Part shown: piece after piece, positions 1 through 36,182 of the stretch
Layout of the letters: each line of letters begins with the position of its first letter
Numbering within the stretch: position 1 is the stretch's first letter
DNA from: Deltaproteobacteria bacterium
GTDB lineage: Bacteria > Desulfobacterota > Syntrophobacteria > BM002
DNA length: 36,182 nt
Assembly (NCBI GenBank): GCA_020347625.1
Contig: CP070735.1
Span: 151,250-187,431 of the forward strand
Direction: 5' to 3'
The notes under the pieces: generated by a model
What the model saw: only the letters and a program-made list of their open reading frames with translations
Databases searched by the model: none
What the model was told of the DNA's origin: nothing
Program-made: the position numbers and the translations under genes

Positions 1-1851
1 AACCTGCAAGAGATTTCCTCAACTGAAGGTGAGAAATATCTGGACGTTGCCTGGCCAATTTTCGACGGTAAGGCAGGTGTCCTTCGTGCCGGTTTGTCTG
101 AAAAGCCTTACCGACAGCAAGTGACAAAGTTGTGGCTACAGATGAGTGTTGTCACCCTGGTAATTCTTTTTCTCGCTTTAGGGGTTACCCTCCTTCTTGT
201 CAGAAAAGTAACTGGACCTTTGGCGGCGTTAGCAGAAGCCACCCAAAAAATTGACCAGGGAGAATTGGATGTCAGCGTAAAAGTGCAGGGCCATGACGAA
301 GTGAGCAGATTGGCTGCCTCGTTCAACCACATGGTTGGTCGGCTGCGGGAATATACCGGCAAGCTTGAAGAACAGACCATGGAACTGGAGCGCGCCCATC
401 ACCAGACCCGGACCGTTTGTGGAATCGTCCAGGAGGTCGGCGCCCTTCGTTCCCTCAATGAAATCAGCTCTTCGCTGATCAACACCTTCAAGAACATACT
501 AAAATGCAGTCAAATGGTATTTCTCATCTTCAGTAGCAACCGCGATCTCCTGTTTGTCTCTTCGGAGAGTGAAATAAAGGTTTTGAGAGAAAGAGAATCC
601 ATCGAATCTGCTGCTACTTTTCTGACGGATATAACGAAAACCACCCTTATGGAAAAACGCGCTTTCAGTCCTCCGCTGGTGCCGGACCTCTTTCAAACCA
701 CAGCTCGCCAGGTAATCATTCCGATCCTTCACGAAAAAGAGCTGTTTGGCGCATTGGTCATAGGCTGTTCTGAAGACTGTAGCTGTAATGTCAAGGATAT
801 AGACGTGGTTCGGCTGATGCTCACCCAAGCAGCCGGGGTCATCAACCGTGCGGTATTGCAGGAAGAGGAAATGAGAGAACTTCAGGGTCGGGTTGAAAAA
901 ACAGCGGAATTTAGCGGTATTGTCGGTAAAGACCCGAAGATGCAATTGATTTACAAACTCATAGAGGATATCGCCCCCACCGACGCCACCGTTTTGATTC
1001 AGGGAGATAGCGGTACGGGAAAGGAGTTAGTAGCCCGGGCCATTCACCGGCGGAGTCCCCGCAAAAATAAGCCTTTCGTGGTTATCAACTGTTCAGCCTA
1101 TCCTGCCACGCTTCTTGAAAGCGAGCTTTTTGGCCATGAGAAGGGTGCTTTCACCGGAGCCATCCGCCAGAAATCGGGACGTTTCGAGCAGGCTCATGGC
1201 GGTACGGTGTTTCTGGATGAGATTGGTGAAATTGCGCCTTCGGCCCAGATTAAGTTGCTCCGGGTGCTTCAGACCCAGAAATTCGAGCGTCTAGGTGGAG
1301 AAAAGACCTTGAATGTGGACGTTCGCATCATTGCTGCGACCAACAAAGATCTTCTCCAGGAGGTTAAGAAAGGTAATTTCCGTGAAGATCTCTATTATCG
1401 TCTCAATGTCATTCCTGTCCTCCTAGCCCCTCTCGACGAAAGACGAAATGACATTCCTCTGCTAGCGCGCCATTTCTTGAGCGGTTTTGCAACAGAGCAA
1501 GGAAAACAGATCGAGGATTTCAGTCCTGAGGCCATGCGGCTCCTTCTCGACTATTCCTGGCCGGGAAATGTGCGTGAACTGGAAAACACCGTTGAACATG
1601 CCACCGTCCTGGCCAAGGGAACTCGTATCGAAGCTTCGGACTTACCCGCCATGTTTCACTCTGCTGCCGGTAGTACCAGGAAAGCATCTCAAGCATCCAC
1701 CCTTGTGGAGAACGAAATCAAACTATTAGAGGAAGTCCTCAACGAGTGCGGCTGGAACAAGAAACAAGCAGCCAAAAGGTTGGGGATCAGCCGCAGCACC
1801 CTCTACGACAAACTCAAAAAATACCAGATCAACAAGCCCACCACCCATTGA
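1..1851 (+). CDS. Membrane-bound sigma-54-dependent transcriptional activator (HAMP-GAF-AAA+-Fis HTH), 5' truncated by window edge
   Basis: The frame is open from the first base, so the true start and most of a periplasmic sensor domain lie outside the window. Numbered from the first codon seen, a membrane segment lies at about 44-66, a HAMP domain at 67-120, a GAF-like domain at 140-285 and a sigma-54 AAA+ domain at 305-545. The Walker A motif GDSGTGKE is at 335-342 and the sigma-54 contact loop GAFTGA at 382-387. A Fis-type helix-turn-helix is at about 583-607. The protein would open sigma-54 promoters in response to a signal sensed outside the membrane or by the GAF domain, with no separate kinase needed. 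The GAF domain has three close cysteines (256, 260, 262), which could bind As(III) or a metal; this is inference. A matching -24/-12 promoter lies at 6906-6920, ahead of the arr genes, so it is a plausible arr regulator, but the target is not proven. Confidence 0.93.
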
Positions 1852-1941
1852 ACCTTGTTAATAAAATCCTTATAACCCTATTAACTTTACTCCGTAATAA
1901 TCTCGCCTTCCCTTGGAAACTATGTAACAGTTCGCCGACCC

Positions 1942-2063
1942 CGTCATTCCGGACGAATCCACCGGTGGTGGATGAGATCCGGAATCCAGTGAGAGTTCAA
2001 TATCAACAGACTATTTCTGGATCCCGGCTCACGTCCGCATCGGCGGACTTGGCCGGGATGACG
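1942..2063. repeat. Dispersed palindromic repeat (REP/MITE-like), full copy
   Basis: The 122-bp element has inverted ends (CGTCATTCCGG and CCGGGATGACG). Inside are three further inverted pairs: CCACC/GGTGG near 1960-1971, CCGGAATCCAG (1979-1989) with CTGGATCCCGG (2017-2027), and GTCCGC (2033-2038) with GCGGAC (2043-2048). It has no coding capacity. A shorter, degraded relative with the same end sequence lies at 13039-13127. Elements of this look are common between genes in Desulfobacterota. The rest of the 1852-2174 gap shows no gene. Confidence 0.75.
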
Positions 2064-2118
2064 ATTTGTGACACGGTCTCCAAGAATAAGGTGACATGTA
2101 GCTATCTTGCGGAGCTAT

Positions 2119-2136
2119 ATACATATGCGTTAATAG
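2119..2136 (+). promoter_or_regulatory. Candidate ArsR operator, upstream copy
   Basis: The word ATACATATGCGTTAATAG resembles a second site at 2601-2620 (ATACATTGCGTTTTAGCTAT) just upstream of arsC. From memory, the core ATGCGTT also resembles the E. coli ars operator. Two similar sites flanking arsR suggest autoregulation, but the match is short and by eye. Confidence 0.3.
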
Positions 2137-2174
2137 GAACTCAAACTCGAGTGGTGAACTGAGCACAAATATGG

Positions 2175-2203
2175 TTGACTCCAATTAGATAGTCTACTAT
2201 ATT
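2175..2203 (+). promoter_or_regulatory. Sigma-70-type promoter of arsR
   Basis: TTGACT (2175-2180) is followed after exactly 17 bp by TATATT (2198-2203), placing the transcription start near 2210, about 23 bases before the arsR ATG. This is the clearest housekeeping-type promoter in the left part of the window. AT-rich, partly symmetrical sequence surrounds the -10 and could hold an ArsR site. Confidence 0.65.
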
Positions 2204-2232
2204 TATTTTTGGCTATATAGTTGGAGACAAAA

Positions 2233-2577
2233 ATGAAAGATTTTATCCGGGTTATGAAGGCGTTGTCTGACTCCAATCGGGTGAAGATTCTCAAGATGCT
2301 TCAGCATCGGGTGATGTGCGTCTGTGAGATCAAAGAAGCCCTCGCGCTTGCTCAGCCCACCGTATCCAGGCACTTGAAGGTACTCGAGAGCGCTGGGCTA
2401 GTCGGCCGCAAGAAAGACGGTTTGTGGGTAAACTACCTTCTCGCCGACGGTGAACATAGCGCTTACGCCGCTAATTTATTGGGTAGTCTGAGACATTGGT
2501 TGCAAGATGATCCGGAGATCGAGGAGTTGGTCGAGAGACTCCCAACCATTGATCGGGAGGAAGTTTGCAGGAGGTAG
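2233..2577 (+). CDS. arsR: ArsR/SmtB-family arsenic-responsive repressor
   Basis: This 114-residue winged-helix repressor matches the ArsR/SmtB family: the recognition helix region reads AQPTVSRHLKVLESAGLV (about residues 40-57) and is followed by a short wing. It carries the Cys-Val-Cys element (C29, C31) at the position of the E. coli ArsR As(III) site, although the third Cys of that site is replaced; C-terminal Cys might substitute. I chose ATG 2233 because GGAG lies 6 bases upstream; a TTG at 2221 overlaps that ribosome binding site and would add four residues. It should release DNA on binding As(III) or Sb(III) and control itself and the arsC-acr3 pair. A 193-bp gap with a possible second operator separates it from arsC. 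Confidence 0.92.
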   Translation: MKDFIRVMKALSDSNRVKILKMLQHRVMCVCEIKEALALAQPTVSRHLKVLESAGLVGRKKDGLWVNYLLADGEHSAYAANLLGSLRHWLQDDPEIEELVERLPTIDREEVCRR

Positions 2578-2600
2578 TCTCTTTTTAGAAATCTATATTC

Positions 2601-2620
2601 ATACATTGCGTTTTAGCTAT
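2601..2620 (+). promoter_or_regulatory. Candidate ArsR operator ahead of arsC
   Basis: ATACATTGCGTTTTAGCTAT shares the ATACAT(A)TGCGTT pattern with the site at 2119-2136 and lies in the gap between arsR and arsC, where a second promoter or an internal control site would be expected. No strong -35/-10 pair was found here by eye. Confidence 0.3.
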
Positions 2621-2770
2621 CTATATTGTCTCGCTCATAATCCTACTTTGCTTAGTCGGTTTTTAGAATGGAAACAAACGCAAAACCCGTGTAACTTTGT
2701 TCGCCCATCCAGTTGTTGAATTAAGCCGTTCCAAGAACGCTCCTTCAGACTCAGAGGGAAGGAACGAGGT

Positions 2771-3328
2771 ATGCCAGCTCAAAAGAAGATTACGGTGTTG
2801 TTCCTCTGTACCGGAAACTCATGTCGAAGTCAGATGGCCGAAGGATGGACCAGACACCTGAAAAGGAATTTGGTCGAAGCGCACTCTGCCGGGGTAAATC
2901 CCAAAGGGGTAGATCCAAGGGCGGTGAAGGCTATGGCAGAAACTGGCGTTGATATCTCGAAACAGGGCTCCAAATCTCTTGATGAAATAAGACACATCGA
3001 GTTCGATTACGTGATCACCCTCTGTGACAACGCCCATAAAACCTGCCCCATCTTCCCTGCCAAAACCAGGGTTATGCATGTGGGCTTTGAGGATCCCCCG
3101 AGGCTGGCGGAAAAGGCTAAGGATGAAGAAGAAGCCATGGCACACTACCGGAGGATCCGTGACGAAATCAGAGTCTTTGTGGATGGGCTACCTGAACGTT
3201 TATTTAGCGAAGAATCGGGAATTTCTGCCAACCAGCAACTGTTGTTCGAAAGTGGGATTGAATCATTCCTGAACCAGATGCCCAAAGAACATTTGCATGA
3301 AAGCGACGACCGGGAGGAAGATAAATGA
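2771..3328 (+). CDS. arsC: Arsenate reductase, thioredoxin-coupled (low-molecular-weight phosphatase fold)
   Basis: The protein reduces cytoplasmic arsenate to arsenite for export. The N-terminal phosphatase loop CTGNSCRS starts at C13. Two more cysteines, C85 and C92, are spaced as in the S. aureus type (C82/C89), giving the triple-Cys relay that ends in a disulfide resolved by thioredoxin. The DPPR segment near 108-111 holds the general acid. At 185 residues it is about 45 longer than the usual 130-140; the extra C-terminal part is charged, contains a possible helix, and has no recognised domain. The start at ATG 2771 follows a GAAGGAACGAGG purine run. It overlaps acr3 by 4 bases, indicating translational coupling. 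Function is confident; the role of the tail is unknown. Confidence 0.93.
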
Positions 3329-4527
3329 GTGAAGCCACAGTTGATCAACTTACCCTTGAAGAGCCGCGCAAAGGTCTGAGTCTTTTTGAGAAATACCTTT
3401 CAGTATGGGTCATTCTCTGCATTGTCGCCGGAATTGTCCTTGGAAAAGTGGCCCCTGGATTTGCCAAGTATCTTGATGGCTTGGCCATTTATGTCGGCGA
3501 AGCCCCGGTGGTCTCCATTCCCATTGCGATTTGCCTCTTTTTCATGATGTATCCCATCATGGTGAAAATTGACTTTGGTGAGGTCGTCAGAGCCGGAAAA
3601 AATGTTAGACCGGTGGCTCTTACCCTGTTTGTGAACTGGGCTATAAAGCCCTTCACCATGTATGCCATCTCTATCTTTTTCCTCGGCACCCTCTTTTATG
3701 GCTTTATAGGACCTGAAGCGATGGACTATGTGAAGATGCCTCTGGGGCTGAATCTTCCCGTGGGTGCAACCCACGGGGCCGGCAAAGTGGTATTCATGGA
3801 AGGCGTAAAAATGCTTGAAGTGCCTCTGTGGCGTAGCTATCTTGCCGGCTGCATTCTACTGGGGATTGCCCCGTGTACCGCCATGGTCCTGGTGTGGGGC
3901 TTTCTGGCACGGGGGAATGATGGCCATACCCTGGTCATGGTCGCCATAAACTCCCTGACCATGCTTTTTCTCTATGGACCATTGGGAGGATTCTTACTGG
4001 GCGTAGGCCGACTGCCAATTCCCTGGCAAGCATTAGTTCTATCCATTGGGATATATGTTGCCCTTCCCCTGGTGGCAGGGTACATCTCACGTAAACTTAT
4101 TATCCGCGCTCGAGGTGAGCAATGGTTCAAAGAAAAGTTTCTTCACGTCTTGACCCCGATAACCATTACGGCGCTCCTCATTACCTTGGTACTGCTTTTT
4201 TCCTTCAAGGGAAACGTGATTATCTCCAATCCCCTCACCATCCTCTGGATTGCCATTCCATTATTCATCCAGACCAACCTTATCTTTTGGCTGGGTTATG
4301 GTTTATCCAAACCACTGAACCTCACTTATGAAGACGCGGCTCCTTCAGCTATGATCGGAGCGTCCAACCATTTTGAGGTGGCTATAGCCACTGCGACCAT
4401 GCTCTTCGGGCTTTCTTCCGGCGCAGCGCTCGCTACGGTGGTGGGTGTTCTCATTGAAGTGCCAGTGATGCTCATGCTGGTTAAGATCTGTCTGGGAACC
4501 CAGAAGTGGTTTCCGAGAGCTAATTGA
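3325..4527 (+). CDS. acr3: Arsenite efflux permease, ACR3 family
   Basis: This 400-residue protein has about ten hydrophobic segments and the ACR3 landmarks: GIAPCTAMV with the conserved functional Cys (C184), and a C-terminal block including [11 protein letters not shown]. It exports As(III) made by ArsC (and arsenite returning from respiration) across the inner membrane using the proton motive force. The region at about 128-168, before the segment with C184, looks longer than in the ACR3 proteins I remember. The start overlaps the arsC stop (ATGA), so the two are one transcript. No separate ArsA ATPase is present, as is normal for ACR3. Confidence 0.95.
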
Positions 4528-4558
4528 TAGCTTCAGTCCACATCCATAGGATACCGGC

Positions 4559-4580
4559 ATCCCAGCCCTCCACCTGGGAT
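4559..4580 (+). terminator. Hairpin after acr3, possible weak terminator
   Basis: ATCCCAG (4559-4565) pairs with CTGGGAT (4574-4580) across an 8-base loop. No T-run follows, so it may be a Rho-dependent end, an mRNA stabiliser or a repeat remnant. It lies in the 169-bp gap between acr3 and the next gene. Confidence 0.35.
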
Positions 4581-4696
4581 CCTGGAAGCCAGCAAAAATT
4601 TTCGTCCTATCGGTTTTGCTTATGATGGCCCTTGCCCGTTAGAAATCCTTCAGTTATATTTCTGCACTTTCAAAAGCTTTTTTTACCAGCAGTGAA

Positions 4697-5635
4697 ATGT
4701 TTGACTATTTAGACAGGCCTGCTGTGAACAGTATGGATTCCACCTTGACACCGAACAGAGATCTCCGCAAGGTCATCGAAACGAATACCGGCGCCGAAAG
4801 CAACCTGTGCTGGGCTTGCGGTAGCTGTGACAACGAATGCCCCGTCAACGTTGCCACCAACCGGCTTAGTCCAAGGAAAATTGTGAGGTTGGCCAACTAT
4901 GGCCTCTTGGATGAATTGATTGTCGAACCGGAAATTTGGTACTGCCTGACTTGCTACCGTTGTTTTGATGCCTGCCCGAACCGGGTAAAGCCCGTTGAAG
5001 TGATCCAGTTCGTTCGGGAAGAGGCTCTACGGCGTAAAATCGTCCGATGGGACATGCTGCAAAGTTACAAGAAACTTTTCGGCCGTTTCCAGCGAGTCCG
5101 CTGGCAGGCCACGGACCGCTGCCTAAATGGGGGGCTGGACTCTGTTTCTGAAGAACAGTGGTACAAGTGGCTTGATACGCCTGTGGAACTACCCCGAACT
5201 AAGATAACCCCTAAGAGTGTTGGCGACCGCACGGTGTATTTCCGTCAGGCGACGCCTGATTCCAATATAGCGCTGTGTTTGACCTGCAGCGAATGCACCA
5301 ACTGCTGTCCGGTATTTTATGAACGCTCGATTTTTGATCCCCAGGCCACAATCCGCATGGTCAACATGGGCCTTACTGAGGAGCTGCTGAGTTCCCCATC
5401 CATTTGGCTTTGCATCAGTTGCGGCCGCTGCAGCCAGGCCTGTACTCAAACAGTTAAGGGACGAGAACTAATCGCTCGTCTGCGGCGCATGGCCATAGAC
5501 GGTGGTCATGTAAGTACGCAGCTGCCCTACGCACTAAAAAAGGCCGACAAATTAATTTATCCGAGACTGCTCGATGAAATCGATGCATGCCTTGGATTTT
5601 CCAATGGCAAGATGCCCATCTCTAACACCGCTTGA
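4697..5635 (+). CDS. Tandem HdrC-like [4Fe-4S] dicluster protein
   Basis: The 312-residue soluble protein has four Cys clusters in two pairs: C38/C41/C44/C48 with C83/C86/C89/C93, and C194/C197/C200/C204 (plus C203) with C239/C242/C245/C249. Each pair matches the CxxCxxCxxxC dicluster fold of heterodisulfide reductase subunit C, so four [4Fe-4S] clusters are likely. The same double arrangement forms the C-terminal half of the membrane protein at 19391-21166. There is no membrane segment or signal peptide and no HdrB partner beside it. It probably shuttles electrons in the cytoplasm; the partner is unknown. The start is uncertain: ATG 4697 and ATG 4733 both lack a good ribosome binding site. 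It could be co-expressed with acr3, but a 169-bp gap makes that doubtful. Confidence 0.82.
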   Translation: MFDYLDRPAVNSMDSTLTPNRDLRKVIETNTGAESNLCWACGSCDNECPVNVATNRLSPRKIVRLANYGLLDELIVEPEIWYCLTCYRCFDACPNRVKPVEVIQFVREEALRRKIVRWDMLQSYKKLFGRFQRVRWQATDRCLNGGLDSVSEEQWYKWLDTPVELPRTKITPKSVGDRTVYFRQATPDSNIALCLTCSECTNCCPVFYERSIFDPQATIRMVNMGLTEELLSSPSIWLCISCGRCSQACTQTVKGRELIARLRRMAIDGGHVSTQLPYALKKADKLIYPRLLDEIDACLGFSNGKMPISNTA

Positions 5636-5853
5636 TCCTTCAACAGCCCGCAAGAGAATGCTTATTGTGCCAGCATATGTTCGGTCTTTTTGATTACCAC
5701 CTCTCTAGAAGATAACTGACGATTCCCCTCTCACTTTACTTTTCTTTCAGCAGTACTTATCTGATTTCCCTAACTACTCGCTCAGGCGACCGTTAATCGT
5801 TATGGCCATTTGTTTAGCTAGAGGATCCGATTTTAGAACAAGGAGATGCGAAA

Positions 5854-6480
5854 ATGCTTAATAAAAAAATTTTCTCGGGTATAACGTTCATAGCTGTTTT
5901 GCTGATGTTGGGCTGCACTGGCACACAACCCGACATCCCAGTGGAAGAGGCCTCTGTTGAACCCGGAAGCTCTGTGGCCCTTAAGGGCACGAGTTTCAAA
6001 TTGCTCGGTACGCCGATCGCTTTAGGAGAGTCCCTGCCGTCTGTGGAGTTGAGGGACGCCGATACCATGGCAAAAGTTGATCTATCTACCATGAAAGGTT
6101 CGGTTCTCCTTCTGAGCATTGTGCCTTCTTTGGACACACCGGTTTGTGACGCCCAAACTCATTATTTGGGTGAGGAGGGAGACAAGCTCTCACCAGAGAT
6201 TAAACGAATCACCATTAGCCGCGACACACCTTTTGCTCAGAAACGGTTTGCTAAAGAAGCAAAGCTCACGGATCTTCAATATCTGTCAGATCATGGTGAT
6301 GGAGCTTTCGGGAAATCAACCGGACTTTTGATTGATGATCTTATGCTGCTGTCCCGATCGGTCATCCTGGTGGACAGAGAAGGCACAGTTCGCTACATAC
6401 AGGTAGTTCCTGATATCACGCACCTACCAGATATGGAGAAGGCTTTCCAGAAGGCTGAGGAGCTGGTGAAAGGAGCTTAG
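5854..6480 (+). CDS. tpx: Lipoprotein thiol peroxidase-like protein (Tpx family) without the resolving Cys
   Basis: Residues 1-21 form a lipoprotein signal ending in the lipobox LMLGC (lipidated C21), so the protein is anchored outside the cytoplasm. Residues 43-208 follow the Tpx (atypical 2-Cys peroxiredoxin) family, with the GTPIALGE segment, the peroxidatic Cys C98 in SLDTPVCDAQT and the DTPFAQKRF block. E. coli Tpx has its resolving Cys right after the last Phe; here that residue is Ala (A133). The enzyme would therefore work as a 1-Cys peroxidase reduced directly by an external thiol, or have lost peroxidase activity. Most Tpx proteins lack a lipobox. Start ATG 5854 follows AAGGAGATG. 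It lies alone between the dicluster gene and the arr promoter region. Confidence 0.88.
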   Translation: MLNKKIFSGITFIAVLLMLGCTGTQPDIPVEEASVEPGSSVALKGTSFKLLGTPIALGESLPSVELRDADTMAKVDLSTMKGSVLLLSIVPSLDTPVCDAQTHYLGEEGDKLSPEIKRITISRDTPFAQKRFAKEAKLTDLQYLSDHGDGAFGKSTGLLIDDLMLLSRSVILVDREGTVRYIQVVPDITHLPDMEKAFQKAEELVKGA

Positions 6481-6905
6481 TGCGTTTCAAAATCACTCCT
6501 ATATCCCCCCCTACTGAGAGGGACTTATGTTGCCTTCCCAGGAGGCAAATTATTAGGCTGCCCGAAAAATTTTTTTCCTGGTCTGCTGGGAAAGAAAAAA
6601 ATCTCATATATTCTGTGTACGAATGCCGGTGGGCAGATTTAGTGTCCGAATTCCATACACTGCTAACAAATCTTTTTTATTCAATAAAACTGGAAGTTGA
6701 GAAAAGATGTCGGCTATTAAGACAATGAAGGTCCTTCCAAAGCTTCCTTTCTCTATCCCTTGCGTCATAGCGGTAGCCCAATTTCTTCATCCTAAATTCT
6801 CCGCAGAATTGAAACAATTATCATTATATTCCCAATAGTTATTATGACTCCTCCCGGCAGCCTTACCTGACCTGACAAACCCTTCTACCGGTAAATTCCT
6901 AGAGT
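6481..6905. other. Intergenic region upstream of the arr promoter
   Basis: No convincing gene is present. The stretch is rich in A/T runs and contains TTCCCAG near 6534 and CTGGGAA near 6586 as a long-range inverted pair, with a T-run and an A-run around it that could act as a poor bidirectional terminator after tpx. Enhancer sites for the sigma-54 activator would be expected here, 80-200 bp before 6906, but no clear paired palindromes were found by eye. Confidence 0.4.
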
Positions 6906-6920
6906 TGGCATAGAGTTTGC
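6906..6920 (+). promoter_or_regulatory. Sigma-54 (-24/-12) promoter of the arr operon
   Basis: TTGGCATAGAGTTTGC has GG (6907-6908) and GC (6919-6920) separated by exactly 10 bases, with TTGGCA and TTTGC matching the consensus TGGCAC-N5-TTGC closely. It lies 72 bp upstream of the receiver gene that opens the arr unit, and a sigma-54 activator gene is present at the left end of the window. Transcription would start near 6932. Confidence 0.72.
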
Positions 6921-6991
6921 CCATATGTTAACGGCAATGGCTAGCGTGGTCGCCTGGTCTTACTAAGCTTTTAAAATCATTAGGAATCTAA

Positions 6992-7381
6992 ATGCATGAG
7001 CCAGTTGTGGTAGTAGACTCAGATGAAAATCAATGCTTGCAACTCTGCGAACTGCTGGAAGCTGAGCACTATAAAACCACTGCCCTCAATTCCCTTGGCA
7101 GTCTGGAAGGAGCCTTAATCGAAAACGGTTGCCAGATAATATTGTTCGATCTTGACACCTTACCCGTAGATAACCGTTTGTTTAGGGACATTAAAAAAAT
7201 GAATCCCGCCTTGCGCATTATCGGGATCTCGAGTCGTCCCTTTCATCCCGAGTTGCAGGAGGCCATGAGTAAACATATCTACGTAAATCTCAGCAAGCCG
7301 GTAGACGGCGACGAATTGATCTACTGGCTAAAAAGCATCTGTGAAAATGAAGCGGATTCAAGAGATTCACCGGAGACATGA
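6992..7381 (+). CDS. Stand-alone response-regulator receiver protein
   Basis: The 129-residue protein is a single CheY-like receiver domain without an output domain. Acidic residues D9/D11 lie after the first strand, the likely phosphoacceptor is D53 in the ILFDLD strand end, a Ser lies in GISSRP, and the conserved Lys is in NLSKPVD. It is the first gene after the sigma-54 promoter and only about 57 bp before arrA, so it is very likely co-transcribed with it. It might be a phosphate sink or relay, or contact the sigma-54 activator or a kinase outside the window. The last ten residues are polar and not part of the fold. No good ribosome binding site precedes ATG 6992 (TAGGAATCTAA is weak). Confidence 0.85.
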   Translation: MHEPVVVVDSDENQCLQLCELLEAEHYKTTALNSLGSLEGALIENGCQIILFDLDTLPVDNRLFRDIKKMNPALRIIGISSRPFHPELQEAMSKHIYVNLSKPVDGDELIYWLKSICENEADSRDSPET

Positions 7382-7438
7382 GAATCAGAGGTTTGCCATA
7401 GTAGAAGGATGACTTGGGTGAAAATTTATGGAGGCAAA

Positions 7439-10027
7439 ATGGAGGTAAAGGAGAAGAAAAAAATGAAACCAACGATGAAAGATTTCTTAGACGACCTGAA
7501 GCTCTCGAGAAGAACTTTCATGAAAGCCTCGGCAGCCGCAGGCACAGCTGTAGCTACAGGAGCTGCATTGAAACCAACTTTCAGGGCTCTCGCCGAGGCG
7601 AGCACTGCCCCAGCTAGTGCCCAGGGGGAATGGAGGGCAGCCACCTGCCAGGGTTGCACTTCATGGTGCTCAAAACAAGTGCTGGTAATCGACGGTCGGG
7701 CTGTAAAGGCGAGAGGAAATCCCAACTCCAAGGTCAATGGCGGAGCCAGTTGCCCGAGAGTGCATCTGGCTATGCAGCAGGTCTATGATCCGGATCGAGT
7801 TAAGACGCCCATGAAGAGAACCAATCCCAAAAAGGGCAGGAACGAAGATCCGGGATTTGTGCCCATCTCTTGGGACGAAGCCTTGGACACCATTGCCGAC
7901 AAAATCATGGAGCTTAGGAACAACAACGAAACCCACAAGTACATGCTCATGCGAGGAAGATACTCCTATATGAGGGATATTCTCTATGATCGCATGACCA
8001 AGATCATTGGCTCACCAAACAACATCTCCCACAGTTCACTCTGTGCCGAAGCAGAAAAATTTGGTCCTTTCTATACGGAAGGATATTGGGGTTACCGGCA
8101 GTATGACGTTGAAAATGCAAGATGCATCACTGTCTGGGGTGCCGATCCACTGGCTGCAAACCGACAGGTCTCCTACTATTCGAGCGTTTGGGGTAAAGCG
8201 ATTGACCGCGCGCACATTGCTGTGGTTGAACCTAGATTATCTGCCACCGCGGCAAAAGCGGATGAATGGTTCCCAATCAAGCCTGGAGAGGACGGAGCTC
8301 TGGCCGTTGCCTTTGCACATGTCCTTTTGACGGAGGGCCTTTGGTACAAGCCTTTTGTTGGGGATTTCAAAGATGGGGTTAATAAATTTGTGGCCGGTCA
8401 AGAGGTCAACGAAGAAGATTTTGAGGAACTCTATACTCACGGCATTGTCAAGTGGTGGAACCTGGAACTCAAGGACAGAACGGCTGAGTGGGCCGCAGAA
8501 AAAACTGGATTAACGGCAAAACAGATAACAAGACATGCTCGAGAAATGGGTATGGATGCCCCACATTCCATTTCGTGGCTCGGGGGCGGTCCTTGTATGC
8601 AGGTCAGAGGAGGGTACACTGCTATGGCGGTCCACGCCCTGAATGGGATTGTTGGCGCCGTAGACAATGTGGGCGGCACTCTCAAGTCCAACAAGGAGTA
8701 CACCTCGAAGTTTCCCAAGCCGGATGATTTCATGGACGAAATCGCTAAAAAGGGAAAGAAACACGAAAAGATAGACCAGCGGGGTAGGCTCCAATTTCCT
8801 TGTATCAACGCTGGCAAATCCGGCAAAGGGGTAATCACCAATAACGCGGCAGACGGTATCCTCAATGAGGATCCAAACGAGATAAAAGTCGCCATTGCTT
8901 ACATGAACAACTTCGCTTTCTCTGCGCCCCAGCCAGAAAGGTGGGAGAGAGCCTTGTCCAAGATTCCTTTTTTGGCCCACATAACCACCAATGCCTCGGA
9001 ATTCTCCTGGTTTGCCGATATCGTCCTTCCCAATACCCACCACATGTTCGAAAAATGGGGATACGTCAAGTCCATTGGTAACGGCTACCGGCAGGTCACC
9101 CTGCTCCAGCCGGTGATTGAACCGGTGTGGGATTACAAAACGGACGAGACCGAAATTCCCTGGCTGATTGCAGAGAAGTTGGCTGAAAGGGGCTTCCCCA
9201 ATCTGCTCGATCATTACAAGGAGTACAAGGACCCCGAGACCGGGAAAGCCCCCACCAATGAGAAGGAATTCGCCCTCTACTCCCTGAAATATGCCACTCA
9301 GAAGCTGTGGGATCCGGCCAAGCATAAGGGTGGAGACAAGTTCAACGGCTGGGAAGAGTTCAGACAAACCGGGGTCTGGAATTCCGATCCCTACCCGTAC
9401 CGTAAACGGTGGGGAAAAATGAAGAAAACCAAGACCAAGAAGTTCGAGTTTTACAGTGAAACCCTGAAAGAGGCCTTGCAAAAGCATGCCGACAAGCATG
9501 AAACCACCATTGATAAGGTTTTGGAGGTCTGCTTCTACCAGGCCAGGGGTGAAATGGCCTTCGTACCTCACTACGAAGAACCATATGTATTGGGAGATGA
9601 GGCCGAATATCCCTTCGTTCATGTGGACTATAAGTCCAGACTGAACCGTGAAGGCAGATCTGCCAACTGCATGTGGTATCACGAATTCAAGGACGTTGAT
9701 CCCGGAGATGAAAGGTGGGACGACGTTGCCAAATTCAACCCTATAGATGCCAAAAAGATAGGAATAAAAAGTGGAGACAGGATCAGGCTCATATCTCCCA
9801 CCGGAAAACTGGAGTGCACCGCCAAGCTCTGGGAAGGGGTTAGACCAGGCACCATAGCCAAATGCTATGGCCAGGGACACTGGGTCTATGGCAGGCTGGC
9901 ATCCAAGGAGTTCGGCAAGGTGCCCCGAGGTGGTAACAACAATGATCTCATCCCGGCGCAATATGAACGTCTGAGTGGAAGTACAGCATATTACGCCGTT
10001 ACCAGACTTAAAGTTGAGAAAGTCTAA
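7439..10027 (+). CDS. arrA: Respiratory arsenate reductase, molybdopterin catalytic subunit
   Basis: The 862-residue protein belongs to the DMSO-reductase family and aligns from memory along nearly its whole length with Shewanella ArrA. A twin-arginine signal (SRRTFMK, R24-R25) directs folded export. A [4Fe-4S] site is formed by C70, C73, C77 and C105, and the Mo ligand is C202 in HSSLCAEAEKFGP. The RGRY motif (172-175) and K207 match the arsenate-binding residues of ArrA (R165, Y166, K198 there) and argue against arsenite oxidases of the Arx or Aio type. It reduces As(V) to As(III) in the periplasm. Starts at 7409, 7439 (GGAGG 4 bases upstream) and 7463 (AAAGGAG 9 bases upstream) are in frame; I favour 7439 or 7463. 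A very long open frame on the opposite strand is a codon-usage artefact. Confidence 0.97.
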   Translation: MEVKEKKKMKPTMKDFLDDLKLSRRTFMKASAAAGTAVATGAALKPTFRALAEASTAPASAQGEWRAATCQGCTSWCSKQVLVIDGRAVKARGNPNSKVNGGASCPRVHLAMQQVYDPDRVKTPMKRTNPKKGRNEDPGFVPISWDEALDTIADKIMELRNNNETHKYMLMRGRYSYMRDILYDRMTKIIGSPNNISHSSLCAEAEKFGPFYTEGYWGYRQYDVENARCITVWGADPLAANRQVSYYSSVWGKAIDRAHIAVVEPRLSATAAKADEWFPIKPGEDGALAVAFAHVLLTEGLWYKPFVGDFKDGVNKFVAGQEVNEEDFEELYTHGIVKWWNLELKDRTAEWAAEKTGLTAKQITRHAREMGMDAPHSISWLGGGPCMQVRGGYTAMAVHALNGIVGAVDNVGGTLKSNKEYTSKFPKPDDFMDEIAKKGKKHEKIDQRGRLQFPCINAGKSGKGVITNNAADGILNEDPNEIKVAIAYMNNFAFSAPQPERWERALSKIPFLAHITTNASEFSWFADIVLPNTHHMFEKWGYVKSIGNGYRQVTLLQPVIEPVWDYKTDETEIPWLIAEKLAERGFPNLLDHYKEYKDPETGKAPTNEKEFALYSLKYATQKLWDPAKHKGGDKFNGWEEFRQTGVWNSDPYPYRKRWGKMKKTKTKKFEFYSETLKEALQKHADKHETTIDKVLEVCFYQARGEMAFVPHYEEPYVLGDEAEYPFVHVDYKSRLNREGRSANCMWYHEFKDVDPGDERWDDVAKFNPIDAKKIGIKSGDRIRLISPTGKLECTAKLWEGVRPGTIAKCYGQGHWVYGRLASKEFGKVPRGGNNNDLIPAQYERLSGSTAYYAVTRLKVEKV

Positions 10028-10039
10028 GGAGGGAACCAA

Positions 10040-10768
10040 ATGCCAAAATATGCCATGGTCATAGACCTTCAGAGTTGCGTCGGCTGCGGCGCCTGCAGCA
10101 TAGCCTGCAAGAATGAAAATAACCTCTCGGAGGGGATTTTCTGGTCCAGCAAAATAACTGAAACTGTAGGCACATTCCCGAATGTCAGATACCACTATAT
10201 GCCGACCCTTTGTAACCACTGTGAAGACGCCCCATGTGTCAGGGGCTGCCCTACACAGGCCATGCACAAGCTCGACAACGGGATTACCATGCATGATACT
10301 AAAAAATGCATCGGCTGCCGCTACTGCATGTATAACTGCCCCTATGGGGTAATCTCTTTTAACTGGGAGAAACCCTTCAAGTTCTGGCGAGATGATGAAC
10401 CCGTCCTTAAGGGCTGCACCCCATCTCCCCAAGAGGTCGTTAGAAAGGTGAACAACGGCACGGCAACACCGTACTACAACCCTGCAAGAGCAGAGACTCT
10501 CGCTGGGGCGAGGCCCAAGGGTGTTGTGGAAAAGTGTACCTTCTGCGACCACAGGGTTAAGAGGGGAGAACTCCCTTACTGTGTTGAAGCATGTCCCGCC
10601 AACGCCAGAGTTTTTGGGGATCTGGAGAATGGGACCCATGAGATTAAATTCCTTCTCGGGAAGTTCCGTGCTTTCAGATTGAAAGAGCATCTCGGAACCA
10701 AGCCCAAGGTTTATTACATAAGAAACTTTAACCCGGCTGCCTACGATAGAACGAAGGGAGGGGTATAA
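10040..10768 (+). CDS. arrB: Respiratory arsenate reductase, iron-sulfur subunit
   Basis: The 242-residue ferredoxin-like protein has four Cys groups typical of DmsB/PsrB-type subunits: CVGCGACSIAC (from C13), CNHCEDAPCVRGC, CIGCRYCMYNC and a split group with CTFC and CVEAC. It would carry four [4Fe-4S] clusters and pass electrons to ArrA. It has no signal peptide, so it is expected to be co-exported with ArrA through the Tat system. AAGGAGG precedes ATG 10040, 12 bases after the arrA stop. Its stop TAA is directly followed by the arrC ATG. Confidence 0.96.
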   Translation: MPKYAMVIDLQSCVGCGACSIACKNENNLSEGIFWSSKITETVGTFPNVRYHYMPTLCNHCEDAPCVRGCPTQAMHKLDNGITMHDTKKCIGCRYCMYNCPYGVISFNWEKPFKFWRDDEPVLKGCTPSPQEVVRKVNNGTATPYYNPARAETLAGARPKGVVEKCTFCDHRVKRGELPYCVEACPANARVFGDLENGTHEIKFLLGKFRAFRLKEHLGTKPKVYYIRNFNPAAYDRTKGGV

Positions 10769-11896
10769 ATGAAAGGTCGATTATGGATAGGGCTCTTAAG
10801 CCTCGGTATACTCTTAGGCTTGGTCACCGCTTTCAGGGTGTTTTCGACAGGGTTTGTGCTCTACGCTAAGACCGACATCCTGGTCTGGACCATGCCCCTG
10901 GCTGCATATATCTTTTTCTCTCTCACCAGCTCCGGTCTCGCCTTCGTGTCGTCTATACCCATTGTATTCGGGATCAAGCGATACGAGCCACTCGAGAAGC
11001 GTACGGTTTTTCTTGAAATAGCTGTGCTTATGGCTGGTTTTGTCTGTCTCATCATGCACTTGGGGTCGCCGTTGAATGTGATATACTTGTTGCTATCGCC
11101 TAATCTGGCATCACCCCTTTGGTGGCTGGCCATGCTCTACGGAGTCTATCTGGCCGTTCTCTTGGCCTCCTTCTGGCGAATACAGACTGCTCAAGTCAGC
11201 AAAACGCTGAGCACACTGGTGTTTCTCATTGCCATCGCCACATCTACAGCCCTCGGCTGGCTTCTTGGCCTGCCGGATGCCCGGCCCGCTATGAACGGCT
11301 CGTTTCTGACAGTTTACTTTCCACTAACCGCATTTGCCTGCGGTTTAGCGGCGGTACTGCTATTCAGCCTTGCTTACGCCCGTGCTTCTGGCAACCCGAA
11401 CCCGACCAGCGCGGCTCAAGCGGATCTTTATGACGAAGTCGCAAAAGTGTTTGGGGTTGTAATCGGTGTTACGCTTGTCTTGTTCATATGGAGAGCCATT
11501 ATCGGCGGGGTGTCTTCTTCTGAGGTTGAACTCGGAGCATTCAGGCGCATGATGCAGTCGCTGTCTTTCCAAACCGAGCTCTGGCTAGGTTTAGTTGCTC
11601 CATTTGTCTTGATGCTTATCCCATCGGTGCGAGTGACCACGTGGGGCAAAGTCTTGGCGTCGTTATTACTGCTGGTTGGTATGTTTGCCGGGCGGCTTGA
11701 ATTCATCCTGACTGCTGAAATCATGCCCTTTGGGCAGCTGGGAGAAGGAGTGCCACAGTTCGTCAGTTATTTGCCTACCATCTCGGAAGTGTTGGTAGCT
11801 CTTTTTGGACTTGCGGTCATGCTGCTTTTGTACACATTGGGAGAGCGGTACCTTAACCTGGATGGAACGCAAGAGAAGTCTGAGGCAGGTACCTAA
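10769..11896 (+). CDS. arrC: NrfD/PsrC-type membrane subunit of arsenate reductase
   Basis: This 375-residue hydrophobic protein has about nine or ten predicted membrane helices, including segments at the extreme N-terminus, around 40-60, 85-110 and 115-135, and a final one near 340-360. It fits the NrfD/PsrC family of quinol-oxidising membrane anchors. It would take electrons from menaquinol and pass them to ArrB. Shewanella lacks this subunit and uses CymA, while many other arsenate respirers encode ArrC, so this is the ArrABC type. The ATG abuts the arrB stop, with GGGAGGGG upstream, indicating coupled translation. Confidence 0.88.
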   Translation: MKGRLWIGLLSLGILLGLVTAFRVFSTGFVLYAKTDILVWTMPLAAYIFFSLTSSGLAFVSSIPIVFGIKRYEPLEKRTVFLEIAVLMAGFVCLIMHLGSPLNVIYLLLSPNLASPLWWLAMLYGVYLAVLLASFWRIQTAQVSKTLSTLVFLIAIATSTALGWLLGLPDARPAMNGSFLTVYFPLTAFACGLAAVLLFSLAYARASGNPNPTSAAQADLYDEVAKVFGVVIGVTLVLFIWRAIIGGVSSSEVELGAFRRMMQSLSFQTELWLGLVAPFVLMLIPSVRVTTWGKVLASLLLLVGMFAGRLEFILTAEIMPFGQLGEGVPQFVSYLPTISEVLVALFGLAVMLLLYTLGERYLNLDGTQEKSEAGT

Positions 11897-11948
11897 GGGC
11901 GCAAATGATTATTACGTCCCCACGGGTGTCTGTCCGGCATCCATAAGG

Positions 11949-12003
11949 ATTCCTCCCCCTCCTCCCTTTCTCTCATGCCCTCCCGGGGGGTAGGGGGAGG
12001 AAT
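11949..12003. repeat. 12-bp inverted repeat between arrC and arrD
   Basis: ATTCCTCCCCCT (11949-11960) pairs perfectly with AGGGGGAGGAAT (11992-12003) over a 31-base loop that itself contains a CCCGGG-centred symmetry. There is no T-run. It resembles the C/G-rich palindromic repeats scattered in many genomes. In the mRNA it would form a very stable hairpin and could lower arrD expression or protect the arrABC message from 3' decay. Confidence 0.75.
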
Positions 12004-12040
12004 AAGTAAGCGGTAGAACTGTTCAAGCGAGGATATTGAA

Positions 12041-12724
12041 ATGGAAACAGATGAGTTGCTCTCTCGAGAACTTGCCAGAGGTGAGGCATACAAGCTCTTG
12101 GCCGAGTGCTATTACCTGCCAACTCCGGAGTTAAAGATAAAACTGACAGACCTAGAGCAACAGATGACCAATGTCTGCCCCGAAGCGATGCTCTATGTCA
12201 AAAAAATGTCCGAAGAAATTGAGAGGTCAGATGACCTTGATATTCTATCGCTGGATTTCTCCAGACTCTTTTTGGGGCCATACAAAATGCACGCACCTCC
12301 CTATGGATCAGTTTATTTGGACGGTGAGCGACAGATTATGGCGGAATCTACTCTGGAGGTGAGAAAGATCTACAGGGAGTCAGGATTGGATATCTCGAGC
12401 GACTTTCGGAATCCTCCTGACCACGTTGCTGCAGAGCTGGAGTTTATGCATTTCCTCATCTTCAATAAAATCCAGGCGCTGGAGAATTCTGAGGTGGATA
12501 CAGCCTTTGACTACCTGGAAAAACAGAGAGCTTTTTTGACTGAACACCTTGGGGCCTGGGTCTTTGACTTCGCGGATAGCATTGAAGAAAAAGCAGAAAC
12601 TGATTTCTACAAAAATCTGGCAAGGGCCACAAGAGCCTTCATAGCAGAATACTTGGACGAATTGTCAGACCTATCTGAAACCGAAGCGCATGGTCATCCG
12701 TGCATGTCTGTAGCCAATGAATGA
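12041..12724 (+). CDS. arrD: TorD/DmsD-family molybdoenzyme chaperone
   Basis: The 227-residue, all-helical, cytoplasmic protein belongs to the TorD/DmsD chaperone family. The family signature for the conserved loop is seen as NPPDHVAAELEFM at about residues 126-138, and FLGP followed by PPYGSVYLD near 77-93 matches the conserved FxRLFxGP/YxS region. These proteins bind the Tat signal of their own molybdoenzyme and hold it until the cofactor is inserted; here the client should be ArrA. It sits 144 bp after arrC, beyond a strong hairpin. A final His/Cys pair (GHPCMS) is unremarkable. Confidence 0.9.
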   Translation: METDELLSRELARGEAYKLLAECYYLPTPELKIKLTDLEQQMTNVCPEAMLYVKKMSEEIERSDDLDILSLDFSRLFLGPYKMHAPPYGSVYLDGERQIMAESTLEVRKIYRESGLDISSDFRNPPDHVAAELEFMHFLIFNKIQALENSEVDTAFDYLEKQRAFLTEHLGAWVFDFADSIEEKAETDFYKNLARATRAFIAEYLDELSDLSETEAHGHPCMSVANE

Positions 12725-12766
12725 CCGTAAAATTTTAAAACCGTTGAGGTGAAAGGAGGAGGTGCT

Positions 12767-12922
12767 ATGCTTATCGAGATACTCAAAGAACAGTGGATTT
12801 GTTCCTGCGGGAACTGGGTGGATTTGCAACTGTCCTGGTGCCCGGATTGTTGTGAAGAAAAGTTACCCGTCATCCATAGAACCGGTAAGTATGATGAGGT
12901 AATTGCGTCACTTACATCCTAG
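12767..12922 (+). CDS. Small Cys-rich (zinc-ribbon-like) protein in the arr operon
   Basis: This short gene encodes 51 residues and is preceded by GGAGGAGGTG 2-3 bases before ATG 12767, one of the strongest ribosome binding sites in the window. The cysteines are C12, C14, C25, C28 and C29 (motifs CSC and CPDCC), a pattern suiting a zinc ribbon or rubredoxin-like knuckle. It lies 42 bp after arrD and 13 bp before the terminator, so it is the last gene of the arr transcript. I do not know a named family. It might aid ArrA maturation, bind a metal(loid), or modulate another protein. High codon integrity and the ribosome binding site make it very likely real. Confidence 0.75.
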   Translation: MLIEILKEQWICSCGNWVDLQLSWCPDCCEEKLPVIHRTGKYDEVIASLTS

Positions 12923-12935
12923 CTTCTCTATCCGG

Positions 12936-12961
12936 GAGAGGTTAAATACCTCTCTTTTTTT
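12936..12961 (+). terminator. Intrinsic terminator of the arr operon
   Basis: GAGAGGT (12936-12942) pairs with ACCTCTC (12948-12954) across a 5-base loop, directly followed by seven T residues (12955-12961). It is a textbook Rho-independent terminator and fixes the 3' end of the arr unit just after the small Cys-rich gene. Confidence 0.93.
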
Positions 12962-13038
12962 CTAAGCAAGCTTATGTTAACTTTAGCATAAGCAAAATGC
13001 GATGCCAGGTTTCCCAACAAACCTGAAGTGCTGGCCAC

Positions 13039-13127
13039 CGTCATACCGGACGAAACGAAGTTGAGATCAGATATCCAGCAAGCCCTTGTTCTCTGTGGTT
13101 TCGAGACAATCGCCAACCGGAATGACG
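13039..13127. repeat. Dispersed palindromic repeat, short degraded copy
   Basis: The ends CGTCATACCGG and CCGGAATGACG are inverted copies with one mismatch. The left end shares CGTCATnCCGGACGAA with the element at 1942-2063, but the interior differs and is shorter (89 bp in all). It lies in the 325-bp gap between the arr terminator and the MoeA-like gene, which otherwise shows nothing I can name. Confidence 0.65.
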
Positions 13128-13247
13128 AAATCGGCCATCCTATTCGAGCTATTGGCTACACGGAACGACCACCGCTCGCAGCCAATAACAAGTAAACATC
13201 GGCCCATAATCACACTTTGCCCCTGTCGGCAATAAGGAGGCAACCCC

Positions 13248-14273
13248 GTGCTAAAGACGATAAAAATAGAGGAGGCGGTAGGGAGCAAGCTGGCCCATGA
13301 CATCACCGAGATCCGCCCGGGCGAGTTTAAGGGCCCTGCTTTCAGACGTGGCCACACCGTATGTGAGGCTGACCTCTGTCATCTCCAGCGTTTGGGAAAG
13401 AATCATCTCTACGTCATCGATTTGGCCGATGACGAAATTCACGAAAACGAAGCGGCAGTCATTATGGCTACAGCTCTGGCTGGAGATGGTGTTGTCTGGA
13501 AGGATGGTCCCCGGGAGGGAAAGATTAACCTGCTGGCAGATAGAGACGGTTTGCTTGCTGTGAATACAGCCGCTCTTGCCGCCTTTAACATGGTGGAGGA
13601 GGTCATGTGCGCCACCCTCCACAACCACACTCTGGTAGAGAAAGGTGATTTGCTTGCCGGCACCAGGGCCATTCCGCTGGTTATGAAGCGAGCTCCCATT
13701 GAGAGGGCTGCGGCCATCGCCCGCCAGAACGGTTCAGTACTTTCGGTTCACCCCTTACGGTCCGCTCGCGTGGGTCTAGTGATCACCGGTAACGAGGTCT
13801 ATCACGGTCTCATTCAGGACCGATTCGCTCCCATTCTTACAGAAAAGATAACCGCACTCGGCTCAGAGGTTGCTGCCCTTAACTTTGCTCCGGATGACCC
13901 CGACTTGATCAACCAAGCTATTCGCAGCCAACTGGATCAGGAGTGTGATCTGCTTTTGCTTACTGGCGGGATGAGCGTGGATCCGGATGATGTAACCCGC
14001 CATGGAATCAGGTTGGCAGGAGCAACTGAGGTCAATTATGGTGCCGCCGTACTTCCCGGCTCCATGTTTCTTGTGGCTTACCTGGGTGAGGTGCCACTTC
14101 TCGGTGTACCCGCCTGCGGCCTCTACCATCGGATCACAGTCCTGGATCTGGTGCTGCCTAGAATTCTTGCAGGTGAGAAGATCGGCAAAGCAGAGCTTGC
14201 CTTCCTGGGCCTCGGCGGCCTCTGTAAGGATTGCTCTGAATGCACCTATCCCAAATGTCATTTCGGCAAGTGA
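13248..14273 (+). CDS. MoeA-like molybdopterin-binding protein with C-terminal Cys cluster
   Basis: The 341-residue protein carries the MoCF-biosynthesis (MoeA/MogA-type) molybdopterin-binding fold at about 170-310, with LVITGNEV and LLLTGGMSVDPDDVT as its cofactor-binding loops. The N-terminal part is a divergent relative of MoeA domains and is shorter than in true MoeA (about 400 residues). The last 16 residues hold CKDCSECTYPKC, which could bind an iron-sulfur cluster or zinc. It may insert or hand over the molybdenum cofactor for enzymes such as ArrA. GTG 13248 follows TAAGGAGG by 7 bases, so the start is firm. It begins a likely transcript with the TauE-like gene and moaA. Confidence 0.85.
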   Translation: MLKTIKIEEAVGSKLAHDITEIRPGEFKGPAFRRGHTVCEADLCHLQRLGKNHLYVIDLADDEIHENEAAVIMATALAGDGVVWKDGPREGKINLLADRDGLLAVNTAALAAFNMVEEVMCATLHNHTLVEKGDLLAGTRAIPLVMKRAPIERAAAIARQNGSVLSVHPLRSARVGLVITGNEVYHGLIQDRFAPILTEKITALGSEVAALNFAPDDPDLINQAIRSQLDQECDLLLLTGGMSVDPDDVTRHGIRLAGATEVNYGAAVLPGSMFLVAYLGEVPLLGVPACGLYHRITVLDLVLPRILAGEKIGKAELAFLGLGGLCKDCSECTYPKCHFGK

Positions 14274-14295
14274 AGTCTAGAACGAGGTATCAATC

Positions 14296-15060
14296 ATTTT
14301 AGATAGCATCAACATATGGCAATACTATCTAGCTGGTTTATTCTTTCTTATCGCATTCGTCTATTCTTCCGTGGGTTTAGGTGGGGGATCTTCTTACACA
14401 GCATTGATGGCTGTCTTTGGGCTGAACACATTAGAGATCCCCATGGTTTCTCTCACACTTAATTTATTTGCTACTTCAGTCGGCAGCTATAACTTTATCC
14501 GTAACAAACATGCCAAGCTAAGACTCATTTTACCTTTCCTTATTTCGTCAATACCTATGGCTTATGTCGGAGGTGCTCTTAAGGTACCGAAGGAAATCTT
14601 TTATTGGATACTTTTGGTATCACTAGTTCTCGTGGCTGCACGTATATATATTTGGGAAAATACCACCATTAGATTCAATATAAGTCAGATAGGGAAATTA
14701 ATCGTTTCATTACTCATCGGCTCTATTCTAGGCCTCATTGCCGGTATAGTTGGAATAGGCGGCGGTATTTATCTCGTGCCGATAATTATTATTCTGGGGC
14801 TGGGGACAGAAAAAGAAGCTGCAGCTTGTGGGGTAATTTTCGTTTGGATTAATTCATTATCTGGTCTGATTGCCAGACTTCAATATAACTCAATTGATTT
14901 AACCAGTCATATTCCTCTCATCAGCGCGGTTTTAATAGGGAGCGCCTTGGGATCATTCATGGGGTCGTTCAAATATTCTCCCAAGACTATGCAAAGAATA
15001 TTAGGATTTATAATCATTATTGCCATTTCTTTATTAACCAGGAAGGCTTTAATAATTTAA
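14296..15060 (+). CDS. TauE/SafE-family membrane permease, apparently with a non-standard ATT start
   Basis: This is a membrane protein with seven or eight helices of the TauE/SafE (DUF81) family, with two glycine-rich repeats (SSVGLGGGSSYTA and VGIGGGIYLVP) typical of the family. Members export or import small sulfur anions or other oxyanions. The first standard start codon is GTG 14371, but that would delete the first helix, whose sequence (WQYYLAGLFFLIAFVYSS) is plainly coding. In frame, the reading extends to a stop at 14278-14280 with no ATG, GTG or TTG. GAGG at 14284-14287 lies 8 bases before ATT 14296, my preferred start; ATC 14293 is the alternative. It sits between two molybdenum cofactor genes, so an oxyanion role is plausible but unproven. 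Confidence 0.78.
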   Translation: MLDSINIWQYYLAGLFFLIAFVYSSVGLGGGSSYTALMAVFGLNTLEIPMVSLTLNLFATSVGSYNFIRNKHAKLRLILPFLISSIPMAYVGGALKVPKEIFYWILLVSLVLVAARIYIWENTTIRFNISQIGKLIVSLLIGSILGLIAGIVGIGGGIYLVPIIIILGLGTEKEAAACGVIFVWINSLSGLIARLQYNSIDLTSHIPLISAVLIGSALGSFMGSFKYSPKTMQRILGFIIIIAISLLTRKALII

Positions 15061-15101
15061 GAAATATGTCGAAGTCAAAATTGTGATTCAGGACAGAGAA
15101 C

Positions 15102-16091
15102 ATGAATATACTCGCCGACACATTCTCCCGGAAAATTAACTACCTTCGCATCTCCATCACTGATCACTGTAATCTGAATTGTCTCTACTGCGTTCCATTC
15201 GGGGGCCGCGTTAGGGTTAGCCATGCAGAGATCTTCTCGTATGAGGAGATTGTGAGGGTCTGTGAAGCGGCAGTTCTGGCAGGAATCTCCAAGTTACGGA
15301 TCACCGGTGGCGAGCCCCTTATGCGAAAGGGGGTGGTTGAACTCTGCCGCATGCTTTCCGGTATCCAAGGATTGGAGAGCCTCACCCTCACTACCAACGG
15401 TGTACGCCTCCGGGAACTCGCCCCGCAGCTTCGCGATGCTGGAGTCCAGAGGGTAAATGTCAGCCTTGACACTCTACGACCTGAAAGGTTCCGTAAGATA
15501 ACGGGGTACAATCTCCTTTCCCAAGTTCTCACCGGGATTTCAATGGCCGAGGAGGTAGGACTTCACCCTGTCAAGATAAACACCGTGGTCATGCGTGGCT
15601 TAAATGAGGACGAGATTGAGGATTTTGCCCGGCTCACCCTAGAAGAACCATATCATGTGAGGTTTATAGAGCTCATGCCCTTCAATGGGTCCAGTGAGCA
15701 CCAGTCTCTCTTTGTGCCGGTGGAAGAAATGGTGAAAAGAGTAAAAAGGGTTGGAGACCTTTCTCTGGAACCTGCTCTTGAGTCGTCCGGGCCAGCCCGG
15801 CTTTGCTCGTTGCCTGGTGCAAAAGGAAAGGTAGGGTTCATCGCCCCTTTGAGTTACCATTTCTGCGGCTCCTGCAATCGTTTGAGACTAACGGCGGATG
15901 GAAAGCTCAGGACCTGTCTCTTCTCCGAACAAGAAATAGACATCAAAGGACCCTTGCGTGCCGGTGCCTCCACTGAAGAACTCGTGGATACATACAGACT
16001 TGCCGCAATGAGAAAACCCCATGGCCACCATCTGAATTCAACCCATGTTGAAAAATATTTTGGGCGGGGTATGCAGGCTATAGGAGGATGA
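15102..16091 (+). CDS. moaA: GTP 3',8-cyclase, molybdenum cofactor biosynthesis protein A
   Basis: A radical SAM enzyme that converts GTP to 3',8-cyclo-GTP, the first step of molybdopterin synthesis, with MoaC. The N-terminal cluster CNLNCLYC binds the SAM-linked [4Fe-4S], GGEP lies near residue 70, and the C-terminal cluster (CGSCNRLRLTADGKLRTC) binds the GTP-contacting [4Fe-4S]. The chain ends in GG, needed in MoaA for activity. The 329-residue length is normal. It follows the TauE-like gene by 41 bp. The other moa genes are not in the window. Confidence 0.96.
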   Translation: MNILADTFSRKINYLRISITDHCNLNCLYCVPFGGRVRVSHAEIFSYEEIVRVCEAAVLAGISKLRITGGEPLMRKGVVELCRMLSGIQGLESLTLTTNGVRLRELAPQLRDAGVQRVNVSLDTLRPERFRKITGYNLLSQVLTGISMAEEVGLHPVKINTVVMRGLNEDEIEDFARLTLEEPYHVRFIELMPFNGSSEHQSLFVPVEEMVKRVKRVGDLSLEPALESSGPARLCSLPGAKGKVGFIAPLSYHFCGSCNRLRLTADGKLRTCLFSEQEIDIKGPLRAGASTEELVDTYRLAAMRKPHGHHLNSTHVEKYFGRGMQAIGG

Positions 16092-16330
16092 TATTCCCAT
16101 ACCTGAAATCTCCACAAGACTGCCCTCGAAAAGTTGAAGTCATAAGAGCTATTCTATCACCTCCTATAATCCTATTGCAGGTCCTATCAGGATACTACAA
16201 ACCTCTCTTTAGAATTGACACTATCTACTTTCTCATTTAGGAAGTGACATCAGTGTCGTCTCACGCAGAATGGTCAGGACGCTGCATTAGAAAGTATCCT
16301 CAGATAAACTGCCAAAAGGAGAAATAACGA

Positions 16331-18172
16331 GTGGGTTACCATAGTCTTTCTCAATGCCTGGCAGCTCTGGAGTCTCGCGGCGAACTCGTCCGCATTCCCC
16401 ATGAGGTCGACCCTAACCTGGAGATTGGCGCTATCCAGCGCCGCGTCTACCGGGCTCAGGGACCTGCTCTGCTCTTCACCAACGTGAAGGGCTGTAACTT
16501 TCCCATGGCGGGGAATATCTTCGGCACCCTTCAAAGAACTCAGTTCATCTTTCGCGATACTCTCAGGGCCTTAGAGGGATTGGTAAGGCTAAAAGTTGAC
16601 CCCCTCGAACTGCTCAAGAGGCCATGGAAGTTCGCAGCTCTGCCCAGGGCTCTTCGAAACGCCATACCCAAAAAGGTAGCCACAGGACCGATATTGACGA
16701 AAGAGACCAATATTTTCAGCCTTCCGCAACTCAAATCATGGCCAAAGGACGGCGGAGGCTATGTTACCTTGCCCCAAGTCTATACGGAAAGTATTGAGAA
16801 CCCAGGGTTCAGACACTCGAACCTGGGCATGTACAGGGTGCAGCTCTCAGGAGGGAGCTACGAACCCGATAAGGAAGTGGGACTGCACTACCAGATCCAC
16901 CGGGGTATTGGTTTCCACCATGCCGAGGCCATCAAGGCGCAAGTTCCCCTGAGAGTTAATGTCTTTATTGGCGGACCTCCGGCCATGACATTGGCGGCAA
17001 TAATGCCCTTGCCCGAAGGGATTCCTGAAATATTTTTTGCGGGAGTACTCGCGGGTCACAGAATAAAGATGGTTGCCAAGCCCAATGCACTCCCCGTGTT
17101 GGCTGAGGCTGATTTTTGTATTACCGGATACATTGACCCAAACCGCCAACTGCCGGAGGGTCCCTTTGGAGATCATTTGGGATATTACAGTCTTGTGCAT
17201 GACTTTCCTGCACTCAAGGTGGAAAGGGTTTTTCACCGGAAAAACGCCGTCTGGCCCTTTACTACTGTGGGGCGACCACCACAAGAAGATACTGTTTTCG
17301 GAACATTTATCCATGAACTCACCGCAGCTCTGGTGCCTTCGGTTTTTGCCGGAGTCCATGAGGTAAATGCGGTGGATGCATCCGGAGTGCATCCTCTCCT
17401 TCTGGCCATAGGAAGTGAGCGTTATGTGCCCTATGCAGAGAAACGGGAACCGCAGGAGATAATCACCTGCGGCCTTTCTCTCTTAGGTACCAGTCAAACA
17501 TCTCTTGCCAAGTACGTGCTTATTTGTGCTAAAGAAGACGATCCTACTTTGAGCACGCACAATATCCCCGGCTTTTTCAATCACATTCTCGAAAGGGCTG
17601 ATTGGACCAGAGACCTTCACTTTATCACCAGAACCACGATGGACACCCTGGATTATTCTGGCATCAGCTTGAATCAGGGATCGAAGCTGGTTCTGGCAGT
17701 GGCCGGTCCAAAGCAAAAGGAATTGGGGAAAAAACTTCCCGCAGATTTTTCCCTGCCCAAAACGTTGGGTAGGCCGAAGGTTTTTGCTCCAGGCATAGTG
17801 GTTATTCAGGGCTCGCCTCATGGAAAGGGCCGAGATGAACATGATCCGACGTTGGCAGATCTCGGCGACTTCCTAGGAAAAACAAATGGGCTCTCAGAAT
17901 TTCCTCTTGTTGTCGTGGTAGATGATGCAGAGTTTACTGTCGGGTCATGGGAGAATTTTCTCTGGGTCACCTTCACCCGTTCGGATCCGGCCACAGACAT
18001 TTACGGGGTGGGTGCCTTCACCCATTGTAAGCATTGGGGCTGCACAGGATCATTGATTATCGATGCCCGCTTGAAAACATACCACGCCCCTCCCCTGGAA
18101 GACGATCCGGAAATAGAAAAGCGGGTGGATGCCATGGCTGCATCTGGGGGTCCATTGCATGGAATAATTTAA
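16331..18172 (+). CDS. UbiD-family prenyl-FMN-dependent decarboxylase
   Basis: The 613-residue protein follows the UbiD family: a prFMN-contacting GMYRVQL segment, the LPEGPFGDHLGYY active-site block (Glu and Asp of the E-R-E network) and a C-terminal dimerisation region. Family members remove a carboxylate from aromatic or unsaturated acids, for example in quinone synthesis (ubiquinone or menaquinone futalosine branch). It is over 100 residues longer than E. coli UbiD (about 500), matching a long subgroup found in anaerobes. GTG 16331 has AAAGGAG 9-10 bases upstream. No UbiX partner is adjacent, so prFMN must come from elsewhere. Menaquinone synthesis would fit quinol-fed arsenate respiration, but substrate is not shown by sequence. 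Confidence 0.88.
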   Translation: MGYHSLSQCLAALESRGELVRIPHEVDPNLEIGAIQRRVYRAQGPALLFTNVKGCNFPMAGNIFGTLQRTQFIFRDTLRALEGLVRLKVDPLELLKRPWKFAALPRALRNAIPKKVATGPILTKETNIFSLPQLKSWPKDGGGYVTLPQVYTESIENPGFRHSNLGMYRVQLSGGSYEPDKEVGLHYQIHRGIGFHHAEAIKAQVPLRVNVFIGGPPAMTLAAIMPLPEGIPEIFFAGVLAGHRIKMVAKPNALPVLAEADFCITGYIDPNRQLPEGPFGDHLGYYSLVHDFPALKVERVFHRKNAVWPFTTVGRPPQEDTVFGTFIHELTAALVPSVFAGVHEVNAVDASGVHPLLLAIGSERYVPYAEKREPQEIITCGLSLLGTSQTSLAKYVLICAKEDDPTLSTHNIPGFFNHILERADWTRDLHFITRTTMDTLDYSGISLNQGSKLVLAVAGPKQKELGKKLPADFSLPKTLGRPKVFAPGIVVIQGSPHGKGRDEHDPTLADLGDFLGKTNGLSEFPLVVVVDDAEFTVGSWENFLWVTFTRSDPATDIYGVGAFTHCKHWGCTGSLIIDARLKTYHAPPLEDDPEIEKRVDAMAASGGPLHGII

Positions 18173-18264
18173 GAGGTAGATGTCTGTTTCTGTTCAGACT
18201 TACATATATTTTGTTTAACTAAAGCATATTTATACATCCAAAAAACAACTAGGAGAAAAACTCC

Positions 18265-18894
18265 ATGAAGCCTTTTGAAGATTTGTTGGCTACGTCGGCC
18301 GCAGTCCATGGTCATATGTGTCCCGGACAAGTAGTAGGAGTTCGCATGGCCATGTTGGGCTGTCGCCTGATCGGCCTGGACGATCCCACCAGCCACGATC
18401 AAATAAAAAAACTTATTGTCTATGTGGAAATGGACAGATGTGCAGGTGATGCGGTTGCCCACGTCACCGGTGCCAAGCTGGGGCGGCGATCTCTAAAGTT
18501 TGTGGACTACGGTATCATGGCCGCAACCTTCGTAAACCTTGATACCGGCAAGGCTTTTAGGGTGCTCTCCACTGAGGAAGCCCGCGACCTGGCATGTCAA
18601 TATGCCCCGGAGGTATCTGAGAAATACAAGCAGCAGCTCGAAGCCTACAAAAGGATGCCGGACAGCGTCCTTTTCAGAGTGCAGCAGGTAGAGGTTCCGT
18701 TGAGCGAGTTTGATTTGCCCGGGCCGACCCGGCGAAAAGTTTCGTGCAACCGCTGTGGTCAAGTTGTTAGGGATCACCGCGAGATAGTGCAAAATGGTGA
18801 CACCCTTTGCCAACCTTGCGCTCACGGCGCATATTTCAGAGATCCAAAGGAGATCACCTGGCCGGATATGAATTGGACACCCGTATCCAGCTAG
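18265..18894 (+). CDS. FmdE-family protein with C-terminal zinc ribbon
   Basis: The 209-residue protein has an N-terminal FmdE domain with HGHMCPGQVVG and a conserved DRCAGDAV segment, followed at about 155-190 by a zinc ribbon (CNRCG and CQPC). FmdE was named for the formylmethanofuran dehydrogenase operon of methanogens; in bacteria such proteins are widespread near molybdenum or tungsten enzyme and cofactor genes, with unproven function. Cys and His in the first motif may bind a metal. AGGAG lies 10 bases upstream of ATG 18265. It follows the UbiD-family gene by 92 bp and could be in one transcript with it. Confidence 0.88.
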   Translation: MKPFEDLLATSAAVHGHMCPGQVVGVRMAMLGCRLIGLDDPTSHDQIKKLIVYVEMDRCAGDAVAHVTGAKLGRRSLKFVDYGIMAATFVNLDTGKAFRVLSTEEARDLACQYAPEVSEKYKQQLEAYKRMPDSVLFRVQQVEVPLSEFDLPGPTRRKVSCNRCGQVVRDHREIVQNGDTLCQPCAHGAYFRDPKEITWPDMNWTPVSS

Positions 18895-18922
18895 CAGATT
18901 GCAGCTGACAGCGGGCAGGATG

Positions 18923-18964
18923 GGGACTAGGGACTAGGCACTAGGGATTAGGCACTAGGCACTG
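18923..18964 (+). repeat. Six-copy 7-bp tandem repeat
   Basis: Six units of 7 bp lie head to tail: GGGACTA, GGGACTA, GGCACTA, GGGATTA, GGCACTA, GGCACTG. Such arrays occur between genes and may vary in copy number by slippage. The gap from 18895 to 19390 has no gene; besides this array it holds an FNR-type palindrome at 19224. Just upstream, 18897-18914 repeats the GCTGACAGC-type word seen near 27634. Confidence 0.85.
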
Positions 18965-19223
18965 AAAGCAACAATAAGGAATCAACAAGCCACCGACGTC
19001 GCCGGGGAGATTTGACAACCTCAAAGTTAGAAAGATTTTTTCATTTAAAATACAGTTTTTTACTAGGATTTATGTTAAAATTCCATTGAATTTGGCCCTT
19101 TAGTTGTGTCGTGCCCTAAACCCAATCGCTGTGTTGGTTAACGCGTTTTTCCCGAGCCAGATGATTTTTACTTTCGAAAGCTGACCGTTCTTTCTTGTTA
19201 TTACCAACCCGGGCACAACAGCG

Positions 19224-19237
19224 TTGACTTAGGTCAA
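19224..19237. promoter_or_regulatory. FNR/CRP-type palindrome upstream of cytochrome b/iron-sulfur gene
   Basis: TTGACTTAGGTCAA is a perfect 5+5 inverted repeat around 4 bases, close to the FNR/DNR box TTGAT-N4-ATCAA. Its centre (19230.5) is about 40 bp before a start site implied by the -10-like GTGATAAA (19257-19263), the class II activator position. It suggests control by an anaerobic or nitrosative-stress regulator of the FNR/CRP family. Confidence 0.5.
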
Positions 19238-19390
19238 AGAAATTTCCTTCTACAGGTGATAAACGACAAAAAAGGCCAATTAGATTGCCGGTAAAACCTA
19301 CTTTTTGGGTAGATATTGATGTGACGGTTATGTTGTCACTTCGAGATCTGAAGCTACAGGTAGCCGCTTAAAGGGAGGGTCCATAAGCTC

Positions 19391-21166
19391 ATGTTTTTTA
19401 CCGTTGCCTTATATACATCCCTGGCCATTTTTTCTCTTGGTCTCATTTACAAGGTCTCTACCTGGTTTCGCTACTCCCTGGGGATAGAGGCCAAAAATAT
19501 TTCCACCCCGGCGAGGCTTTTTGCAGCCCTTAGAGGAATTATCCTGACATTTTTCAGCCCGAAGTTATTCACCCTGCTCAAGGTATTCGTTCTGGATGTC
19601 CTTCTGCAGGTCAAAGTACTAAAACAGGACTTTCTCAAATGGGCCATGCATATGTGTATATATTATGGCTTTCTTCTGCTACTGCTTATGCATGGACTCG
19701 ACAAAATAGTCACCTCCGCCCTTTTCCCGGAATACTATTCAACGGTTAACCCTTTTCTCTTTCTGCGAGATTTTTTCGGCGTTCTGGTACTTTTGGGAGT
19801 TGGCATTGCGGTGTATAGACGCTTCATCCTCAAGGTGCCCCGCCTTAGAACCAGCCCCATGGATCTTTACGCCATAATTATCCTGGCGGTTATTATGCTT
19901 TCCGGTTTTCTTTTGGAGGGCACCAAGATAACCTCCTACACCAAGTACCAGGAGATGGTGGAAGAGTACACAGTAGCGGCCGATGAAGAAGAGCTTAGAT
20001 CTTTAGAGGCTTACTGGGTCGCAAAATTTGGCGTGGTCTCACCCGAGGTCAAAGGCCCCTTTGACGCTGATACTCTTGCGGCGGGCAAAGAAGCCCATGA
20101 AATGAGTTGCCTTCAGTGCCATTCTCGTCCACAGTGGGGATTCACCGGATATACGGTGGCCAAAGTTACTAAACCGGTGGCGCCACTGTTGGATAGGGCG
20201 AAGGCGTCCAGCATTCTCTTGTATATCCACTTCTTGGCTTGTTTCATTGGTCTTGCCTACCTTCCATTCAGCAAGATGTTCCATATTTTTACCACCCCTT
20301 TGAGCCTGTTGGTAAATAGTGTCATGGAGGAAGGAAAATCGGCTCCGGCCAATATAGCCACTATACAGATGCTGGAATTGGATGCCTGCATGCACTGCGG
20401 GACCTGCAGTGTTCAGTGTAGGGTGGGCGTTGTCTTTGAAACGCTGCGCAATCTCAATATTCTGCCATCAGAGAAGATACCTTCCATAAAGGCGCTCGTC
20501 ACCGGTAAGAAACTCAGCGCTGAGGAAATTAGAAATATACAGGAGGGGCTACATCTCTGTACCAATTGTCATCGCTGTACAGTGGTCTGCCCTGCCGGAA
20601 TTAATCTACAGGAGTTGTGGCTCAGCGTTAGGGAGACTCTGCTGGAAAGGCACCAGCCCGAATTTTTTGTTCTCTCCCCGCTCTCCCTTTACCGTGGATT
20701 GATGCAGGATTCCTTGGACCCAGACAAGGATCATTACCCCGACCCCATAGAGTTGGCCCTCAAGAATATTTATCCTAATGGTATTCCGTTGCATATGCTA
20801 GATAGCGACACTCCTTTGGTGCCCAGCGACAATGGCCTTTCCGGAAAAGTGTACCAATCGGCCCAGGCTTCCACCTTTTCCCATTGCTTCCGCTGCGTCA
20901 CCTGCACAAACGCCTGTCCGGTGGTACGCAACTATGCAAAGCCGAGCGAAGCCGTGGGACTTCTGCCCCATCAGATTATGCACGCTGCAGGAATGGGACT
21001 CTGGGATATTGTCTTCAGTTCAAGAATGCTGTGGGACTGCCTGGGGTGTTATCAATGTCAGGAGCACTGTCCTCAGGGTGTGTGTGTCGCTGACATCATT
21101 TACGAACTGAAAAACATAGCGGTCACTCGAGCGAAAGAAAAGCTTACTAAACAAGCAAAAACATAA
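19391..21166 (+). CDS. Membrane cytochrome b / heme c / tandem HdrC-like iron-sulfur fusion protein
   Basis: The 591-residue fusion has several N-terminal membrane helices (about 5-25, 85-110, 125-145, 157-177 and 275-295) resembling the NarI/HdrE cytochrome b family, with candidate heme-ligand His at 87, 101, 280 and 298. Between helices four and five is a soluble insert of about 95 residues containing CLQCH (C240-H244), a heme c motif, implying exposure to the periplasm. The cytoplasmic C-terminal half has four [4Fe-4S] Cys groups (from C333, C390, C499 and C550), two HdrC-like pairs. It probably couples the quinone pool to a cytoplasmic partner, most likely the HdrB-like protein 15 bp downstream. 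No Sec signal other than the first helix. ATG 19391 follows AGGGAGGGTCC. The double HdrC part resembles the gene at 4697. Confidence 0.85.
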   Translation: MFFTVALYTSLAIFSLGLIYKVSTWFRYSLGIEAKNISTPARLFAALRGIILTFFSPKLFTLLKVFVLDVLLQVKVLKQDFLKWAMHMCIYYGFLLLLLMHGLDKIVTSALFPEYYSTVNPFLFLRDFFGVLVLLGVGIAVYRRFILKVPRLRTSPMDLYAIIILAVIMLSGFLLEGTKITSYTKYQEMVEEYTVAADEEELRSLEAYWVAKFGVVSPEVKGPFDADTLAAGKEAHEMSCLQCHSRPQWGFTGYTVAKVTKPVAPLLDRAKASSILLYIHFLACFIGLAYLPFSKMFHIFTTPLSLLVNSVMEEGKSAPANIATIQMLELDACMHCGTCSVQCRVGVVFETLRNLNILPSEKIPSIKALVTGKKLSAEEIRNIQEGLHLCTNCHRCTVVCPAGINLQELWLSVRETLLERHQPEFFVLSPLSLYRGLMQDSLDPDKDHYPDPIELALKNIYPNGIPLHMLDSDTPLVPSDNGLSGKVYQSAQASTFSHCFRCVTCTNACPVVRNYAKPSEAVGLLPHQIMHAAGMGLWDIVFSSRMLWDCLGCYQCQEHCPQGVCVADIIYELKNIAVTRAKEKLTKQAKT

Positions 21167-21181
21167 AGGACGGATGCAATC

Positions 21182-22072
21182 ATGAAGTACACGTTACTGC
21201 GCTGCTGCACGACTCCCATCGTGTTACAGCAATACGAATGGTCCACCAACGCGGTGCTCGAGAAACTAGGCATTGGCCTGGTGGACGTCGAAGAATTCGG
21301 ATGCTGCGGCTATCCTTTGAGAAACATAAACTTCAAGGCCTACGTCATTTCTTCTGCCAGGAACTTGGCTCTTGCCGACAGGGAGAACCTCGATCTACTA
21401 ACGGTCTGCAACTGCTGCTACGGAACCATGAGACACATAGAACAACTCCTGCAAGATGATGAATCCATAAGGAAAGAAGTCAATGACACGCTTGAAAAAG
21501 AAGGATTGAGATATGAAGGAGACATTAGACCGAAGCACCTCTTGCAGGTACTTTACGATGATATAGGCATCGACGCCATAAGAAAGCAAATCGTGCATAC
21601 CTTCAAAGATCTAAACATCGCTACTCACTATGGCTGCCGCATATTGCGTCCCAGTAAACTTATTAAGTTCGACAAACCTCACTCTCCCTCAAAATTTGAC
21701 GAACTCGTAGAGGTTACCGGGGCCAGGAGCGTCAATTGGCTCAAGAAGCATGAGTGTTGCGGGTCCCCATTGTGGGGTGTAAATGAAGAGCTATCGCTGG
21801 ATTTGACCGAAAACAAACTGAAGCACGCCAGGAAATCTGGTGCGGATTTCCTCTGCGTTGCCTGTTCTTACTGCCAGATTCAGTACGATCATGTTCAGAA
21901 GATATTGGTCTCTCGTCGGGGTCCCAAGCATCAGCTACCATCCATTCTCTATCCTCAACTTCTCGGATTGAGTCTCGGTATAGACAGTGAAACCCTTGGA
22001 CTGCACATGAATCAAATATCTATCAACGATATCGAGCTTTATTTACTCGATAAAGCGGCATCGCAGGATTAA
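21182..22072 (+). CDS. HdrB-like protein with two CCG domains
   Basis: The 296-residue protein has two CCG motifs: C8/C9-C41-C42-C76-C79 and C152-C192-C193-C228-C231. These form the CX(31-39)CCX(35-36)CXXC pattern that holds the noncubane [4Fe-4S] clusters of heterodisulfide reductase subunit B, the site of disulfide (or related) reduction. It follows the membrane iron-sulfur fusion by 15 bp and is surely co-transcribed, forming a membrane-bound Hdr-like complex. The substrate is unknown: a disulfide, quinone or sulfur compound are possibilities. AAAGGA precedes ATG 21182. A GTCAAAT/ATTTGAC inverted pair (near 22094 and 22134) follows the gene without a T-run. Confidence 0.87.
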   Translation: MKYTLLRCCTTPIVLQQYEWSTNAVLEKLGIGLVDVEEFGCCGYPLRNINFKAYVISSARNLALADRENLDLLTVCNCCYGTMRHIEQLLQDDESIRKEVNDTLEKEGLRYEGDIRPKHLLQVLYDDIGIDAIRKQIVHTFKDLNIATHYGCRILRPSKLIKFDKPHSPSKFDELVEVTGARSVNWLKKHECCGSPLWGVNEELSLDLTENKLKHARKSGADFLCVACSYCQIQYDHVQKILVSRRGPKHQLPSILYPQLLGLSLGIDSETLGLHMNQISINDIELYLLDKAASQD

Positions 22073-22161
22073 AGGATTGTCTGGCCGGTGCCTGTCAAAT
22101 AACACCACCTGCAAATATTTAACGTCTCACGTCATTTGACCCGCCGTGGAATGGTTGGACT

Positions 22162-22347
22162 TTACTCGTCACTCAAATGTAAACAGCAGTCTAACTCGCC
22201 GGTATGATGACAACCGCTGCCTTGCTTTGGTGAGCTCTCTCCGCAACCACAACCTTCGGATCTGCCAGCTATGGTCCGGTAAAACCATCTGGCCGACAGA
22301 GTGCAAGCTATTCCAGCTATTATCAACACTACAATAGTTTCTGCCAT
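22162..22347 (-). CDS. Small Cys-rich single-span membrane protein (FeoB-associated type)
   Basis: The 61-residue protein has one N-terminal membrane helix (about 4-22) and a short Cys/His-rich tail with CGCG, a CHH motif and a CC pair. This layout fits the FeoB-associated Cys-rich membrane proteins that usually lie beside feoB. No feo gene is present here, so the iron link is only by resemblance. GGGAG lies about 5 bases before ATG. It is convergent with the HdrB-like gene. Short length makes the call moderate. Confidence 0.55.
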   Translation of the reverse strand: MAETIVVLIIAGIACTLSARWFYRTIAGRSEGCGCGESSPKQGSGCHHTGELDCCLHLSDE

Positions 22348-22515
22348 AACTCTCCCTCACCGGAATATAATATTTCAGAAAATTTCACACTCTGAAAAAG
22401 TGACAGTTTCATTCCTACTTAATAAGTGGGAATTTAAGCCTAAGAGTACAAAACCAAAGGTCTGAAGACAAGGGGGAAATTGAAAATAATCACATCTAAA
22501 GGAGCAAAAAATAAA

Positions 22516-22543
22516 CCCCACCAGTTTTGAATGACTGGTGGGG
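22516..22543 (-). terminator. Intrinsic terminator of the small two-span membrane gene
   Basis: CCCCACCAGT (22516-22525) pairs perfectly with ACTGGTGGGG (22534-22543) over an 8-base loop. Read on the minus strand, the stem is followed by a T-rich tract (TTTATTTTTT), so it ends the transcript from 22854; on the plus strand the tail is poor. Confidence 0.85.
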
Positions 22544-22593
22544 TCTTCTATATATGGACCATACCGATGAACGGTTTGGGTGCTCTCCTTAAC

Positions 22594-22854
22594 TTACCAG
22601 CGCCGGTAGAGGAACACTCGTTGTAGGCTTTCTCCCATGATAGGATCAACAGGTTCCCAGACCATGGTCCATTGGGATCCACGCCGCAACTTTCTTATGT
22701 TGTGGGCAACAGAGATAGCTGTCATTCCTATAAGAATAAGCCCGGCTGCAAACAAGGCTACCAGTAACATAGGAAAAAATACCACTAGGAAACCGAATAT
22801 TATAAGAGTAGCCCCGGGTAGATAGAATGATAATTCCCTAATTCTTTCCTTCAT
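22594..22854 (-). CDS. Small two-span membrane protein of unknown function
   Basis: The 86-residue protein has two hydrophobic segments (about 9-26 and 30-50) and a basic, Trp/Arg-containing C-terminal tail. GGAGG stands 9 bases before ATG, and a strong terminator follows, so the gene is real. It follows hsp20 by 102 bp on the same strand and may be read with it. I do not recognise a named family; the two-helix plus basic tail form resembles small stress-related or membrane-stabilising proteins, but no function can be given. Confidence 0.78.
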   Translation of the reverse strand: MKERIRELSFYLPGATLIIFGFLVVFFPMLLVALFAAGLILIGMTAISVAHNIRKLRRGSQWTMVWEPVDPIMGESLQRVFLYRRW

Positions 22855-22956
22855 TGATTATCGCCTCCAAGAAAAATCATATGGCGGGGCTGGCGCATCT
22901 TGTAGTTATTAGACGCGCCCTTTCCCCGCCCTTTCGCCAGCCAAGAGTTAATGAGA

Positions 22957-23400
22957 TCAATGCTTTACCTCAATCCTCTTGGGCTTGTTCTGTTCAGCCT
23001 TGGGTAGGGTCACGGTAAGTACCCCGTCCTTGTAGCTGGCGTCGATGGCGTCGCCTTTAACAGTCACCCCCACGTTCAAGCTCCTGGAGAAAGATCCAAA
23101 TTGCCGCTCGATGCGGTGATAGCTTTCTTTCTTGTCCTCTTTCTCCATCTTTCTCTCGCCCTTGATGGTAAGCAGACCATCAGTTAGGGTGATGTCGATG
23201 TCCTTGACCTCCATACCAGGCAGCTCTGCTTTGACAATGATCTCTGCGTCAGTCTCTGAAATGTCAAAAGCCGGCAACCATTCCCTCTCGCCTGCCCAGA
23301 AATTAGGCAGATCAACGTCTTCCAACAACCAGTGGAAGAGGTCTCTCCTCGGGCGAGCGAGGGCAGCTCTGTGTCTTCTCCAAGGTACTAGATCGAACAT
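22957..23400 (-). CDS. Small heat-shock protein, Hsp20/alpha-crystallin family
   Basis: The 147-residue holdase chaperone binds unfolding proteins in the cytoplasm. The alpha-crystallin domain covers about residues 45-135 and ends in the signature YKDGVLTVTLPK; a C-terminal I/V-x-I-type segment (RIEV) supports oligomer assembly. I chose ATG 23400 (MFDLVPW) because AAGGAGGTG lies 5 bases upstream; a longer frame to 23451 has no such site. A -35/-10 pair is seen at 23452-23479. Confidence 0.95.
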   Translation of the reverse strand: MFDLVPWRRHRAALARPRRDLFHWLLEDVDLPNFWAGEREWLPAFDISETDAEIIVKAELPGMEVKDIDITLTDGLLTIKGERKMEKEDKKESYHRIERQFGSFSRSLNVGVTVKGDAIDASYKDGVLTVTLPKAEQNKPKRIEVKH

Positions 23401-23451
23401 ATTTAACACCTCCTTATGTAATAATATTATATGGTTAAATCTATTTCTCAT

Positions 23452-23479
23452 AAAATAATCATCATTTTTTGGAGGTCAA
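23452..23479 (-). promoter_or_regulatory. Candidate promoter of hsp20
   Basis: On the minus strand TTGACC (23479-23474) and TATTTT (23457-23452) are separated by 16 bases, about 50 bases before the hsp20 ATG. Two near-identical stretches, ATTTTTTGGAG on the plus strand (about 23464 and 23495), lie at and upstream of it and might be regulator sites. No CIRCE element was seen. The rest of the 23480-23706 gap holds nothing I can name. Confidence 0.42.
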
Positions 23480-23706
23480 GGGTCGCAACATCGATTTTTT
23501 GGAGTTTTCTAGCATTTCAGATAGCAATTTAATCTTTAAATATTTAATGATAATAAACTATTACCTTTCAGAGCGAACCAAGATTGCCTGCGCATGAACA
23601 TCGCCATACAAACCGCACTGGAACCAAAACACTTTCTCCAGAATATTTTCCAATAATAGATGGTTAAATAGTGTCAGGGGGGGGAATTTAGGCAGTTCTG
23701 AAGGAG

Positions 23707-23736
23707 GTGGGGGCAGGGTCAAAACCCTCCCCCCAC
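23707..23736 (-). terminator. Long GC-rich hairpin after the degP-type gene
   Basis: GTGGGGGCAGGGT pairs with ACCCTCCCCCCAC (one mismatch in 13) around the loop CAAA. It lies 68 bp downstream of the protease stop on the minus strand. There is no T-run, so it may slow decay of the message or end it with Rho. A TTGGCC/GGCCAA pair at about 23761-23778 lies between gene and hairpin. Confidence 0.55.
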
Positions 23737-23803
23737 ATGGTTGTAATCTTGGGTAAGCTTTTGGCCTCTATTGGCCAATTCTGCCCGTAGATGAAGCCGG
23801 ATT

Positions 23804-25270
23804 CTACTCGGACTGTGGTTTCACGGTCACAAAGAACGTCCGGTCAGCACGCTTGATGAAGAACAACAGGGGCTTTCCTTTCTCAGCTTTTCGGATAAGT
23901 TCTTTGTAATCTGCCACGCTCTCAATGGTATTGTGGTTTATCTCCTTGATGAGATCGCCACGGCGCAAGCCAGCCTCGGCACCGGGCGTCCCAGGTTCGA
24001 CAGCCGTAACCAAGGCGCCCTTTTCCCCACGAGGCCACTCAAATCTCTCGGCAAGCTCCGGTGTCAGGGTCTGCACGGTAAGACCTAGATCAGTGGTGAC
24101 TGCTTTGGCAGTAGCAGGCAGTTCATCGGGCATTGTTCCCACCTTAACGGTCAGAGTTTTGCTCTTGCCCTCCCTTACCACTTTCACCTTAACTCGCTTG
24201 TTGGGAGTTGTGTTCGCCACAATCCTTTGAAGGTCGTTAGGCGTCGCCACTGTTTTCCCGTCAAAACTTACGACGATATCACCGCGCTTGATCCCGCCGC
24301 GTTCAGCCGGGGAGTCTGAAATCACCTCTCCCACCAAAGCCCCTTCGGCTTCTTTGAGTTTGAATGATTTGGCGAGCTCCTCGGTAACTTCCTGGATGCT
24401 CACCCCAAGCCAACCTCGTATAACTCTTCCCTTCTCCAGCTGTGGCAACAAGTCCTTGGCAATATTGATGGGTATGGCGAAGCCAATGCCCTGGCCGGTG
24501 GCAACTATGGCGGTGTTTATGCCCACAACCTCACCCTTCATGTTAAACAAGGGCCCGCCGCTGTTGCCGGGGTTGATCGCAGCGTCAGTTTGGAGAAAGT
24601 CATCGTAGGGACCGGCGCCAATCACCCTCCCCTTGGCACTTAGGATACCCACGGTTACGGTACGCTCCAGTCCGAAAGGATTGCCTATGGCCATCACCCA
24701 CTCGCCAACCTTTGCCTCGTCTGAGTCTCCAAGCGGAGCCCCATTGTCAACCTCCAGCCCGTTTTTGGTTTTTATGAGGGCGAGGTCAGTTTTCGGGTCT
24801 CTTCCCACCACCTCAGCCTTGTGTTCCTTGCCATCATCAAGACGAACAATAATTTGATCTGCATTGGCCACCACGTGGTTATTGGTAAGAATGTAACCCT
24901 TTACGGGATCGATGATAACGCCAGAACCGAGGCTACGCTGTGTCTGCTCTCTGGGGATCTGCCCAAAAAATCTTTCAAAAAAGTCGTCACCAAAAAAATC
25001 GCGGAACGGCGAGTTCGGACCGAATGGCTGCGGCGTGGGGCCTCTTTTTATGACCTTTGTGGTGGAGATATTAACCACCACATGAGCAACTTGGTCGACC
25101 AGTTCCGTGAAGGATACCGGCGCGTGGGGGTATGGTTTTATCGACTCCTCAGCCCCTGTAGCAACAGTGTGGAACGTGGGTACGAGTAGGAGGGCCAGCA
25201 CCAAAGACCCCAAAACAAGGGCTTTCCCGAACAGCTTGGTATAGCCGTCTCTCAAATGAATCTTCACCAT
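23804..25270 (-). CDS. degP: DegP/HtrA-type periplasmic serine protease
   Basis: The 488-residue protease has an N-terminal basic stretch and hydrophobic signal (about 14-40), so it acts in the periplasm. The trypsin-like catalytic triad is H132 (TNNHVV), D162 (TDLALI) and S237 (GNSGGP). Two PDZ domains follow (about 285-375 and 395-480), with the typical GLRRGDLI and GGIKRGDIV blocks. It degrades or refolds damaged envelope proteins. GGAG lies 6 bases before ATG. It precedes hsp20 on the same strand, but a 403-bp gap with its own promoter makes separate transcription likely. Confidence 0.96.
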   Translation of the reverse strand: MVKIHLRDGYTKLFGKALVLGSLVLALLLVPTFHTVATGAEESIKPYPHAPVSFTELVDQVAHVVVNISTTKVIKRGPTPQPFGPNSPFRDFFGDDFFERFFGQIPREQTQRSLGSGVIIDPVKGYILTNNHVVANADQIIVRLDDGKEHKAEVVGRDPKTDLALIKTKNGLEVDNGAPLGDSDEAKVGEWVMAIGNPFGLERTVTVGILSAKGRVIGAGPYDDFLQTDAAINPGNSGGPLFNMKGEVVGINTAIVATGQGIGFAIPINIAKDLLPQLEKGRVIRGWLGVSIQEVTEELAKSFKLKEAEGALVGEVISDSPAERGGIKRGDIVVSFDGKTVATPNDLQRIVANTTPNKRVKVKVVREGKSKTLTVKVGTMPDELPATAKAVTTDLGLTVQTLTPELAERFEWPRGEKGALVTAVEPGTPGAEAGLRRGDLIKEINHNTIESVADYKELIRKAEKGKPLLFFIKRADRTFFVTVKPQSE

Positions 25271-25447
25271 ATCAACTCCTTTCTTTATTAGCTAAAAAGC
25301 GTATTACCTCTTGCAGGCTATCAATTTAATCTCAAGCACTCGTCTCAGCAGGCCCTCAGCTTTTATCTCTTATCTGCTTTTAGACAGTGGAAATCGGCCG
25401 AAGTTCCCCGCATGTCGGCAACCTTGCCATTCATTTTATATGGATCT

Positions 25448-25475
25448 AATATAATGCTATTTCTAGCCATGTAAA
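25448..25475 (-). promoter_or_regulatory. Candidate promoter of degP, overlapping a plus-strand -10
   Basis: On the minus strand TTTACA (25475-25470) and TATATT (25453-25448) are 16 bases apart, about 175 bases before the degP ATG. On the plus strand a perfect TATAAT lies at 25450-25455 and could serve the 25523 gene. The two would overlap, so reading of one may exclude the other. Confidence 0.38.
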
Positions 25476-25522
25476 GTTTAGAATAATACAAATACCTAAT
25501 TCCACGGTCCAATCGTTATATT

Positions 25523-27559
25523 ATGGAAATATGGCAATTCAATGACCCGGAACCCCTTCGTCCCTTCATTGGGGTTTTGGACGTCCATGCGCCTCATCTT
25601 GTTGACAGCGCCCGGCGTCTTTTCAACTGTAATGGTGCAAAGGCTCGAGTGCACCTCTCCCATCTGGCCCAGGGTCTGATTGACAACTCCAAGACCGTCC
25701 GTGAGGCAGTTCGCATCCTTATTTTTAGCCCGCCAGTGGAAGACGAAATCGGTCACTTCCGCCGTCTTGTCAGGTGGCTTCCTCACTGGCTGCCGCGCGG
25801 CTGGCACGAACAGGTAATTTTGCGCCAGTTTGTGACAGAACTCGCCTCATCTACAGAGAATCGTCAGAATTTGCAGCCCATAGCCCTAGTTTTACAAACA
25901 GCTTTTAAACGGAGATCTCGCTTGGACCGCAAGGAGCTGGTTGGTTTAACTCAGCCAATAGACCTCACTGCGCGTAAGCTCCTCCTTTCCTTACTTGCAC
26001 CACGTCTTCCTCACCCTCTGAATCCTGGACTCAGAAGGCGGCTGCTGGGAACCAAGAATCTTTCACTCGGACAGATCTATGAAACACTTGCAGTCGCCAG
26101 TCGACTCACACCCATGGGGGGCCACAGATACTGGCGAAAGATGGTACTGCTTTCAAATCTGGCCACCCCGTCAATCCCGAACCTGGATCAAGGTCGAATC
26201 AAAGGCGCATGTTTGGAGCGTGAAGGAGCACTTCGTATCCGGTCCTGGGACCGGCGGCGACCCGAGGAGATAGCTTTTCTCGAAAGGTTGATTTCCTACC
26301 AGGCAAACGAACTTGTTGAGGTCTATCGTCTAGCCAAGGAAGTGAGCCGACAGACCCAGCGCGTTGTCTTGACTCTTCACAACGCCAGCCTTGGGGCGGC
26401 CACCGGCTGGGGAACTCCCTCATTCGCCCAGCAGGTACCGGAAAAGGTCGCAGCTGATTTTGCCGACCGGGTCAACTTTATGCGGAAGGATTTTGAGGAA
26501 AAGCTCTCTTCACAATGTAAATCATCCAAACTTCAGTCGAGTGTATCAGTTAAAGAGCAGGCCGATAATTTGTTGCGCCTTTGGGGAAAACGTCTGGTTA
26601 GACCCAGACTGCTAAAGGATCTCTGGGCTCTGCGGGTGAGCTTGCTGCTCAACGGACTGCCGTTTGAAAAATGGGAACACCTCTTCATTCAAACGAGGGA
26701 ATTGCTGGCTGATGATGATTACCAACGGTTAACCCAGGGAAAAAACTTTGCCATTACCTTTAGTTCACTACCGGTAGTTCACCAGCGATTGCGAACAACG
26801 CTATCCTGGTACCTCGAGAAAAAGGCAAACCACAGTTCTTTTCTCAATTTGCTCTGGGGCTTAATTTCTACTGGCAAAGAGTGGCTCCGGACCGGGAGAC
26901 TTCCGTATATTGTTTTTCCCATAATTGACAAATTTTTTGTCTCTTCTTTACGCGACCGTGATTTAGATTACTTGCCCCGCTTTGTGGAACTGGTCAGCCA
27001 CATGGGCCATGAACCTTTGTATCTTTTAATTGACGACACATCCAGAGCAGCGCACCCGAGCCTACAGTTGGCCATGAAGCACTGGCAAAAACGGAGCGGT
27101 TTTGCTGGTCTGGGTGTTTTTGCCGACCAGGGCGAGCTGGCAGCACCTCCGCTCGAGACCATCCTTGCCTCTAGTTCTCCGGTTCGCCTTTTTGCGCTTC
27201 GCCCCCTGAGCCAGGTGCATAACCCGGTCTCTTTTAACACCCTGCTCGACCAGAGACCCTGTAACTTTCTTAGCCCATCGCAATATGATTCTTCCTGGAA
27301 AGACAACTTACCATTTCTCTATCACGGCACCCTGGTCTCCCCATTAGCCGGGACAGTGAACCAGACGGAGGAATTTTCACCTGTCTTAACGACTTCGGCT
27401 GGCCCTATGGCCTTTGGCACCTATTATCGCTGCAGACTCCGACACCTTGCCCTGGAACGGCTGGGCTTTCCGAGCAGAGAAGAAATTGTAGACGACAGCG
27501 ATACTCGAAGCCTGAATCTTCTCTGGCGTGAGTATGGCGCTTTGGCGAATCTACTGTAA
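25523..27559 (+). CDS. Uncharacterised 678-residue soluble protein
   Basis: I do not recognise this protein. It has no signal peptide and no membrane helix. It is rich in Leu and Arg and seems mostly helical up to about residue 420. A C-terminal part (about 480-640) with short hydrophobic strands, including YIVFPIIDKFFVSSLRDRD and PLYLLIDDTSRAAHP, might be an alpha/beta domain; the LLIDD strand end recalls VWA or PIN-like acidic sites, without proof. ATG 25523 has no ribosome binding site, and an in-frame start further in is possible, but coding sequence continues from the N-terminus without gap. It lies alone between divergent degP and convergent galU, so context says little. Long intact frame and codon use make it a true gene. 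Confidence 0.75.
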   Translation: MEIWQFNDPEPLRPFIGVLDVHAPHLVDSARRLFNCNGAKARVHLSHLAQGLIDNSKTVREAVRILIFSPPVEDEIGHFRRLVRWLPHWLPRGWHEQVILRQFVTELASSTENRQNLQPIALVLQTAFKRRSRLDRKELVGLTQPIDLTARKLLLSLLAPRLPHPLNPGLRRRLLGTKNLSLGQIYETLAVASRLTPMGGHRYWRKMVLLSNLATPSIPNLDQGRIKGACLEREGALRIRSWDRRRPEEIAFLERLISYQANELVEVYRLAKEVSRQTQRVVLTLHNASLGAATGWGTPSFAQQVPEKVAADFADRVNFMRKDFEEKLSSQCKSSKLQSSVSVKEQADNLLRLWGKRLVRPRLLKDLWALRVSLLLNGLPFEKWEHLFIQTRELLADDDYQRLTQGKNFAITFSSLPVVHQRLRTTLSWYLEKKANHSSFLNLLWGLISTGKEWLRTGRLPYIVFPIIDKFFVSSLRDRDLDYLPRFVELVSHMGHEPLYLLIDDTSRAAHPSLQLAMKHWQKRSGFAGLGVFADQGELAAPPLETILASSSPVRLFALRPLSQVHNPVSFNTLLDQRPCNFLSPSQYDSSWKDNLPFLYHGTLVSPLAGTVNQTEEFSPVLTTSAGPMAFGTYYRCRLRHLALERLGFPSREEIVDDSDTRSLNLLWREYGALANLL

Positions 27560-27566
27560 GAAGATG

Positions 27567-27642
27567 AGCTGTCAGGGACAGATTGCGGATCGGCAATTGC
27601 TGATTTCGCATTTTAGTATTTTTAAGCTGATCGCTGACAGCT
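27567..27642. repeat. Inverted repeat between convergent genes
   Basis: AGCTGTCAG (27567-27575) pairs with CTGACAGCT (27634-27642). Between and after them are related words (CAATTGCTGAT, GCTGATTGCTG). A similar word (GCAGCTGACAGC) occurs near 18901. It is probably a decayed dispersed repeat; a role as a long-loop terminator for the 25523 gene is possible. Confidence 0.5.
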
Positions 27643-27748
27643 GATTGCTGCTGAATAGTTGTTCAGTGGTGAATTCAGAATCTACTTTGGAATGGAGGGT
27701 TATGCAGGGAGGAACTGGTAAGCTGAGTCACAGATTCTGTTTAAGAAG

Positions 27749-28582
27749 CTACTTGCTTTCCGAATGGAGATTTGCTGCCCAATAACCAGCGGGATTTCCC
27801 ACGTCAAAACCATACCCCGTCAGCACCACGGCCAGTAAGCCTTTCTCCTCAGCGACGGCCTGCAAAACTGGAACATCGTCCAGCTCATTCACAGCGTGAG
27901 AGCGATATTGTTCAATGTAGTCAAAAAAGTGTGGCAAGTGTATGGAGCCACCGAAATTCTTGAGAACACTGGTCCCGGCAGGAATGCGCAGAGGGTCAGC
28001 AGATTTGTCTGAAAACTTAGAAACCCTCAGTAGTCGCTTGTTCTCTCCAGAAATGCTTTCTGTATTAAGGATACCCACATTGCCGAAACGCGAGGCCTCC
28101 TTCTCCCCCAAGCTGATAGCTCCCACCATGTCTTGGGGGTGACGAGCAAAGAATGGAATCATCTGAGCTATCACTGGGAGCCCATCCAGTAAAATGTTAT
28201 CCGGCATCACCAGCGCAAATGGCTCACCATCCACAAATTCCCGGCAGAGACTGACCGCATCCGCCAGCCCAGTAGGGGCAGGTTGAACAAAAAAGCTGAA
28301 TTTACAGGCTCTAAACAGCACTTCCAGGTGGGCATCCAATCTCGGCGCCAGGAACTCGGGTGGGTCCCCCAGCAGAAACTGTCGGATACTTTCTTTGGCG
28401 GGACTGATAACCACCGCGATTTGGCGAACGCCGCTGGCAGCTAGGCTCTCAATCGCATGGACGATCAAGGGTTTCGCTGCCACCGTCAGGAGCTCTTTGG
28501 GCAAATCGCCTGCGATGGCCCGCACCCTGGTACCCAAACCAGCGGCCGGGATGACGGCCTTACGCACCGTCGTAGAGTACAC
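27749..28582 (-). CDS. galU: UTP-glucose-1-phosphate uridylyltransferase-like nucleotidyltransferase
   Basis: The protein (277 residues) follows the GalU family: the nucleotide-binding loop AAGLGTR near the N-terminus, the PKELL block for the uracil/phosphate contact, ALVMPDNI (family usually LPDD/E) for the Mg site and a C-terminal GYGFDVGNPAGYW segment. It should make UDP-glucose from UTP and glucose-1-phosphate for surface sugars, though other sugar-1-phosphates are possible. GTG 28582 has GGAGG 6 bases upstream; GTG 28567 is the alternative, and a frame to 28603 is longer but has no site. It overlaps the upstream lipoprotein gene by 23 bases, so the two are coupled. Confidence 0.87.
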   Translation of the reverse strand: MYSTTVRKAVIPAAGLGTRVRAIAGDLPKELLTVAAKPLIVHAIESLAASGVRQIAVVISPAKESIRQFLLGDPPEFLAPRLDAHLEVLFRACKFSFFVQPAPTGLADAVSLCREFVDGEPFALVMPDNILLDGLPVIAQMIPFFARHPQDMVGAISLGEKEASRFGNVGILNTESISGENKRLLRVSKFSDKSADPLRIPAGTSVLKNFGGSIHLPHFFDYIEQYRSHAVNELDDVPVLQAVAEEKGLLAVVLTGYGFDVGNPAGYWAANLHSESK

Positions 28583-29066
28583 GGTAGCCCTCCATCTCCA
28601 CATCGTCCAAAAATGATCGGTAGACGTCTATCCCAATCTCGTCCGCTGGCTCCCAACCGTCCTTGAACATGCCCTTTTTCTCGACGAGAATGTGCAGCCT
28701 GACCTCCGTTCGGTTTCTTTCCAGGGGTTTGAGGGCAGCCTTCACCATACTCCTGTAGCGGCCTTCTACAAGCCACTCGCTCTGAATGTAAAGCGAATTG
28801 CTCTGCTCCTCATCCAAATAAAACTTCTTCTTGTCCAGTACCCGCTTCACCGCCTCTCTGATAATGTCCAATCTTGACTGGTAAACTCTGGTCTCCGGTC
28901 GGTTCGGAACGGTCTCTTGCCTTTGGGTCATGGGGGTGCAGTTAGCCAGCAGAACGGTCAAGCTCAAAAGCAATACCGGCAGCGACAGTTTGCTGCGTCT
29001 TGAGCGGTTGTACGTTCCACTGCTGACCCTTGTTTTCCTTGAGTTTTGCGTTGACAAATGGTCCAT
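28560..29066 (-). CDS. Lipoprotein of unknown function
   Basis: The protein of 168 residues has a long basic N-region and a lipoprotein signal ending in LLANC (lipidated Cys about residue 42), followed by a soluble domain of about 125 residues with helix, strand and helix pattern and a WLVEGRYRSM stretch. It resembles small envelope lipoproteins, but I cannot name a family. ATG 29066 is preferred; an ATG at 29123 would almost abut the divergent pcm gene. Ribosome binding is weak (GGTAG). It overlaps the galU start, suggesting joint regulation. Confidence 0.75.
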   Translation of the reverse strand: MDHLSTQNSRKTRVSSGTYNRSRRSKLSLPVLLLSLTVLLANCTPMTQRQETVPNRPETRVYQSRLDIIREAVKRVLDKKKFYLDEEQSNSLYIQSEWLVEGRYRSMVKAALKPLERNRTEVRLHILVEKKGMFKDGWEPADEIGIDVYRSFLDDVEMEGYRVLYDGA

Positions 29067-29125
29067 GGCTAATCTACCTTTAACTATCTTTCTGTGGAAG
29101 TTTTCAGTTAATCGGAAGGGCACTC

Positions 29126-29770
29126 GTGGAGTTTGCTACTGCTCGTAATCGCATGGTTGAAAGCCAGCTCATCAGCCGCGGCATTAAGGATGAGCGAGTC
29201 CTGGAGACCATGCGCAAAGTGCCCCGCCATAGCTTTCTTGAAGAGGCACTTGTCAGCCAAGCTTACAACGATCACCCTCTTCCCATTGGTGAGAAGCAAA
29301 CAATATCTCAACCCTACATGGTGGCTTTGATGACCGAGGCCCTAGAACTCCAGGGGCACGAGAAAGTTTTGGAGATCGGAACCGGCTCCGGTTATCAGAC
29401 GGCAATCCTAGCAGAACTTGCAGAGAAAATCTATTCTATTGAACGTATTCGTTCTTTATCAGCCAAGGCCCAGCGTATCCTCGACAAGTTAGGCTACTTC
29501 AACGTGGTTTTAGTAGTAGGAGACGGCACCGTTGGCTTAAAAGAAGAGGCTCCTTTCGATGCCATAATTGTCACCGCTGGCTCCCCTGATGTGCCGCAAC
29601 CCCTTGTGGATCAACTGGCTATGGGTGGAAGGCTGGTCATCCCGGTGGGCGATCGCTATACCCAGTCTCTCATGCAAGTTGTCCGGGTAAAGGAGGGCAT
29701 TACAAAAACAGATTTGGGCGGTTGTCGTTTTGTCAGTCTGCTGGGCCAGCACGGCTGGGAGGACTCCTAA
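29126..29770 (+). CDS. pcm: Protein-L-isoaspartate O-methyltransferase
   Basis: The 214-residue SAM-dependent enzyme methylates isoaspartyl residues in aged proteins so they can be repaired. The Pcm landmarks are all there: VPRHSF, the substrate loop DHPLPIG with TISQPYMVA, the SAM-binding [13 protein letters not shown] and the IIVTAG strand (family usually VTAA). GTG 29126 is preceded by GAAGGG at 5-6 bases. Its stop overlaps the start of the next gene (TAATG), so the pair is coupled. It diverges from the lipoprotein-galU pair over a 59-bp gap. Confidence 0.95.
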
Positions 29771-30228
29771 TGAGTCAACGGGCTCTCATTATTGGCGTGA
29801 TTGGTGCCGGACAATGTGACAGCACCATCTACCAACTTGCTCAGGACGTGGGTGAAGAAATTGGCCGGAGAGGTGCTGTTCTGGTTTGCGGCGGCCTGGG
29901 TGGGGTGATGGAAGCAGCCGCCATGGGCACTTCTTCGGTTGGCGGAATTACGGTTGGCATCCTCCCGGGCCCCTCTACCCATGCAGCCAATCGTCATATC
30001 AAGATAGCGGTGGCCACGGACATGGGGCAGGCCCGCAATGTGATCATCGCCCACACGGCCGACGGTCTGGTGGCAGTGGCCGGCGGCGCCGGGACACTAT
30101 CCGAAATAGGTCACGCTTTGAAGATCGGCAAACCGGTTGTGGGGCTTAAAACCATTCCCGATCTTCGAGGTGTCCACTACGTCGACACCGCCCGAGACGC
30201 AATTAACCGTATTTTTGAACTAATTTAG
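29770..30228 (+). CDS. SLOG/LOG-like (TIGR00725 family) nucleotide-binding protein
   Basis: The 152-residue Rossmann-like protein matches the TIGR00725 family, related to LOG phosphoribohydrolases and the SLOG fold: GVIGAG near the start, VCGGLGGVMEAAA, and VAVAGGAGTLSEIGHA, where the LOG family has PGGxGTxxE. The function in bacteria is not settled; nucleotide or nucleotide-sugar cleavage or binding is likely. ATG 29770 overlaps the pcm stop. Its stop overlaps the convergent patatin gene stop by 3-4 bases. Confidence 0.88.
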   Translation: MSQRALIIGVIGAGQCDSTIYQLAQDVGEEIGRRGAVLVCGGLGGVMEAAAMGTSSVGGITVGILPGPSTHAANRHIKIAVATDMGQARNVIIAHTADGLVAVAGGAGTLSEIGHALKIGKPVVGLKTIPDLRGVHYVDTARDAINRIFELI

Positions 30229-31226
30229 CTTGCTTTCTTCTTCTGCCTATATTTCTTCTTCCATTCGTCAAAATCCCATGTTTCAAGGAATTTCTTGGCA
30301 ACTTTTACACCGTTCTCATACAGTGCCTGGCTTTCTTCCTGAGTTATGTTGAAGTCGGTGGTTCCTATTTCCTTCTCGACACCGTTTACCGTTATGACTG
30401 TCGGAATGCCAACTGTCCTGTCGTAGTCTCCCTTTGATTTGGATATATGGTAGCTGTCATGGGCATCCAGCATGGTACCCACAATAGCCTTAAGAAAGCT
30501 GATGGGATTGTTGATGGGGTTTCTTTTGGCTTGCTTTAATTCTCTTTTGTCCGGTTCCATGAGTTTGAACCCAAATGTGGGCCAGGGTGGATCTCCAGTA
30601 CCATCATCCAACAGCCAAATTGGATAGTTGCTCAAGAGCCCACCATCAACAATGAAATGTTTTCTGCCGCTGGTGTCACGAAGCTCCACTGGTTCAAAGA
30701 AAAAGGGAATGCTCATACTCATCCTCACAGCCCTTGAGATGCTGAATTCATCGGGCTCGAGACCGAACAACCTCAGGTCTCCGGGAAGAACGAGCAGCCT
30801 TCTATCGGTAATATCAGCTGCGATGGCTTGGAATTTGTATTTGTACTGCTCCTCTTTGTAACCTGTTGTGATGTCACCAAAGGTGGTCTTCCCTTTAGCC
30901 ACCAGTAATCCCTCGAGCCAATTTTCAAAGAACTCCCCCTCGTAGATCCCATACTCAAAACCAATACTCAGGCTCTTTCCCAAAAAACCCAGCTTGTCCA
31001 GCAAGCCTTCGTCTTTGAAGTCATTGTAATTGAGTTGCTCGAGTTCTTTCTTCAGTTCGGCAGAGCTGTAGCCCACCGCCAGAAGTGAGGCTACAATGGC
31101 TCCCGCTGAAGTACCTGATAGATTCTCAAGTACATAGCCTGCTTTTTCTATCTCAGAAATCGCACCAACCAACCCTATACCCTTGACCCCACCGCCTTCA
31201 AAAACCGCATCAGCTTTTTGTGCCAT
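30225..31226 (-). CDS. Patatin-like phospholipase
   Basis: The 333-residue enzyme has all patatin features: the oxyanion loop EGGGVKG (10-16), nucleophile S40 in GTSAG (38-42) and catalytic D194 in DGG (194-196). Patatins cleave acyl chains from membrane lipids; some act in defence or as secreted effectors. There is no signal peptide or membrane helix, so it acts from the cytoplasm or needs a secretion system. ATG 31226 has GAAGGAG 6-7 bases upstream; a longer frame to 31265 lacks one. It is the last gene of a seven-gene minus-strand cluster (30225-35745). No cyclic nucleotide synthase (as in CBASS) is near. Confidence 0.93.
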   Translation of the reverse strand: MAQKADAVFEGGGVKGIGLVGAISEIEKAGYVLENLSGTSAGAIVASLLAVGYSSAELKKELEQLNYNDFKDEGLLDKLGFLGKSLSIGFEYGIYEGEFFENWLEGLLVAKGKTTFGDITTGYKEEQYKYKFQAIAADITDRRLLVLPGDLRLFGLEPDEFSISRAVRMSMSIPFFFEPVELRDTSGRKHFIVDGGLLSNYPIWLLDDGTGDPPWPTFGFKLMEPDKRELKQAKRNPINNPISFLKAIVGTMLDAHDSYHISKSKGDYDRTVGIPTVITVNGVEKEIGTTDFNITQEESQALYENGVKVAKKFLETWDFDEWKKKYRQKKKAS

Positions 31227-31316
31227 ATTTATCTCCTTCTCCTGTCCTATAAGACTTGCCCACAACTATTCTTTGATATATGTGCTGGTGGCATTCTTTT
31301 TACCAAGCTGAGGGTT

Positions 31317-32282
31317 CTAAGTTTGCTGCGAATCCCTTGGTGAGGCACCAGCTGCACGGATATTGGCGACCTTTTGAAGCTTATCGAACCAGAACGGGGC
31401 TCCAAGAGAAGCAGCAAGTGCAGTCAGCAGCAAGCCAATGATCTTGTTAACCCACTCCCTACCCTCGGGCCAGGTCTTCCATCCGAGAGGCAGGGTGGCT
31501 TGTTGAACTTCCTGCAAGGCGTTCTGCATTCTTTTTGACGGCGAGCCTGAGCTAGCGGCTTGAGCAGCTAATGTTGCTGAGCCCGAATCTCCAGCCGAAC
31601 TCACCTCGACCACTTGATTATTAGGCTTTGCTGCCTGGTTGGGCTCGGTGGCAGCCTGTTGCTCTAGGAAGCCCCGAGCCTGCGTAACCAGTTTTTCTCG
31701 CAGGGCAGGATCAATGGAGAGCGCTTTGGCAATCTGAATGGTGTCTGCATTTGCCAACACAGTAATAGTAATAGCTAAAACTAGAATGACAAATTGGGCT
31801 TTCCTTTTATACCAGCCAGAAACCCTGTCCATTGAGTCATTGAACCACTTCTCAACATTACCACGTAACTTCTCCAGACTATCCCCCGCGTCATCTAGCA
31901 GGATAAGTAATGTTTTTCTCAGATCGGAACCGTCAGGAAGATTTTCAACCTTGGCTCGTATATTCGCTAACACATCCAGACCACCGGTGTTTTCCGGCGC
32001 AATTAGATTCAACAGAGCCATTGCAAATGTTCGAGGGGGGATGTACGAGGGTTTTCCCCGTTGTTTATAGAGGCTCTTGATCAAGGGATGCTCATAGAAG
32101 TCTCTCTCGAGGCCAGTGATCCCACCGTCCTTTAATAAGTTAGTGATACCTGTTGCAAGAGTTTTTGCCCTCAATTTGAATAAGGATGCCAGCAGCTCGT
32201 TGGCAGCGGTGCATACGATACTCAACAACAGGTACACAAATAGTAGCCCAAGGACGACATCGATCATTTGTAGACCAAACAT
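31317..32282 (-). CDS. Membrane protein of unknown function
   Basis: The 321-residue protein has three hydrophobic segments: about 7-25, 162-178 and 281-297. Between the second and third is a flexible Ala/Ser/Gln-rich stretch (about 205-250). A block around SMDRVSGWYKR (150-160) looks strongly conserved from my memory of hypothetical bacterial membrane proteins, but I cannot name a family. It likely anchors or senses at the inner membrane for the neighbouring hydrolases. AAGGG lies about 8 bases before ATG. It is 90 bp upstream of the patatin gene. Confidence 0.8.
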   Translation of the reverse strand: MFGLQMIDVVLGLLFVYLLLSIVCTAANELLASLFKLRAKTLATGITNLLKDGGITGLERDFYEHPLIKSLYKQRGKPSYIPPRTFAMALLNLIAPENTGGLDVLANIRAKVENLPDGSDLRKTLLILLDDAGDSLEKLRGNVEKWFNDSMDRVSGWYKRKAQFVILVLAITITVLANADTIQIAKALSIDPALREKLVTQARGFLEQQAATEPNQAAKPNNQVVEVSSAGDSGSATLAAQAASSGSPSKRMQNALQEVQQATLPLGWKTWPEGREWVNKIIGLLLTALAASLGAPFWFDKLQKVANIRAAGASPRDSQQT

Positions 32283-32419
32283 TTCAGGTTTCCCTTCTTA
32301 GTTAAATAATTAAAGGTCGAGCCGATCTAATGAATACTTTTGCCGTTATCTCTCGTAACATCAGCCAGCTTGTTGGTCCGACGTTATGACCCCAGCACCA
32401 AGCTATTGTAAGGTTTTCT

Positions 32420-32728
32420 TTAAACTATCAACGCTGCTAGCGATGGGACCCTCTTTGCAATTTCTATTGCAATATTTCCTAACTCCTCAATTTGTGCTTT
32501 TAGCTGCGCTTGCTTGATGTTTTTACGAGAGGCTTCCTTAACAACCGATATGAGCTTGTCATAAACCTCTAGATCGGTAAGGTCGTGGGGAGTAATTGCG
32601 TTGATTTGCTCTCGAGAAAGACCCAGGAGCTCATCGAGCTCTTTTTTGTAAATTCCTTCAAAAGCTTCTCGGTTCCTTTTTAAACTCTCCCTAAGTGCTG
32701 CACGAAATTCTTCGATCTCTGTACTCAT
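32420..32728 (-). CDS. Small helical protein of unknown function
   Basis: The 102-residue, charged protein is predicted almost entirely helical (Glu/Lys/Arg/Leu-rich, possible coiled coil), without membrane helix or signal. AGGAGAG lies about 8 bases before ATG. It lies between the lipoprotein and the membrane protein of the same cluster, so it may be a soluble partner or immunity-type protein. I do not know a family. Confidence 0.72.
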   Translation of the reverse strand: MSTEIEEFRAALRESLKRNREAFEGIYKKELDELLGLSREQINAITPHDLTDLEVYDKLISVVKEASRKNIKQAQLKAQIEELGNIAIEIAKRVPSLAALIV

Positions 32729-32779
32729 GAAAACTCTCCTATTTTCGTAAGTATTGGTATTGCGAAGATATTAAAACTC

Positions 32780-33454
32780 TCATTCCGCATATTTTGTTAT
32801 CAATCTATCTAGTTCTGTCGACAGCTTTTTGGCAGTCTCTTTCCCTTTTCGTGCTTTGATCAATAACTCCTCAAGTTTTTTCGACAGTTTCACAGCATTT
32901 TCAGCTACCTCTACGCGAAGATCCTCCATATCTACTTTGGCAAGAAGTTCATTCTGAGCATCATGAACCTTTGCTACAGAAGCGAGATGACCCGTTACTA
33001 TAGAGTTTGCATAATGTATCCTGTCATATGATTCGTCGACTGTTGTCAAAAGCGACAATTTTTGTTGCTCAATTGGATTTAGTTTTTGTTTTCTGTAGGC
33101 CTCTACTTCACTTCTGACCTCCTCGAGGTATACGCCCAAAAGAGCTAAAACTCTCTTTTGTGCCTCGCCGGATGGGTCGGGTTCATTTGCTTCCCGAATG
33201 GCACCTGACAACATGCCGCCATATTCTTCTAAAGTCTTTTGGATTTGATACGGGGCATACACATTGTCAATAAAATCATTAATGTCGTTCTCCATTCGTG
33301 CATAGAACAAGATGACTAATTCTCTGTGGGCCCTATGCACTTCAGCGAGATCACGGCCCACCGTAGCGGACAACTCTACTGATTCTTTCGGCACCTGAGC
33401 GCATCCTGACAATACAAAAAACAATACGGCTATCACCCATTGGTATCTTCCCAT
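32780..33454 (-). CDS. Coiled-coil lipoprotein of unknown function
   Basis: The 224-residue protein has a short signal with lipobox FVLSGC (lipidated C18) and then a long, largely helical region rich in Glu, Lys and Leu, consistent with coiled coils. GGAGG lies 5 bases before ATG. It should be anchored to the inner or outer membrane and may be a scaffold for the amidase and other hydrolases of its cluster. No domain is recognised. Confidence 0.8.
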   Translation of the reverse strand: MGRYQWVIAVLFFVLSGCAQVPKESVELSATVGRDLAEVHRAHRELVILFYARMENDINDFIDNVYAPYQIQKTLEEYGGMLSGAIREANEPDPSGEAQKRVLALLGVYLEEVRSEVEAYRKQKLNPIEQQKLSLLTTVDESYDRIHYANSIVTGHLASVAKVHDAQNELLAKVDMEDLRVEVAENAVKLSKKLEELLIKARKGKETAKKLSTELDRLITKYAE

Positions 33455-33564
33455 TTGATCCTCCTTGTTTTCGTTGTTTTGTCTGCTCTAACCCTGGTCG
33501 TCATTCTAGGTTTGGCACGGTATTGAAAATCAAGATTTGACCTTTTGCCTCTTGTGTTAGCTGT

Positions 33565-34431
33565 TTAGACCACCTGAGCTATCTCATCGATGGCGGTGGC
33601 ATAGGCTCCTGCCAGGCCTTCCAAATCATCCCTTGCCGTGGCCAGATCTTGATCGTTGTCGATAAAGAACGGTTCGGCGATGACACAAGGGGCTCTGGTG
33701 TAGCGCAGCAAGTGGCCGCCTCGGTCTTCGCTGGTTTTGGCGTGGATGCCTCTGTCTCGTAGACCAAGGCATTCAACCAGATGTCTCTGCAAAATCTTGG
33801 CAATGCTCTCGCCGACTTTAGACGTGTGATAATAGAGCACTTCCGTTCCCGAGGCCCGGCCGTTATAGGCGTTGCAGTGCAAACTGAGCACGAAATGCGG
33901 GTCGAGCCCGTTGACGTCAGATGGGAGTTCCCCCCAAGTCCTGCGGTAAACTCGCTGGATTTTGGTATGCTGCGTCTTTTTTTCAATACGGATGGCCAGA
34001 TCCTCGTTGAATTCGAATTCGTGGATTCCGACTCTATCGTTGCCCGCACCAGGAGAGCTCTTCTTATGCCCAATCACCAAAGCGCAGAGCTTTTTCGCTT
34101 GATGAATTCCTTCCTCCTCATCCTCCAACCCGGAAAGGTACTCTTTAATTTCCGTTGTGGAAACGACCCCCTTTTCCGCTAGCATTTGGATCAATGCTCC
34201 CGTCAGCCGGGGGAGAATTTCCGCTACCCGAGCCTTGAAGAGAACCCCATCGACAAGATCCCCCTCGACCAGAACCATTTTGCCCACATTCTCTTCTGCC
34301 ACAGGCAGTGCTCCCGACTCAGGCGGTTCTGGCGCCCCTCTGTGGAGCGTTGTGAGCAGGATCGCTCCACTCTCTGTTCTCAGTTGTCCCTGCTTAAGCA
34401 ATCTCCCGATGAGCCAATCTTTGCCTGACAT
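33565..34431 (-). CDS. N-acetylmuramoyl-L-alanine amidase (Amidase_3), without a signal peptide
   Basis: Residues about 115-288 match the zinc-dependent AmiC/CwlV (Amidase_3) fold: Zn ligands H122, E143 and H185 (SLHCNA) and the catalytic E253 (AEPFFID). It cuts the bond between MurNAc and the stem peptide in peptidoglycan. Residues 1-110 form a separate part that may be a beta-rich module plus a helical piece; it is unlike the AMIN domain. No signal peptide is seen, unusual for a host cell-wall amidase and more like phage endolysins or secretion-system effectors. AAGGTGG precedes ATG. It is the third gene of the cluster. Confidence 0.9.
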   Translation of the reverse strand: MSGKDWLIGRLLKQGQLRTESGAILLTTLHRGAPEPPESGALPVAEENVGKMVLVEGDLVDGVLFKARVAEILPRLTGALIQMLAEKGVVSTTEIKEYLSGLEDEEEGIHQAKKLCALVIGHKKSSPGAGNDRVGIHEFEFNEDLAIRIEKKTQHTKIQRVYRRTWGELPSDVNGLDPHFVLSLHCNAYNGRASGTEVLYYHTSKVGESIAKILQRHLVECLGLRDRGIHAKTSEDRGGHLLRYTRAPCVIAEPFFIDNDQDLATARDDLEGLAGAYATAIDEIAQVV

Positions 34432-34474
34432 TTACCACCTTCTCTTTCTGGTCGGGGTCTATGCACGGAGAACC

Positions 34475-35395
34475 TCAGGCCTCCCACTCGCAGACGGCAA
34501 ATTCATTCCCTGCTATAATCCCAAACTCATGCCCACCGTTGACCCACGACCCGCAATCCATCAGGTAATAAGATCTATTATTCCTCGGCCTCGATACAAG
34601 TCTCGCTTTATGCGTGTGGGCAATAACAGCTAAAACCAGGTCTGTTGGTGCCTCAATATCGTCGGTATCCCCGGCGTTATATTTTTCCATCAGGTCAATG
34701 TAGTAGGTGGAATACTCATGCTGGCTGAAGTCTGGGTTCTTCTTAGGGCTCAGACCTGCGTTATAAATGGAAAAAATCCTTTTAAACCTTTCCCAGGACT
34801 CACCAAGAACTACGTCGATATCTGGATATACATATTCCATCAGACCGACAATTTCCGTAATCTCTCTGCCGATGGCACCGGACCAGGCACCCTGGTTATT
34901 GAAAAAATCTGCCTGGAAGCCGTGTTCAAAAATCACCCGTTTCTGCTTGTCTGCATTCTCTTCCAAAAAATATCGCCATAATCTGTCGAAGGTAATGTTT
35001 TGCTCCTGGTACCATTCCACGATATCGATGTCATGGTTTCCTATGACGTAAGTGGAACCCAATTCCTCATCCAGCAATCCCAATACACTTGGGTAAGCTT
35101 GGTAGACGAGATTTGTGTTTCCACGGGCTTGCCAGAGATCGAACATATCGCCTAGCTGAACAACCTGGATGCTTTCCTTGTGCTCAACCAGGAAATCAAG
35201 GAGGCTCAGGAACCGATCTAAGTTTGCCTCGGTGCCTTCGTAAAAGTCATCGGTGGGTCCCTTTTCAAGAAGATGCATATCGGGGATGCACACCACCGTC
35301 TTATGGGAAAGCTCTCGGTCAGTTTTTTTCCTGAAATTCTTAAGAATCTTGGCGCGGTCTTGTGATTTCTGGAGAAAATCATCTAGTGTCAGCAT
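34475..35395 (-). CDS. Calcineurin-like metallophosphoesterase
   Basis: The 306-residue enzyme has the full two-metal phosphoesterase set: D39/H41 (PDMHL), D83 (GDMFD), N120/H121 (GNHD), H158 (FEHG) and an AHTH motif at 259-262 in place of the usual GHTH. It may hydrolyse phosphomonoesters, phosphodiesters, pyrophosphates or nucleotides; the substrate is unknown. GGAG stands about 6 bases before ATG. It begins 11 bases after the small lipoprotein and 43 bases before the amidase, so it is in the same transcript. No signal peptide. Confidence 0.92.
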   Translation of the reverse strand: MLTLDDFLQKSQDRAKILKNFRKKTDRELSHKTVVCIPDMHLLEKGPTDDFYEGTEANLDRFLSLLDFLVEHKESIQVVQLGDMFDLWQARGNTNLVYQAYPSVLGLLDEELGSTYVIGNHDIDIVEWYQEQNITFDRLWRYFLEENADKQKRVIFEHGFQADFFNNQGAWSGAIGREITEIVGLMEYVYPDIDVVLGESWERFKRIFSIYNAGLSPKKNPDFSQHEYSTYYIDLMEKYNAGDTDDIEAPTDLVLAVIAHTHKARLVSRPRNNRSYYLMDCGSWVNGGHEFGIIAGNEFAVCEWEA

Positions 35396-35406
35396 GGCTT
35401 GCTCCG

Positions 35407-35745
35407 TTATTTCTGTGTACAGATCTCTACTCTGCTTATGATCTCTTCATATCGCGTCTTGCCATTTACCTTGATTTTATTTAGTTCAGTATGAAAGATG
35501 ACGACCTTGTCCTCGTAAACTCTGGTGTTTTTGCTGAGACTCTCGCCTGATGGCAGGGGGGCAAAGTCAGGCTCACCGAATTCTTGCTTTATGATCTGCC
35601 ATCTCAACCCATCCTCATATGCAAAGCAATTCAGGTCTGACTTGATCTCGTCTAAAAACACCGATTCGTTGGACAGTGAGCATGCCGAAAAAAAGAAAAG
35701 CAAAGTAAGTAACATCAAATATGTGTTAATGATTCTTTTCCGCAT
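35407..35745 (-). CDS. Small lipoprotein, first gene of the envelope-hydrolase cluster
   Basis: The 112-residue protein has a lipoprotein signal ending in FFFSAC (lipidated Cys about residue 22) and a soluble domain of about 90 residues. LRWQIIKQEFGEPDFAPLPSGE suggests a small beta-rich periplasmic domain like those that sense or bind ligands; no family known. AGGAGG precedes ATG. It starts the likely seven-gene transcript running to 30225. Confidence 0.78.
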   Translation of the reverse strand: MRKRIINTYLMLLTLLFFFSACSLSNESVFLDEIKSDLNCFAYEDGLRWQIIKQEFGEPDFAPLPSGESLSKNTRVYEDKVVIFHTELNKIKVNGKTRYEEIISRVEICTQK

Positions 35746-35772
35746 GTATTATCCTCCTAAAAAGATATTGGC

Positions 35773-36063
35773 TCATCGCAGCGCAGGTGCTAATATTTGG
35801 AATCCGCTCCTAACTCGCCGCTTCTTTTCGCTCCACCAGGTGAGGCGCAGTCGCCACAGCCCTTTGCTAAGACACCTCTTAGCCCGCTCCTCTTTTTGAT
35901 CACCCCAGAAAAGACCGGCCAAAGATCCCCGCGGATGTAAACGGTGTCGGTGGAGAAGTAGATAGACCAGCATTGTCTTAACACTGAGTGTTATCTTAGT
36001 GCCGACGTTACCTCGGTGAGTTATCTGGAAGCCGCCAAAGAGACAAACAGGCAGGGAACTCAT
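35773..36063 (-). pseudogene. Remnant of a SARP/BTAD-type transcriptional regulator
   Basis: The 96-residue frame matches only the start of SARP/BTAD-type regulators: LFGGFQI followed by a winged-helix part with ARSLAYLL-like KTMLVYLLLH, GSLAGLFWGD and ERAKRCLSKGLWRLR (about residues 8-73). Intact family members run for several hundred residues and go on into a bacterial transcriptional activation domain and often an ATPase; here the frame shifts into unrelated sequence after residue 75 and stops. No continuation is seen in other frames because the small lipoprotein gene follows. It is likely a broken gene, or less likely a small DNA-binding protein. Confidence 0.6.
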
Positions 36064-36115
36064 GCGGTGCCCCTCTTGCTAACCTTGAAAGGGTCCCAAG
36101 AAAGTCTGTTGAATC

Positions 36116-36157
36116 ATGCTCTCTCAGTCAATTGGTCTTGCGCCGCTGAGAGAGCAT
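36116..36157. repeat. 12-bp perfect inverted repeat near window end
   Basis: ATGCTCTCTCAG (36116-36127) pairs with CTGAGAGAGCAT (36146-36157) across an 18-base loop. It lies 53 bp upstream of the regulator remnant. There is no T-run. It could be a strong hairpin, a repeat element, or an operator. Confidence 0.75.
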
Positions 36158-36182
36158 CGGATATTCCGAGCGGATGGACACT

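Follow-up and report, generated by a model that had tools for sequence, protein, structure and literature searches.

How the respiratory arsenate reductase (arr) operon of a Deltaproteobacteria bacterium is switched on is the question raised by positions 6906-12961 of the 36,182-nt stretch of DNA analysed here (the window; coordinates are window positions unless an L-number is given, and the annotated features lie on the + strand). An earlier note on this DNA had described the interval as a complete unit, with a -24/-12 promoter, a stand-alone receiver gene, arrABCD, a small Cys-rich gene and a clean terminator in a non-standard layout; all of these elements are there, at or very near the places assigned to them, but the likely activator gene (94-1851) lies outside the interval and had been missed. 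Comparison with related loci favours, with a probability of about 0.7, sigma-54 control of the arr operon through a variant of the arsenic XSR sensing system that has no kinase.

The operon comprises the receiver gene (6992-7381); arrA (7409-10027, with alternative start codons possible at 7440 or 7464), encoding the molybdopterin catalytic subunit; arrB (10040-10768) for the [4Fe-4S] subunit; arrC (10769-11896) for an NrfD-type membrane subunit (Pfam NrfD, 5.5e-18); and arrD (12041-12724) for a TorD-like chaperone (Pfam Nitrate_red_del, 4.6e-33). An intrinsic terminator follows at 12934-12961, formed by a 9-pair stem (12934-12956) plus a T-run. The intervening 51-aa Cys-rich, zinc-ribbon-like ORF (12767-12922) has a relative in just one further arr locus, L016, and was rejected as a conserved part of the unit. 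Between the activator gene and arr, which are about 5 kb apart in the window, are placed the arsenic resistance genes arsC (LMWP type, Pfam LMWPc; 2771-3328) and acr3 (above the NCBIfam acr3 cut-off; 3325-4527), and an ArsR-type regulator gene lies at L001 13471-13827, or about window 2221-2577. Downstream, a molybdopterin-binding (MoCF) protein gene (13248-14273) is arr-linked in relatives, with orthologues 59-78% identical adjoining arr in many loci, and a gene for an FmdE-family protein (18265-18894) directly follows arrD in most relatives.

By predicted class, the enzyme is an Arr-type respiratory arsenate reductase. ArrA features a Tat signal, an Fe4S4 domain, the Mo-ligand Cys and the surrounding pocket residues, including those that we take to bind arsenate. 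An Arx-type arsenite oxidase or a polysulfide/thiosulfate reductase (Psr) in its place would fit the gene order, ABC being described for Psr and CAB for Arr (PMC2500031), and scores below the curated NCBIfam cut-offs for both ArrA (NF041714, 1320 bits against 1600), which is consequently filed as a member of the ArrA clade only and not as that equivalog, and ArrB (NF041715, 319 bits against 450). Such an identity is nonetheless very improbable and was rejected on sequence identity and phylogeny: ArrA is 61.0% identical over 799 residues to Shewanella sp. ANA-3 ArrA (6cz7) versus 36% to ArxA, and the phylogeny that the earlier note had proposed as a check groups it with verified ArrA, apart from ArxA (SH-aLRT 100, with the ANA-3 row flagged as long-branched). 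Near-identical residues along the RGRYS...NISHSS-CAEA-K stretch of ArrA in the alignment to 6cz7, the lack of an arxB'-like gene upstream and, in relatives, a binding protein (X, below) closer to ArrX than to AioX all point the same way. The system resembles ANA-3 ArrAB in its ArrA and in an ArrB that matches the NCBIfam model, below its cut-off, and differs in that its ArrA falls in a clade of its own and that NrfD (arrC) and TorD (arrD) genes are present.

The promoter proposed in the earlier note is borne out. The site TGGCATAGAGTTTGCC at 6906-6921 carries GG (6907-6908) and GC (6919-6920) separated by N10, and 26 of the 31 related arr loci with a receiver gene have a strong -24/-12 site 40-95 nt ahead of it, compared with 0.94% of 13,814 control bands scored by the same criterion (binomial p 3e-48, which overstates the case because related loci are not independent). 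The genome holds one rpoN gene and 273 matches to TGGC-N7-TTGC versus 63 for the reversed pattern. Consensus -24/-12 sites do occur by chance, and weak sigma-70-like matches are found upstream of the operon (2 against 1.1 expected), but a fortuitous match, with transcription from a sigma-70-type promoter, is exceedingly improbable given the position-specific conservation (p, similarly overstated, about 1e-48); on comparative grounds, the sigma-54 site upstream of the receiver is genuine. This correctly spaced, conserved element was found together with candidate enhancer sites upstream and a sigma-54 activator gene, and no Rfam match to an RNA element in the leader was obtained within the window. 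The layout is unusual, as had been claimed, but sigma-54 control of arr has precedent: RpoN promoters are reported for Aio and Arx, and the ArrR of Epsilonproteobacteria is assigned to the AAA+ family of AtoC (PMC5908839); five Nitrospirota/Desulfobulbales-type arr loci (L051, L052, L057, L061, L063) combine an ArrR-type AAA+ gene with a -24/-12-like site upstream of arrA scoring 12.9-14.4 of 15.4.

Two putative upstream activating sites precede this promoter, sharing a tandem palindrome motif, TGTGTCCG-N5-CGGACACA. Site 1, AGTGTCCGAATTCCATACACT at 6641-6661, ranks first of 36,162 window positions with a leave-one-out motif and is the sole exact match in a pattern search of the 3.2-Mb genome; site 2 (6706-6726), 65 bp from site 1, is degenerate and scores weakly in the window (6.8-7.8 bits), being recognised by the conserved spacing of the pair. 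Across loci, the site is the top-ranking position for the held-out motif anywhere in the locus in 20 of 26 cases, and in 19 of 25 a partner palindrome at 64-67 bp outscores every other spacing. The transmembrane activator encoded nearby would bind to these twin palindromes. L106 and L017 additionally have a site close to the beginning of the X gene, which precedes the activator gene, an arrangement that fits autoregulation.

The activator is a predicted transmembrane sigma-54 enhancer-binding protein (EBP) with the architecture Cache-HAMP-GAF-AAA+-Fis, devoid of a receiver domain, of which the C-terminal 585 aa (TM2-HAMP-GAF-AAA+-Fis; 94-1851) are encoded in the window (Pfam Sigma54_activat 7.6e-74, HAMP, HTH_8); its AAA+ sigma-54 interaction domain has GAFTGA and Walker A motifs, and the Fis-type HTH follows. 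The gene begins upstream of the window, its first ~120-150 codons falling in a 100-N assembly gap (L001 11151-11250), and relatives are 733-763 aa long with TM1 and a periplasmic domain; truncation by a real mutation was rejected, since the break coincides with the 100 N and is thus plausibly an assembly artefact. The periplasmic half resembles the sensor half of the kinase ArrS (hhalign E 1.1e-6, probability 91%), and also known Cache-type sensors. Within the GAF domain (409-909; alignment of relatives and AlphaFold, pLDDT 89, with matches to GAF folds in the PDB), four near-invariant cysteines (EBP residues 138, 225, 229 and 231; C...C-x3-C-x-C) are kept in 22-23 of 23 activator relatives and supply three of only five invariant columns in A1, and may serve as a redox, Fe-S or As(III) sensor. 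VnfA and AnfA are likewise GAF-AAA+-HTH sigma-54 activators with conserved GAF cysteines, and a possible [3Fe-4S] cluster is described for VnfA; the likeness of the Cys motifs is by description, and in contrast to the activator here their GAF domain is N-terminal, and neither a membrane part nor a periplasmic one is mentioned for them (PMC9542535).

Linkage ties the activator to the arr operon. Of the 47 loci whose upstream sequence extends 3.5 kb or more, 21 have both activator and receiver, and the activator never occurs without the receiver, which is present in 2 of 26 activator-free loci versus 21 of 21 activator loci; the receiver-bearing ArrAs form nearly one clade in the tree, so this linkage may partly reflect inheritance. 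The lipoprotein X, whose best solved-structure match is the arsenate sensor ArrX (3.7e-54), is encoded immediately before the activator in relatives and beside it in 20 of 21 activator loci, all except the window, whose assembly is interrupted there. A search of the bacterium's own genome found no X, and the 100-N gap adjoins the activator gene there; X and the activator N-terminus are plausibly missing owing to that gap. In none of the activator loci was a histidine kinase core detected within 6 kb.

The first gene of the operon encodes a 129-aa receiver with a domain score barely above threshold (Response_reg 31.0 bits, cut-off 30.2; sub-threshold in L022). The equivalent of CheY D13 is acidic in none of 31 relatives and that of D12 is lost in 18, whereas the phospho-site D57 equivalent is kept in 29, with Asn in the other two; the T87 equivalent is Ser in all 31, and the K109 equivalent is kept in 29. 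Conservation is highest along HPEL...KPxDxDEL on the 4-5-5 face, not in the pocket. A role as transcription regulator was rejected, as a receiver lacking an output domain is unlikely to be the activator, and the protein probably acts in feedback or as an adaptor. In the PspF-PspA system the activator of a sigma-54 operon is inhibited by the product of that operon's first gene, a feedback logic like that proposed for the receiver here, with no sequence relationship. Xanthomonas VemR likewise consists of a receiver alone and has genetic ties to a sigma-54 activator, sharing an operon with fleQ and rpoN2 and acting genetically upstream of FleQ (PMC7036368); it has been studied as a phosphorylatable orphan motility regulator, whereas the receiver here is degenerate and its gene opens the operon that the activator would control.

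VemR also lends some plausibility to a conventional two-component scheme, in which an unlinked histidine kinase phosphorylates the receiver, which in turn acts at the sigma-54 promoter through the transmembrane activator or a different activator of the NtrC type. The largely retained D57, T87 and K109 equivalents would allow this, and the genome encodes 17 further strong sigma-54 activators, some with receivers; the degenerate Mg2+-binding acidic pair, the Asn at the phosphorylation site in two relatives, the lack of any linked kinase core and the displacement of conservation away from the pocket nevertheless make it unlikely. So large a complement of activators also admits the reading that a different, unlinked protein serves the promoter and palindromes while the neighbouring transmembrane activator controls something else, as two other genomes (L104, L105), in which activator-receiver pairs lie apart from arr, might suggest. 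This is somewhat less likely still, because activator, receiver and promoter co-occur and are absent together (the genome of L029 lacks receiver, promoter and full-length activator), the site motif is confined to arr in the bacterium's own genome, and its recurrence near the X-activator gene start in L106 and L017 fits autoregulation.

The favoured kinase-free system resembles ArrXSR, ArxXSR and AioXSR (PMC5908839) in several respects: an ArrX-like PhnD-fold binding protein adjoins the regulator (in 20 relatives), the promoter is of the sigma-54 type, a feature that Aio and Arx share and that an ArrR of AtoC type implies, the target is an arsenic molybdoenzyme operon, and the sensor half of the activator resembles ArrS. 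It differs in having neither a linked histidine kinase S nor a receiver-AAA+ R: the sensor half and AAA+-Fis are joined in one membrane protein devoid of a receiver domain, with the Cys-rich GAF between them, and the receiver stands alone as a small protein encoded within the target operon. Derivation of the activator from ArrR by fission or fusion is unsupported, its AAA+ domain being set apart from ArrR in a weakly resolved tree, as is a splitting of the receiver from ArrR, whose own receiver the profile matches less well than other receivers.

In the mechanism proposed, arsenate would bind the periplasmic lipoprotein X, which would then engage the periplasmic domain of the activator, a protein with a kinase-like sensor half (TM-Cache-TM-HAMP) and GAF, AAA+ and Fis domains in place of the kinase core. 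The signal would travel via HAMP and GAF to release the AAA+ ATPase, and activators on two palindromes ~65 bp apart would remodel sigma-54 polymerase at 6906-6921 for transcription of receiver-arrABCD. As the first product of the operon, and one ill-suited to phosphorylation, the receiver would most likely bind the activator. The sequence itself establishes the type of enzyme, the conserved promoter, the pair of sites, the domain architecture of the activator and the linkage of the genes; arsenate as the signal, the X-activator contact, activator binding at the paired sites, the sensory role of the cysteines and the function of the receiver are inferred. A fuller version is offered tentatively, as a conjecture with the odds somewhat against it, in which X acts directly on the membrane activator in place of a kinase, the four-Cys GAF provides a second input (redox, Fe-S or the product As(III)) so that arr is on only with arsenate outside and the right cell state, and the pseudo-receiver sets activator output.

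The literature searched yielded no description of this kinase-free layout or of the control of Desulfobacterota arr. Arsenic in sediments and groundwater becomes mobile through arsenate respiration, and arrA genes of Desulfobacterota occur widely in metagenomes from marine and subsurface settings. The control module appears, by prediction, in this bacterium and some thirty relatives; if the reading is correct, X, the membrane activator and the receiver, together with a DNA signature of twin sites and a -24/-12 element, would predict arr-inducing genomes, and the module would stand out as an uncommon form of signalling, one that relays the cue from a binding protein to sigma-54 with no kinase in between.

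Every element of the arr unit proposed in the earlier note was located in the window: a −24/−12 site (6906–6921), a stand-alone CheY-like receiver (6992–7381) and arrA (7409–10027), followed in order by arrB, arrC (NrfD), arrD (TorD-like), a 51-aa Cys-rich ORF and a terminator. Upstream lie the C-terminal 585 codons of a transmembrane sigma-54 enhancer-binding protein, the activator (94–1851), then an ArsR-type regulator (about 2221–2577) and, between it and the −24/−12 site, arsC, acr3, an HdrC/QmoC-like Fe-S protein and thiol peroxidase, in this order; MoCF, TauE, MoaA, UbiD and FmdE genes are found downstream of the unit. In many relatives, arr is directly followed by 59–78% identical orthologues of the window's MoCF, MoaA and FmdE genes (13248–16091, 18265–18894), which looks like a molybdenum-cofactor module linked to Arr. 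Further downstream, past the arr and Mo genes of the window, 19391–22072 encodes a DsrM/DsrK-like pair (NarI-type plus Fe-S protein) and then a CCG-domain protein. The genome, G000, is a single scaffolded contig of 3.22 Mb with a completeness of 87.5%.

In the −24/−12 site, the critical GG and GC, separated by N10, both fit the consensus. A single sigma-54 gene is present in the genome, where TGGC-N7-TTGC is more than 4x as common as the reversed control. Across a comparison set of 73 loci encoding ArrA relatives, 26 of the 31 receiver-bearing loci have a strong site 40–95 nt upstream of the receiver start, against a background rate of 0.94% in such a band, and on this sequence evidence the predicted sigma-54 promoter is real. 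Where receiver and activator are both missing, such a site is generally missing too; the exceptions are loci with an AtoC-type ArrR (L051, L052, L057, L061, L063) and a few scattered matches (L043, L064, L069). In the Olavius algarvensis Delta 4 symbiont locus (L018), arrA is interrupted by an in-frame stop and the −12 element is weakened (GT for GC), possibly reflecting decay or sequencing error.

Activator and receiver occur together in 21 of 47 loci, the receiver alone in two and the activator alone in none (Fisher 2e-11), an association partly due to shared descent, since the receiver-bearing ArrAs form practically one clade (27/29 tree rows) plus the separate L074. Both receiver-only loci have an activator encoded elsewhere in the same genome, and in Desulfoluna (L029) receiver, promoter and full-length activator are jointly absent. 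Of the activator copies that lie apart from a receiver-only locus, the one at L106 has in-frame stops, maybe assembly errors. Further activator–receiver pairs without a visible arr operon nearby occur at L104 6895–9838 and L105 6978–10139 (genomes of L004 and L030), the gene downstream of the L104 pair being interrupted by an N gap. The receiver is always first in its operon and is divergent (31 bits in the window, 21.8 in L022): the CheY D13-equivalent is acidic in 0/31 relatives and the D12-equivalent lost in 18/31, while the D57-equivalent is retained in 29/31 (Asn in two), with the strongest conservation in HPEL...KPxDxDEL of the alpha4–beta5–alpha5 region. We infer that it serves as an adaptor or feedback protein of the activator; a precedent known from genetics is VemR–FleQ, in which a receiver-only protein acts with a sigma-54 activator (PMC7036368).

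A gene for an ArrX-like PhnD-fold lipoprotein (X) lies beside the activator in 20 of 21 activator loci with sufficient upstream sequence, directly preceding it wherever order was readable; the exception is the window, at an assembly break. The best solved relative of X is ArrX (3.7e-54), with AioX behind; C. arsenatis ArrX binds arsenate with a Kd of about 1 uM (PMC5908839). In none of the activator loci was a histidine-kinase core detected within 6 kb, whereas L051, L052 and L063 encode X, kinase and receiver-AAA+ regulator consecutively. In Nitrospirota/Desulfobulbales loci (L051 4928–6649, L063 5191–6900) ArrX spans about 570 aa and consists of two PhnD-type domains in tandem, with two Phosphonate-bd stretches in L051.

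Relatives of the window activator (733–763 aa) comprise TM1, a periplasmic domain, TM2, HAMP, GAF, AAA+ and a Fis HTH, with no receiver domain. The modelled GAF piece (pLDDT 89) matches PDB GAF domains, one from another sigma-54 regulator, while for the periplasmic piece (pLDDT 84) the matches are Cache/PAS sensor domains, that of WalK among them. Four GAF cysteines (residues 138, 225, 229 and 231 of the window protein), three kept in 23/23 sequences and one in 22/23, account for three of just five invariant columns in an alignment of 16; such conservation points to a possible metal, Fe-S, redox or As(III) site, and the topology would allow the cysteine preceding strand 1 to come together with the three that follow the last strand. 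Similarity between the periplasmic half and the sensor half of the L051/L052/L063 kinases (E 1.1e-6) makes the activator look like such a sensor half fused to an AAA+ output; descent from ArrR is unsupported, the AAA+ domain not being close to that of ArrR. Other activators of the genome are similar only in the AAA+ part. The N-terminus falls within a 100-N gap (11151–11250 of L001, the upstream-extended own-genome locus), about 1–99 bases upstream of window base 1, which probably also removes X. The sequence on the far side of the gap encodes unrelated ABC transporters, and the scaffold may therefore be misjoined here.

An unbiased dyad search 5' of the promoters, with shuffles as control, recovered GTCC-N7-GGAC in 10 loci and TGTC-N9-GACA in 8 (shuffles usually reach 3–6 at most), which combine into a candidate enhancer motif, TGTGTCCG-N5-CGGACACA, in paired sites separated by 64–67 bp. 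In leave-one-out scoring the best site was the top-ranking position of the entire locus in 20/26 cases and among the top three in 24/26, and the 64–67 bp partner outscored every other spacing in 19/25. The window sites lie at 6641–6661 (rank 1 of 36,162 positions) and 6706–6726 (a weak match), and the only exact match to the pattern in the entire genome is at this arr operon. Similar palindromes near the start of the X–activator genes in L106 (8378–8398) and L017 (about 5790) suggest autoregulation.

Known X-S-R control (binding protein, sensor kinase, response regulator) employs the AAA+ proteins AioR and ArxR with RpoN promoters, a FixJ/CitB-like ArrR in Chrysiogenes, where an RpoN promoter was not detected, and an AtoC-like ArrR in Epsilonproteobacteria (PMC5908839). 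The last already implies sigma-54 control of arr, giving a precedent for the sigma-54 part of the layout that the earlier note considered non-standard; its sigma-54-type operon with the receiver first stands, extended here by the membrane activator and X. Term searches of the Desulfovibrio vulgaris sigma-54 regulome and general sigma-54 papers (PMC4641369, PMC3162934) gave no mention of HAMP-bearing membrane activators, and no account of the X–activator–receiver module turned up in the open literature searched for arr with sigma-54. Arr would be controlled by X and the activator without a kinase, with a separate degenerate receiver, the signal, binding and mechanism being inferred from sequence.

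Phylogeny, called for in the earlier note, groups the window protein with ArrA; its clade is large, spans Desulfobacterota and other phyla, and is separate from the Shewanella ANA-3 row, a long branch flagged by the tree program. ANA-3 ArrA is 61.0% identical to the window protein over 799 residues; for two ArxA-type proteins encoded next to plasmid X-S-R genes the figure is 36%. The RGRYS...NISHSS-CAEA-K stretch aligns near-identically to solved ArrA. The order arrB-arrA-arrD replaces arrABCD in L031, L032, L036, L038–L041, L043, L069, L072 and L073 (Omnitrophota, Planctomycetota, Lentisphaerota, Chloroflexota and others), some with an arrC-like match 5' of arrB. Window ArrA and ArrB score 1320 and 319 bits against NCBIfam models NF041714 and NF041715, under the cut-offs of 1600 and 450, which, given the identity and tree placement, look too strict for this clade; automated annotation may therefore miss Desulfobacterota arsenate reductases of this kind, as these cut-offs exclude the window ArrA and ArrB (7409–10768).
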